The notes beneath the pieces are model-generated. The model searched no databases, was not told the origin of the DNA, and saw only the letters and a list, made by a program, of their open reading frames with translations. Shown here piece after piece: positions 1 through 41,504 of a stretch of DNA of 41,504 bases (position 1 is its first letter; the number at the start of each line of letters is the position of its first letter). The stretch is from a virus: the IMG/VR virus record IMGVR_UViG_3300009177_000020, positions 1-41,504 of that record; one strand, given 5' to 3'. Both the position numbers and the translations under genes were made by a program.

Positions 1-106
1 CGCCAACGACCCGCGCTTCAGTGCGTCCGTCCGCTCGTGGGCGGCGCGCACGCTCGGCGCGCGGAGTCCGCAGTCTCCCCAGCAGGCGCCGATGCCGGAA
101 CCCGAC
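1..106. repeat. Terminal redundancy, left copy (circular assembly overlap)
   Basis: Bases 1-106 are identical to 41399-41504. The repeat lies inside one open frame (the scaffold gene) that reads correctly across the joint. This is best explained as assembly overlap of a circular or circularly permuted genome, not a biological direct terminal repeat. The unique length is therefore 41,398 bp. Confidence 0.93.
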
Positions 107-619
107 GTCCAGATCGTGGACGCGCAGGGCCAGGTCACCGGCGCGACGTATTCCGCGCAACAGCTCGCGAAGCGCGATGCCTGGACGAAGCAGCAACTCT
201 TGGCCGAAGTCCAGAAGGAATACGGCCCGCTCAAAGCCGAGCGGGAGCAGGAGAAATCGCAGCGCGCGGCGGCCGAGTATCACCGGCAGGTCGAAGCCAA
301 AGTGGACGACCTGCTGGGCGATGTCTCGGCGGTTCTCGACATCCGTGACGACATGCCCGCGGAGCAAAAGAAAGTGCTCTTCGACGCGGTCGACGCGCTG
401 ATGGCGAAAGACCCCCGGCTCTCGGTCCACAAGGCCGCGATGCAGGTGCGCCAGAGCCACGTCTTGCCCGGCCTGACGGCGAATGCCACTCGCAACGCAT
501 TGGACACCATGAAACAGAAAGCGGCGGGCAACACCGCCGGCAGCGGCGGATCCGCCACGCCTCTCACCCGACCGAAGGACGCGAAATCCCTCGCGGCCTA
601 TATGCGGAGCCTGGGCTGA
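2..619 (+). CDS. Scaffolding protein, C-terminal part (gene split by the contig ends)
   Basis: This is the downstream part of a 350-aa protein whose start is at 40965; residue 181 onward is encoded from base 107. It is acidic to neutral, very rich in Ala, Gln, Glu and Lys, and predicted helical. It has a coiled-coil-like middle (around AEREQEKSQRAAAEYHRQVE) and a short C-terminal segment ending MRSLG. Composition, length and place between the portal block and the coat protein are those of podovirus scaffolding proteins, which co-assemble with coat protein in the procapsid and leave before packaging. The C-terminal basic/helical end is the usual coat-binding part in this protein class. The coat gene follows after 17 bases. 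No protease domain is visible. Scaffold identity is inferred from context and composition, not from a specific motif. Confidence 0.75.
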   Translation, partial: ANDPRFSASVRSWAARTLGARSPQSPQQAPMPEPDVQIVDAQGQVTGATYSAQQLAKRDAWTKQQLLAEVQKEYGPLKAEREQEKSQRAAAEYHRQVEAKVDDLLGDVSAVLDIRDDMPAEQKKVLFDAVDALMAKDPRLSVHKAAMQVRQSHVLPGLTANATRNALDTMKQKAAGNTAGSGGSATPLTRPKDAKSLAAYMRSLG

Positions 620-636
620 GGCAGAAGAAGACCTAA

Positions 637-1599
637 ATGGCCGACATCGTCCGAGGACAGAACGTCAGCGCGGCGTGGGAAGCCTACGTCCCGCTCGACC
701 CGACCGACAACATCTTCCAACGGCACTACCTCCTGGAGTGCCTGCGGGAGAACGGCTCGTTCGAGAAAGAGAACGGCACCGTCATCCGGTGCAATCTCGA
801 ATACGCCCTCAACCCGAACGTGAAGTTCATCAGCGAGATGGAAACGCTGACCGTCTTCCGGCCGGATACCTTCGACAACGCCGAGTTTCTCTGGAAGTTC
901 ATTGGCGGCGACGTCCCGATGACCGACTTCGAGCGCGGCATCACCGACGGCGGCGCGAAGAAGTACGACCTCGAAGCGCGCAAGCTGACCAACCTCAAGA
1001 ACACGATGGAGGAGAAGGTCAACACGTCGCTCTTCTCGGACGGCACGGGCACCTCGAGCAAGGAAGTCGGCGGCCTGCAGTTGCTCGTCTCGACCACGCC
1101 GACCGTCGGCACCGTCGGGCTGATCAATCGCGCGACCTTCAGCTTCTGGCGCAACCAGGCGACGACCAGCGCGGGCACCGCGTTCTCGCTGCTGCTCGCG
1201 TCGATGACCAACATTTACAACTCCTGCTCCAACGGCGTCGGCGAGCAGAACCCGACCTTCTGCGTCACGACGCAGACGGTGTTCGAAGGCTTCGAGTCGA
1301 AGCTCGTCGTCAACGAACGGCTCGTGCGGGATTCCCCCGCGAACAAAGGGCTCACCGGCTTCAAGGGGCAGTCGTTGATGTTCAAGGACATCCCCATCGG
1401 GTACGACAACGCGTGTCTCGCCTCGACCCTGTACATGCTCAACAACCGCAACTTGAAGTTCGTCCACATGCAGTGGATGAAAGGCGAGCCCGCGGTGCGA
1501 CCGACGGACGGATTTTGGGATGTCTTCAAAGTCCTGACCATCGGCAACTTGATCACCGACAACTCGCGCCGTCTCGGCGTCGTGTCGGCGATCGCCTGA
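637..1599 (+). CDS. Major capsid (coat) protein
   Basis: This 320-aa protein is probably the major coat protein that builds the icosahedral head around the scaffold. It has no Cys/His metal site or enzyme motif. The sequence is a mixed alpha/beta pattern typical of HK97-fold coats: an N-terminal arm with DPTDNIFQRHYLL, a long helix rich in Lys/Leu (ARKLTNLKNTMEEKVNT, spine-helix-like), and a C-terminal beta-rich domain with GFKGQSLMFKDIPI, YMLNNRNLKFVHMQ and a TDNSRRLGVVSAIA end. Similar C-termini describing a placement, a 'contact' segment and a final strand recur in phage coats. The gene lies between the scaffold and a decoration-like gene, as expected. The ATG at 637 follows a weak purine-rich leader (cagaagaaga). 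Cleavage of a delta domain is not evident, consistent with a separate scaffold. Confidence 0.85.
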   Translation: MADIVRGQNVSAAWEAYVPLDPTDNIFQRHYLLECLRENGSFEKENGTVIRCNLEYALNPNVKFISEMETLTVFRPDTFDNAEFLWKFIGGDVPMTDFERGITDGGAKKYDLEARKLTNLKNTMEEKVNTSLFSDGTGTSSKEVGGLQLLVSTTPTVGTVGLINRATFSFWRNQATTSAGTAFSLLLASMTNIYNSCSNGVGEQNPTFCVTTQTVFEGFESKLVVNERLVRDSPANKGLTGFKGQSLMFKDIPIGYDNACLASTLYMLNNRNLKFVHMQWMKGEPAVRPTDGFWDVFKVLTIGNLITDNSRRLGVVSAIA

Positions 1600-1625
1600 G
1601 CCAAGGAAAGGAAAGGAGGAAACCA

Positions 1626-2384
1626 ATGCCCAATCTCAGCAATCAGGATGTCCAACTCGCGCAGGGGATGTTCGTGTCCAACGCGAACCAGCAGCATCCG
1701 CTCGGCACGCGCGGCTGCGACGCGGCCGGCCACGTCCATCGGTACTGCAAAGCCGGGGTCGCGGATCTCGTCGCCGGCCTGACCGTGCAGTCCTCGGCGC
1801 CGATCGCCGGGCACCTGCTGCAGCAGGCGAACACCACCGGCAACCTCACGGCCGGCAGTCCGTCGATCAAGGTGACGTGCGCCTCCTCGGCGGCGGTCGG
1901 GTTCTACAGCGAAGGCTACATGCTCTTCGCGACCGGCCTCGGCCAGGGCATGCGGCTGATGATCGACAAGCACGCGGCGGTCTCGACGGGCGCCACCGGG
2001 GAATTTTTCTTCTACCCCGATGACCCGCTGACCGTGGCGATCTCGACCGGCACGACGAAGGTGAGCCTGTTCGCGAACAAGTACGCGAACGTCATCACCA
2101 CCCCGGCCACCACGGCGACCGGGACGATTGTCGGCGTCGCGACCTACATCATCACGGCGGGCCAGTTCGGCTGGATCCAGACGTGGGGGCCGTGCGGCGT
2201 CGTCGGGGACGACACCACGGCGCTCGGCGGCCTGGTCTGGGGGCCGGCCGGGACCACAGGGCGCGCAGTCGGCGCGGATGCCACCGGCGCGGCCACGCTG
2301 CTCGCGAAGCAGATCATCGGCGTGCTGATGCAGGCCAACGTCGCGGCGCAGGTGATGCTCGTCGACCTGAAGATCAGTCCGTAA
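1626..2384 (+). CDS. Capsid decoration / head fibre-like protein
   Basis: This 252-aa protein starts at the ATG at 1626, which has the best ribosome binding site in the region (aaaggaggaaacc just before it). That implies high expression similar to the coat gene. It is beta-rich, with many Gly, Thr, Ala and Val residues and repeated short strands (TTPATTATGTIVGVATYII, TTGRAVGADATGAATLLAKQ). It has no catalytic motif. Proteins of this kind directly after a coat gene in podo- and siphoviruses are usually decoration or capsid-stabilising proteins. A strong terminator lies 12 bases after the stop, so coat and decoration protein share the highly expressed transcript. The exact family is not recognised. 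Alternatives are a minor head protein or a head-vertex protein. Confidence 0.6.
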   Translation: MPNLSNQDVQLAQGMFVSNANQQHPLGTRGCDAAGHVHRYCKAGVADLVAGLTVQSSAPIAGHLLQQANTTGNLTAGSPSIKVTCASSAAVGFYSEGYMLFATGLGQGMRLMIDKHAAVSTGATGEFFFYPDDPLTVAISTGTTKVSLFANKYANVITTPATTATGTIVGVATYIITAGQFGWIQTWGPCGVVGDDTTALGGLVWGPAGTTGRAVGADATGAATLLAKQIIGVLMQANVAAQVMLVDLKISP

Positions 2385-2396
2385 CGCGAGACGGGA

Positions 2397-2433
2397 GCGG
2401 GCCTCGGCGGGAAGGGTCGAGGCCCGCGTTTTT
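2397..2433 (+). terminator. Rho-independent terminator after the decoration gene
   Basis: A perfect 10-bp stem (GCGGGCCTCG at 2397-2406 with CGAGGCCCGC at 2418-2427) encloses an 11-nt loop and is followed by T5 at 2429-2433. It ends the high-level coat/decoration transcript only 9 bases before the glycosyltransferase start codon. Downstream genes must therefore rely on read-through or antitermination. Confidence 0.9.
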
Positions 2434-2442
2434 CTCTACGCC

Positions 2443-3921
2443 ATGATCACGACCGAGCACGACGTCGAGACGCTGCGCGAGACCGCGAACCACCACTGCG
2501 CCCAGGCGGCCTGGAGTCAGGCGCTGCCGGTGTTGCGCGAGCTGTGGGCGCGCGGCTACGAACCGGCCCTGACGGCGACCAATCTCGGCACGGCCTACAT
2601 GAACACGTGTCAGGTGCCGGAGGCGATCCGGTGGTTCCGCCAGGCGCTGGCGCTGCATCCGCAGATCGTCGCTGCGCAGGAGAACCTGATTTTTCTGACG
2701 GACCTGCAGCCGGAGACAACCGACGCAGACGCCACCCGGGAACGCCACGGCTGGTGGGCGCGCCAGGGCGCGCAGGCGTATGCCCGGCGGCGCACCTATT
2801 ACCTCAATGACCGCGACCCGGAGAAGCGGCTGCGCGTCGGCTACTACTGTGGCGACTTCAATTTCCATTCGTCGGGGATCGCCTCGACGGCCGTGATCCG
2901 CCAGCACAGCGCGCAGATCGAGCCGGTGTTTCTCTCCTCGTTGCCGCCGTCGGCGCACGACGCCACGACGGCGTTTATCAAAGAGCAGTATCCCGACAGT
3001 TTTGTGGATGTCTCCGGCTTCACGGCGCCGGCGATTGCCGATGGCCTGCATCAGGGCGCGTTCGACATTGTGGTCGACCTCGCCGGGTTCACGCACGGCA
3101 ACGGCCTGCTCGCGCTGGCGGAGAAACCGGCGCCGATTCAGATCCAGGCGTGGGGCTATGTCTTGGGGACGCAGACGCCGACGATTGATTTCGTCTTCGC
3201 CGATCCGGTCGTCGCCCCGCCCAGCGTGCGTGCGCGCCTCGCCGAGCGTGTCGTGGATCTGCCATGTGTCCTGTCGTTTTACCCCCGGCCGAATCTGCCC
3301 GACCCGAACCGTCTGCCGTGCCTCGACGGCGAGCCGGTCACCTTCTCGGTGTATCAGCGCGCGATGAAGACGCACGCCGGGTGCTACCGGGTGTGGCGCC
3401 AGATTCTCGAGCGCGTGCCTGGCTCGCGGATTCTGTTTAAGGCGTCTGACTACTCGCCCGAAAAGCGCGACGCGATGATGGCGTCGTTCCGTGGGCTGGA
3501 AGGGCGCGTGATCTTCGAGTATCCGACCGCGCACAAGGAACACCTGCTCAGCTACGGCTATGTCGACCTGGCGCTGGACCCGTGGCCGCAGACCGGCGGC
3601 GTGTCGACGCTCGAGGCCGCGTGGATGGGCGTCCCGACGGTGACGCTCCTCGGCGAGCGGATGATTCAGCGGGCGAGTGCGTCGATCCTCACCGCGCTCG
3701 GCATTGCGCGCGGCTTCGTCGCGGAGACCGAAGCCGACTACATCGAGAAAGCCGTCGAGTGGACGACGACCGGGCGCGTGCGGCTGAACGCGGTGCGCGC
3801 CGGTATGCGCCCGATGCTGAAAGCCTCTCCCATCATGACCGGCTACGTCGAGGCGGTGGAGCAGCAATACCGATTGCTCTGGCGTGAATGGTGCCAGAGC
3901 CAGAACAAGGAAGCAGCCTGA
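2443..3921 (+). CDS. TPR-containing SPINDLY/O-GlcNAc-transferase-type glycosyltransferase (GT41-like)
   Basis: This 492-aa enzyme probably transfers a sugar from a nucleotide sugar to Ser/Thr of protein. Residues about 10-90 form two to three TPR helices (for example NLGTAYMNTCQVPEAIRWF). Residues 129-480 carry the GT-B catalytic region of the OGT/SPINDLY family. RLRVGYYCGDF is followed by His142, which aligns with the active-site His498 of human OGT. The segment DIVVDLAGFTHGNGLLAL and PAPIQIQAWGY match the OGT lobe linker. FSVYQRAMK places Lys309 at the position of the UDP-binding Lys842. DPWPQTGGVSTLEAAWMG is the bacterial version of the nucleotide-binding GG-x-TT loop. The length is close to bacterial SPINDLY-like proteins with few TPRs. 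The gene sits directly behind the coat/decoration terminator and overlaps the next structural gene by TGATG, suggesting the substrate may be a virion protein. No clear ribosome binding site is seen. Donor sugar and target are unknown. Confidence 0.88.
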   Translation: MITTEHDVETLRETANHHCAQAAWSQALPVLRELWARGYEPALTATNLGTAYMNTCQVPEAIRWFRQALALHPQIVAAQENLIFLTDLQPETTDADATRERHGWWARQGAQAYARRRTYYLNDRDPEKRLRVGYYCGDFNFHSSGIASTAVIRQHSAQIEPVFLSSLPPSAHDATTAFIKEQYPDSFVDVSGFTAPAIADGLHQGAFDIVVDLAGFTHGNGLLALAEKPAPIQIQAWGYVLGTQTPTIDFVFADPVVAPPSVRARLAERVVDLPCVLSFYPRPNLPDPNRLPCLDGEPVTFSVYQRAMKTHAGCYRVWRQILERVPGSRILFKASDYSPEKRDAMMASFRGLEGRVIFEYPTAHKEHLLSYGYVDLALDPWPQTGGVSTLEAAWMGVPTVTLLGERMIQRASASILTALGIARGFVAETEADYIEKAVEWTTTGRVRLNAVRAGMRPMLKASPIMTGYVEAVEQQYRLLWREWCQSQNKEAA

Positions 3922-4571
3922 TGGCCAAGAAAGACGAAGACCTCACCCTCGAAGAGCGGCAGCTCCGCCTGCAGGAACGGCAGCAGGAATTTCAGGAACG
4001 GCAACTGCAAATACAAGAAGCCTCGCTGCGCGTCCAGCAGAAACAAGTCAAGCAGACCGAGCCGAAGTCGCTGCAGATGGCGCCGAAGATTTCCCCGTTC
4101 AACCTGCGCGGGCAGAAGGACTACCCGAACCCGCGCCTGAAGTGCGAAGTCTACGCGCCGTGGAAGATCGACCCGAACCTCGAAATGGAAGCGCCGAGTC
4201 TCGACCGGGAAGAGATCGAGCTCTTCAACCTCCTCGAGCCGGGGACTTACACCGTCGAGCGTACCGACGGCGTGACGGTGCCGTGCATCGTCCTCGGGGT
4301 GCGCAGCGACCTCGACGGGACGCTCGAACGCCTGTCGCTGATGGGGCCGAAAGACGGCGACACCGGGCACTACCGCGCGCTCTTCGACCGCGAGAACAAG
4401 ATGCTCTTTCCCGCGCTGAAGATCCTGCTCCGGCAGTTGCTCGAGCAGCAGGGCTGTGAGGCGGTGGCCGACGTCGTGCCGATGAAGCGGGAAGCGCGCG
4501 TCATCGCCGACGGCGCCGCGATTGAGAAGGCCGGCGGCGAGAATCCGTATCCGATCTCGGTGGGCGCGTGA
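3921..4571 (+). CDS. Conserved virion-module protein with N-terminal coiled coil
   Basis: This 216-aa protein starts at an ATG that overlaps the glycosyltransferase stop (TGATG). Residues 5-45 are a Gln/Glu/Arg-rich heptad region (LEERQLRLQERQQEFQERQ), a likely coiled coil. The rest is a compact mixed domain with FNLRGQKDYPNPRLKCEVYAPW and EPGTYTVERTDGVTVPCIVLG. It lacks enzyme motifs. Proteins of this shape are found next to coat genes in other podovirus-like phages, but I cannot assign a function. A head-completion or morphogenesis role is an inference from position only. Confidence 0.7.
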   Translation: MAKKDEDLTLEERQLRLQERQQEFQERQLQIQEASLRVQQKQVKQTEPKSLQMAPKISPFNLRGQKDYPNPRLKCEVYAPWKIDPNLEMEAPSLDREEIELFNLLEPGTYTVERTDGVTVPCIVLGVRSDLDGTLERLSLMGPKDGDTGHYRALFDRENKMLFPALKILLRQLLEQQGCEAVADVVPMKREARVIADGAAIEKAGGENPYPISVGA

Positions 4572-5554
4572 CCTTCGCCGACATCCTGCTCGATTGCTAT
4601 CGGCGGTTGCGGCTCCCGCCCGCGCCCCCGGCGGCGACGATCACGCGGATCAAGAGTCTCTGCAACGAAGTGCATCGCGAACTCCTGACGGCGCCGGGGA
4701 TCGCGCGCCTGCGCGATGGCCCGGTCCCGATCCCGGTGACCATCACGGCGAACGTCGTGCGCTCGGGCCTGCCGCCGGTCGTCAGCCGCATCCGGGGGAT
4801 CACCGACCGCACCAACAACCGCACGCTGACGGAACTGCCGCTCGCCGATCTGCGCGAGATGGACCCGGGGCAACTCTTTCTCGGCGGCCCGGCCAGCGCG
4901 TATGCGGACGTTGGCTATATGCCGGTGCAGTTTCAGCCCACCGCCGCGACGGGGCTCTGGGCGGTGAGCTCGTCGGCGACGGACACCGCGGGACCGGCGG
5001 TCTTCGTGCAAACCATCACCACGGGCGGCTATGTCTACGCCGACACGAAAGTCCTGAACGGCGTCACCCGCGTGGCGATTGGCGCGACCGTGCGCACCGA
5101 CCACGAGCAGGTGACGCGGTTCTACCTGTCGGCGGCGTGCGTCGGCTACGTCAGTCTCTACAACGCGGCGGCGGCTGGCACCGAACTCGCGCGGATCGAG
5201 CCGGGGCAGACCTCGCAGCATTATTTGACGGTCGAATGGTTCCCGGTCGCCACGGTCGATGCGACGGTGTATGTCGACTACACGCGCAATATCCCAGATC
5301 TGGTGCAGCCGTTTGACGAGCCGCTCCTGCCGGTGGACTTTCACGATCTGCTCGGCCTCGGCGTGCGCGCGAAGGAATACGAGCTGCTCGACGACAACCG
5401 CGAGAGTGACGCCAAGGGGATGTACGAGCGGCGGGTCGCGGCCTTGAAGTCCTACGTCCTCAACAACGGGGAAGCGATTGCCTCATTGCGTCCGCGCTCG
5501 GGCGGGCGCTGGTCGCGGCTCGGCTCGACGTATCCCGCGGAACGGTACTCCTAA
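4568..5554 (+). CDS. Head-tail adaptor / neck protein-like
   Basis: This 328-aa protein begins with GTG at 4568, overlapping the previous stop by four bases. The N-terminal 40 residues are helical (FADILLDCYRRLRLP, IKSLCNEVHRELL), then come about 200 residues of beta-rich sequence. A C-terminal helix pair contains LLPVDFHDLLGLGVRAKEYE and MYERRVAALKSYVLNN. A helical N- and C-terminus that contact the portal, with a beta insertion, is the usual build of phage adaptor proteins (P22 gp4- or T7 gp11-type). It lies upstream of the nozzle-like protein at 5980. The functional name rests on architecture and order, not on a signature motif. Confidence 0.6.
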   Translation: MTFADILLDCYRRLRLPPAPPAATITRIKSLCNEVHRELLTAPGIARLRDGPVPIPVTITANVVRSGLPPVVSRIRGITDRTNNRTLTELPLADLREMDPGQLFLGGPASAYADVGYMPVQFQPTAATGLWAVSSSATDTAGPAVFVQTITTGGYVYADTKVLNGVTRVAIGATVRTDHEQVTRFYLSAACVGYVSLYNAAAAGTELARIEPGQTSQHYLTVEWFPVATVDATVYVDYTRNIPDLVQPFDEPLLPVDFHDLLGLGVRAKEYELLDDNRESDAKGMYERRVAALKSYVLNNGEAIASLRPRSGGRWSRLGSTYPAERYS

Positions 5555-5715
5555 TGCCGACCTACTCCATTCAAGTCGAAGTGAACGTGCCAGGCCTCGG
5601 GCAGCGCACCTTCACCACGACGGGCGTCGTCGCGCCGGATATCGACACCGCGCTCGCGACAGCGAAGACCGCCGTGATCATCCGGGTCACGGCCATCCAG
5701 CAGACGGCGCCGTAA
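5554..5715 (+). CDS. Small structural-module protein, 53 aa
   Basis: This short gene runs from an ATG overlapping the previous stop (TAATG) to a TAA overlapping the next ATG in the same way. The protein is a simple beta-alpha-beta unit: two strands (YSIQVEVNVPG, RTFTTTGVVAP), an Ala-rich helix (DIDTALATAKTAV) and a last strand (IRVTAIQQTAP). The tight coupling on both sides argues that it is translated. Function is unknown. Its fold resembles the small alpha/beta domains found in head-tail connector accessory proteins. Confidence 0.65.
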   Translation: MPTYSIQVEVNVPGLGQRTFTTTGVVAPDIDTALATAKTAVIIRVTAIQQTAP

Positions 5716-5987
5716 TGAGCCTGCCCTCCGGCAATCCGCGCGACCCGCGCCGCTACGAGCACCTGGCGAAGGTGGACGCGCAAGGCGTCGTCGTCGCGCT
5801 GGTGGAACTTGCGGAAGGCTCGGGCTGGGAGTCGTGGACGGACAGCGAAGGGCACCGCTACGTCTACCTGACGGATCTGGTGCCCGATCAGCGCAACGCC
5901 TCGATCGACGTCCACGGGCTGCAGCTCCTGCCCGCGCTCGACGCGCCGCCACCCACGAAGGCGAAACGAGCGCGCCGCCGTGGCTGA
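5715..5987 (+). CDS. Small structural-module protein, 90 aa
   Basis: The start ATG overlaps the preceding stop, and the stop TGA overlaps the GTG start region of the next gene by eight bases. The protein has a beta-rich centre (KVDAQGVVVALVELAEG, GHRYVYLTDLV) and a basic tail (TKAKRARRRG). The sequence LAKVDAQGVVVALVEL followed by WESWTDSEGHRY resembles small phage proteins that sit between adaptor and nozzle genes. No catalytic residues are visible. Function is not assigned. Confidence 0.65.
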   Translation: MSLPSGNPRDPRRYEHLAKVDAQGVVVALVELAEGSGWESWTDSEGHRYVYLTDLVPDQRNASIDVHGLQLLPALDAPPPTKAKRARRRG

Positions 5988-7929
5988 CAAGAAATCGCGG
6001 CACGTCTTCAGCGATTTCCGGGGCGGACGCAACGGCATGGATCCGCCGTGGGCGATCGGGGACACCGAAGTCGTGGACGCCGTCAACGTCGACTGGTATC
6101 AGACGCGGCTGGGCGTGAAGCGCAACGGCGAGGCCACCGTGACGGTGTCGTTCTCCAGTGGCGGGCCGATGACCAACGTCATGAGCCTCTATCGGCATGT
6201 CCCCGGCACGAACGAAGGGGCGGCCGAACTCTGGATCACCGATGACCAGACCGCCGGCGCCCGCAAACTGGCCCGGATGGCGGGCGCGACGACCTTTGCC
6301 GAAGTCACGAAAAAAGATCCGATGACGGCGGCGGCGCCGTTCGCCGACGTCTGCAGCACCTCGACCAACGCCAAACATGTCATGGCGTACGAGTCGGCCG
6401 TGGACCGCTTGCACCTGTGGGACGGGGCGACGATGCGCCGCGCCGGGTTGGGGGCGCCGACGGGCAACGCGGTCGCGGACCAGGGGGGCGGCGCCTATGC
6501 CGCCGTGATCCGCTACTACCGCACGCGGTGGACGGAACAGGTCGGCGGCATCACCGTGCGGCGCTCCGAGCCGAGCCCGATCTCGACCTTCACGCCGTCC
6601 GGCGGCGGGACCGCCGCGCGGGTGAGCCGCAGCGCCGCCCCCGCCGAAGGCGAGACGCACTGGGAGCTCGAAGCCTCGACCGACGGCGTCACGTTTTATC
6701 GCATCGCGACGATTGTCATCGCGACGACCTTCTATGACGATTCCGCCGCGACCACGACGTATAACCTCTCGCCGCTCAGTCAACTGACCGGCACCTACAC
6801 GGTCCAGAAAAGCTACCGCTTCATCGCCGCCGATCAGAATCGCCTACTGGGGTTCGGGTCGTTCACGGCGACGGACAAGCAGAGCCGGATCGAATACAGC
6901 GCCGTCCTGGGGAGTCTCGACGTCGGCGACATCGAACGCGTCGATACGACCGTCGGCTGGTATGCCGACCTCGACGAAGCGGATTCCGGCGTGCCGACCG
7001 GCCTCGGCGGGCCGTGTAACGGGGCGTTCCTCGCCTTCAAAGAGCGGCAGACGTGGCTGGGCACCCCGACGGGGAATGTCGATCGGCCCTACAACTGGGC
7101 CGCCATCAGCAAGAGCGTCGGCGCCCTGTCCCAGCAATCCATCGTCCGCGGCGAAGACGAGAGCGGGAATCCGGCGATCTACTGGATGAGTCTGCGCGGC
7201 GCGTATCGCTGGGGCGTCCGCGGGCTGGAATACATCGGCTACGGCGTCGAGGATCTGCTCCTCGGGCCGTCGGACACGATTCGCCTGGTGACCCTGGCCC
7301 TCGGACCGCTGGCGCACTCCTGTTACTACCAAGACAAGCGGCAGGTGTGGTTCTGGGTGGCGGTCAACAGCAATCCGAGCGCGGTGCCCTATGCGCTGTT
7401 GAAATACGACATCGCGAGCGGCGGCTGGTCGCGGTCCCCGACCGTCACGGATACGACGCTGTCGATGGCCTGGTGCGCGACGCTCTTTGCCAACACCCTC
7501 GGCGCGACGATGTCGAAGGACTTGAAGCCGTATATCTCGACGGCGTCGCTGGGCGGGACCGCGACGCTCTTCAAGGCCGACACGGGCGTCGCCTCGACGC
7601 GGGCCTATATCGTCACCAAAGCGATCGAGCCGGGCGGCCCCGGCCGGACGGGCGAAGTCGGCGAGGCCGTGCTCCTGGCGGCCGTGTCCGCGGGCGTGAC
7701 GATTACCGTCAGCGTCAGCGGCGACTTCGGGAGCCAGAGCATGAGCGGGACGGCCCTGCTCACGGCGATCGGGGCCGAGACCCGCGTGCAGGTGCCGGTC
7801 ATCGGCTCGGCGCTGAGTGAAATCGCCTTCGTGCAGTACACGATCGGGGATGCCGCCGCCGTGGCGACCGCCTGGAATCTGGATCGCGTGGTCGTGCCCA
7901 TCGGCCCGCATCAAGCGGTGAGCGGCTGA
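5980..7929 (+). CDS. Tail nozzle / tubular-protein-B-like virion protein
   Basis: This 649-aa protein starts at GTG 5980. It is almost entirely beta-strand with repeated Trp/Gly-rich blades. It opens with SDFRGGRNGMDPPWAIGDTE and VVDAVNVDWY, a pattern common at the start of podovirus nozzle or stabilisation proteins. Later blocks such as FLAFKERQTWLGTP, GVRGLEYIGYGVEDLL and QVWFWVAVN look like beta-propeller blades. T7 gp12 and related proteins have this size and build and form the distal short tail. The order adaptor, two small genes, nozzle supports this. Receptor-binding or DNA-channel roles are inferred. It overlaps the next gene by TGATG. Confidence 0.7.
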   Translation: MADKKSRHVFSDFRGGRNGMDPPWAIGDTEVVDAVNVDWYQTRLGVKRNGEATVTVSFSSGGPMTNVMSLYRHVPGTNEGAAELWITDDQTAGARKLARMAGATTFAEVTKKDPMTAAAPFADVCSTSTNAKHVMAYESAVDRLHLWDGATMRRAGLGAPTGNAVADQGGGAYAAVIRYYRTRWTEQVGGITVRRSEPSPISTFTPSGGGTAARVSRSAAPAEGETHWELEASTDGVTFYRIATIVIATTFYDDSAATTTYNLSPLSQLTGTYTVQKSYRFIAADQNRLLGFGSFTATDKQSRIEYSAVLGSLDVGDIERVDTTVGWYADLDEADSGVPTGLGGPCNGAFLAFKERQTWLGTPTGNVDRPYNWAAISKSVGALSQQSIVRGEDESGNPAIYWMSLRGAYRWGVRGLEYIGYGVEDLLLGPSDTIRLVTLALGPLAHSCYYQDKRQVWFWVAVNSNPSAVPYALLKYDIASGGWSRSPTVTDTTLSMAWCATLFANTLGATMSKDLKPYISTASLGGTATLFKADTGVASTRAYIVTKAIEPGGPGRTGEVGEAVLLAAVSAGVTITVSVSGDFGSQSMSGTALLTAIGAETRVQVPVIGSALSEIAFVQYTIGDAAAVATAWNLDRVVVPIGPHQAVSG

Positions 7930-8558
7930 TGGGCCTCGGGTTCTCGCGCCGCGCGCAACTGCTCCTGACGCAGTGGGGCACGGTGACGAGTGGCGCCCTC
8001 GTCGCGCAGTTCGATGAATGGGCCGCGGCCCTCACGGTCCTCGCCCCGATCACGGAGCACGTGCGGCTCCCGTATCAAAAGAGCGCGACCCTGCTGACCG
8101 ACAGCACGGGGATTCCCTTGCTGCATGTACAGGCGCGGGCGTCGGTCTCTCGCTCGACCGCGCAGGTGGTCACGACGGGGACGGTGACGACGCTCAGCTT
8201 CGACACGGAACTCTTCGACGTCGGGGACATGTGGAATCCGGCGTTTCCGACGCGCTTGACGGTGCCGATCGGCGGCGCCGGGACGTATCTCGTGTCGGCC
8301 ATCGTGCCGTGGGCGGCGAATGCGGCCGGCACCTTCCGGCAGATCCGGATCCTCAAGAGCGGCGTGACGCAGCTCGTGCTCTTGAGCAGCGCGCCAACGG
8401 CCTTCATCGTGGACCAGCAGCGCGTGGAACTGTTGACGGCGATCGACGGCGACTACTTCGAAGTGCAGGGGCTGCACGATGTCGGCGGCAATTTGAATGC
8501 GGGCGTCATCGGCGGCACCAACCTCCAGTTCTCGGCGATGAAACTCGCGGCGGCGTAA
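7929..8558 (+). CDS. Virion protein with C1q/TNF-like jelly-roll C-terminus
   Basis: This 209-aa protein has a helical N-terminus (residues 1-45) and a beta-rich C-terminal 130 residues. The C-terminal part has the spacing of C1q-like jelly-rolls: FDTELFDVGDMWNP, then RLTVPIGGAGTYLVSAIVPW, RQIRILKSGVTQ and DYFEVQGLHDV before a final strand with LQFSAMKLA. Such trimeric domains are used by phages as head fibres or tail-fibre tips that bind carbohydrate or protein receptors. The gene follows the nozzle gene with a TGATG overlap, favouring a tail location. The receptor is unknown. Confidence 0.65.
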   Translation: MGLGFSRRAQLLLTQWGTVTSGALVAQFDEWAAALTVLAPITEHVRLPYQKSATLLTDSTGIPLLHVQARASVSRSTAQVVTTGTVTTLSFDTELFDVGDMWNPAFPTRLTVPIGGAGTYLVSAIVPWAANAAGTFRQIRILKSGVTQLVLLSSAPTAFIVDQQRVELLTAIDGDYFEVQGLHDVGGNLNAGVIGGTNLQFSAMKLAAA

Positions 8559-8568
8559 GGAGACGAGC

Positions 8569-9186
8569 ATGGCTGACCCCGTCGATCCCGACCAGGCCTT
8601 GCGGAAGCGGTTGACGGCGCAACTCGCGCCACAGGCGCAGGCGGCCGACGCCCCGAGCGCGTCGGAGACGCCGCTGAGTGCGCCGGTCGATCCCGCGCCG
8701 TTTGCGCCCGCGCCCGCGAATCCGTCCATGGGCGGCGGCCTCAGTCAGGTGACGCCGACCTACGGCACCACCGCCCCGCCGACCTACGGCACGACCGCCG
8801 GCCCGACCGAGGCGCCGTGGCCGGAGGTGCCGCTCAGCGAGCAGCCGCTGCCGGTGCTCGGGCCGCCCGTGCTCGGCCCCCCCGAAACGTTTCCGGCCGG
8901 GCCGGACGTGCCGCTGAGCGAACAGCCGCTGCCCCCGGAACCGCCGCCGCCGCCGCCGATGCCCCCGCTCAGCGATCCGGGCTGGCAACCGACGTCGCCC
9001 CTCGGCTCGCCGGACACTCCGCAGATGACCTATCCGCCGAATCAGCCGTTGCCGGCGCCCCCACTCAGCGCCCCGCCGCACTGGACGCCGTCGCCTGCCC
9101 TCTCGATGGGCGCGGCCCCGCAGCAGCAACTCCGGCACCGCCTCCTGTCCACCCTGCGTCGGCCGCAGCCGCGGCGAAGGTTCTAA
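8569..9186 (+). CDS. Proline-rich virion-module protein
   Basis: This 205-aa protein is preceded by a good ribosome binding site (aaggagacgagc before ATG). It is dominated by low-complexity Pro/Ala/Ser sequence with repeated PLSEQPLP and a duplicated TYGTTA(P/G)PT unit around residues 60-75, so it is probably disordered. It starts MADPVDPDQALRKRLTAQLA, nearly the same as the start of the next gene (MASIDPEDALRKRLMGQV). Its C-terminus again has PQQQLRHRLLSTL, a similar motif. This suggests a linker or tether that shares a docking peptide with its neighbour. The next gene begins at the very next base. Confidence 0.6.
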   Translation: MADPVDPDQALRKRLTAQLAPQAQAADAPSASETPLSAPVDPAPFAPAPANPSMGGGLSQVTPTYGTTAPPTYGTTAGPTEAPWPEVPLSEQPLPVLGPPVLGPPETFPAGPDVPLSEQPLPPEPPPPPPMPPLSDPGWQPTSPLGSPDTPQMTYPPNQPLPAPPLSAPPHWTPSPALSMGAAPQQQLRHRLLSTLRRPQPRRRF

Positions 9187-10278
9187 ATGGCGAGCATCGA
9201 TCCCGAAGACGCCCTCCGGAAACGCCTGATGGGCCAGGTCGATCCCACGGGGGATCCCACGGCGCCGCTGCCGGCCGCGCAGTTCAACGCGATGGACCCG
9301 ACCGACGGCGGCGACGGCAGCTACACGCCGCCCGATCCGTCCCCGTTCGTGCCGACGGTGCAGCCCGAGCGCGTGCCGGATGCGCCCGCGCCGGCGGCCC
9401 CTGCCCCCGCAGCCGCCCCGACCTATGCGCAGGTGCAGGGCTTCGACGCCGCGAAGATGGCGGACCCGAACTACTCGAGCGCGAAGTACACGCCCGCAGC
9501 CCGAGAATTCGCCGCAGCGCAAGGGGCCGGGACCGCCATCGGGCGCAACAACCTCGACCCGATGGTGGCGCACGCGCAGGCGAACGGGTTTCCGAATGCG
9601 CGCGTGGTCGGCGACGACAAGATCGATTACGGCGACGGCAACGGCCCGATCGACGTGATTCAGAGTAACGGCAGCGTCTGGTTCCAGAACGGCCAGGACC
9701 GCTTCGCAAAACCCGGCGCCGGGGCAGGCGGCGCGGCGGCCGGTGGCGCGCAGTTCAACGGGGCGGCGGGCGCGGCCGGCGCGGCGGGCGGCGCCCCCGC
9801 CCAATCCGACTTCATGAACCAACTGCGCGCGACGCTCCTCAAGCAGATCGCGCAGGCGCAGACGCCCGTCGATGAGAACGCCTTGCAGATCACGGCGCCG
9901 CTCTCGGCCGCGCGCGATGAAGTCTCGCGCTCGAGCGATGCAGAACGCAAAGCCCTCGCCGAACACGCCTATGCGACCGGGGATCTGCACTCGTCGACGC
10001 TCGGGCAGCAGATGCAACAGTCCGCCGAGAGAAATGCGGGCGGGCTGTCGCAGTTGCGGGCCGGGCTCATCAGCAACGAGTACAAGCAGAAGCGCGACGA
10101 GCTCCAGAGCTATCTGCAGCTGGCGGTGGCGAGTGGCGATGCGGAACTCGCGCGGCAGGTGCAGATGGAGATGGCGCAGTTGAATGCGTCGGTCAACCGC
10201 GAAGGGCAGGGCATCAATCTCGCGGAATTCACCGCGCAACTGAATCAACAGGCCGCACTGGCCGGGCTGAAAGGCTGA
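9187..10278 (+). CDS. Internal virion / DNA-ejection-type protein A
   Basis: This 363-aa protein starts immediately after the previous stop. Residues 1-15 carry the DPEDALRKRL motif shared with the upstream gene, followed by a Pro/Ala linker. Residues about 95-180 form a small alpha/beta domain with AREFAAAQGAG, QANGFPNARVVGDDKIDYGD and VIQSNGSVWFQNGQDRF. An Ala/Gly stretch follows, and the last 170 residues are strongly helical and charged (ARDEVSRSSDAERKALAEHA, QKRDELQSYLQLAVASGD), probably a coiled coil. Long helical proteins in tandem after the nozzle are typical ejection proteins, released with DNA to form a trans-envelope channel. This is inferred from position and composition. Confidence 0.6.
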   Translation: MASIDPEDALRKRLMGQVDPTGDPTAPLPAAQFNAMDPTDGGDGSYTPPDPSPFVPTVQPERVPDAPAPAAPAPAAAPTYAQVQGFDAAKMADPNYSSAKYTPAAREFAAAQGAGTAIGRNNLDPMVAHAQANGFPNARVVGDDKIDYGDGNGPIDVIQSNGSVWFQNGQDRFAKPGAGAGGAAAGGAQFNGAAGAAGAAGGAPAQSDFMNQLRATLLKQIAQAQTPVDENALQITAPLSAARDEVSRSSDAERKALAEHAYATGDLHSSTLGQQMQQSAERNAGGLSQLRAGLISNEYKQKRDELQSYLQLAVASGDAELARQVQMEMAQLNASVNREGQGINLAEFTAQLNQQAALAGLKG

Positions 10279-10279
10279 C

Positions 10280-11455
10280 ATGGCGACCCCCGCACCGTCG
10301 CTCCAGCAGGGCATGAGCGAGGCGAGCATCGACCAGGCGAATATCGCGATGCGCAACATGCCGTGGTACCAAAACTTCATGAAAGGGATCGGCCAGGATC
10401 CCGGCCATCCGCACCTGTCGAAGTCGCAGAGTCAGCAGGTGCTGAAGCAGGCGCAGGCGAATGGCTTCGTCGTGGACGAAGGCGACATGGAAGTGGACGA
10501 CGGCGGCAACTTCAATCCGAAAGGCCACAAGCTCCGGAACACCTTGATCGTCGCGGGCATCGCGGCAGCGACCATTGCGACGATGGGCGCCGCGGGGGCG
10601 TTGGCGGGCGCGGCAGCGGCGAGCGGCGGCGGCGCAGCCGCGGGGGGCGGCGCGGCAGCGGCGGGGGCTGGGGCTGGGGCGGCGGGCGTCGGGGCGGGGG
10701 TGGCGGGTGGCGCGGCGGCCCCGGCGCTGGCGGGCACGCTCTCCGCGGGGAGCATGCTCGGCGGCGGCGCGGCCACGGCCGCGGGCGTCGGCGGCTCACT
10801 CAGCACGGCCGCGAAGATCGGCAGCATGCTCTCGGGCGGGAACGGCGCGAGCGGCTATCTCGACACGGCGGGGCGCGTGGCAAGCGGGCTGAACGATCTC
10901 AGTCAAGGGCGCGCGGCCGGACGGCTCGCGGAAAACAACGCGGCCTATGGCACGGACCGCAACCTCATCGACCTCTACAGAGCGCAGACCGACGCGACCA
11001 ACAGCCAGAACGTCTTCGATATCGGCAAGGTGAACGCGGGGATCGGCGTGGGCAACCTCGACGTCGCGCAGAAGAAATTCTCGCTCGACGCCCCGGGGCA
11101 GCGCGCCAGTAACAGCGTGCGCGGCGACATTCTCGCCAACGCGCAGGACGCCTCCGTCAGCGGCATCTCGCCGAATACGCCGGTGCCCACCATCAGCGGC
11201 GGCTTGCGGCCGTCGATGTTCAGTGCGAATACCCGGGCGCTCGGCGGCGAGATGTCCAGCCAGGCGCTCGCCAGTCAGAAGGCCGGTGACACATTCGCGG
11301 CGCTGCCGACGATTCCCGATTACGTGAAACCGCCGACCGCCCCTGCGCTCACCGATGTGTCACAGGCGGACGGGCTCGATTCCTGGTTGAACACCGCGAG
11401 TACGATCGGCGGGCTCGCCGGCATGATCCCGTACAAGAAGAAAGCGGTGGGCTGA
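10280..11455 (+). CDS. Internal virion / DNA-ejection-type protein B with Gly/Ala-rich hydrophobic segment
   Basis: This 391-aa protein has an N-terminal region (NMPWYQNFMKGIGQDP, QVLKQAQANGFVVDEGDMEV) followed by GHKLRNTLIVAG and a run of about 110 residues made almost only of Ala, Gly, Val, Ser and Thr. That run would cross or insert into a membrane. The second half is polar with Ser/Asn/Asp repeats and ends PYKKKAVG. An amphipathic or hydrophobic glycine-rich stretch is common in phage ejection proteins that perforate the inner membrane. The QANGF-x-D-DGG segment is shared with the preceding protein, pointing to a common module. Start ATG is one base after the previous TGA. Confidence 0.62.
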   Translation: MATPAPSLQQGMSEASIDQANIAMRNMPWYQNFMKGIGQDPGHPHLSKSQSQQVLKQAQANGFVVDEGDMEVDDGGNFNPKGHKLRNTLIVAGIAAATIATMGAAGALAGAAAASGGGAAAGGGAAAAGAGAGAAGVGAGVAGGAAAPALAGTLSAGSMLGGGAATAAGVGGSLSTAAKIGSMLSGGNGASGYLDTAGRVASGLNDLSQGRAAGRLAENNAAYGTDRNLIDLYRAQTDATNSQNVFDIGKVNAGIGVGNLDVAQKKFSLDAPGQRASNSVRGDILANAQDASVSGISPNTPVPTISGGLRPSMFSANTRALGGEMSSQALASQKAGDTFAALPTIPDYVKPPTAPALTDVSQADGLDSWLNTASTIGGLAGMIPYKKKAVG

Positions 11456-11850
11456 TGCCTGAACGGACACTCCTCGCGCCGCAGGATGAGGCCGCGTTTC
11501 AGCAGTGGGTGCAGCAGAACCAGTTGGGCGACGTCGACCACCCGGACGCGCACTACGACATGCGCGGCTATTGGAAGGGCGTCGCGGCGAAGGGCGCCGA
11601 CCAGAGCGAAATCAACGCGGGCGACGGGCTGCGCCACTTTCCCGACACCTACAAGCAGCATGGGCATCCGACCTTCTCGGTCGAATCGCAATATTCGGCC
11701 GGGCCGTATGACGGGGGGCGCTGGGTGAACAACGACGCGTTTGTCCCGCCCGGCGCCGACCTGATGATCAATTCGCGCGGGCAGTCCCGCATCGACCCGC
11801 AACAGAACCTGCGCGCGGCGCTCATCGCGAAATTGAAAGGCGAACGCTGA
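11455..11850 (+). CDS. Conserved small virion-associated protein (YDMRGYWKG / HFPDTYK family)
   Basis: This 131-aa protein has a well-recognisable pattern: an N-terminal FQQWVQQNQ helix, then HYDMRGYWKGVAAKGAD, LRHFPDTYKQHGHPTFSVES, and GGRWVNNDAFVPPGADLMI. Many podovirus and siphovirus genomes carry a short protein with these same blocks among late genes. Its role is not established to my knowledge. The C-terminus SRIDPQQNLRAALIAKLKG repeats the DPxxxLRxxL motif seen at the start of the two genes upstream. It overlaps both neighbours by TGATG. Confidence 0.72.
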   Translation: MPERTLLAPQDEAAFQQWVQQNQLGDVDHPDAHYDMRGYWKGVAAKGADQSEINAGDGLRHFPDTYKQHGHPTFSVESQYSAGPYDGGRWVNNDAFVPPGADLMINSRGQSRIDPQQNLRAALIAKLKGER

Positions 11851-12971
11851 TGGGACTGGGACTTCAAGGGGCGTATGGCGCGGGGGCGGTGCAGGCCGGG
11901 CTGAGGCAACGCCTCATCGATCAGGCGATGGCCGAGAAGCAGCAGCAGGACATGGAACTCGCGCGCCGCAGCGCGGATCGTCAGGATCGCCAACTCGACC
12001 AGAACGATCAGTACCGGCAGGACACGCTGAACGAACAAGTCGCGCAGCACGCCGCCGCGGCGGCCGACCGCTATGACAAAGGCACGCTGGCGATTGACGA
12101 AGCGACGCCGCCGGGCTTCATGCCCGCCAGCACGCCGGCGCCCCTCGTCGGGCGGTTGCAGATGATTGGGGCAATCACGCCGCAAGCGGCCCGGCCGCGG
12201 GTGGACGAAGGCCCGCTCCTGCCGGGCGACACCGGGGCTGATGTGCCGGAAGGCTTCCAGAAGCGCGCGACGGCGGCGCAGAGCAACACGGCGGCCGACA
12301 ACGCGCGGCTTGATGTGACGCAGCAGAACCTCGCGGCCGATCGCGCGGAAGGACATCGCATCCAGGAAGAGGGCAACGCCCAGCGGGCCTCGGATGCCGC
12401 CGCCATGCGGGGCGTCGTCGGCGCGAATGCCGCCGGCGCCGCGGAGACGCGCGCCCTCACGAACGAGATGCGCCAGACGCAGATCGATGCCGCGAACGAA
12501 AAGGCGGCGGCGACCGAGAAAGAACGGACGCGCGTCGAAGGCAACGCGCGGGAATCGACGCGGACCGCGCTCGACCTCGTGGACCGGCTCGAGAAGCACC
12601 CCGGCCTCTCGACGGCGACCGGGCTGACCGGGCCGTTTGTGTCCAAGTTCAGCCAGGCCGCGACCGACGCCAACGCCCTGCGCGATCAGCTGGTGGCGAC
12701 CTTGACGCTGCCGAACCTCGGCGCGCTCAAGGGGCCGATGTCGGACAAGGACGTGCTCTTCGTGAAGCAGCTGGCGACGCGGCTCGGCAGTCCGAGTCTG
12801 TCGGAACAGGAAACACGCCGCGCGCTCGGCGAGGCCAAGACGTTCCTGCGCAACAAGAGTGACGCGGGCGGTGGGGCGGGCAACACGATTCGCGCCCGCG
12901 ATCCGCAGGGCAATCTGCACGAAGCGCCAGCGGGAACCGCGCTCCCGGCTGGCTGGAAAGCGGAGCGGTAA
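11850..12971 (+). CDS. Internal virion / DNA-ejection-type protein C, coiled coil
   Basis: This 373-aa protein is almost wholly helical. Residues 20-70 are a charged coiled coil (LIDQAMAEKQQQDMELARRS, DRQDRQLDQNDQYRQDTLNE). Residues 125-235 are Ala/Glu/Arg-rich heptads. The C-terminal domain has LVDRLEKHPGLSTATGL, LRDQLVATLTLPNLGALKGP and MSDKDVLFVKQLATRLG, followed by SEQETRRALGEAKTFLRN. That domain layout (a lysine/leucine core, then a DKD helix pair) recurs in podovirus injection proteins. It is the third long helical protein in a row, matching a set of ejection proteins. No lytic transglycosylase motif is seen. Confidence 0.6.
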   Translation: MGLGLQGAYGAGAVQAGLRQRLIDQAMAEKQQQDMELARRSADRQDRQLDQNDQYRQDTLNEQVAQHAAAAADRYDKGTLAIDEATPPGFMPASTPAPLVGRLQMIGAITPQAARPRVDEGPLLPGDTGADVPEGFQKRATAAQSNTAADNARLDVTQQNLAADRAEGHRIQEEGNAQRASDAAAMRGVVGANAAGAAETRALTNEMRQTQIDAANEKAAATEKERTRVEGNARESTRTALDLVDRLEKHPGLSTATGLTGPFVSKFSQAATDANALRDQLVATLTLPNLGALKGPMSDKDVLFVKQLATRLGSPSLSEQETRRALGEAKTFLRNKSDAGGGAGNTIRARDPQGNLHEAPAGTALPAGWKAER

Positions 12972-14045
12972 ATGCCGCAGCACGGTTGGACGCGCGTGGA
13001 CGAATCAGCGCCCCCGAGTGCGGCGCCCGGCGGGTGGACGCCTGTCCAGGAGACGCCGGAGGAGTCGGGCGTGCCGACGGCGACGGCGGCCGACATGCTC
13101 ACACGGCGCGGCATCAGCAGCGACACGTCCGACAGTCCGGAGCGGTTCAGCGGCCTGCACCAGATGCTGCGCGGCGTCGCGCAACCGGAGTCAGCGAGCG
13201 ACATGCTGCCGCTGTTGATCCCGAACGCGATGGGCGCGGTGGGCAACGCGGCCAGGGCGTATATCCGGACGGCGAAGGAAGCCCTCAGCGAAGGCTCGAC
13301 GGCGCGCCAGCTGCCCGGTCGCATGTTGGGGAAGTTGTACGGCAAAGCCTTTCCCGCGGCCGAGCCCGTATCCAATGCGACGGGATCAGTGCGCTGGGAT
13401 CCGCCGCCCGAACCGCCGCCCCCGACGCCGCCCCATCTCGATCTCTCGCGCCAGGTGAAGGCGGGCTCGATGACGCGCGAGCAGATGGCGGAACGGTTCG
13501 CGAAAGTGAAAGCCGAAGGGTACACCCCGCCGCCGCCCGAGCCGAAGTCGATGCTCGGCGGACGGCTGCGAATGGCCCCGCCCACGGAAGCGCCGCCGAT
13601 CGCGGTGGAGCCTGCTGGCCTGCCCGAATCATGGAAACAGTTCGCGGAGCCACCCGCCGCCAGTGCAGCGCCGCCGCCGCCGGCCACTTACGATCGGCCG
13701 ATGTGGAGCCGCGATCCCGGTGGGCCGGGTCCGGGCGCGATGAGCGTCAAGGAGACGGCCGAGAACCTGCGCGCGTTATACGGATCGAAGGAAGCCGCGC
13801 AACGGCTCGGGGTCAGCGTCGAGGCGATCGAGCGACTGGCGCCAGGGCCGAGTCGGATCCCGACGATGCAGCGCGTGTCGACGGGCTATCAGGGTGTCGA
13901 ATCGCTGGATCAAGGTTTTGCCCGCGGCGTGAGCGACCCGCGCGGTATTGGCACCACGGAAGCGGTCGGGGGCATAGCCGCAGCGGGCGGCATGGCGGAG
14001 GCGGTGCGGCGCGCGATCCGGAAGCGACTGACAGGCGAACGCTAG
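12972..14045 (+). CDS. Late virion-module protein, Pro-rich, unknown
   Basis: This 357-aa protein begins one base after the previous stop. It has an N-terminal WTRVDESAPP/GGWTPVQET tandem, a hydrophobic helix (MLPLLIPNAMGAVGNAARAY), a Pro-rich middle (residues about 135-245, with PPPEPPPPTPP), and a C-terminal region with an HTH-like KEAAQRLGVSVEAIERLAPG. The last residues (AIRKRLTGER) resemble the LRKRL motif at the ends of neighbouring proteins. It is probably another internal or tail-tip protein. I do not recognise a family. Its stop codon overlaps a short antisense frame. Confidence 0.55.
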   Translation: MPQHGWTRVDESAPPSAAPGGWTPVQETPEESGVPTATAADMLTRRGISSDTSDSPERFSGLHQMLRGVAQPESASDMLPLLIPNAMGAVGNAARAYIRTAKEALSEGSTARQLPGRMLGKLYGKAFPAAEPVSNATGSVRWDPPPEPPPPTPPHLDLSRQVKAGSMTREQMAERFAKVKAEGYTPPPPEPKSMLGGRLRMAPPTEAPPIAVEPAGLPESWKQFAEPPAASAAPPPPATYDRPMWSRDPGGPGPGAMSVKETAENLRALYGSKEAAQRLGVSVEAIERLAPGPSRIPTMQRVSTGYQGVESLDQGFARGVSDPRGIGTTEAVGGIAAAGGMAEAVRRAIRKRLTGER

Positions 14046-14161
14046 ACGGCCTTCCAGGTGCTTTTGACAAGCGCGACGACCGCGACGATGAGTAGAACCA
14101 GGAAGGCCATATTGACGTTGGCCTTCAGCACATACCACGCGCCCGCGATGAGTGCGTCCAT
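14042..14161 (-). CDS. Possible antisense single-span membrane micro-protein, 39 aa
   Basis: On the minus strand, an ATG at 14161 opens a frame ending with TAG at 14044-14042, overlapping the preceding gene's stop on the other strand. The product has a clean 18-residue hydrophobic span (AFLVLLIVAVVALV) followed by KSTWKAV, like small phage membrane proteins. It is the only minus-strand gene in this late block and has only a weak AGAG upstream. A 32-aa plus-strand frame (14088-14186) covers the same DNA but has unremarkable composition. Support is moderate to low. Confidence 0.35.
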   Translation of the reverse strand: MDALIAGAWYVLKANVNMAFLVLLIVAVVALVKSTWKAV

Positions 14162-14199
14162 ACGGCTGAGTCTACTCTCTTTCTAACCGGAGGATCTGC

Positions 14200-14409
14200 A
14201 TGGAACTGCTGGCCCTGACACTCAATCCGCTCGCGCTCCTGCTCTGGCTGGTCGTGCTGTGCCTCTGTGTCTGGGCCGCGCAGGCCATCATGGCGGCCTT
14301 TAGTCTGCCGCAACCGATTCAAACGCTCGTCTATGTCGCTATTGTCGTGGTCGTCGTGCTGATGCTGGTGCAACTCCTCGGCGGCGGGGGATCGATCCGT
14401 GTGACCTGA
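14200..14409 (+). CDS. Two-span small membrane protein, holin-like
   Basis: This 69-aa protein has an excellent ribosome binding site (ggagg, seven bases before ATG). Two hydrophobic spans cover residues about 10-32 and 42-62, separated by the turn LPQPIQ. The composition and the VVVVVLMLVQLL second span resemble the small 'Thivi_2564-type' membrane proteins common in proteobacterial phages, which are often near lysis genes. A class II holin role is plausible from two spans, size and position at the end of the virion block, but cannot be shown by sequence alone. It overlaps the next gene by TGATG. Confidence 0.6.
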   Translation: MELLALTLNPLALLLWLVVLCLCVWAAQAIMAAFSLPQPIQTLVYVAIVVVVVLMLVQLLGGGGSIRVT

Positions 14410-15005
14410 TGGCGAATCCGGATCTCACCACCCTGGGGCTCATCAGTCTCGGCCTCGGCCAGCTCGCCACCGTCATCTCCGTCGCCCTCGCCGCCCGCAA
14501 CGCCCGCAAACGCGACGCCGCCCAGAGTCACGACAAGGCCGAGGCGATTGCCGCCGCCGCCAAACTGGTCGATGACCGCGCCGACCGCGACCGCCGCTGG
14601 ATGATCGAAGACCGCGAAACCTTGGAGCGCAAGGTGCAGGCGACGGCCGACACGCTCGCGTTGAAGGTGGCGGCCGACAGCGCCGAGGTGGCGCGCATCC
14701 AGCGCGAACATATTGCGCGCCTCGCCGACATTGCCCGCGGCGACCAGGCGGCGCTCGGGCACAAGGTCGAAGCGGCGACGGTCACCGCGACCACCGCCGT
14801 CGGCGAACTGAAAGCCCTGGTGAAAGAGAACACCGAGATCTCGACGTCGGCGTTCCACGAAGCCAACGGCGCGAAATTGCTCCTGGCCGAGCAAGCCAAG
14901 ATCCTGCAGGAGGAAGTCGAACGCCGCAACGTCATCGACCTGAAGTTGTCCAACGGCGTCCCGCACCGGCGGGCGACCGACCCGGAGGGAGAAACGCACG
15001 GATGA
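14409..15005 (+). CDS. Membrane-anchored coiled-coil protein (spanin- or lysis-accessory-like)
   Basis: This 198-aa protein has one N-terminal hydrophobic span (residues about 8-27, LGLISLGLGQLATVISVALA). About 150 residues of charged helix follow (KRDAAQSHDKAEAIAAAAKL, LLLAEQAKILQEEVERRN) and a short polar tail. The build is that of an i-spanin or another membrane-tethered coiled coil. It follows a holin-like gene. No lipoprotein partner with a Cys lipobox was found nearby, which weakens a two-component spanin call. Overlaps the following gene by ATGA. Confidence 0.55.
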   Translation: MANPDLTTLGLISLGLGQLATVISVALAARNARKRDAAQSHDKAEAIAAAAKLVDDRADRDRRWMIEDRETLERKVQATADTLALKVAADSAEVARIQREHIARLADIARGDQAALGHKVEAATVTATTAVGELKALVKENTEISTSAFHEANGAKLLLAEQAKILQEEVERRNVIDLKLSNGVPHRRATDPEGETHG

Positions 15006-15124
15006 GATGCCCGAAGTGTCAGGCGGAAGATCTGCCACCGCCCGCGCGCCCGACGCTCGAGCGGCTGCAGAACGGGACGATCTACTGCTCGGTCTGCGCC
15101 CATGTCTGGGTGCCGAAGCCATGA
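15002..15124 (+). CDS. Zinc-ribbon micro-protein, 40 aa
   Basis: The frame opens with ATG inside the previous stop (ATGA) and closes with TGA inside the next ATG. The product has two CxxC knuckles, MRCPKCQAE and YCSVCAHVW, spaced 23 residues apart, a classic rubredoxin-like zinc ribbon. Overlaps on both sides argue that it is translated. Such ribbons occur in very small phage DNA- or RNA-binding proteins. Its role in a lysis-like block is unknown. Confidence 0.68.
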   Translation: MRCPKCQAEDLPPPARPTLERLQNGTIYCSVCAHVWVPKP

Positions 15125-15330
15125 ACCGCAAGGTCTGGGGGATTGTCGCGTCGCTCCTCGATGGGCACTCCGGCTGGATGCTGCGCGGGAAGTGTCTCGG
15201 GGCGTGGACGTTTCTGTGGACAGTCGATTATGCGGAAGCGGTGGAGCTGCAGGGCTATCTGCGATCGGGGTTGACGGTCGAAGAGAGCTTTGCCAAACAA
15301 CACGCGCGGATCGACAAGGAGCGGGAATGA
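15121..15330 (+). CDS. Small protein, 69 aa, unknown
   Basis: The start overlaps the zinc-ribbon stop by ATGA and the stop overlaps the next ATG. It contains VWGIVASLLDGHSGWMLRGK and AWTFLWTVDYAEAVELQGYL, then a charged helix. It has aromatic residues but no full membrane span. No family is recognised. Gene status rests on the tight coupling to both neighbours. Confidence 0.6.
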   Translation: MNRKVWGIVASLLDGHSGWMLRGKCLGAWTFLWTVDYAEAVELQGYLRSGLTVEESFAKQHARIDKERE

Positions 15331-16529
15331 CTCCAGACGGCACCTTCGGCCGCGCCATCGACACCGGCGACGGCACCTTCGTCCTCGGCCCCGCGGGGGA
15401 AACGGCCCGCGCGCGGCATGTCGATCACGGCTACGGCCGGCGCTACTGCTGGACCGGCGGCCGGCTCTACGTCCAGGGGCTGCCGGGGAATGACGCGTGG
15501 TATCTGCTCGAGCCGGGCGACCACTGGCGCGGCCCGGTCGTGCTCCCGATTCCCGCGCCGCCGGAGGCGCCCCCTTTTAGCCCGCTGCCTGCGCTGGTCG
15601 TCCGCGGGCACGTCTTTGTCGAGGCGACCGGGACGCGTTGCACCTTGATCGAGGCGTCGAGTTTTCAGGCGGCGCAGAAATTCATGGACGGCGACAACGG
15701 CCTCGACGCGCACTTCAGCCAGCTGGAGGATCTCGGCTTCAACACGATCCGCGTTTTCGGCATGGCGCAGAACCTCTTCGACTTCCATCCGCTGCGCTAT
15801 CCGAGCTACTACGAGCAGTTGCCGGTGTTCGTGGACTTCGCGGCGCGCTACGGCTTGCGCGTCGATTTCGTCGTCTTCCCCGACTGCGCCTTGCTGATGC
15901 CGGCACTCGCGGACCAGCAGGCGCATTGGGCCAAGGTCGGCGCGGCGCTGCTCCCGATGGCGCACTCGGTGCTCGTCTCGTTGCAGAACGAGGCGGACCA
16001 GACGCCGAACCGGATGCAGACCGCAGCGTTTCAGCCACTACCCGGCCTGCTCTGCTCGCATGGCAGCAACGGCTCGCGGCAACCGCCGGTGCGGCCCTGG
16101 TGGAGTTTCGAGGAGTATCACACCAACAACGAAAGCCAGTGGTGGCGCGAGCCGCACAACGCGATGGAATTCGAGCAGGGGGCGGAGGGCATCACGGCCA
16201 GTCACGTCCCGATGCACGTCTCGGAAAACAAGCGGCCCGACAACGACAGCGTCGTGAGCCACTTTCGCGACGCGGCGCAGTGCGCGGCGCTCCTCTGCGC
16301 GGGGTTCTGCTTCCACTCGATTCCGGGACGGACGAGCGACTATCTCGGCGGGCACGACCTCGCCTGCGCGCGGGCGGTCATCGACGGGATGCACTCGATC
16401 CCGCTCGGCTGTCAGGACGGGGCGTACCGGCATCGCGCCGATCTGGAACAGCCGAACGCGGGGACGACGGGCGAGCGCGCCTATCAACGCGGCACCGACA
16501 CCGTCTGCATCGCGCACAGTCGTCCATGA
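15327..16529 (+). CDS. Glycoside hydrolase clan GH-A-like (beta/alpha)8 protein
   Basis: This 400-aa protein has about 95 beta-rich N-terminal residues with aromatic carbohydrate-binding character (YGRRYCWTGGRLYVQGLP). A TIM-barrel-like domain follows. Barrel signatures include LGFNTIRVFGM (strand 2), YGLRVDFVVFPD, a strand-4 ending in Asn221-Glu222 (VLVSLQNEADQ, the clan GH-A acid/base), and a later strand with Glu300 (MHVSENKRP), the candidate nucleophile. A cellulase/GH5-type barrel would hydrolyse beta-linked polysaccharide. Its position between membrane-protein genes suggests a lysis enzyme or a capsule/EPS depolymerase on the tail. No signal peptide or peptidoglycan-binding repeat is visible. 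The barrel is shorter than usual between the two Glu residues, so the family level is uncertain. Confidence 0.62.
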   Translation: MTPDGTFGRAIDTGDGTFVLGPAGETARARHVDHGYGRRYCWTGGRLYVQGLPGNDAWYLLEPGDHWRGPVVLPIPAPPEAPPFSPLPALVVRGHVFVEATGTRCTLIEASSFQAAQKFMDGDNGLDAHFSQLEDLGFNTIRVFGMAQNLFDFHPLRYPSYYEQLPVFVDFAARYGLRVDFVVFPDCALLMPALADQQAHWAKVGAALLPMAHSVLVSLQNEADQTPNRMQTAAFQPLPGLLCSHGSNGSRQPPVRPWWSFEEYHTNNESQWWREPHNAMEFEQGAEGITASHVPMHVSENKRPDNDSVVSHFRDAAQCAALLCAGFCFHSIPGRTSDYLGGHDLACARAVIDGMHSIPLGCQDGAYRHRADLEQPNAGTTGERAYQRGTDTVCIAHSRP

Positions 16530-16789
16530 CGCAGCCGCCCTGCGCGGAGGCGGTTGTTGAACCTGACCCGCCGCCGCTCCCGGCGCACGAACTGACGGCG
16601 GCGACGCTGATGATCGTGCTGCTCTTTGTCGCCGTCGCCATCTACGAGATCTTCGCGGTGACGACCAAGCGGCGGACGATCTCGCAGCGCATCCAGCAGT
16701 TGCTGCGCGGGCATCGCGGCTGGCAGTGGCTGGCGTTCGCGGGCTTCGCGCTGCTCGGGGTCCATTTGATTTTCGGCGGGCCGCTGTGA
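16526..16789 (+). CDS. Small two-span membrane protein
   Basis: This 87-aa protein has an N-terminal Pro/Glu-rich leader, a hydrophobic span (residues about 26-44, ATLMIVLLFVAVAIYEIFAV), a basic loop (KRRTISQRIQQLLRGH) and a second span (LAFAGFALLGVHLIF). A second holin/antiholin-like candidate in this block, it overlaps both neighbours by ATGA/GTGA. Function is inferred only from topology and place. Confidence 0.6.
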   Translation: MTQPPCAEAVVEPDPPPLPAHELTAATLMIVLLFVAVAIYEIFAVTTKRRTISQRIQQLLRGHRGWQWLAFAGFALLGVHLIFGGPL

Positions 16790-17139
16790 AGATTCTGCCT
16801 GACGCCGCCATCATCTGCCCCTTCTGTCGCTGCCAGCACACCGACGATCACTGCGCCAACGCGCTCGGCAAAGCGATCGGATCGCTGAAGCGCCTGGAGA
16901 CGATCAAAGCCCGCAAGGCCTGGGTCTGTCCGCCGATGCCGATGCCGGATCCGATCGTGGCCGAGGTCGCCGGGATCGTATTGATTCTCCCGCCCGTGCC
17001 GATCGCGGTCGAGCCGCCGCTCTCGCCGGCGGAAATTGCCCGCGCCGCGATCTTCGTGCTCTCCGGGCAGGTGCGGGAAGTGACCGAGGCGATCCAGCGC
17101 GTGCGCCAGACGCCGTGGCCGGACGAGGGCGGCAGTTAG
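16786..17139 (+). CDS. Small protein with CxxC/His metal site, last gene of the late block
   Basis: This 117-aa product starts with GTG 16786 inside the previous stop. The N-terminus has CPFCRCQHTDDHC, a probable zinc site. The rest is hydrophobic beta (GIVLILPPVPIAVE) and an amphipathic helix. It is the last plus-strand gene before the attachment site. No family is recognised. Confidence 0.6.
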   Translation: MKILPDAAIICPFCRCQHTDDHCANALGKAIGSLKRLETIKARKAWVCPPMPMPDPIVAEVAGIVLILPPVPIAVEPPLSPAEIARAAIFVLSGQVREVTEAIQRVRQTPWPDEGGS

Positions 17140-17143
17140 GCGT

Positions 17144-17165
17144 GGTAACTTTTCTGGTAACTTTT
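17144..17165 (+). promoter_or_regulatory. Left arm-type integrase sites (two 10-bp direct repeats)
   Basis: GGTAACTTTT occurs at 17144-17153 and again at 17156-17165, a 12-bp period. The same word pair with the same 12-bp spacing occurs to the right of the attachment core (17374-17395). Paired short repeats on both sides of a core are how tyrosine-integrase arm sites are arranged. Confidence 0.7.
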
Positions 17166-17281
17166 GTACCCGTAGCCCGGCAAAATTGAGCAGATTCCGG
17201 CAAGGGCCAGCCTCGCCCGGTGACCCGCAGATCGCGGCATTTCCTAGCAAATCGTTGAATGTTTTCGGGGTTTTGAGGGGG

Positions 17282-17326
17282 AGCGGGCTACGGGGATCGA
17301 ACCCGTGTCCGAGGCTTGGGAAGCCT
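17282..17326 (-). other. attP: attP core: 3' half of tRNA-Gly(CCC)
   Basis: Read on the minus strand, 17326 to 17282 gives the 3' half of a glycine tRNA. It contains anticodon loop TTCCCAA (anticodon CCC), the 3' anticodon strand GCCTC, the T arm ACGGG-TTCGATC-CCCGT with perfect stem, the 3' acceptor strand AGCCCGC and discriminator T. The 5' half (D arm and 5' acceptor strand) is missing. The stem would pair perfectly if the host base at 17327 were G; the phage has T there, marking the likely end of the identity. Integration at this point would rebuild a complete host tRNA. Minus-strand orientation matches the adjoining integrase. Confidence 0.88.
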
Positions 17327-18455
17327 ACGACACTTTCCGTAAGTGCTTCCGTTTACGTCTACTTACCGGCGCCGGTAACTTTTGCGGTAACTGTTGCTCG
17401 GCGGATGCCGCCACCAGCGCCGCCGCGCGGGCCGCGCTGACCGCCGCGACGGCGTCGCGATCGACCGCCGCATTGGCGCCGAGGGCATACTGCGCCGTCG
17501 CGCGCGACCCCGGCGCGTGGTTCAACATGCGGCCGACCGTCGCGAGGTCGCCCTTCGCGCGGTAGGTATCGGCGCCGACGCTGTGGCGCATCGAGTAGAG
17601 GTGGATCGGCGTGTCGGGGCCGTCGATCGTCCGCGCGGCGCGTTTGAAGGAGTGGCTGATCGCCTCGGGCTGAAAGCGCGGCATCCCGGCCGCCACGTAG
17701 GCATCAAAGCCCGCCTCGCCCTCCACTGACAATGGCGTCCACTTCGCGGGCACGCCCTGGCCCTTCTCGCTCGCCGGCCAGAGAAACTCGCGGCGCCCGT
17801 CCGCGCCGATGCGGAAGTGGCGCGGCTTTACTTTGAGCAAGTCCACCGCGCGCAGCCCGACGGCGATGATGACGCCGCAGGCGAGCTTCGCGGCGGACAA
17901 CTGGCGAATCCCTTTCTTGACGTAGCGCCAGGTGGGCATGGCGTCCACGATCGCGCGCAGCGTCGCGTACGGCACCGACTGGTCAACCGGGATCCACGAC
18001 TTCGGGCACGTCGTGTCCTTCACCGGATTGGCGGCGCCGGCGCCGTCGAGGACCGTAAACAGTTGCAGTAGCGCGGACCGGCGATGATAGACGGTCGGCT
18101 CGGCGAAGAGCTTGAGCCAGCCCTGAATCACCGCTTCGATCGCGTCCGTCGTAATACTGCTGCGCGGTGTGTCCTCGCCCAGCGCGGCGATCCACAGCTC
18201 AAGATACGCGCGGATCTGTCCGACGTATTTCTGCGCGGCGATCTCCGGCTTGGCGAGGAACCGTTCGACCTCCGCGCGCAAGGACCCGGCGAGCCGGCGC
18301 CGGGTGCCGTACTTGCCGATCTGGAGCTCGCGCCACGCCTTCAGCTCGTGCGGCGGTTGGCGGCCCCACGGGGAGACGCGCAACTTGCCCCCGACGCGCA
18401 CGACCAGACGCCACTTGTCGCCGCGGCGCTGAAAGCCGGTGGGTGTGCGGGGCAC
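17325..18455 (-). CDS. int: Tyrosine site-specific integrase
   Basis: This 376-aa protein catalyses integration and excision at the tRNA-Gly site. The N-terminal part has a basic AP2-like arm-binding start (GFQRRGDKWRLVVRVGGKLR), then a SAM-like core-binding domain around residues 65-160. The catalytic domain has Arg near residue 200 (AVGLRAVDLL) and the Tyr287-Ser-Met-Arg290-His box, where Tyr replaces the first His of the usual box. His313 (LNHAPG) and nucleophile Tyr323 (RATAQYAL) follow. The start is GTG at 18455, overlapping the stop of the upstream gene. The stop TAG (17327-17325) lies inside the tRNA half, and the C-terminal coding DNA contains the right arm-type repeats. Integration is thus tightly linked to this gene. 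Confidence 0.94.
   Translation of the reverse strand: MPRTPTGFQRRGDKWRLVVRVGGKLRVSPWGRQPPHELKAWRELQIGKYGTRRRLAGSLRAEVERFLAKPEIAAQKYVGQIRAYLELWIAALGEDTPRSSITTDAIEAVIQGWLKLFAEPTVYHRRSALLQLFTVLDGAGAANPVKDTTCPKSWIPVDQSVPYATLRAIVDAMPTWRYVKKGIRQLSAAKLACGVIIAVGLRAVDLLKVKPRHFRIGADGRREFLWPASEKGQGVPAKWTPLSVEGEAGFDAYVAAGMPRFQPEAISHSFKRAARTIDGPDTPIHLYSMRHSVGADTYRAKGDLATVGRMLNHAPGSRATAQYALGANAAVDRDAVAAVSAARAAALVAASAEQQLPQKLPAPVSRRKRKHLRKVS
17374..17395 (+). promoter_or_regulatory. Right arm-type integrase sites
   Basis: GGTAACTTTT (17374-17383) and GGTAACTGTT (17386-17395) repeat the left-arm words with the same 12-bp spacing and orientation. They lie within the C-terminal coding region of the integrase. 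A partial inverted copy (ACTTACCGGC) sits just to the left. Confidence 0.68.
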
Positions 18456-18823
18456 TAGGTGTTCGGGTAGGGCTTCGCGGTGCGGATGTAGCCGCCGCGT
18501 TTCTTTTTCAGATAGCCGTGGCGCACCAACACTCCGAGCCCGATCTGCTGGACGCCGCCTCCGGCCACTTTGCGCAGGTCCGCCGTTGACACGGGCACGC
18601 GGCGATCGAAGAGCGCGAGCTTCGCGGCAGTGTCCATCGGGGGCGGCGCGCCCGTCGTCGCCTTGCGTGGTCGTCGTCGCCGTCGGGTAAGTGCCTCGTC
18701 AATGAGCGGCGGCGCGCCGCCGTTCGCATGGCCGTTCAACAGCCCGATCGTGGCGCGGATCGCGGCGGCGGCGGCTTCGTGCTCAGCGAGGAGACGGTGC
18801 AACTGATCGCGGGTCACGTCCAT
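18455..18823 (-). CDS. Unknown protein upstream of integrase, 122 aa
   Basis: Start ATG at 18823; the stop TAG overlaps the integrase GTG. It has an N-terminal helix (RDQLHRLLAEHEAAAAAIR), an Arg-rich linker (LTRRRRRPRKA), and a C-terminal winged-helix-like segment (VSTADLRKVAGGGVQQIG, LVRHGYLKKKRGGYIRT). The C-terminus could bind DNA, so it may help integration or excision. No family is identified with confidence. Confidence 0.62.
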   Translation of the reverse strand: MDVTRDQLHRLLAEHEAAAAAIRATIGLLNGHANGGAPPLIDEALTRRRRRPRKATTGAPPPMDTAAKLALFDRRVPVSTADLRKVAGGGVQQIGLGVLVRHGYLKKKRGGYIRTAKPYPNT

Positions 18824-18849
18824 AGAGGGACTCCGTGTTGAGGGCTGGG

Positions 18850-19074
18850 TTACGCCCCAGCGTCTTCGTCGAGAAAGAGATCCGCCCAGCGGTTCATCTG
18901 CACGATCTGCAGCGGGCGGCGCGTCTTCAGGCGCTCGATCTTGGCGATGAGCGCGGCGGCGTGGGCCTCGATCTCCGCCGGCGTCAGGGCGCAGTAGCGC
19001 CGGCCGCGCAGGTCAGCCTTGGCGGCTTGGCGTCGCCGAGCGAACGGGACGATCCGCGTCGGGTCCGCACTCAT
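18850..19074 (-). CDS. Small basic protein, 74 aa
   Basis: This gene lies between the repressor and the integrase-linked gene; its ATG overlaps the repressor stop. The product has an Arg/Lys-rich N-terminal half (FARRRQAAKADLRGRRY), a helix (LTPAEIEAHAAALIAKIERL) and an acidic end. No domain is recognised. Its operon position suggests a lysogeny-module accessory. Confidence 0.6.
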   Translation of the reverse strand: MSADPTRIVPFARRRQAAKADLRGRRYCALTPAEIEAHAAALIAKIERLKTRRPLQIVQMNRWADLFLDEDAGA

Positions 19075-19718
19075 TCCACCTTCTTTTTCTGGGCCGCGGG
19101 ATCCGCGATCTCGCCGAGATTGTCGATGAAGTCGTGCGCGGCGGCGCGGTGCTTCTCCGCTTCCCAGTGGCGGATGCGGTCGGCATCGGCGGCCTGCTGA
19201 TCGTGCGCGGTCGAGCGGCGATCCTCGCCCGAGCGGCGATCCGTCAACGGGGCGGGGGTGGGGAGGGGCGCGCGGCCGTCGCGCTGGCGGGCGTGCTGCT
19301 CGAGTGTCAAGCGCACCTGCACTTTCACGGCGGTGTGCGAATCGTGAAACCAGTTCGCGATCTCGTAGTCTTCGTCGTTCAGCCGCTCGCCGCGCGGATC
19401 CGACAGGACGAGGACGCGGTCGTCGGTGTCGCCCTGCTTGAGGTCGTCCAGGGTCGTGCCCATCAGCTTCGCGATCTTCGCCAGCTGCGCGTCTTCCGTC
19501 GCGCGCGTGCCTTTCTCCGCGCCCTGGAGACAGCCGACCGAGACGCCCGCCAGCTTCGCCATATCCAGTTGACTGATGTGGCGTTCCTTCGGCGCTTTCG
19601 GCCGGCCCTCGGCATTGTGGCCCTTGCGCCAGTCGGCAATGCGCTTCGCGATGAGACTTCCCACGTCGTCATTGTTAGGGGGCGGCGCATAGGGATCAAG
19701 ACGCCGAACGAGTTTCAT
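19071..19718 (-). CDS. XRE-family repressor (CI-like)
   Basis: This 215-aa protein has a helix-turn-helix of the XRE class at residues about 45-95 (ISQLDMAKLAGVSVGCLQGA, LAKIAKLMGTTLDDLKQG). A charged C-terminal region follows (LTDRRSGEDRRSTAHDQQ, HWEAEKHRAAAHDFIDNL), with no LexA-type Ser/Lys peptidase motif. It is the first gene of the leftward lysogeny operon and faces a Cro-like gene across a 90-bp promoter region, the layout of a phage immunity switch. Because it lacks a self-cleavage domain, release from repression would need another signal. A purine-rich leader (aaggtgggag) precedes the ATG. Confidence 0.8.
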   Translation of the reverse strand: MKLVRRLDPYAPPPNNDDVGSLIAKRIADWRKGHNAEGRPKAPKERHISQLDMAKLAGVSVGCLQGAEKGTRATEDAQLAKIAKLMGTTLDDLKQGDTDDRVLVLSDPRGERLNDEDYEIANWFHDSHTAVKVQVRLTLEQHARQRDGRAPLPTPAPLTDRRSGEDRRSTAHDQQAADADRIRHWEAEKHRAAAHDFIDNLGEIADPAAQKKKVE

Positions 19719-19747
19719 CGATCTCCCACCTTACATTAACTAGCGGG

Positions 19748-19776
19748 AGTCTAACTAACTAGTTGACAGCGGTCAA
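19748..19776 (-). promoter_or_regulatory. Leftward repressor promoter
   Basis: On the minus strand, -35 TTGACC (19776-19771) and -10 TAGACT (19753-19748) are separated by exactly 17 bp. Transcription would run into the XRE repressor gene at 19718. The spacer contains the perfect palindrome AACTAGTT (19757-19764), a likely operator. Confidence 0.72.
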
Positions 19777-19808
19777 TCAGGCTGATAGATTAACGACATC
19801 AGTTAACT
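19757..19808. promoter_or_regulatory. Operator candidates AACTAGTT and AGTTAACT
   Basis: Two perfect 8-bp palindromes occur: AACTAGTT (19757-19764) in the overlap of the divergent promoters, and AGTTAACT (19801-19808) at the rightward start of transcription. A related word, ATTAACTAG, lies at 19735-19743. They are the natural sites for the repressor and Cro-like proteins. Confidence 0.6.
19763..19791 (+). promoter_or_regulatory. Rightward early promoter
   Basis: A consensus -35 TTGACA (19763-19768) and -10 TAGATT (19786-19791) are 17 bp apart. Transcription would begin near 19798, about ten bases before the ATG of the Cro-like gene, so the message has an extremely short leader. The -35 overlaps the operator palindrome and lies beside the -35 of the leftward promoter. 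Confidence 0.78.
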
Positions 19809-20108
19809 ATGTCCAGCCACACACCGCGCGTCACGGACGGAACTAACTCATCGAAACGGCGCCGACGGCGCGATCTAGATAACTCGGGCCGCACGCTGCG
19901 CATCGCCCGCCGGGCGGCCCGGCTGACGCAGCGCCAACTGGCCGCCAAGGTCGGCGTCGATCACTCCTTCATCTCCCTGATCGAGAGCGGCGACCGCGAC
20001 TGGCGCGGCATCGGCTACGAAACGATCGTCCGCCTCGCCGTCGTGCTCAACGTCGCGCCGGCGGATCTGTTTCCCATCCGCCCGTTCAACGCGAAGGGGG
20101 CCGCATGA
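19809..20108 (+). CDS. XRE-family regulator (Cro-like)
   Basis: This 99-aa protein is basic at its N-terminus (SSKRRRRRDLDN). It has a full XRE helix-turn-helix at residues 28-88: LRIARRAARLTQRQLAAKVG, then VDHSFISLIESGDRDWRG and YETIVRLAVVLNVAPADLF. First gene of the rightward early operon, directly opposite the repressor, it is expected to act as a Cro-type switch. There is no visible ribosome binding site; the message probably starts only about ten bases upstream. Overlaps the next gene by ATGA. Confidence 0.82.
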   Translation: MSSHTPRVTDGTNSSKRRRRRDLDNSGRTLRIARRAARLTQRQLAAKVGVDHSFISLIESGDRDWRGIGYETIVRLAVVLNVAPADLFPIRPFNAKGAA

Positions 20109-20332
20109 GCGCGCCCCGCTGCTACACGCTGGCGCAGGTGCTCGATCTGCTGCAGCTCAAAGTCTCGACGTTCAACACGCTGAAGCGCCAGGGCCATCTG
20201 CCATTCATCGAAGAACTGCAGCCGCGCCTCGGGATGCACGCGCGTTATCGCGCCGATCTGGTCGATCGCTATCTCGCCGGGCAGTGGGGCAGTCCGCGAT
20301 CGTTCCGCAGTCCCCAGAGGAAATCCGCATGA
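20105..20332 (+). CDS. Excisionase/MerR-type small DNA-binding protein
   Basis: This 75-aa protein starts with a winged-helix pattern typical of Xis/AlpA-like regulators: YTLAQVLDLLQLKVSTFNTL, KRQGHLPFIEELQPRLGMHA and RYRADLVDRYLAG. That layout (a helix-turn-helix choosing a site, then a wing with Arg-Tyr) is used to bend DNA at att sites or regulate early genes. It lies second in the early operon after the Cro-like gene. An Xis role is inferred from size and position. Confidence 0.68.
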   Translation: MSAPRCYTLAQVLDLLQLKVSTFNTLKRQGHLPFIEELQPRLGMHARYRADLVDRYLAGQWGSPRSFRSPQRKSA

Positions 20333-20865
20333 GCCTGATCTGTTCCTGGTGTCAGTCGCCGATGAACGACGAACCCGCCGGCGACGCGCCGGTGTCGCAC
20401 GGCTGCTGCCCTCGCTGCCAGGCACGGCTGCATGCGGAGATGGATCAGATCGAAGCCGGATCGATCGCCGTGCAGGCCGTCGAACGGTTGCTCGAGGAGA
20501 CGGCCCGCGCGCGGCGCATCGCGGCCCTCCTCCTCGTCCTGCTCGCCGTCGCCCTCCCCGTCGCCGCGCAGACGCCGCTCGGCGTCGCCCCCGCGCTCAC
20601 GCTGAGCGTCGGCAGTGCGATCGATCTCGGCACCTCGCTGCAATCGATTCATTCGGGCCTCGGGCAGGAGGGGAATCCGTTCCTCGCGTCTGTCGGGACG
20701 CCGGGCTTGATCGCCTGGAAGGTCGGCGCGACCGCCGGGTTGATCGTCGTCTGTCGGCGGCTCGCCGGCGCCGGGCATCCGCGGATCGGGAAGGCGCTGG
20801 CGTATGGGGTCGGGATCGGGTTGGCGGGACTCGGGGCGCGCAATGCGCGCGTGGGGACGCGATGA
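20329..20865 (+). CDS. Zinc-finger plus membrane protein (DUF5658-like C-terminus)
   Basis: This 178-aa protein has CSWCQSPMN and GCCPRCQARL (two zinc knuckles, residues 5-30), a helix, then a hydrophobic span (IAALLLVLLAVALPVAA). The C-terminal 95 residues contain SVGSAIDLGTSLQSIHSG, EGNPFLASVGTPGLIAW and VGATAGLIVV, the pattern of DUF5658 membrane domains (a Thr/Asp first helix, a conserved Gly-Asn-Pro, then Lys in the next helix). A zinc ribbon fused to this membrane unit is unusual. Function unknown. Start and stop overlap the adjacent genes. Confidence 0.65.
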   Translation: MSLICSWCQSPMNDEPAGDAPVSHGCCPRCQARLHAEMDQIEAGSIAVQAVERLLEETARARRIAALLLVLLAVALPVAAQTPLGVAPALTLSVGSAIDLGTSLQSIHSGLGQEGNPFLASVGTPGLIAWKVGATAGLIVVCRRLAGAGHPRIGKALAYGVGIGLAGLGARNARVGTR

Positions 20866-21131
20866 GCGACAAGCACGACGGCCCCTTCGATCCGAAGGTG
20901 CTCGACGCCCCGCGGCGGGACGACGGCGGGCCTGCGTTTCCGTCGGATGGTCCGGCTGATGCGATCAGCTATTGGGGCATGTCACTGCGGGACTACTTCG
21001 CGGCGCAAGTGCTGCCGGCCGTCTACGCGCATGCGCTGAACGAGGGCGTGGAGTCGCAGGACGCGATTGTGGCAGAAGCCTACGAACTCGCGGACGCGAT
21101 GCTTGAGCAGCGCACGAAGGAGTCGTCATGA
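20862..21131 (+). CDS. Conserved phage protein with GGPAFP / GMSLRDYFA motif, 89 aa
   Basis: The product carries DDGGPAFPSDG, WGMSLRDYFAAQVLPAVY and a final helix with AYELADAMLEQR. These blocks are common to a small family of early phage proteins of unknown function across many tailed phages. It overlaps both neighbours by four bases. Early expression is expected from its place in the rightward operon. Confidence 0.75.
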   Translation: MSDKHDGPFDPKVLDAPRRDDGGPAFPSDGPADAISYWGMSLRDYFAAQVLPAVYAHALNEGVESQDAIVAEAYELADAMLEQRTKESS

Positions 21132-21367
21132 CGGATCCCAGGTTCGCGACGACCGCGCCGCTCCCGCTGCCCGAGGACGCCCCGATCACCGACGACGACG
21201 TCCTCGAGGCGATGGTCGTGTACGGGGGGAGTTTCGTTCGCGGCCTCGCGCAGCTCTATCAACGCGCCGATGCCGTCAACCGCGCGACGTTACAGCAGGC
21301 CTTCGCGAAGCACTGGCGGGAGTATCGCGAGGTCGTGGCGCTGAAGCGCCGTCAGGTGCGGGCATGA
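21128..21367 (+). CDS. Small helical early protein, 79 aa
   Basis: An acidic N-terminus (PLPEDAPITDDDVLEAMVVY) is followed by helices (FVRGLAQLYQRADAVNRATL, FAKHWREYREVVALKRRQV). No domain recognised. Both ends overlap adjacent genes by four bases, supporting translation. Confidence 0.6.
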   Translation: MTDPRFATTAPLPLPEDAPITDDDVLEAMVVYGGSFVRGLAQLYQRADAVNRATLQQAFAKHWREYREVVALKRRQVRA

Positions 21368-21588
21368 ATCCAGGCGCCCCGGCCGTCGATCCCACCTGGC
21401 TCTTCTACGCGGCCCTCGGGATCGTCTTACTGATCGCGCTGATCCTCGTGGCGCTCAAAGCGCCGCAGCCGCCCGTGGTGAAGCACGACGACGACGCATT
21501 GAAACGCGCGCAGCTCGATGTCGCGACGCGCCTGGGCCGCAGCCAGTCGGTGATCGTGCCGCGTTCACGGAACGGACGGATCGGGTGA
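21364..21588 (+). CDS. Single-span membrane protein, 74 aa
   Basis: Residues 10-31 form one membrane span (WLFYAALGIVLLIALILVAL), followed by a polar cytoplasmic part with KHDDDALKRAQLDVATRLG. Coupled to both neighbours by short overlaps. A membrane-tethered early protein of unknown role. Confidence 0.6.
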   Translation: MNPGAPAVDPTWLFYAALGIVLLIALILVALKAPQPPVVKHDDDALKRAQLDVATRLGRSQSVIVPRSRNGRIG

Positions 21589-22691
21589 GCGCCCGCGAGC
21601 CGACCGCCTCGGAAATGTTCGGCGACGAGCCGCCCGGCGTCGCCGTCCCCGGCACGATCCCGATGGACCCCTGTACGGGGTATCGGGAACGCCCGCGCTT
21701 CCGCCGGCGCTCGGACGGCCGCGCCTACGTGGTGCCCGGGCCGGCCGAGCGCCGCGAGACGGAACTGCCAGCGAGTTACTACAAGGAAGAGGACGAACCC
21801 ATGCCCCCGACCAATGCGCCTGCTGCTACTGCCGCGCCCGCCATGACCGTCTATGACTGCATCGTCGGCGTCTCCCGCGAGATCGCGACGGTGGGCGTCT
21901 CGAAATCGCGCAGCAACCTGCAACAGAACTACAAGTTCCGCGGCATCGATGACGTGCTCAACGCGCTGTCGCCGCTCCTGGCCAAGTATCGGCTGGTGAT
22001 TCTGCCGCGCATCCTGTCCCGCACCGTGGTCGAACACGCGTCGAAAAGCGGCGGCGTGTTGTTCTACGTGACGGTCGAGGCGGAATTCGATTTCGTCTCG
22101 GCGGCCGACAGCTCACGGCACACCGTCAAGACCTACGGCGAGGCGATGGACAGCGCCGACAAGGCGACGAACAAAGCCATGAGCGCGGCCTACAAGTACG
22201 CCGCCTTCCAGACCTTCTGCATTCCGACCGAAGGCGACAACGACGCCGACGCGACGACGCACGAGCCCGTGATCCAGATCCGCGAGACTCCGGCCGCGCC
22301 CGCGGTCGCCATGCGTGTGGACCCGAGCGCAGGAGATTCGGGTGCTAGGCCGAGCGGGGCCGAAGCGCCGGGAGATGCCGCTCTCTCTCCCGGCACCCTT
22401 GACGCTCCGCCAGACGGCGCGCTCTACGTGACGAGCGTGGAAACCCGGCCGACGAAAAACCCGAAGGTGATCAAGGCGCTCATCAACTTCACCGATGGCC
22501 GCGTGCGCTCGACCATCAACACCGCAATGATGAACCTCGCGACGAAGTGCAAGGAGAATCACCGCCCGGTGTGGGTGGAAGACGCCCAGAGTCAGTATGG
22601 CTGGGACTTGCTCAAGCTGACGCTGGCATCAACGGCGGCGGAGATCGCGGCGACGAAGTGGGCGCCGGAGGGATCGCAGGAGGCGTTCTGA
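21585..22691 (+). CDS. erf: ERF-family single-strand annealing recombinase
   Basis: This protein of up to 368 aa promotes annealing of complementary DNA strands during phage recombination. The ERF core begins near residue 86 (YDCIVGVSREIATVGVSKS). It continues with YKFRGIDDVLNALSPLLAKY, RLVILPRILS and the signature YGEAMDSADKATNKAMSAAY, KYAAFQTFCIP. The C-terminal domain (GALYVTSVETRPTKNPKVIK, RSTINTAMMNLATK) has an OB-like look. The GTG at 21585 overlaps the previous stop. A second in-frame ATG at 21801, with AGAGGA seven bases upstream, would give a 296-aa protein without the 72-residue Pro/Arg-rich extension, which is not part of the ERF fold. Either start is possible. Confidence 0.85.
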   Translation: MSAREPTASEMFGDEPPGVAVPGTIPMDPCTGYRERPRFRRRSDGRAYVVPGPAERRETELPASYYKEEDEPMPPTNAPAATAAPAMTVYDCIVGVSREIATVGVSKSRSNLQQNYKFRGIDDVLNALSPLLAKYRLVILPRILSRTVVEHASKSGGVLFYVTVEAEFDFVSAADSSRHTVKTYGEAMDSADKATNKAMSAAYKYAAFQTFCIPTEGDNDADATTHEPVIQIRETPAAPAVAMRVDPSAGDSGARPSGAEAPGDAALSPGTLDAPPDGALYVTSVETRPTKNPKVIKALINFTDGRVRSTINTAMMNLATKCKENHRPVWVEDAQSQYGWDLLKLTLASTAAEIAATKWAPEGSQEAF

Positions 22692-22972
22692 TGCGCGCTC
22701 GCCCGCATGACCATCCGTGCCAGCAGTGCCTGACCCCGACCGACTGTTACGGCGACCTCGAGGCGAACGACGACGGCTGGCCGCTGGTGCGCTGCCGCGC
22801 GTTTCATCTCGACAGCGGGCAGATCGATGACATGTTCCTCTGCGACGACTGCGCCGAGAAAGTGCGCGCCGAAAACTACGACCCGCCCGATCCCGACGGC
22901 GAAGACTTCCGCGGCGGGGAAGCGGCGGCGTATCAGGCTGAGCAGATGGCCGAGGCCAGAAAGCTGAAGTGA
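22691..22972 (+). CDS. Zinc-binding early protein, 93 aa
   Basis: It starts inside the ERF stop (TGATG). Two Cys pairs (CQQCLTPTDC and FLCDDCAEK) frame a beta-rich segment, likely a zinc ribbon, with an acidic C-terminus. It is placed between the ERF gene and an HNH gene, so a recombination or repair accessory role is conceivable. Unknown family. Confidence 0.62.
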   Translation: MRARPHDHPCQQCLTPTDCYGDLEANDDGWPLVRCRAFHLDSGQIDDMFLCDDCAEKVRAENYDPPDPDGEDFRGGEAAAYQAEQMAEARKLK

Positions 22973-23418
22973 TGGGCGCCTTCGCGAACCTGCCGACGAA
23001 AGCCGACGTGGACGCGGCGCGGGTCGGGAAGCCGATCGGGAAGGGCGTGAGTCGCCTCGACACGGCGATGGCCGAAGAGAAGGACGACGCGCGCAAACTC
23101 CGCCGGTGGGCGGCCGAGGTGAAAGCGCGCGATGCCGGGATCTGCCGCGTCTGCGGCATCCAGACGATCGTGACGTGCGAACTCGACGAACGGCGCGGCG
23201 AGAACCACCACATCGTGTCCAGAACCAATCCGGTGACCCGGCACGACCGCCGCAACGGGTTGCATACGTGCTGCAAGTGCCATCGGTTGTTCAAGGCGCA
23301 CAAGCTCTTCGTTGTCGGCACGGCCCGGCAGATGTACAAGGCGGGGCGTGGCCTGACGGCGAAGTGGTATCTCAATGGCGATCTCCCCCTCACATTTACC
23401 GAGAGGTGTCCGACATGA
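22972..23418 (+). CDS. HNH-type nuclease
   Basis: This 148-aa protein (ATG 22972 overlapping the previous stop; a GTG three bases earlier is an alternative) has a treble-clef HNH core. Zinc ligands CRVCG and CCKCH frame it, with RRGENHHIVSRTNPVTRHD and the NGLHTCCKCHRLFK end. The histidine pair NHH plus Asn in RRNGLH match the H-N-H signature. It may nick or cut DNA for recombination, or act in packaging or host takeover. It lies in the recombination module next to ERF. Free-standing HNH proteins can also be homing endonucleases, but no intron or intein is seen here. Confidence 0.78.
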   Translation: MGAFANLPTKADVDAARVGKPIGKGVSRLDTAMAEEKDDARKLRRWAAEVKARDAGICRVCGIQTIVTCELDERRGENHHIVSRTNPVTRHDRRNGLHTCCKCHRLFKAHKLFVVGTARQMYKAGRGLTAKWYLNGDLPLTFTERCPT

Positions 23419-23684
23419 ATGCGAAGTATCTGCCGAATCTGGACGTGGTCAGCGCGAAAGCCCACGACGCGTGGATGGCGGGAAAAACCGCGCAGGGGAT
23501 CACCAGCCGCAAAGCCGAGGACGGCGAAGAGTTGATGGTGCCGTACGCCGACCTCTCCGAGAAGGCGAAGGAACTCGACCGGGGGATGGTGCGCGCGGTC
23601 TACGCCGCGATTCAGGCGACGTGGGCGGCCGAAGAGGAACCCATCGCGCCGACCCCAAGACGGGCCAAGGCCGTCACGACGTGA
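23415..23684 (+). CDS. RyR-domain-like small phage protein, 89 aa
   Basis: The product reads VSAKAHDAWMAGKTAQGITS, KAEDGEELMVPYADLSEKA and ELDRGMVRAVYAAIQATW. The A-x-x-x-H-D-x-W start, the P-Y-A-D-L-S-E-K-A-K-E-L-D-R middle and the closing helix match the short RyR-type repeat seen in phage and bacterial proteins. Function in phages is unknown. It overlaps neighbours at both ends. Confidence 0.6.
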   Translation: MNAKYLPNLDVVSAKAHDAWMAGKTAQGITSRKAEDGEELMVPYADLSEKAKELDRGMVRAVYAAIQATWAAEEEPIAPTPRRAKAVTT

Positions 23685-23827
23685 TCGGCGTCCTCCTCGG
23701 CCTCGCGGTGTGGGCGGGGGTCGTGTGGATCGGCTCGCGATGGATCGACCGCCCGCGGCAGGTGCTCGACAGTCTCGGCCGGATCTCCGAGCGGTGGTTA
23801 GACGAACAGACACGGAACCGACGGTAG
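23681..23827 (+). CDS. Single-span membrane micro-protein, 48 aa
   Basis: GTG 23681 overlaps the previous stop. Residues 2-22 are a membrane span (GVLLGLAVWAGVVWIGSRW) followed by a charged helix (ISERWLDEQTRNRR). It is the last gene before the first cassette repeat. Unknown role. Confidence 0.58.
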   Translation: MIGVLLGLAVWAGVVWIGSRWIDRPRQVLDSLGRISERWLDEQTRNRR

Positions 23828-23848
23828 ACCGAACGAGGACGAAGATTC

Positions 23849-23913
23849 TTATGCGCGATCTCGAAGAGGAGAGTACTTCGATGCCCGAAGACCTCGCGTC
23901 GGCGAGTCCGACC
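23849..23913 (+). repeat. Cassette repeat copy 1 (plus orientation)
   Basis: This is the first of eight degenerate repeats. Conserved ends are GCGATCTCG (23855-23863) and GACCTCGC (23890-23897), separated by 26 bp, plus CGTCGGCG and CCGACC to the right. The outer ends GCGA-TCT and AGA-CC-TCGC are an imperfect palindrome. Inside it, CGAAG (23862-23866) pairs with CTTCG (23876-23880). Confidence 0.85.
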
Positions 23914-23946
23914 GATTCATCGGGCGCAAGTCCGACGCGGCGATGA
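23851..23946 (+). CDS. Leader mini-ORF encoded by repeat copy 1, 31 aa
   Basis: An ATG inside the repeat opens a 31-codon frame (MRDLEEES then MPEDLASASPT) that ends with TGA overlapping the ATG of the next gene (ATGA). A good ribosome binding site, AAGAGGAGAG, precedes an internal ATG at 23881. Copy 3 encodes a similar MPEDLASA peptide coupled to its gene in the same way. It may couple translation of the cassette gene, or be fortuitous. Confidence 0.4.
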   Translation: MRDLEEESTSMPEDLASASPTDSSGASPTRR

Positions 23947-24185
23947 AGGACGTTCGCGCGTGGGCGTTGATCGATCCGCGCACCGATGGCATCCGAGGCG
24001 GCGAGTATCGCTGCGCGATCTTCTGGACACGCGCAGGGGCGAAACTGGAATTGGCCCGCTATCCAGAATGTTCCATCGTGAAGGTGTGGATCACGTCGGA
24101 TCGCGATCGCCGCCGCAGTCGCTCCGCCGTCGTTCTTGAGGATGCCAACGCGGTCGGCACCGCCGATGCGAGGTCTCCGACGTGA
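23943..24185 (+). CDS. Small cassette protein, 80 aa
   Basis: Flanked by repeat copies 1 and 2. The body (VRAWALIDPRTDGIRGGEYR, AIFWTRAGAKLELARYPECS, IVKVWIT) matches a family of small phage proteins with a WAL start, a substrate-like FWTRAGA and a closing KVWIT strand, of unknown function. The final 18 residues (LEDANAVGTADARSPT) are encoded by the repeat and recur at the end of the methyltransferase, so they look like an appended tail and not part of the fold. Confidence 0.6.
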   Translation: MKDVRAWALIDPRTDGIRGGEYRCAIFWTRAGAKLELARYPECSIVKVWITSDRDRRRSRSAVVLEDANAVGTADARSPT

Positions 24186-24215
24186 ATGCCATTCGTCCGT
24201 TCGAGATCGCGTGAA
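24152..24215 (-). repeat. Cassette repeat copy 2 (minus orientation)
   Basis: Conserved ends GCGAGGTC (24168-24175) and GAGATCGC (24203-24210) on the plus strand, the reverse complement of copy 1. The inner palindrome GAATG-C-CATTC (24184-24194) differs in sequence from copy 1 but still self-pairs. The left flank CGGTCGGCACCGCCGATG forms a second small hairpin (TCGGC/GCCGA). Confidence 0.85.
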
Positions 24216-24311
24216 GAGCCTTTGATCGTCGTTCTCCCCACGGCCTCCAGTACGCACTTCCGCGTATGGGATGAGGAGGCTTTCCTGCACCAGTGAGAAG
24301 GGAAGGGTCGT

Positions 24312-24629
24312 ATGAGTCTCAGAAACCGGCAAGACACGCAGAGCGAGAACCCGAACAACCCGCAGTTCACGAACCAGCAGCCCGCGCAGAAACGCAAACG
24401 CGCCTCGTGGGCGCCGCCCTATCAAACGCCCATTCACGGGGTGGTGGACGGTGAACCGGTGCGCATCCTCCAGATCGGGGACATGCCGGGGAAGAGTCCG
24501 GTCTATCTCTGCGTCGATGAACAGGGCTTCAGCGCGCCGGTGAGATTGTCCGACGTGCAGATCACCGACGGCGCCTTCCTGCCGCTGCAGGGGATGGCGC
24601 GCGGGCGGACGCGGACGCAGCAGCAGTAG
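24312..24629 (+). CDS. Small protein, 105 aa, unknown
   Basis: Start ATG is preceded by agaagggaagggtcgt. The first 35 residues are Gln/Asn/Arg-rich and disordered (NPQFTNQQPAQKRKRAS). The C-terminal part is a small beta domain (PIHGVVDGEPVRILQIGDMP, SPVYLCVDEQGFSAPVRLSD). It lies between repeat copies 2 and 3, outside any bracketed cassette. No family recognised. Confidence 0.6.
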   Translation: MSLRNRQDTQSENPNNPQFTNQQPAQKRKRASWAPPYQTPIHGVVDGEPVRILQIGDMPGKSPVYLCVDEQGFSAPVRLSDVQITDGAFLPLQGMARGRTRTQQQ

Positions 24630-24679
24630 GGAACCGGAGCATCCAGGGCGAACGGGAGTTGGCCTGAGAAGCCGTGTGC

Positions 24680-24709
24680 GGGGCCGAGCGGCGGATGGAC
24701 ATCGGCCCC
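24680..24709. terminator. Hairpin after 24629, weak terminator candidate
   Basis: GGGGCCGA (24680-24687) pairs perfectly with TCGGCCCC (24702-24709). Only ATTTAG follows, so the U-run is poor. It could pause or stabilise the message before repeat copy 3. Confidence 0.4.
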
Positions 24710-24720
24710 ATTTAGAAGTC

Positions 24721-24786
24721 TTATGCGCGATCTCGGCGAGGGAGAGTAACGCGATGCCTGAAGACCTCGCGTCGGCGGAACAGGTG
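24721..24786 (+). repeat. Cassette repeat copy 3 (plus orientation)
   Basis: GCGATCTCG (24727-24735) and GACCTCGC (24763-24770) with TTATGC before and GTCGGCGGAA after. The centre is one base longer than copy 1, which puts a stop in the first frame. Confidence 0.85.
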
Positions 24787-24825
24787 ATGCCGTCATTCGC
24801 AAGACCGGACGACGACGATGCTTGA
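24754..24825 (+). CDS. Leader mini-ORF encoded by repeat copy 3, 23 aa
   Basis: Begins at the ATG of repeat copy 3 with GAGGGAGAG upstream and encodes MPEDLASAEQVMPSF plus an acidic end. Its stop overlaps the start of the next gene by eight bases (ATGCTTGA). It shares MPEDLASA with the copy 1 mini-ORF. Confidence 0.38.
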   Translation: MPEDLASAEQVMPSFARPDDDDA

Positions 24826-25201
24826 CCTTGACGATGGTCCGTGCGGCATCTGTATCGATGGCGGCGACGGCGATCTCCCAGAGTTTGAGAGCACCGTCGA
24901 AGTGCGCGCCCGAAAGGCGCACCGCTGTTGCGAGTGTCACGACACGATCGCGATCGGCCAGACCTATGAGCGCATGACCGGCAAATGGGACGGCGTGGTT
25001 AAGACACACAAGACCTGTCTCGCCTGCGCCGAAGTGCGGAACACCCTGTGTTGCGACGGTTGGACGTACACGCGGCTCTGGCACTACGCCGAAGAAACCG
25101 CCTTCGACCATCTCACGACGGGGTGTCTCGCGCAACTGACGACCGCCGCCGCGAAAACCAAACTGCTCGATCGATGGCGGCGATGGAAGGGGCTCTCTTG
25201 A
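24818..25201 (+). CDS. Cys-rich zinc protein, 127 aa
   Basis: First gene of the second repeat-bracketed cassette. It has GPCGICIDG, AHRCCECHDTIAIGQTYERM and HKTCLACAEVRNTLCC, several Cys pairs that would bind at least two zinc ions, followed by a helical C-terminus (LTTAAAKTKLLDRWRRWKG). The C-x-x-C-H-x-x-I-x-x-G-x-x-Y-E pattern is typical of phage proteins with a short treble-clef. Function unknown. The stop is followed by 178 bases without a supported gene. Confidence 0.65.
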   Translation: MLDLDDGPCGICIDGGDGDLPEFESTVEVRARKAHRCCECHDTIAIGQTYERMTGKWDGVVKTHKTCLACAEVRNTLCCDGWTYTRLWHYAEETAFDHLTTGCLAQLTTAAAKTKLLDRWRRWKGLS

Positions 25202-25379
25202 GGATGTGTCGATCAGCCAGTCTGACAAACGCGTGGCCTCCGAGGTCGCACCACCCGTGCGGTCGTAGCGCGACAGATCGTCGTCGTTCGTAATCGTTTC
25301 TTCAGGTTGCGCGATCTTTCCACGCCCGTCGCGCAGGCTGTGCAGGTCTCGACGTGGACACCAGAATCGCAGGTGTCGA
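25202..25379. other. Short non-coding stretch before the replication gene
   Basis: 178 bases with no frame that looks real. It contains GCGCGATCTTTCC and CGAGGTCGCA, partial words of the cassette repeat, but no complete copy. No clear promoter was found. Confidence 0.4.
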
Positions 25380-26255
25380 GTGGCGCGTGGGCGCATGTTG
25401 TCGAAATCGCTCAGCACGTCGGAGAAGTTCGCGTCGGTCAGCGGCCACCTGGTCGAATTCTGCCACGCGCTCTATCCGCTGCTGATCTCGCACACGGATG
25501 ACTTCGGGCGCCTCCAGGGCGACCCGTTCACGGTCAAGCATCAGTGCTACCCGGCGTCGGTCCGGACGCTGGACGACTTTGCCGACGCGCTGCTCGAGCT
25601 CCACCGCGTCGAGCTGATCCGCTGGTATGTCGTCGGCGGGAAACGCTACCTCCAGATCGACAACTTCGACCCGCACCAGTTGGGCTTGCACAAGCGGACA
25701 CGGTCGCGGTTCCCGGAAGTTCCCGGAAGTTCCGGGAAAGTCCCGGAGATTCCCTCTGAAGAGAAGGGAAGGGAACAGGAAGAGAAGGGAAGAGAACAAG
25801 AACCCGTACCGGCGCGTGCCGCGCCTGCGCTCGTCTCGCCCGCTCGCGTGCAAGCCGCGCAGGCCGCGGCCGTGGCAAACGGGAAGACGCACGCCAAGAC
25901 CAAGGCCGCCCTGGCCGGACAGGTCGCGGAACTGCGCGCGGGCTTCGAAGAATTCATGGCGCACTACCCGAAGGGCCACCGGGTCGGCAAGTTGCTCGCC
26001 TGGAAGGCGTGGCAAAAGCTGCGGCCGTCGTTGGTGCTCAAGGACCTCATCGTCGCCTCGGTCGATGAGCACAAAGCGTGGCCGACCTGGCTGAAGGACG
26101 GCGGGGACTTCATCCCGCATCCGACGACGTTTCTGAATCAGGCGCGCTGGGAGGATGAGCCGCCCGTGCGCGGCCCGACGCCCGAGAAGGCGATGTTCGC
26201 GGCGCCGACCCAGGCCGACGTCGAGGCGCAACTTGAGATTCTGCGGCGGCGATGA
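25380..26255 (+). CDS. Replication initiator / replisome organiser-like protein
   Basis: This 291-aa protein probably binds the phage origin and recruits the host replisome. Start GTG 25380 gives ARGRMLSKSLSTSEKF, the standard opening of a widespread phage family. Residues 20-100 are a winged-helix-like domain (LVEFCHALYPLLISHTDDFG, RLQGDPFTVKHQCYP, HRVELIRWYVVGGKRYLQID), followed by FDPHQLGLHKRTRSRFPEVP. A low-complexity linker (residues 110-150) is encoded by 10-bp iterons and a purine-rich tract that resemble an origin. The C-terminal domain (FEEFMAHYPKGHRVGKLLAW, WLKDGGDFIPHPTTFLNQAR) is a helical loader-contact type. Overlaps the next gene by ATGATGA. Confidence 0.82.
   Translation: MARGRMLSKSLSTSEKFASVSGHLVEFCHALYPLLISHTDDFGRLQGDPFTVKHQCYPASVRTLDDFADALLELHRVELIRWYVVGGKRYLQIDNFDPHQLGLHKRTRSRFPEVPGSSGKVPEIPSEEKGREQEEKGREQEPVPARAAPALVSPARVQAAQAAAVANGKTHAKTKAALAGQVAELRAGFEEFMAHYPKGHRVGKLLAWKAWQKLRPSLVLKDLIVASVDEHKAWPTWLKDGGDFIPHPTTFLNQARWEDEPPVRGPTPEKAMFAAPTQADVEAQLEILRRR
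25710..25805. repeat. Candidate replication origin: 10-bp iterons plus purine-rich tract
   Basis: GTTCCCGGAA is repeated at 25710-25719 and 25720-25729, with variants GTTCCGGGAA (25730-25739), AGTCCCGGAG (25740-25749) and a half unit ATTCCC. The core TTCC(C/G)GGAA is palindromic. Immediately to the right, 25758-25805 is nearly all purine on the top strand (repeats of GAAGGGAA and GAAGAGAAGGGAAGAGAA). Iterons followed by an easily melted asymmetric tract inside the initiator gene is the lambda-type origin layout. Confidence 0.6.
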
Positions 26256-26899
26256 TGACTGAGGTCGAGTTGTTCGAATTCAACGTGGTGTTCGCCGATC
26301 TGCGGCGGGTGTTTCCAATCCGTGCCGACGAGAGCGACGCGCGGCAGCTCATCGCGTCCTACTTCGCGGCCTTCCGGCGCTTCCCGCTGGCACGCGTCAA
26401 GGCGGGGGCCGAGGCGTGGATCGCGCACGGGAAACGCTTCCCGCGCCCGGCCGAGTGGATCGAGGCGATGCCGCAGCCGACCGTGCAGGCCGCGGTGGGT
26501 GAACTCTCCGCGGACGAGGCGGACGTCTGGCTCGAGGCCGAGCGGCGCCGCTGGGAAGGCCGTCCGTGCAGTTGCCCCGCGTGTCGGCAGGCCGGGGTGA
26601 GCCGGCGACCGATCCGCTTCGTCCCGGAATTCGACGCTGACGACGCCGACGTCCGGGGCCGGATCGGCGACCGGGTGATCACGCGCGGGCACTGGGCACA
26701 CGGGGACGAGCTCGCGCGCTGGTATGCGGCGAAGGACGCCGCCATGCAGGCCTTCCGCCGCTGGGCCGAGACGCACGCGATGCGTGCGGACGGCAAAAAG
26801 AAGAAGCGGCCGTCGTTCGAACAGCGCATCGAGGCAATTTTCACGAAACGGGAACCCCCCGCGCCGACGCCGGAGCGGGAACCGGGGCAGGAAGGCTAA
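26252..26899 (+). CDS. Putative replication/helicase-loader-like protein
   Basis: This 215-aa protein directly follows and overlaps the initiator. The N-terminal domain (VVFADLRRVFPIRADESDAR, IASYFAAFRRFPLARVKAGA, EAWIAHGKRFPRPAEWIEAM) matches helical phage loader-type proteins that follow initiator genes. Its centre has CSCPACRQAG, a zinc knuckle, and the C-terminus is Lys-rich (DGKKKKRPSFEQRIEAI). No Walker motif is present, as in lambda P-like loaders. Loader function is inferred from order and helical build. Confidence 0.6.
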   Translation: MMTEVELFEFNVVFADLRRVFPIRADESDARQLIASYFAAFRRFPLARVKAGAEAWIAHGKRFPRPAEWIEAMPQPTVQAAVGELSADEADVWLEAERRRWEGRPCSCPACRQAGVSRRPIRFVPEFDADDADVRGRIGDRVITRGHWAHGDELARWYAAKDAAMQAFRRWAETHAMRADGKKKKRPSFEQRIEAIFTKREPPAPTPEREPGQEG

Positions 26900-27150
26900 T
26901 GGCGTATTTCTCGAACGGCACCGAAGGCGATCTCTATCTGGAAGCGGTGTGCATGAAGTGCGCGAACTATCCGGCGGACGATGCCACGCGCGACTGTCCG
27001 ATCCGCGCGGTGCATTTCTTCTACAACTACGACCAGCATAAAAACCCCGAGGTCAAAGGGATCCTCAATATCCTGATTCCGCGCACGAAGGACGGCGGGA
27101 ACGCGCAGTGTTCGATGTTCCGGCCGCTGCCGTTGCGCGTGGTCCGCTGA
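26899..27150 (+). CDS. Cys-containing small phage protein, 83 aa
   Basis: It reads EGDLYLEAVCMKCANYPADD, DCPIRAVHFFYNYDQHKN and GILNILIPRTKDGGNAQCSM. A single CMKC pair with two more Cys suggests a metal site. Similar short proteins recur in phage early regions beside replication genes, with unknown role. It overlaps both neighbours. Confidence 0.65.
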   Translation: MAYFSNGTEGDLYLEAVCMKCANYPADDATRDCPIRAVHFFYNYDQHKNPEVKGILNILIPRTKDGGNAQCSMFRPLPLRVVR

Positions 27151-27359
27151 TGCCGCGCTTTGAGATCGGCGGCGGCCGCGAGTCGGAAGTCATCGACGGC
27201 GTGCCGGTGTTCCGCTGGTTGTACCCGCACAGCGTCGATACCGACTGGCCCGTCTGGCAGATGCCGGCAGGGTCGGCAGGACAAACGCGTGGTCTGCCGG
27301 CCCAACCGACCGACGTGGTCGCAGCGCGCCAACTGGATCTCTTCGTGGAGACTCACTGA
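27150..27359 (+). CDS. Small protein, 69 aa, unknown
   Basis: Start overlaps the preceding stop (TGATG) and stop overlaps the next ATG. It contains VIDGVPVFRWLYPHSVDTDW and ends RQLDLFVETH. No recognised family. Gene status relies on coupling. Confidence 0.58.
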   Translation: MPRFEIGGGRESEVIDGVPVFRWLYPHSVDTDWPVWQMPAGSAGQTRGLPAQPTDVVAARQLDLFVETH

Positions 27360-27760
27360 TGGCGACCCGCGGCTGGCAGGACTTCACCGCCGCCGACGCG
27401 GCCCGGCACAACGCCAAGCTGGAGGTGAAGGCCAAGCCGTCGAAGTATCACGCGGTCAAGACCACGGTCGGGACGATCACCTTCGACAGTGCCGCCGAGG
27501 CGCGGCGCTATGGCGAGCTCAAGGTGCTCGAGCGCGCCGGCGAACTCGGTCTGCTCGAGCTGCAGCCGCGCTACCGGCTCACGGTGACGGCACCAGTAGG
27601 CACGGTCGTGATCGGCGAGTACCGGGCCGACTTTCGTTACCGGACGGCGGCCGGGGATCTCGTCGTCGAAGACGTCAAAGGCATGGCCACGCCCTTGTAT
27701 CGGTGGAAGAAAAAGCACACCGAAGCGCAATACGGCGTGACGATTGTCGAGGTCCGGTGA
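27359..27760 (+). CDS. DUF1064-type PD-(D/E)xK nuclease-like protein
   Basis: This 133-aa protein has the DUF1064 pattern: KYHAVKTTVGTITFDSAAEA, RRYGELKVLERAGEL, LQPRYRLTV, GEYRADFRYRTAAGDLVVED and VKGMATPLYRWKKKH, ending EAQYGVTIVEVR. The Asp in YRADF, the Glu in VVED and the following Lys in VKG fit the PD-(D/E)xK nuclease catalytic set, so it may resolve branched DNA during replication and recombination. Position near ERF and replication genes supports that. Biochemical activity is not established for most members. Confidence 0.78.
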   Translation: MATRGWQDFTAADAARHNAKLEVKAKPSKYHAVKTTVGTITFDSAAEARRYGELKVLERAGELGLLELQPRYRLTVTAPVGTVVIGEYRADFRYRTAAGDLVVEDVKGMATPLYRWKKKHTEAQYGVTIVEVR

Positions 27761-28029
27761 ACATCCGGGGTCTGTCGGCAGCCGCCCGCTACTGGCAACG
27801 CCGCGCCCGAGGCGCCTGTGTCCGATGCGGGCAACCGACGGGACATCGCGGCGCGTGTTGTCTGCGATGCCAAGCGTGGAAGCGGGACTGGATGCGGCGG
27901 CGCTTTGGGTATGGGCGGTTGACGCCGGCGCAGAAGTCAGCACAGGCGCGGCAGGCGGCGTTGAAGCGATGGCAGCGCCTGGCGGACGAGGACGAGGTCG
28001 GCATAGTCGATGCGAGGTCTTCACCGTGA
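27757..28029 (+). CDS. Zinc-ribbon protein, 90 aa, with repeat-encoded tail
   Basis: GTG 27757 overlaps the previous stop. CVRCGQPTGHRGACCLRCQA is a compact zinc ribbon. A basic helix follows (MRRRFGYGRLTPAQKSAQAR). The last residues (DEDEVGIVDARSSP) come from cassette repeat copy 4 and resemble the tails of two other cassette proteins. It is the last gene of the second cassette. Likely nucleic-acid binding. Confidence 0.6.
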   Translation: MNIRGLSAAARYWQRRARGACVRCGQPTGHRGACCLRCQAWKRDWMRRRFGYGRLTPAQKSAQARQAALKRWQRLADEDEVGIVDARSSP

Positions 28030-28060
28030 GTGCGTTTCATCAACGCCGAGATCGCGTCAA
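27996..28060 (-). repeat. Cassette repeat copy 4 (minus orientation)
   Basis: GCGAGGTC (28012-28019) and GAGATCGC (28048-28055), with GGTCGG to the left and GTCAA to the right. It closes the cassette opened by copy 3. Confidence 0.83.
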
Positions 28061-28069
28061 GGACGTCTC

Positions 28070-28402
28070 GTGCTCCTGACGCTCTCCCTCGACGAGCTGG
28101 ATCAGATCGTCCAAGGATTAGCCATGCTCCCGGTCGCCGCGGATCTCCATCGACGACTCGCGGCGAAGCTGCACTGCGAATCGCTGCTGCCGATCCCGGA
28201 CGACACACGGCGCGTCTGGGTGCGTAGTTTCAAAGTCGGGGAAGCGGACGTGAGCTGTGAATACTACGACGCCGTGACGTGTGATCGGATCGAGGCGGCG
28301 ATTGACGCGGTGCTCCGAACGAAGTCCGACGAACGCTCTGTCGCGATCTCGGCGACGGTGACCCGATCGGCGTCGAAGACCTCGCGTCGGAAGGTGGGGT
28401 AA
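28070..28402 (+). CDS. Small protein, about 110 aa, between repeats
   Basis: Candidate GTG start at 28070, ten bases after repeat copy 4. The body (LSLDELDQIVQGLAMLPVAA, DLHRRLAAKLHCE, VWVRSFKVGEADVSCEYYDA) looks like a small alpha/beta domain. The C-terminus (ATVTRSASKTSRRKVG) is encoded by repeat copy 5, and the stop TAA overlaps the methyltransferase ATG. No family recognised. A later ATG at 28124 is another possible start region. Confidence 0.52.
   Translation: MLLTLSLDELDQIVQGLAMLPVAADLHRRLAAKLHCESLLPIPDDTRRVWVRSFKVGEADVSCEYYDAVTCDRIEAAIDAVLRTKSDERSVAISATVTRSASKTSRRKVG
28337..28395 (+). repeat. Cassette repeat copy 5 (plus orientation)
   Basis: GCGATCTCG (28343-28351) and GACCTCGC (28378-28385). 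The inner arm CGACG (28353-28357) can pair with CGTCG (28371-28375), again different bases from other copies. In this copy the EDLAS reading frame runs straight into the methyltransferase start. Confidence 0.82.
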
Positions 28403-28977
28403 TGCCTGCAGCCTCAAGAACGACGATCGAGCGCGTGTGGGCGATGCCGTCCGCACAGACGTTTGCCATTCCGCCGATTGCCGAGTTATTGACGCGATGG
28501 TTGCGGGGCTGCGCGATCGTCATTGATCCGTTCTGTGGGCAGTCTGTTCTCGGCTCGCACCGGAACGATTTGGCGAGCGGCCAGGATGCGGAATCCTACG
28601 TACATTCTCTGGATGTCGAGGCGGATGCGGTGTTGTTCGATCCTCCGTATTCGCCTCGCCAAATCTCGGAAGTCTATCGTTCAGTGGGTCTCGCGTGTGG
28701 CCAACGGGAGACACAGAACGGCGGTCTGTATAAACGTGTCAAGGATGCCTTGGACCAGAAACTCGCGCTCGGAGGCATCGCGATCTGTTGCGGCTGGAAC
28801 TCGGCCGGTTTTGGCGTGTCACGGCGGTATGAACCGCTCGAAATACTCTTGGTGTGCCACGGCGGCGCACACCAAGACACCATCGTGACCGTGGAGCGGA
28901 AAGTCGCGCACCAGGGGTGTCTCGTTCTTGAGGATAGCGAAGCGGTCGGTTCCGCCGATGCGAGGTCTTTACGGTGA
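28402..28977 (+). CDS. Adenine-specific DNA methyltransferase-like protein (DPPY)
   Basis: This 191-aa protein has the two key methyltransferase motifs: a SAM-site VIDPFCGQSVLG near residue 40-52 and the catalytic DPPYSPRQISEVY near residue 79-91, in the alpha-type order. The rest fits a minimal Rossmann-like fold (LALGGIAICCGWNSAGFG, EPLEILLVCHGGAHQD). It would methylate adenine N6 (or cytosine N4) in phage or host DNA, perhaps to evade restriction. It lacks a separate recognition domain, so specificity is unclear. The final LEDSEAVGSADARSLR is repeat-encoded. It is the sole gene of the third bracketed cassette. Confidence 0.78.
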   Translation: MPAASRTTIERVWAMPSAQTFAIPPIAELLTRWLRGCAIVIDPFCGQSVLGSHRNDLASGQDAESYVHSLDVEADAVLFDPPYSPRQISEVYRSVGLACGQRETQNGGLYKRVKDALDQKLALGGIAICCGWNSAGFGVSRRYEPLEILLVCHGGAHQDTIVTVERKVAHQGCLVLEDSEAVGSADARSLR

Positions 28978-29007
28978 GTGCCATTCACACATTCGAGATC
29001 GCGTGAA
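28944..29007 (-). repeat. Cassette repeat copy 6 (minus orientation)
   Basis: GCGAGGTC (28960-28967) and GAGATCGC (28995-29002). With the upstream GTTCTTGAGGAT it is almost the same as copy 2, over about 80 bp, so these two copies are the closest pair. Confidence 0.85.
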
Positions 29008-29019
29008 AGGAATTTCTTA

Positions 29020-29454
29020 ATGTCAGATCAACCCTCCTCTTCCCTCTCTGCCGTCCCCGTCCGAGGGCTGGAGGAGCAGATGTTGCGCCGTGATTTCGAC
29101 GTGCTGCTGTCCACGCTAGTGGCGGTGCGCCTCCTGATCAGCAATGGCGACCATCAAGAATCGTATTGGGAGTGCGAGAAGGCGATCAAGCAGACGGAAG
29201 ACTTACAGGCCGCGCTCGTCCCGTGCCCCGCTGTCGCCTCACCGGCCTGGCGACCGATGGAGACAGCCCCGAAGGATGGACGTCACGTGCTGCTGATTGC
29301 TCGTGGCGGCTATCCCGACGTGGGCCGCTGGTTCGACTGTGGCGTGAACGAGGTGGGGTTCTGGGCGGTTCATGCGATTCGATGGGAACCCACGCACTGG
29401 ATGCCGTTACCAGCGCCCCCACTGCCCGCCGTCCGACCGCAGGAGGAGGCATGA
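29020..29454 (+). CDS. DUF551-like protein, 144 aa
   Basis: The ATG at 29020 has GAAAGGAATTTC upstream. Residues 70-135 contain WRPMETAPKDGRHVLLIARG and EPTHWMPLPAPPLP, the DUF551 signature (a W-x-P start, G-x-x-V-L and a closing H-W-M-P-L-P). The N-terminal 65 residues are helical. DUF551 proteins are common in phages and of unknown function. Confidence 0.75.
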   Translation: MSDQPSSSLSAVPVRGLEEQMLRRDFDVLLSTLVAVRLLISNGDHQESYWECEKAIKQTEDLQAALVPCPAVASPAWRPMETAPKDGRHVLLIARGGYPDVGRWFDCGVNEVGFWAVHAIRWEPTHWMPLPAPPLPAVRPQEEA

Positions 29455-30296
29455 GCAAGGAGCAGAGCGGCGACAGCCAGACCACGTCGATCACCAACGT
29501 CGCGGCGTTCGTCGATGGCTGGCTCGCGCAAGAACTGAATGATTGGGATCGGCAGTCCAAGGACGAAATCCGCCGCAGTTTAATCGGTCTGAGACGCGCC
29601 ATTGCTGACCACATCGTTCTTCCTCGGCTAGATGGGGTAATTGAACGACTGCGAGCGGCCAATCTTCCGACGTTCGACTTGCTCTATAACCCGCTGACGT
29701 GCGAGAAGGTGGACGGGTATAAGGTTGCGCGTTACGAAGACGTTGTGGCATTTCTAGCGCGACGAGCGGACGAGCTAGAAACCATCCTTCCTACAGATTG
29801 CCCGTCCTGTGAGTCTCCATATCCGCAGCTTCATCAGGCGATGCGATGGGACGGCGAGGCGTCGAGATGTCGTGATCCCTGGCACGACAAGAGCAAGATA
29901 ACCTCGCAGGCCCAGCACACCGAACTCCTCGCCGCCCTCGCGTCCCTGGTGGCGCGAATGCGCCAGCGAAACTATGACGCGGCGTTGTATTGGGCTGATG
30001 AACTCGCGGCGCTCCTGAAGGATCCCGCAGCGACGACGGACGACGATCAGGCGCGATCTCGACCCGCCATGGACCCCGGAGCCGGAGACCTCGCACCGAC
30101 CAGTCCGACCTCGCCACCCTCCTCAAGCCCGCCCTTGACGTATGGCGAACTGGACGCGCTGCCCGAGACCCAGGGGCCGGTCTGCTATACCGCGCCGGAC
30201 GGGACGACGGAGCCACTCGGCGCCATCGACCATCGCGGGCGCCGCTGGCTGGTCGGCTGGGCCGGTGGCGTGCGCTATAAGAAATGGGCGGGGTAG
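29451..30296 (+). CDS. Unknown protein with two domains, 281 aa
   Basis: It overlaps the DUF551 gene by ATGA. The N-terminal 120 residues are helical (AAFVDGWLAQELNDWDRQSK, GLRRAIADHIVLPRLDGVIE, RADELETILP). CPSCESPYPQLHQAM forms a metal knuckle. The C-terminal part after residue 200 is Pro/Ser/Thr-rich (DLAPTSPTSPPSSSPP), is encoded by repeat copy 7, and ends in a small beta domain (PETQGPVCYTAPDGTTEPLG, WLVGWAGGVRYKKW). The repeat has apparently joined two coding pieces in frame. No family recognised. Confidence 0.58.
   Translation: MSKEQSGDSQTTSITNVAAFVDGWLAQELNDWDRQSKDEIRRSLIGLRRAIADHIVLPRLDGVIERLRAANLPTFDLLYNPLTCEKVDGYKVARYEDVVAFLARRADELETILPTDCPSCESPYPQLHQAMRWDGEASRCRDPWHDKSKITSQAQHTELLAALASLVARMRQRNYDAALYWADELAALLKDPAATTDDDQARSRPAMDPGAGDLAPTSPTSPPSSSPPLTYGELDALPETQGPVCYTAPDGTTEPLGAIDHRGRRWLVGWAGGVRYKKWAG
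30049..30111 (+). repeat. Cassette repeat copy 7 (plus orientation)
   Basis: GCGATCTCG (30054-30062) and GACCTCGC (30088-30095), followed by ACCGACCAGTCCGACC. It lies fully inside a coding frame. CCAGTCCGACC is shared with copy 8, so copies 7 and 8 form a matched pair. Confidence 0.78.
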
Positions 30297-30305
30297 TGGT
30301 CGGCG

Positions 30306-30372
30306 GGTCGGACTGGTGGCTGCGAGGTCTGCAGGACCGGCAGACCCCGATGGGGGAGATCGCGCCTGAAGA
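30306..30372 (-). repeat. Cassette repeat copy 8 (minus orientation)
   Basis: GCGAGGTC (30322-30329) and GAGATCGC (30356-30363), preceded by GGTCGGACTGG. Read on the minus strand the centre holds the inner hairpin CCCC-AT-CGGGG. It ends 12 bp before the serine recombinase stop codon and runs into the palindrome GAAGATCTTC (30368-30377). Confidence 0.78.
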
Positions 30373-30383
30373 TCTTCGGGCTC

Positions 30384-31073
30384 TTACGCGGCCGTCTTCA
30401 GCAGACTCCGCACATACTCCATGCGCCACGGCGTCCCCGCCCGCGTCGTATACCCGGCGACGTTCAGTGCCTCCGCCGTCGCCTTCAAGCTGAACCCGGC
30501 CGCCCGGCAGTCGCGCAGCACGACGAGCATGGCCTGCTCCCCGGCATGAGGCACCAACCCATCCGTCCCGCGTTGAAAGCCATAGACCGGCGTCCCGGTG
30601 GACTTCCCCTGCGCCTTCAACTGGCGGAGGGCATCGCGGGTGCGTTCCCCAATCGCTTCCCGCTCCCACTGGGAGACGCTCATCATGATGTTGAGGACCA
30701 GGCGGCCGGCCGGCGAGCTCGTGTCGAGCGACTCCGAGACGGAAATCAGCGCCACCCCGCGGGCTTCGAAGCGTTCGAGGAGGTCAGCCAGGTCGCGCAC
30801 CGAGCGCGTCAGGCGATCGAGTTTGGCGACAATCACGGTATCCACCTGCTTGGCGTCGATGAGCGCCAGGAGCTGGACCATGCCGGGGCGCTCGAGCGTC
30901 TTCGCGGATTCGGTGTCGATAATCATCGAGCCGAGCGCGGTGCCGCGGACGGCCACCATCGCTTCGATCCGCGCCTGCTGGGCCTCGAGCGACAAGCCCT
31001 GCTTTTCGGTCGAGACGCGGACATAGCCGACGACGGCGCGGGGGACGGACGGGAGACTGGGACGGCTGGCCAT
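30384..31073 (-). CDS. Serine recombinase (resolvase/invertase family)
   Basis: This 229-aa enzyme has the resolvase N-terminal domain. Catalytic Ser21 lies in VGYVRVSTEKQGLSLEAQQ, and the conserved arginines are in KLDRLTRSVRDLADLL. The SPAGRLVLNIMMSVSQWERE helix precedes IGERTRDALRQLKAQGKSTG, the E-helix and linker. A C-terminal helix-turn-helix (FSLKATAEALNVAGYTTRAG) binds the crossover site. Size matches small resolvases and invertases, not large serine integrases. It is the last gene of a leftward operon and its stop is next to repeat copy 8. The phage already has a tyrosine integrase, so this enzyme must act on another site, possibly the inverted repeats nearby. Confidence 0.9.
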   Translation of the reverse strand: MASRPSLPSVPRAVVGYVRVSTEKQGLSLEAQQARIEAMVAVRGTALGSMIIDTESAKTLERPGMVQLLALIDAKQVDTVIVAKLDRLTRSVRDLADLLERFEARGVALISVSESLDTSSPAGRLVLNIMMSVSQWEREAIGERTRDALRQLKAQGKSTGTPVYGFQRGTDGLVPHAGEQAMLVVLRDCRAAGFSLKATAEALNVAGYTTRAGTPWRMEYVRSLLKTAA

Positions 31074-31322
31074 TTACTTCGCCTCTTCAGGAGTCGCGGG
31101 TTTCTTGGGACGGCCCCCGAGGAGGCCGTTGGCGCGGGCGGCGGCGGCTTTGGCGGGGGTCGAGACGCCCTTCCCGGCCTTCCCCCCTTTGCGGCCGAGC
31201 GCGACCGCGTGAGGGTCTTTCAGGCCCCTGGCGGCCCGTTTCCATCGGGCGCAGTTGCGGCACTTGCGGTGATGCGCGGCGTTCCACTGTTCGCAGGGGC
31301 ATTGCCACGGCCCCGCCGTCAT
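31074..31322 (-). CDS. Zinc-knuckle basic protein, 82 aa
   Basis: CPCEQWNAAHHRKCRNCARW is a Cys/His knuckle. The rest (DPHAVALGRKGGKAGKGVST, AAAARANGLLGGRPKK) is basic with GRKGGKA/GGRPKK repeats typical of small DNA-binding KGG-type proteins. Its stop abuts the recombinase ATG with no gap, so both are probably translated together. It could assist recombination as an architectural factor. Confidence 0.65.
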   Translation of the reverse strand: MTAGPWQCPCEQWNAAHHRKCRNCARWKRAARGLKDPHAVALGRKGGKAGKGVSTPAKAAAARANGLLGGRPKKPATPEEAK

Positions 31323-31816
31323 GACGCCGCGCCGTCAATCTCTCGTATGGCTGTGGTGGCTTCAGCGCACCAGTCCGCGCCTTCCCACGCATTCACGATG
31401 TCTCGGAGTATTCGCAGGAGGTGGTCATGCCGCGATTTCCACGCATAGCGGCCCCCAGGACGCAGGACGTCCACCTGCTGCTCCGCATCAGCTAGTGTCT
31501 GGTCTAGCCGTGCGCGCAACTGGTCAGAGGACGCGGCCCGTGGTGCATCGAGCGACTCAAAGTGGCTCTCTGCCCACTCACGCCATTCGTTCTCGCGTCG
31601 GATAGAGGCCAGTGCGAGCGTGTGCCAATCTTTCTCGGCGCTGTCGTGCGGGAAATGCTCGCCGCCTCGCTCTAATGCCGCGTCGATGCGTTCTTCGATG
31701 CACGCCGCGGCTTGCATGTGCCCCTGTTCGTCTCGCTGCCATTGTCCGCACGGACCTTCGTGCGGGAACGGGCGCGTGCAGTCCCATGCGCAGGTGGCGT
31801 CACGGTCGTCCATCAC
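31319..31816 (-). CDS. Unknown helical protein, 165 aa
   Basis: An N-terminal Cys/His/Pro segment (ATCAWDCTRPFPHEGPCG) is followed by helices (ACIEERIDAALERGGEHFPH, LALASIRRENEWREWAESHF, HDHLLRILRDIVNAWEGADW). C-W-D-C-x8-H-E-G-x-C-G resembles a small metal site seen in phage early proteins. Overlaps both neighbours by four bases. No function known. Confidence 0.6.
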   Translation of the reverse strand: MMDDRDATCAWDCTRPFPHEGPCGQWQRDEQGHMQAAACIEERIDAALERGGEHFPHDSAEKDWHTLALASIRRENEWREWAESHFESLDAPRAASSDQLRARLDQTLADAEQQVDVLRPGGRYAWKSRHDHLLRILRDIVNAWEGADWCAEATTAIREIDGAAS

Positions 31817-32025
31817 AACCCCACCGAGGTCATGAGGGCATCGCCGGCCGCTTCGCCATTCCGCCGGATGAACTCCTCAATCAGGTGCGCCCGCACCAGG
31901 CGGCTGTCCGTCGTCAGCGGCGCCGCGCTCAGCGTGCCCACCGACTCTTCAATCTGCGCGGTCGTCATTTCGGCAATCTTCGCCGTCAGCAGGTCGGTCG
32001 CCGTCGCCGTGTTCATGCTGTTCAT
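31813..32025 (-). CDS. First gene of the recombinase operon, 70 aa
   Basis: The start ATG at 32025 is about where transcription should begin from the promoter at 32033-32061, so the message appears leaderless. The protein is helical (TATATDLLTAKIAEMTTAQI, SRLVRAHLIEEFIRRNGEAA) with no recognised domain. Upstream in-frame ATGs would lie within or before the promoter and are unlikely. A regulatory role is suggested by its place and by the palindromic operator in its promoter. Confidence 0.6.
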   Translation of the reverse strand: MNSMNTATATDLLTAKIAEMTTAQIEESVGTLSAAPLTTDSRLVRAHLIEEFIRRNGEAAGDALMTSVGL

Positions 32026-32032
32026 GTCTACT

Positions 32033-32061
32033 AATATAGCCATACCGCTATGGGTTGTCAA
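32033..32061 (-). promoter_or_regulatory. Near-consensus promoter with palindromic operator
   Basis: Minus strand: -35 TTGACA (32061-32056), 17-bp spacer, -10 TATATT (32038-32033). The spacer contains CCATA-GCGG-TATGG, a perfect 5-bp inverted repeat. The ATG lies at 32025, seven bases downstream of the -10, so transcription likely starts at or next to the start codon. Confidence 0.82.
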
Positions 32062-32073
32062 GAGGGAAGAACG

Positions 32074-32328
32074 ATGGCCGATCCGATTTCTGAAGAGACA
32101 GCGAAACGTGTCCGGTATGACGCGGAAACGACGGTCCTCCAGGCCGTGCTCGACGCCATCGCAGGCACGCTCGACCCCTCCACCCAGATCGCCGACCACC
32201 CGAGCGTCAAATTCGCCCAGATGCAGCGGCTCAAGCTGGAGGAGACGGCCAGACTCTCACAGCAGCTCGCCGCCGACGCGCTCGCCATGGTGACGCACCT
32301 CGTCCGACTCCTCGGCCAACGTCCCTAA
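32074..32328 (+). CDS. Small helical protein at the start of the late block, 84 aa
   Basis: The ATG at 32074 has AGAGGGA seven to thirteen bases upstream. An upstream in-frame ATG at 32050 would overlap the leftward promoter and is less likely. The product is helical (EETAKRVRYDAETTVLQAVL, FAQMQRLKLEETARLSQQLA). It is divergent from the recombinase operon, 48 bases away. No family recognised. Confidence 0.6.
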   Translation: MADPISEETAKRVRYDAETTVLQAVLDAIAGTLDPSTQIADHPSVKFAQMQRLKLEETARLSQQLAADALAMVTHLVRLLGQRP

Positions 32329-32571
32329 CCCTCACTTTGCGACGCAAACCCTCGATTTACGGAATGCGAAAGCAAGCATATTCGTTTCGGCACATGTAAC
32401 GAATCAGGCCACAAGTCGCACGATCTGTCCCATCTATAGAAATAATCGTGACTTTCTCGAATAACTGTGCCATAACGTCACACGGCGGGTATTAGAGGCC
32501 GAAGGGCGAAAGCCCGAAGGCACCGCGCACTACAGCAGTAACCATCCCGGCACCGCGGACCGAAAGAGCGC
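32329..32571. promoter_or_regulatory. Non-coding, AT-richer region upstream of small terminase with RNA-like structure
   Basis: This 243-bp gap is the longest non-coding stretch in the late half and is visibly AT-richer than its surroundings from 32329 to 32480. A possible promoter is TTTACG (32356-32361), 17 bp, TATTCG (32379-32384). Nearer the gene, GGGC-GAAA-GCCC (32504-32515) is a GNRA-capped stem. It is extended by a symmetric GAA/GAA internal loop and GCC/GGC, followed by CCGCG (32523-32527) pairing with CGCGG (32554-32558). It could be the late promoter with a structured leader, the packaging site, or both. Confidence 0.5.
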
Positions 32572-33048
32572 ATGAACCTACAGCAGCTCGCCGCGGACAT
32601 CAGCAACGCCTACATCCCCCCCGATACCGGCCGACCCTGTGAGATCGGGAACGCCGATACCGTCCAAGAACTCCTGACCTACATCCAGGACGGCAACTAC
32701 CTCGAAGTCGCCGCAGAACTCTCAGGCGTCAGCGAGAACACCATTCGCAACTGGATCAAACGCGGCGAGGCCGGCGAAGAACCGTTCACCGTGTTCATGC
32801 GGGCTGTGAAAAGGGCGAGCGCCAAAGCGGAGGCGGAAGAGGTCGGCAAAGTCCGCAAGGCAGGCAACGATCCGCGCTTCTGGGCGGCGTCGATGACGTA
32901 TCTCGAGCGCCGGCATCCCGAGCGCTGGGCCAGGCGCAGCGAAGACGGCAACAGCCCACGCGTGGTGGTGCAGATCGGCTGTAAAGACAGCGACGTGCAG
33001 GTGTGCATCTCTTCACCTGTGCCTGCAGTGCCCTTGCTCAGCGAGTAA
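32572..33048 (+). CDS. terS: Terminase small subunit
   Basis: This 158-aa protein recognises the packaging site and activates the large subunit. It has an N-terminal helix-turn-helix (YLEVAAELSGVSENTIRNWI followed by KRGEAG), and FTVFMRAVKRASAKAEAEEV as the oligomerisation helix. The C-terminal PRFWAASMTYLERRHPERW and ARR tail is typical of terS proteins of podo- and siphoviruses. The gene begins the packaging module and follows structured non-coding DNA. A His/Asp/Cys-rich end (GCKDSDVQVCISS) is unusual. Confidence 0.85.
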   Translation: MNLQQLAADISNAYIPPDTGRPCEIGNADTVQELLTYIQDGNYLEVAAELSGVSENTIRNWIKRGEAGEEPFTVFMRAVKRASAKAEAEEVGKVRKAGNDPRFWAASMTYLERRHPERWARRSEDGNSPRVVVQIGCKDSDVQVCISSPVPAVPLLSE

Positions 33049-33229
33049 CGACGGGACAGCGCCGAACGCCTCTACCTTTCGCTACGCAGTGAACGAGCGC
33101 GAAGACGCAACGATAGAAGCACCACGCTACGTGTTACGTGTGTAGCACCTCCGCCCGGCTCGAGCCTGCGCTCGATTGACACGCGGCGGGGCGGCGCGGA
33201 TCGGGTCTTGGCGCGGAGGATTTTCTCCG

Positions 33230-33406
33230 ATGAAACGCGGTTCTGGCGCGGCGAAGAAAAAAGGGACAGCGCGAAAGAGCGCGCCCCCGCGCGGCAGCAT
33301 CACGGTCGGCCGGTGGAAGGCGGGGACGCGAGGCGGCACGGTGATCGGGATGACGCGGGCGGGGATGCGGTGGTGGCTGGCGCATGTCCCCGACGTGCGG
33401 GGGTGA
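33230..33406 (+). CDS. Basic small protein, 58 aa
   Basis: ATG 33230 has a good ribosome binding site (GGAGGA nine bases upstream). The product is Lys/Arg/Gly-rich (RGSGAAKKKGTARKSAPPRG) with a beta-like C-terminus (GTVIGMTRAGMRWWLAHV). The first 180 bases after terS contain the imperfect inverted repeat GCTAC/GTAGC (33127-33147) and no other credible gene. Confidence 0.55.
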   Translation: MKRGSGAAKKKGTARKSAPPRGSITVGRWKAGTRGGTVIGMTRAGMRWWLAHVPDVRG

Positions 33407-33415
33407 GTCGAAATA

Positions 33416-33631
33416 ATGGCGAGTGCGCAGTGGAAGGAACCGACATCGGCGCCGGTGGCGTTGACCCTCGAGCAAGAAGTCGTGCAGTTGCGGCGGGAGA
33501 AGGCGGCCCTGCTGAAGGCGTTGCACACGGCGATGGACTGCGCGTGGGCGACGTATCGGACGAACGAAGACGTCTATGCGCGGTGCCGGGACGCGATTGC
33601 GGACGTGCACGGATGGAAGAAGCCGCGATGA
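33416..33631 (+). CDS. Small helical protein, 71 aa
   Basis: The product has one long amphipathic helix (LTLEQEVVQLRREKAALLKA, LHTAMDCAWATYR), probably a short coiled coil. Stop overlaps the next ATG. No family recognised. Confidence 0.55.
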   Translation: MASAQWKEPTSAPVALTLEQEVVQLRREKAALLKALHTAMDCAWATYRTNEDVYARCRDAIADVHGWKKPR

Positions 33632-33819
33632 CGGAGCGCGAGCGATGCGAGGTGGCGCGGACGTGGACGTGGCAGTGCCCGGGGTGCCGATGTCTGCGGC
33701 CGGCGAGCGTCACGGGGTTGTGTGCGGCGTGTCTGGCGCACGCGGCGCGCAATGCGGCGTTGCGGGAGGAAGCGTGGGAGCGGAGTCTGGCGTGGCAGGG
33801 GCGGAGTCGGTGTGAGTGA
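33628..33819 (+). CDS. Zinc-ribbon micro-protein, 63 aa
   Basis: ATGA overlap with the previous gene. CPGCRCLRPASVTGLCAACL is a zinc ribbon with two CxxC pairs, then a charged helix (HAARNAALREEAWERSLAW). Probably nucleic-acid binding. Confidence 0.6.
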   Translation: MTERERCEVARTWTWQCPGCRCLRPASVTGLCAACLAHAARNAALREEAWERSLAWQGRSRCE

Positions 33820-33991
33820 GCGCGAGGCGCCTCCGGTGAATCTGGAGCTCTCGGCGGCCGAGCGGGCGTGGGTGGCGCGGCAGCAAAAAAAGGCGAGGAA
33901 GGCGCAGGGCGGGAAATACATCCGGCATCAGAGTCGGAAAGAGCTGGCGCGGCGGCTCAGACAGCAGCAGGAGACGCGAAGCGATGTCTGA
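33812..33991 (+). CDS. Small basic protein, 59 aa
   Basis: GTG 33812 lies within the previous gene's end. The body (NLELSAAERAWVARQQKKAR, SRKELARRLRQQQ) is a basic helix pair. It overlaps the next gene by eight bases. Unknown role. Confidence 0.52.
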   Translation: MSEREAPPVNLELSAAERAWVARQQKKARKAQGGKYIRHQSRKELARRLRQQQETRSDV

Positions 33992-34712
33992 CTACACGAA
34001 GGCCCGGCTGACGATCGCGGCGGTCCTGCTCGGCCTCTATGCCGTCGTGGCGTGGGCGCAGGTGACGAACCTGATGAACACCGGGCTGCGGGTCGACAGC
34101 AACGGCGCCCTGATGGTGACGGCGGCGGCGTTTTCGGGGACGCAGGGGCCGGTCACCAATGCCGCGAATCTCGGGGTCAAGACGGATACCAGTTCGCAGT
34201 TGATCGTGACGCTGGCGGGCGGCGGGACGGCGCCGGTCATCAGTGTGGGGACGGGGACGGCGACGGCGACCCTGGGCGGCGTGCTCTCGACCAACGTCAC
34301 GGCGACGTCGACGACGGGTCTTGTGGAAGAGACGCTGATGCAGTACTCGCTCCCCGCCAATACGTTGGCGGTGAACGGGCGCGGCGTGCGGATTACGGTC
34401 GGCGGGACGTTTGCGGCGAACGCGAACACGAAAACTCTGATCGTGTATTTCGGCGCGGCGACGATCGGGTTTTCCAACAGCCTCGTCGTGGCCCCCAACG
34501 GCGTCAGTTACACCGGCACGTTCACGGTCCATCGCGTCAGTGCCACGACGCAAACCTCGACGACGCTGCATGGGGTCGCGTTCAACGTCGAAGCGCGCCG
34601 CACGGCGGCCACCGAAACCCTCGCCAATGCGGTCATCATCAAAGTCACCGGCACCGGCCCGACCACGATCGGCGACATCACGGCCAATCTGCTCATGGTG
34701 GAGGCGATCTAA
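33984..34712 (+). CDS. Beta-rich fibre-like protein with an N-terminal signal peptide
   Basis: This 242-aa protein opens with a short basic end, a hydrophobic core (LTIAAVLLGLYAVVAWA) and an A-W-A/Q site near residue 26, a standard Sec signal peptide. The rest is Thr/Gly/Val-rich beta-sheet (GTGTATATLGGVLSTNVT). A C-terminal domain of 110 residues (TLAVNGRGVRITVGGTFAAN, TKTLIVYFGAATIGF, SYTGTFTVHRV) resembles phage fibre or head-fibre jelly-rolls. A virion-type fold behind a signal peptide implies export, such as a surface protein made in the infected cell or lysogen. A membrane-anchored start is the alternative. Confidence 0.58.
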   Translation: MSDYTKARLTIAAVLLGLYAVVAWAQVTNLMNTGLRVDSNGALMVTAAAFSGTQGPVTNAANLGVKTDTSSQLIVTLAGGGTAPVISVGTGTATATLGGVLSTNVTATSTTGLVEETLMQYSLPANTLAVNGRGVRITVGGTFAANANTKTLIVYFGAATIGFSNSLVVAPNGVSYTGTFTVHRVSATTQTSTTLHGVAFNVEARRTAATETLANAVIIKVTGTGPTTIGDITANLLMVEAI

Positions 34713-35089
34713 TGCCGCTCTTCGCGCAAGCCTTCACGCGGGCGGGCGGCGACCCGGATCTCTCGGCCCTCGCGACGGCGATCCGCCCGACGATCGGCGA
34801 TCCCTTTTACCTCGGGGTCTCGCCGGGCGTTGTGACGGTGCAGAAGCCGAGTGTCTGGACCGGGCCGCAGACGACGGCCGTGCAGGCGGCGGTCACCGCC
34901 GCGCCCGCGCAGACGACGCAGACCGATGCGCAGAACGCGATCGATGACATGTCGATCTTCCAGAAAGCGATCGTCCTGGCGATCATCGACCAGTTGAACG
35001 TGATCCGGGCGGCGTTGCCGAGTCCGCTCGGGCCGATCACGGTGCCGCAGGCGATCGCGGCGGTGCGGGCGAAGGCGGGCACGCTCTGA
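34712..35089 (+). CDS. Structural-module protein, 125 aa
   Basis: It overlaps the previous gene by TAATG. An N-terminal Phe/Gly-rich half (LATAIRPTIGDPFYLG) is followed by SIFQKAIVLAIIDQLNVIRA and PITVPQAIAAVRAKAGTL, a helical C-terminus typical of a small family that follows fibre-like genes in similar phages. Function unknown, perhaps assembly or attachment of the fibre-like protein. Confidence 0.6.
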   Translation: MPLFAQAFTRAGGDPDLSALATAIRPTIGDPFYLGVSPGVVTVQKPSVWTGPQTTAVQAAVTAAPAQTTQTDAQNAIDDMSIFQKAIVLAIIDQLNVIRAALPSPLGPITVPQAIAAVRAKAGTL

Positions 35090-35142
35090 CCGCCTCCTGC
35101 TGCTGGTGCGGCGCCGCCCTGGTCCTCGGGACCGTCAAATGA
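35086..35142 (+). pseudogene. Partial duplicate of the terminase zinc-knuckle start
   Basis: Read in one frame the gap encodes ASCCWCGAALVLGTVK and a stop, matching AICCWCQAPLVVGQVM at residues 17-32 of the terminase ATPase just downstream. The DNA TGCTGCTGGTG is identical in the two copies. No ATG or GTG opens this frame; a CTG at 35086 overlaps the previous stop. It looks like a remnant of a local duplication. Confidence 0.45.
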
Positions 35143-36134
35143 CTGTCGATCTGGACGACGCCCCGATCGGCACGCCGCACGCCACGGCGATCTGCTGCTG
35201 GTGTCAGGCGCCGCTCGTCGTGGGGCAGGTCATGCAGCGGCGGGCGTGGTTGTGCCCGGAGCATTTCAGCCGGCAGACGGCAGTCGGGCTGTTTTCGACC
35301 GTGAAAGGCAAGCCGACGCAGTGCCACAACGTGCCGCTCCCGAGTCAGGCCGCGATTGAGGAGAGCCTGACGCGGTATCTCCTCTGGGGCGGCCAGGCCG
35401 GGCCGGGGAAATCGCACGGGATCCGGAATTGGCTGTATCTGCGCTCGATGCGCCTGCCGGGCCATGAAGCCCTCCTGCTGCGCGAAAACTGGGACCAGTT
35501 GGACAAGAACCACCTGCGCCCGATGGAGCGCGAAGTGCCGGCGCTCGGCGGGCGGTTCTTCAAAGCCGACCGCAAGGTGGAATTCGGCACCGGCTCGACG
35601 GCGTCGATCATCGACTGCGGCCATATGGCCGACCTCGACGCGATCGAACGCTACATCGGCACGGAGTACGGCGCGATTGTGCCAGACGAGGCGAGCCTCT
35701 ATCCCGTCAACGTCGACGGCGTGCCGATTCTCGCCGAGCTCTCGACGCGCGCCCGCAAGCCCTACAAGGATCGCAACGGCGTGCGGGTCGATCCGCGCTT
35801 CATCCCGGTCACCAATCCCGGCGGGCCGTCGGCCTTCTGGCTGCGCGACATGTTCATCGACCATACGCCGGACTACGACAAGTTCCCGAAGCTGCGGCCG
35901 GTCTACAACGACCAGGGCGTGCAGGTGAAAGGCTATCGGCCGGAGCAGTGGGCCTTCATGCCCGCGCGCCTCGCCGACAACCCCTACATGCGCGAGGACT
36001 ACGCGGACACGGACCTTGCGGTGTTGTCCGCGACGCGCTATCGGCAGTTGGCGGAAGGCGACTGGAACGTGTTCGCGGGCGCCTTCTTCAGCGACTTTTC
36101 CATGGCCGTGCATGTGCGCGAGTGGGCCGCCTGA
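35139..36134 (+). CDS. terL: Terminase large subunit, ATPase part with N-terminal zinc knuckle
   Basis: This 331-aa protein holds the packaging motor ATPase. Residues 17-42 (CCWCQAP, LCPEHF) are a Cys-rich knuckle not usual in terminases. Walker A is GGQAGPGKSHGIR near residue 86, the adenine/arginine-finger loop is LLLRENWDQLDKNHL, and Walker B plus catalytic carboxylate is YGAIVPDEASLYP (near residue 180-192). A motif III-like FIPVTNPGGPS follows. The frame ends just after GDWNVFAGAFFSDFSMAVHV, where uninterrupted terminases continue into the nuclease domain. The nuclease is encoded by the next frame, joined by a TGATG overlap. Confidence 0.88.
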   Translation: MTVDLDDAPIGTPHATAICCWCQAPLVVGQVMQRRAWLCPEHFSRQTAVGLFSTVKGKPTQCHNVPLPSQAAIEESLTRYLLWGGQAGPGKSHGIRNWLYLRSMRLPGHEALLLRENWDQLDKNHLRPMEREVPALGGRFFKADRKVEFGTGSTASIIDCGHMADLDAIERYIGTEYGAIVPDEASLYPVNVDGVPILAELSTRARKPYKDRNGVRVDPRFIPVTNPGGPSAFWLRDMFIDHTPDYDKFPKLRPVYNDQGVQVKGYRPEQWAFMPARLADNPYMREDYADTDLAVLSATRYRQLAEGDWNVFAGAFFSDFSMAVHVREWAA

Positions 36135-36153
36135 TGCGCGAGTATTCCGCCAT
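36114..36153 (+). repeat. 20-bp imperfect tandem repeat at the terminase split
   Basis: GTGCGCGAGTGGGCCGCCTG (36114-36133) is followed at once by ATGCGCGAGTATTCCGCCAT (36134-36153); 14 of 20 bases match, including TGCGCGAGT and CCGCC. Removing one unit restores a single frame across the two terminase parts. Confidence 0.75.
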
Positions 36154-36751
36154 CGGCAGCCTCGACTGGGGCTTCAATGCGCCAGGATGCTTTCTGCTCT
36201 GGATGATTCTGCCCGATGGCCACTATCACATCTGGCGGGAGATCAAGTTCCAGTACAAGACCGTGTTCGAAGTCAGCGGGATCATCAAGACGCAGATGGC
36301 TGCGCTGGGCGTGAAACTCGACTACCTCGTGGCCGATCCGGCCTGCTGGCAACATACGGGCGCCGGGCGCGGCGAGGCGATCGCGGAGACGATGACGCGC
36401 CTGAAGCTGCCGATGCGCAAAGGGGACAACGATCGGAAGTCGGGCTGGCAGCGCGTCCATGAGTTGCTCCGTCTGGCGCCGGACGGGCGCCCGTGGCTCA
36501 CGATCGACCCCTCGTGCAAATACCTCGCGCGGACGCTGGCCGGGGCGATGTGCGACAAGAACGACGCCGACGACGTGAACACGCAGAGCGACGACCACGC
36601 GCTCGACAGTCTGCGCTACGGGGCGATGAGTCGGATGTCACCGTATCGCGTCATGAAGCCGAAGCGAACGCCGCCGGCCGGCTCGCCGGCCGCGATCATG
36701 GCAAAGCTGCGGGAGAAAGTCGGCAAGCGTCGGTGGGGGAAAGCCGCATGA
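36134..36751 (+). CDS. terL: Terminase large subunit, nuclease part
   Basis: This 205-aa frame carries the RNase H-like nuclease that cuts concatemeric DNA. It has GSLDWGFNAPG (first Asp), DYLVADPACW (second acidic site) and a closing NTQSDDHALDSLRYGAMS helix with catalytic Asp residues, the usual three acidic sites in order. Between them are IWREIKFQYKTVFEVSGII and KSGWQRVHELLRLAPD. The ATG overlaps the ATPase stop. Normal large terminases have both domains in one chain of about 500-550 aa; together these two parts are 536 aa. The split is either a real two-gene arrangement or an inactivating duplication. Confidence 0.85.
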   Translation: MREYSAIGSLDWGFNAPGCFLLWMILPDGHYHIWREIKFQYKTVFEVSGIIKTQMAALGVKLDYLVADPACWQHTGAGRGEAIAETMTRLKLPMRKGDNDRKSGWQRVHELLRLAPDGRPWLTIDPSCKYLARTLAGAMCDKNDADDVNTQSDDHALDSLRYGAMSRMSPYRVMKPKRTPPAGSPAAIMAKLREKVGKRRWGKAA

Positions 36752-38976
36752 TGCCGACCCTGCCGCCCCAGGCGCCGCGTCAACTCCCGCCGCAAGGCGC
36801 GCCGCCGCTGGGTGCGCCGCAAGCGCCGACGCCGCCGGTCGCCCCGGCCCCGCCACCCGAGCCGCCGCCGCTCCAGATGTCCGAGGACGATGTCACCCTC
36901 TGGTGGGCGCGCATCACGCAGGCGCGGGCGGAACGCAAGAAACGCAGCGACCTGTGGACGGGCCTCCTGCAAGGCTACCTGCCGCCGGTGCAGCAGAATT
37001 CGTACGACATCAACAGCAACGTCCACTTTCGGGATACCCATTTGAAGATCGCGGAGACGTGGTCGCAAATGCCCGAGTGGCACCTGACGCCGCTCGAGCC
37101 GCTCCACGACCTGCGCGATCCGAAAACCGGCCAGCCCTTCGCCAAGCCGGACGGCAAGCCGATGGACCCGGCCGAAATCGCGGCGCATGTGGTCGCCATC
37201 AAGCGCGAAGTCTTGAACTACTACCTCGGCCCGGATCACGCCGATGCGGATCACGCGATCCTCGAAGCGCTCTTCAACATCTTCACGACGAGCGGCATCG
37301 GCGCGCTGAAGGTGCACTATCAGTCCGACCTGCAGCCGACACCGCAGCAGGTGCCCGGCCCGCCGCAAGCCAATGTCGGGGATGTGCTCGGCCTGAGTCC
37401 CGTGGCGACCTACGTGACAGAGATGGTGGACACGCCGGTCTACGAACGCTTCCGCGTCGATGCCTTCTCGCCGGAGAAGTTGCTGATCCCGCACGACTGG
37501 CGCTCGACGCAATACGACCAGGCGCCGTGGCTCGGGATGGAATTCTGCATCCCGCTCGCCGACGCGAAACGGCAATTCAAGCTGGGCGATGACGTCGAGG
37601 CCAACGCCGCGCGCGATGACCGCGTCATCTCGGAAGACAAAGACGCGCTGGCAAGCGGCGCGAAAGACCTCGTCCAGGGCGTCGAAATCTGGCTGCACGC
37701 GGCGAAATTCGACCCCGCCGTCGCGCACTCCGAACTCTTCTATCAACTCGTCCTGATCGAGGGGATGGACCAGCCGGCGCAGTATCGCCGCACGCCGTAT
37801 CAGACGCTCGGCCCCGATGGGCGGTTGACCGCCGACTCGATGATCGGCAATCCCATCCACCCGGTCGTGCTGCGCGTCCTGCCCGATCACGCGTGGCCGC
37901 CGGCCGACGCCGCCTTCACCGACCCGCTCGTGCGGATCGAGAACACCTGGCTCAGTCAGGATCTCAAGGCGCGCGACGCCAACATCCCGCGCTTCCTGCA
38001 CTCGGACGCGATTACCGAAGTCGTGAACAAACTCGCGGACGTCGATGTCGGGCAGGGCGTCGGCGTCCCCGACGAGCTGATGATGCGCGGGAAGGATCAA
38101 CTCCTGGTCGCGGTGCCGCATCTCGAAAACGCGCAGAGCGACACGACCGGCCGCGCCGAAATCCGACGGGCGCGGGAAGAGACCTTGGGCCTCGGCAGCA
38201 ACCAGGCGGGCAGCGTCACCGGGAAGGTGCATTCCGCGACGGAAAACGCCATCGTCCAGCAGAACGTCAGCGTGCGCCTCAAAAGCGAGCGCGGCGAGCT
38301 CGTGAAATCGGTCAAGCGCCTGGCGCGCAAGTTCGACAGTCTCCTGCAACGCTACTGCGACCAGCGCGCCTATGTGGAAATTGTCGGCGCGCAGGGCGAA
38401 CGCATCCTCGCGATGTGGGACCAGCAGTTGATCGCCGGGCGCTACGCCTACGACATCACGCCGGATTCGCAACTGGCGAGCGATCCGGATAAACGTCGAA
38501 AAGATGTCTTGGATTATGTGAATTTCCTGGCGAAGAGTCCGTACACCAATCAGGCGGAGATGCACCGGGTCGTGGATCTGGAATTTGGCTACGACCCGTC
38601 GCGCATGATGCAGCCGCCGCCGGCCCCCCCGGAACCGAAACCCGCCGTCAGCTACAGCTTCCGCGGCGAGGACATGAGCAGCCCGATCTGTGTCGCGGCG
38701 ATGCTTGAGGCGGGCGTGAAGCTGACACCGGAACTCATCAAGCAGGCGCAGCAGGCGATTCTCGCGGCGGGGCAGGCGATGCTGGAAGCGCCGGTGCCGG
38801 GGCAGGCGGAAGCCTTGCTCGCGCAGCACCAGAAAGCGACCGCGGCGAACCAACCGCATGGCGGGCCGGCGGACAAGGCCGACATTTTGTCGAAGCACTC
38901 GTCCGAGCAGACGGGCGAATTGACGGGCCCGAAACCCGGCGGGCAACTGCCGCAAGCGCCGAGTCGCGTGCAATGA
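36748..38976 (+). CDS. Portal protein (podovirus/P22-sized)
   Basis: This 742-aa protein forms the dodecameric portal ring at the packaging vertex. The first 45 residues are a Pro/Ala-rich linker (starts MM at 36748; ATG 36751 also possible, overlapping the nuclease stop). The core has WWARITQARAERKKRSDLWT, YDINSNVHFRDTHLKIAETW, a beta-rich wing and WPPADAAFTDPLVRIENTWL. A long clip/stem helix region follows (EIRRAREETLGLGSNQAGSV, TATENA-like KVHSATENAIVQQNVSVRLK), then a helical C-terminus ending in low-complexity QAPSRVQ, like a barrel. P22 portal has a similar length, supporting a podovirus. Confidence 0.85.
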   Translation: MMPTLPPQAPRQLPPQGAPPLGAPQAPTPPVAPAPPPEPPPLQMSEDDVTLWWARITQARAERKKRSDLWTGLLQGYLPPVQQNSYDINSNVHFRDTHLKIAETWSQMPEWHLTPLEPLHDLRDPKTGQPFAKPDGKPMDPAEIAAHVVAIKREVLNYYLGPDHADADHAILEALFNIFTTSGIGALKVHYQSDLQPTPQQVPGPPQANVGDVLGLSPVATYVTEMVDTPVYERFRVDAFSPEKLLIPHDWRSTQYDQAPWLGMEFCIPLADAKRQFKLGDDVEANAARDDRVISEDKDALASGAKDLVQGVEIWLHAAKFDPAVAHSELFYQLVLIEGMDQPAQYRRTPYQTLGPDGRLTADSMIGNPIHPVVLRVLPDHAWPPADAAFTDPLVRIENTWLSQDLKARDANIPRFLHSDAITEVVNKLADVDVGQGVGVPDELMMRGKDQLLVAVPHLENAQSDTTGRAEIRRAREETLGLGSNQAGSVTGKVHSATENAIVQQNVSVRLKSERGELVKSVKRLARKFDSLLQRYCDQRAYVEIVGAQGERILAMWDQQLIAGRYAYDITPDSQLASDPDKRRKDVLDYVNFLAKSPYTNQAEMHRVVDLEFGYDPSRMMQPPPAPPEPKPAVSYSFRGEDMSSPICVAAMLEAGVKLTPELIKQAQQAILAAGQAMLEAPVPGQAEALLAQHQKATAANQPHGGPADKADILSKHSSEQTGELTGPKPGGQLPQAPSRVQ

Positions 38977-39434
38977 CCGAGTATTCAGAGCAGGTGATCG
39001 TGGCGGCCGAGGCGGCGTTCGCCGAGCAGCAGGCCCGTCGCGGCGAGACGCGGTGCGCCAAGTGCCAGGCGGTGCTGCACGTCGGCGATTTCCCCTTCTG
39101 CCGCAACGGGCCGAGCGATCACGCGCGCGGCGTCTCGACCGTCGTCGGCGACGAGGTCGACTTCGTGCAGGTGAACGGCCTGAAGCAGCCGCGCCGATTC
39201 CGTTCACGCCTTGAACATCAACGCTGGCTGAAAGAACAGGGCTACCGCGTCTACGACACGCACGTCGGCGAGCAGGGCAGCGACAAGTCCAAGCACACCC
39301 GGAGCGCGGCGATCATGGACCCGCAGACCCTGGAGAACGGGCGGTATCTGGTGACGCATCGCGCGATGATCGACGCCGACGAGCCCGACGAGCCGCTGCA
39401 TATCAGATGGGTCGATGAGGACACCGGGCTATGA
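38973..39434 (+). CDS. Zinc-ribbon protein, 153 aa
   Basis: ATGA overlap with the portal. An N-terminal helix, then RCAKCQAVLHVGDFPFCRN as a zinc ribbon, and a basic middle (KQPRRFRSRLEHQRWLKEQG) with a substrate-like YRVYDTHVGEQGSDKSKHT. Similar short ribbon proteins often follow portals. The C-terminal half (YLVTHRAMIDADEPDEPLHI) is acidic. Function unknown. Confidence 0.65.
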   Translation: MTEYSEQVIVAAEAAFAEQQARRGETRCAKCQAVLHVGDFPFCRNGPSDHARGVSTVVGDEVDFVQVNGLKQPRRFRSRLEHQRWLKEQGYRVYDTHVGEQGSDKSKHTRSAAIMDPQTLENGRYLVTHRAMIDADEPDEPLHIRWVDEDTGL

Positions 39435-39712
39435 GCGAGAAAGGCAACGCCATCTGGACGCCGGACGGCCTGGTTGATCTCAGCGGAGCGGCGACGCGCG
39501 ACCGCGTCGAGCTCCGCAAGGGCTTGACCGAGTGGTTCCGGCAGTTCGCGGACGTCGCCGCGCATTTTCAGCTCGGGCTCTACTGCGCGAAGTGTAAGGC
39601 GGATCTCGTCGGCAAGAACAACGACGCGGACAAAGTCTACACCGTGGCCTGCCAGTGCCGGGAATTTGTGGGCACCAACAGGGACTATCAACCGCCAGCG
39701 AAGGTGAACTGA
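39431..39712 (+). CDS. Zinc-binding protein, 93 aa
   Basis: Overlaps the previous gene by four bases. A helical segment (RVELRKGLTEWFRQFADVAA) leads to LYCAKCKADLVGKNNDADKV and ACQCREFVGTNRD, a zinc ribbon of the type found in phage head-region proteins. Ends one base before the next ATG. Unknown role. Confidence 0.62.
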   Translation: MSEKGNAIWTPDGLVDLSGAATRDRVELRKGLTEWFRQFADVAAHFQLGLYCAKCKADLVGKNNDADKVYTVACQCREFVGTNRDYQPPAKVN

Positions 39713-39713
39713 C

Positions 39714-39962
39714 ATGACGACAGATGAAGCCCGGGCGATTGTCGCGGAATTTCAACAGGCCGTGAGTACCAGTCACGGCACGATCGGCAACGCGGAGTTG
39801 TCCCGCTTCTCCGGCGCGCTGGCCGGGGCGGTCAACGCGCTCGCCACCCAGCTCGACGCCCTGGCGCCGAAGGCCAAAGAGGCGGCGCCGTCGCACGTCG
39901 AAAAGCACGACGCCAAGCACGACGCCAAGCACGCCGACAAACACGACGCGAAGCATCGGTGA
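39714..39962 (+). CDS. Small protein with His/Asp/Lys-repeat tail, 82 aa
   Basis: A helical body (EARAIVAEFQQAVSTSHGTI, GALAGAVNALATQLDALA) ends in KHDAKHDAKHADKHDAKHR, four near-perfect KHDA units. The tail would bind divalent metal or DNA backbone by charge and is probably recent, since the DNA repeats CACGACGCCAAG closely. Function unknown. Confidence 0.58.
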   Translation: MTTDEARAIVAEFQQAVSTSHGTIGNAELSRFSGALAGAVNALATQLDALAPKAKEAAPSHVEKHDAKHDAKHADKHDAKHR

Positions 39963-39981
39963 ATGTGCCGCAGGCTCGGCT

Positions 39982-40104
39982 GTGAATACGACGTGTACGT
40001 GCCCGAAGCCCTTGTGGGTGATTCGCCCGTCGGGCAAGGTCGCCTGCGCCCTGTGCGGCGCGCCGCCTCCGGATCCGACGCCGGAGGCACCGTCCCGGCC
40101 ATGA
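39982..40104 (+). CDS. Zinc-ribbon micro-protein, 40 aa
   Basis: GTG 39982 opens a frame encoding CTCPKPLWVIRPSGKVACAL followed by CGAPPP, a clear Cys pair-Cys pair ribbon, and stops inside the next ATG (ATGA). A longer alternative frame covering 39963-40205 has an Arg-rich, feature-free start and is less credible. Confidence 0.62.
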   Translation: MNTTCTCPKPLWVIRPSGKVACALCGAPPPDPTPEAPSRP

Positions 40105-40205
40105 CGGGCCGCGACAAGAGCTACTGGCAGCAGGTGGCGGAGACGGTGCTCGTGTGCGCCGTCTTCGGGATCGTCTGGCTGCTCGGCTACTGGGTGAGCC
40201 GATGA
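40101..40205 (+). CDS. Single-span membrane micro-protein, 34 aa
   Basis: Starts in the stop of the zinc-ribbon gene. MTGRDKSYWQQVAETV leads to the span LVCAVFGIVWLLGYWVS, a short single-pass protein. Stop overlaps the next ATG. Probably expressed with its neighbours. Confidence 0.58.
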   Translation: MTGRDKSYWQQVAETVLVCAVFGIVWLLGYWVSR

Positions 40206-40384
40206 CGCTTGGAATCTTATGGTCACTCGCTCTTGTCGCGTTGGCATGGGGCGGGACCGCATGGGCCGTGCAGGGGACGTGCCCCTGTGCGGATTGCCAG
40301 CCGGTCGGACAGCGCGGCAAGGCAATGACGATCGCGGGGATGGTTGTTGTGAGTGGGCTACTGCTGTATCGGTGGATGGCATGA
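40202..40384 (+). CDS. Two-span membrane micro-protein, 60 aa
   Basis: Spans at residues 3-22 (LGILWSLALVALAWGGTAWA) and 42-57 (MTIAGMVVVSGLLLYRWM), joined by a loop with CPCADC, a possible metal or disulfide site. Overlaps both neighbours. Confidence 0.6.
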   Translation: MTLGILWSLALVALAWGGTAWAVQGTCPCADCQPVGQRGKAMTIAGMVVVSGLLLYRWMA

Positions 40385-40560
40385 ACGTCCGCGTCACGCG
40401 CGAGGACACGCCGCACCGCTCGACGCTCTACACCGCGATCGCGATCGAGCTGGCCGAAGGCAAGATGACGCTCATCGCCAAAGACGGCGAGGAGTTGTTT
40501 CTCGACGTGGTCGACGCGACCGTCGAGATCGACACCGATGCCGGGAGCGACGGGGCATGA
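40381..40560 (+). CDS. Small beta-rich protein, 59 aa
   Basis: Two to four strands (NVRVTREDTPHRSTLYTAI, KMTLIAKDGEELFLDVVDA, TVEIDTDAG), which fits a small beta-sandwich. Overlaps both neighbours by ATGA. Unknown role. Confidence 0.58.
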   Translation: MNVRVTREDTPHRSTLYTAIAIELAEGKMTLIAKDGEELFLDVVDATVEIDTDAGSDGA

Positions 40561-40754
40561 CCGAGCAGGAACTGATCCGCGAGATCGTCAGCGCGTCGGT
40601 CGTCGCCTATCTCGCGGGCGGGGAACTCGGGCCGATTCAGCCGGCGGTCGATGCCGTGCTGGCGGTGCTCAAGCGCGCCGATGTCCGGTTGACGTTGCCG
40701 TATCGGCTGACGCCGCGCGTGAAAGACGGCGGCTGGCGGATTCTTGAGGACTGA
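40557..40754 (+). CDS. Small protein, 65 aa, last gene before the terminator
   Basis: An N-terminal helix (EQELIREIVSASVVAYLAGG) is followed by a helix with AVDAVLAVLKRADVRLTLP and a beta end. Unknown family. About 90 bases separate its stop from the terminator stem. Confidence 0.58.
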   Translation: MTEQELIREIVSASVVAYLAGGELGPIQPAVDAVLAVLKRADVRLTLPYRLTPRVKDGGWRILED

Positions 40755-40760
40755 GATGTA

Positions 40761-40902
40761 AGGACACAAGTTTGACGGCGTGCTAGGCCCGGCCGGGCCG
40801 AACACCGCGCACCCCGCGCGGCGCGCGCTGACAGAGGGGACGCAGAAAAGGGGACTGCGATGGCTGAAATCGAGCCGTTGCCGTCCCCTTTTTTTGTGTC
40901 CT
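40761..40902. repeat. MITE-like element bounded by 9-bp inverted repeats
   Basis: AGGACACAA (40761-40769) and TTGTGTCCT (40894-40902) are perfect inverted repeats around about 124 bp with no gene. Inside are the palindrome GGCCCGGCCGGGCC and a strong terminator hairpin. GGGGAC...GTCCCC hairpins with these flanks look like REP/MITE-type elements in GC-rich bacteria; that assignment is inference. Confidence 0.45.
40846..40895 (+). terminator. Terminator before the scaffold gene
   Basis: AAAAGGGGAC (40846-40855) pairs with GTCCCCTTTT (40883-40892), with a second small stem GGCT/AGCC inside the loop, and the T-run reaches seven (40889-40895). It ends the portal and small-gene transcript. The A-run on the left makes it partly active in the other direction. 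Confidence 0.8.
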
Positions 40903-40964
40903 CCGGTTTGGGAGGCGTCACCACACGACGCAGGGAAGGCCACCACACGGCCACGAGGGAACGT

Positions 40965-41504
40965 ATGGAGACCGCAGACGTATCGACCCCGGTTACGACG
41001 ACTGAGACGCCAAGTTCGGCCGCGCCCACGACAGCGGCGCCGTCTTCGTCTGCGTCCCCGGGACGGCCGACGTCAATGCGCGACGCATTGCTGCAGGCCA
41101 ACGCCGCGACCGATCCCAGCGCCCCACCACAGGAGACTGCCGCCACAGGGCAGGCGGCGCTGACCGATCCGACCGCGGTTCACCCCAGTGCGAAGGAAGG
41201 GCCGATTCCCTTTCAGGTTCACAAGACGGCGCTCGACAACGCGCGTGTGAAAGAGCGCGAAGCGGTGCAGGCGGAATTCGACCAGCAATACGGCTGGGCG
41301 AAGAACGTCCCGCGGGAAACGATCGAGCACTGGTCGGGGATCGCCAAGACGATGGCGAGCGACCCGGCCCGCTTTCTCGACACGTATTTCGCGGAAGCCG
41401 CCAACGACCCGCGCTTCAGTGCGTCCGTCCGCTCGTGGGCGGCGCGCACGCTCGGCGCGCGGAGTCCGCAGTCTCCCCAGCAGGCGCCGATGCCGGAACC
41501 CGAC
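40965..41504 (+). CDS. Scaffolding protein, N-terminal part (continues at base 107)
   Basis: ATG 40965 has GAGGGA just upstream. These 180 codons are the start of the 350-aa scaffold that continues at 107-619 after the circular joint. The first 80 residues are Ser/Thr/Ala/Pro-rich and disordered (TPVTTTETPSSAAPTTAAPS). They are followed by IPFQVHKTALDNARVKEREA and a helical stretch (TIEHWSGIAKTMASDPARFL). Scaffolds typically have a disordered start and helical centre. The gene follows a terminator, so it probably has its own expression signal, which I could not locate. Confidence 0.75.
   Translation, partial: METADVSTPVTTTETPSSAAPTTAAPSSSASPGRPTSMRDALLQANAATDPSAPPQETAATGQAALTDPTAVHPSAKEGPIPFQVHKTALDNARVKEREAVQAEFDQQYGWAKNVPRETIEHWSGIAKTMASDPARFLDTYFAEAANDPRFSASVRSWAARTLGARSPQSPQQAPMPEPD
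41399..41504. repeat. Terminal redundancy, right copy
   Basis: Identical to bases 1-106. It marks the circular closure inside the scaffold gene. Confidence 0.93.

Follow-up and report, generated by a model that had tools for sequence, protein, structure and literature searches.

A polar repeated element that seems to mark the joints of exchangeable gene cassettes in a group of uncultured phages

Introduction

The mechanism by which phages acquire or shed single accessory genes with clean borders is an old open question, and for most phages the usual answer is a general appeal to illegitimate or relaxed homologous recombination. The locus described here, a series of small genes set between repeats, lies in the 41,504-nucleotide IMG/VR virus record IMGVR_UViG_3300009177_000020, the whole of which is referred to as the window. 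It raises the question of what these repeats are, whether the genes between them are exchanged between phages, and which enzyme may act on them. At this locus the joint itself is visible: a polar element recurs in dozens of copies, the position of the junction can be measured, and orthologous loci carry different cargo.

Results

All eight repeats that an initial annotation had described in the window were found again at their positions and in their orientations, and they are not chance matches: in the window a reversed-pattern control gave 0 matches, and Markov-shuffled versions of five records gave 0.0 at 0–1 mismatch. According to a profile built from relatives, each repeat is part of a polar element of about 95 bp, consisting, in this order, of an outer arm, CGCGATCTC, a variable centre, the right-hand block GAGRCCNCGC and an inner arm. 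The profile lengthens the repeat by 14–15 bp outward and by about 35 bp inward, so that the annotated length of about 60 bp was too short, whereas the core from GCGATCTC to AGACCTCGC does span 42–44 bp in each of the eight copies, as had been reported. The centre is the least conserved part of the element.

The description of the repeats as imperfect palindromes is weakly founded: GCG/CGC alone is invariant, without covariation between columns, and the complementarity of the arms is modest. Native arms paired slightly better than swapped arms (−7.91 versus −7.48 kcal/mol, with 0 of 500 permutations reaching the native value), and alignment A2 contained no compensatory pairs. A conserved RNA or single-stranded DNA fold is not convincing: the helix comprises three invariant pairs and nothing more, and the element had no match in Rfam at the gathering threshold or at E values up to 1. 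A coding motif (RDL...ETSQRR, RYD..G.P..ETT) is striking by eye. However, the block varies at first and second codon positions while third positions are invariant, the frame in which copies are read differs, both strands are used, and lengths of 42–46 shift the frame between copies. Conserved third positions together with differing frames and the use of both strands indicate a motif at the DNA level rather than a stretch conserved because it encodes part of one protein family.

The profile recognised ten copies in the window instead of eight (Table 1); the best score on shuffled genomes was 13.8 bits. The strict alternation that had been proposed applies to the eight copies first noted, and is lost with the two additional minus-strand copies, as the ten run + − + − − − + − + −. 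Alternation is likewise not strict in relatives. Copy 3 pairs with the additional copy at 25197, the two enclosing 24818–25201, and the supposed 3.2-kb replication cassette is in fact a 0.57-kb cassette (24717–25285) followed by solo copies. Copies 2 and 6 are indeed alike over about 80 bp (81% identity over 86 bp), but a closer kinship within pairs is not general: pair members had a mean identity of 0.493 and non-partners within a genome one of 0.488 (permutation p = 0.36), and subtypes are mixed within pairs. As annotated, the scanned proteins inside the cassettes included no transposase, and the stop codon of a serine recombinase ORF, at 30384, lies about 12 bp past copy 8. Elements sit at gene starts as well as at gene stops, and in some cassettes the stop codon of the cargo lies inside the right-hand copy, in its centre.

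Table 1. Element copies, cassette cargo and candidate enzymes in the window
Feature	Coordinates	Strand	Remarks
Tyrosine integrase-like protein	17325–18455	−	phrog_1, E 7.5e-8
Erf-like single-strand annealing protein	21585–22691	+	phrog_155, E 3.3e-31; candidate exchange machinery
Element copy 1	23841–23930	+	Profile 52 bits; core 23855–23897; outer end left, inner end towards cargo
Cassette 1 cargo ORF	23943–24185	+	80 aa; unmatched in Pfam and PHROG
Element copy 2, partner of copy 1	24135–24217	−	45 bits; core 24168–24210
Element copy 3	24717–24803	+	49 bits; core 24727–24770
Cassette 2 cargo ORF	24818–25201	+	127 aa; matches functionally uncharacterised PHROG families
Additional element copy, partner of copy 3	25197–25285	−	46 bits; subtype GCGCTACG/CCACGC; absent from the initial annotation
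Additional solo element copy	27254–27335	−	33 bits
Element copy 4, solo	27979–28061	−	39 bits; core 28012–28055
Element copy 5	28333–28418	+	45 bits; core 28343–28385
Cassette 3 cargo ORF, DNA methyltransferase	28402–28977	+	phrog_11619, E 5.9e-26
Element copy 6, partner of copy 5	28927–29015	−	39 bits; core 28960–29002
Element copy 7	30039–30127	+	44 bits; core 30053–30094
Cassette 4 cargo	30128–30306	+	Either ORF 30142–30369 or the 3' part of the ORF that begins at 29451
Element copy 8, partner of copy 7	30307–30377	−	36 bits; core 30322–30363
Serine recombinase	30384–31073	−	Resolvase, E 3e-42

Profile searches detected 72 copies in 10 distinct IMG/VR phage records, all of them metagenomic, with a shuffled maximum of 13.8 bits. 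The carriers form a group of uncultured phages from soil and freshwater. Three of these records, G002, G009 and G015, are 41–42 kb long; G002 and G009 have terminal repeats, and the ends of G009 repeat as in a complete genome. Orientation in the relatives is strongly non-random: 22 of 30 neighbouring copy pairs less than 1 kb apart face inward, a number reached in 0 of 20,000 trials with random orientation. One inward pair in G009 measures 160 bp and holds almost no cargo. Isolated phages yielded no significant match to the element, and none of the 16 matches in a scan of GTDB genomes was backed by the profile beyond chance-like scores. In a scan of IMG/VR with a loose 17-base pattern, one of the matches listed was a real locus and the rest were due to chance. 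In the comparison of G004 with G005, a solo element looked at first like an insertion; the alignment suggests instead that its outer half decayed in G005.

In related phages, the DNA outside the element is conserved and the cargo inside is unrelated. In 14 copy pairs the outer flanks were homologous; of these, 11 had unrelated and 2 had related cargo flanks, the remainder being cut by a contig end. Homology was kept inward of elements with a homologous outer flank in 0/3, 0/2 and 3/8 cases, compared with 50%, 76% and 88% at random positions. Within the window, the cargo ORF of cassette 1 is replaced by unrelated DNA in G002, and the counterpart of the cassette 4 cargo in G001 is unrelated as well. 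The additional copy that closes cassette 2 occupies the same locus as the copy at 30213 in G002, and the two are near-identical up to the right-hand block and divergent beyond it. Across swapped loci, excess identity was 0.67 in the outer arm, 0.96 in block 1, 0.57 in the centre, 0.40 in block 2, 0.15 in inner B and 0.26 at the inner end. Homology thus fades at GAGRCCNCGC, and some loci keep some homology into the inner arm. These values derive from about ten swapped loci in two groups of related phages, and thus from few events. Between G009 and G015, Blast breakpoints clustered at elements (8 versus 2.2 expected, p = 0.001).

One cargo gene is common to the otherwise unrelated phages G002 and G009, where it adjoins elements of different subtypes and constitutes the sole nucleotide match of more than 150 bp between both records. 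Inserted pairs were present in G009 at a site that is empty in G015, and in G001 at a site that is empty in the window; no target duplication was seen in these two comparisons, in which the flanks have diverged. As cargo is replaced by an unrelated gene while the flanks are kept, the element seems to mark joints at which phages swap genes. The proposal that inward pairs bound exchangeable cassettes is largely supported by the orientation of the copies, the swapped cargo and the shared cargo gene, whereas strict alternation, the 3.2-kb cassette and the kinship of pair members were not upheld.

No enzyme is common to all element-bearing records. A crude ORF selection revealed no protein family, and hence no core gene that could act on the element, shared by all six near-complete records; the resolvase family and the tyrosine integrases each occur in six of the ten records, neither of them in all near-complete ones. 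An HNH endonuclease, also considered, is confined to G013 and G016. The Erf-like protein is present in the window's phage and in G002, G004, G010 and G015, and a YqaJ exonuclease in four records, not including the window's phage. G009, despite its complete-like ends, gave no match to Erf or RecT. The tyrosine integrase-like protein of the window had no match in NCBIfam, integron integrase included, and for the integrases of the window, G009 and G005 and part of those of G015, the scores of integron-integrase models did not exceed 29 bits, against cut-offs of 265–435.

Discussion

In our preferred interpretation, to which we give about an even chance of being correct, the element is a polar boundary of about 95 bp that acts at the level of double-stranded DNA, and inward-facing pairs delimit cassettes that are exchanged by recombination, likely of the Erf type. 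Two copies would enclose a small cassette, usually of one ORF. The outer arm, CGCGATCTC, the locus-specific centre and GAGRCCNCGC would remain with the locus, while phages would exchange the inner part and the gene, the join falling at the right-hand block or just inward of it. Exchange may occur at existing loci between co-infecting phages via recombination at the elements, for which the most likely agent would be the phages' own Erf-type annealing protein, in some phages together with YqaJ exonuclease; the conserved blocks could supply the local homology for annealing. Inverted pairs would persist and direct pairs would not, because direct pairs would delete their cargo. Against this view count the lack of an Erf or RecT match in G009 and of YqaJ in the window's phage, the small number of swapped loci, and the homology that continues into the inner arm at some of them. 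Pure homologous exchange also does not by itself account for the orientation of the inner end towards the cargo, or for how new inverted pairs arise.

Possible, if rather unlikely, is a dedicated site-specific system, in which both blocks are recognised by a putative recombinase or strand-transferase of phage or host origin that joins cargo just inside GAGRCCNCGC, with the inverted sites serving as docking ports, formally like integron attC sites or recombinase-mediated cassette exchange. Strict polarity, a junction that falls at one of the conserved ends around a variable centre, the slight pairing advantage of native arms and the pairs inserted where a relative has an empty site would all suit such a system, whereas the lack of a common recombinase or of any family found in all six near-complete records, and the low integron-integrase scores of the tyrosine enzymes, argue against it. 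The attC sites of integrons have two conserved ends, a variable centre and a junction at one conserved end, and their cassettes carry one gene; all these features recur here. Unlike attC sites in head-to-tail arrays, the elements form inverted pairs (the inward excess among close neighbours given above), have a different core sequence and no convincing conserved fold, and the integrases scored included no integron integrase. That the phages possess a cassette-exchange system of their own, an integron counterpart with inverted instead of tandem sites whose putative enzyme joins single-gene cargo inside the conserved block, strikes us as unlikely.

Mobile insertion cassettes and MITEs carry cargo between inverted repeats without a transposase, and the element resembles them in both respects. 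The copies could accordingly be read as terminal inverted repeats of non-autonomous transposons that are mobilised by a transposase in trans, and both the nearly cargo-free 160-bp pair in G009 and the presence or absence of pairs between relatives would fit. We consider this improbable, because the near-identical terminal repeats of such elements are not found here: partners are no more alike than non-partners and combine subtypes, homology is lost at an internal block instead of a sharp outer terminus, no target duplication is visible between the diverged flanks and no transposase was among the proteins scanned.

Quite doubtful is a regulatory module (promoter, terminator, antiterminator or operator) at gene borders with incidental recombination, as for the PeSLs of T4. 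Its position at gene starts and stops, and the stop codons within right-hand copies, would be in line with such a role. Yet 0 sigma-70 promoter-like sites were detected in 23500–30600, for a host that is not identified, terminator-like sites were at chance level (4 versus 4.7 in shuffles), no conserved RNA fold was found, and the element faces the gene from both ends, unlike a transcription-polar signal. Least credible of all are inversion sites of the neighbouring serine recombinase (an invertase or shufflon): the inverted arrangement and the proximity to copy 8 invite this idea, but a special role for the enzyme is not supported. It has no match in G002, G009 and G015, which all bear elements, recombinase and element are not constantly adjacent, several of its closest homologues outside the record set lack an element in the surrounding 10 kb or so, and an invertase would cut in the centre, whose conservation is the lowest of the whole element. 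The recombinase is probably not the element's dedicated enzyme.

Among known systems, the nearest kind appears to be the gene-shuffling modules of T4-type phages, the PeSLs, which combine an early (sigma-70) promoter with a stem-loop terminator (Arbiol 2010, Comeau 2014; as cited in PMC4503421 and PMC4177764). As far as these citing papers portray them, PeSLs are, like our element, repeated modules at gene borders tied to the way related phages shuffle small accessory genes. The element likewise appears to mark such joints between related phages, but differs in that no promoter, terminator, stem-loop or conserved stem was found, and in its inverted pairs facing the cargo in phages of about 41 kb. 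In Cluster O mycobacteriophages, the single gene YungJamal 60 is flanked by imperfect 24-bp repeats, genomes without it keep one repeat copy, and acquisition by recombination was proposed (PMC4351075); the legend of that paper names the repeats inverted, whereas its text names them direct. These are isolated cases with one short repeat, in contrast to the large family described here, with its defined polarity and variable centre. The SAS/ESAS of Cluster K mycobacteriophages precede start codons, nearly all in one orientation, and ESAS have imperfect 17-bp inverted repeats with a variable spacer of 4–13 bp (PMC3203893). Like the element, they are scattered over each phage genome in many copies located at gene borders; unlike it, they are described in the available part of that paper with no tie to gene swapping.

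The element provides a concrete sequence for laboratory testing, and its profile delimits accessory genes of these phages, such as methyltransferases and small unknown genes.

Distribution and structure of the element

The element also turned up in other phages when IMG/VR was scanned with exact patterns. With a profile that was iterated first on seven and later on twelve records, 72 copies, full or near-full, were counted across ten distinct records (the window and the IMG/VR phage records G001, G002, G004, G005, G009, G010, G013, G015 and G016). The counted copies scored 25–53 bits, compared to a maximum of 13.8 bits in shuffled sequences; the fragments G014 and G017, which are near-identical to G009 and G002, respectively, were left out. 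Within the sensitivity of the searches, the element was absent from isolated phages and from GTDB genomes in the searched collections. Direct terminal repeats of 43–123 bp in the window, G002, G004, G009 and G010 are as expected for complete circular assemblies, and G015, at 41,196 bp, matches these in size. The window record is classed as linear, but its identical 106-bp ends make it very likely that the genome is complete and circular (or terminally redundant).

All eight repeat copies reported in the initial annotation are present in the window at the positions given there and contain the core CGCGATCTC-N22..28-AGACCTCGC. A stricter core pattern had seven exact matches, with copy 8 reading CGCGATCTCC instead, and the reversed pattern, serving as control, had none. 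The profile added two copies of a subtype in which GCGCTACG and CCACGC replace GCGATCTC and CCTCGC. Both are in minus orientation, so that the order becomes + - + - - - + - + - and the strict alternation described initially is broken. Because of these additional copies, copy 3 closes a 0.57-kb cassette around a single gene and not the 3.2-kb replication block previously regarded as a cassette. Over a length of about 95 bp, the element comprises, from outside towards the cargo, a ACGACGATCAGG-like outer arm, block 1, a centre that varies from locus to locus, block 2 (GAGRCCNCGC), which is the most conserved part, and a terminal inner arm with a CATCCTCAAGAACGA-like end.

Of the 62 neighbouring copy pairs, 24 faced inward and 21 outward, 10 were minus-minus and 7 plus-plus. 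Inward pairs lay close together (23/24 within 2 kb), and among neighbours less than 1 kb apart 22 were inward, 6 outward and 2 same-direction; 22 such inward pairs were reached in none of 20,000 random-orientation trials. The usual cargo is a single small ORF, and cargo proteins include DNA methyltransferases (window; G002, PF01555), an HTH protein (G004) and a DUF7694 protein (G009). The members of a pair, proposed earlier to be often closest to each other or to another right-hand copy, were no more similar than the remaining copies within a genome (identity 0.493 vs 0.488, p 0.36), and subtypes are mixed within pairs.

Coordinates of features in the window and in other phage records
Record	Position	Feature	Observation
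Window	1-106; 41399-41504	Record ends	Identical (106 bp)
Window	23849, 24152, 24721, 27996, 28337, 28944, 30049, 30306	Element copies 1-8
Window	25197-25285 (-); 27254-27335 (-)	Additional element copies
Window	24818-25201	Gene in 0.57-kb cassette
Window	2443-3921	Glycosyl transferase family 41 (PF13844, E 1.1e-28) with TPR repeats	Unusual in a 41-kb phage
Window	4568-5554; 5980-7929	Neighbours of the glycosyl transferase	Weak membrane-protein matches only
Window	11850-12971	Match to phrog_2534, 'released from the phage upon host infection' (E 4.7e-11)	Suggests a podovirus-like virion
G009 (L177)	10752-10913	Two inverted elements, inner ends overlapping, almost without cargo	Lengthens ORF of upstream gene in frame; site empty in G015
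G009 (L177)	17186-17274	Element at start of signal-peptide-like gene	Supplies new start codon and N-terminus compared to G015
G009	31740-32222	Cargo gene recurring in G002
G002	30306-30722	Same gene in G002
G004 (L149)	1976-2797	Serine recombinase
G005 (L152)	15112-15918	Serine recombinase
G010 (L181)	13624-14451	Serine recombinase
G013 (L281)	3179-3316	HNH domain	Outside cassettes
G016 (L287)	2624-2761	HNH domain	Outside cassettes

Cargo replacement and position of the junction

By genome comparison, an exchange boundary lies at the elements. In 14 copy pairs the two copies had the outer flank in common; the cargo side was unrelated in 11 and related in 2 of these, and not judgeable where the contig ends. 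Two of the 14 involve the truncated G001 copy, one being counted, together with its duplicate, as an unrelated pair. Where one flank was homologous, the opposite flank was homologous too at 50%, 76% and 88% of random positions in the three genome pairs, compared to 0/3, 0/2 and 3/8 at elements. Blast breakpoints were enriched at elements between the window and G002 (p 0.037), the window and G001 (p 0.047) and G009 and G015 (p 0.001). Cassette 1 has conserved flanks and different cargo in the window and G002 (0.22 and 0.77 kb), and cassette 4 of the window and G001 is a further example of swapped cargo. A cargo gene of G009 recurs in G002 adjoining an element of another subtype and is the only nucleotide match >150 bp between these records.

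Copy 25197 of the window and the G002 copy at 30213 are near-identical across the outer flank and as far as GAGGCCACGCGTTTGT, beyond which they diverge. Across ten swapped loci, above-background identity was highest in block 1 (0.96), followed by the outer arm (0.67) and the centre (0.57); it amounted to 0.40 in block 2 and to 0.34, 0.15 and 0.26 in inner A, inner B and the inner end, which places the joint at or just inside block 2. Inserted pairs missing in a relative were found in two cases, one in G001 (605 bp) when compared to the window and one in G009 (~190 bp) when compared to G015, neither with a clear target duplication.

Possible mechanism of exchange

Most likely, exchange would be worked by the annealing recombination of the phages, a machinery that we infer. 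An Erf-like annealing protein is encoded in the window, G002, G004, G010 and G015 and a YqaJ exonuclease in the latter four; no RecT was detected in the seven records that were searched for it. The main alternative is a dedicated site-specific enzyme acting at the elements. Annealing accounts least well for the polarity of the elements and for how new pairs arise. A serine recombinase family occurs in the window, G001, G004, G005, G010 and G013 and was not found in G002, G009 and G015, and several of its closest homologues outside the record set have no element within ~10 kb. The enzymes of G004, G005 and G010 have a common N-terminal extension (DDQKP...GAK...PV.SR), with conserved DNA such as CCTAGT and GGGGCGAA, that is missing from the window enzyme. 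Six records encode a tyrosine integrase, and those tested were not integron integrases. A crude ORF selection yielded no protein family shared by all six near-complete records.

The element matched no RNA family, and its alignment contained three invariant pairs only and no compensatory change. Pairing between left and right arms was slightly stronger in native than in swapped combinations (-7.91 vs -7.48 kcal/mol; 0/500 permutations), a difference that may be due to subtype ancestry as much as to pairing. As judged from the alignment, the element is conserved at the DNA and not at the peptide level: a conserved coding segment is ruled out by fixed third codon positions in the apparent frame, where position one or two varies (GAG RCC NCG C; GCGCTNCGAC), by core lengths of 42–46 bp that shift the frame between copies and by copies on both strands.

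Among known kinds, PeSL modules of T4-type phages, as presented in citing papers (PMC4503421, PMC4177764), come closest; no promoter or terminator was found at the element. In Cluster O mycobacteriophages, single genes lie between imperfect repeats, with one repeat copy at the empty site (PMC4351075). The SAS/ESAS repeats of Cluster K are one-directional start-site features (PMC3203893). We read the elements as joints at which co-infecting phages would exchange cassettes.
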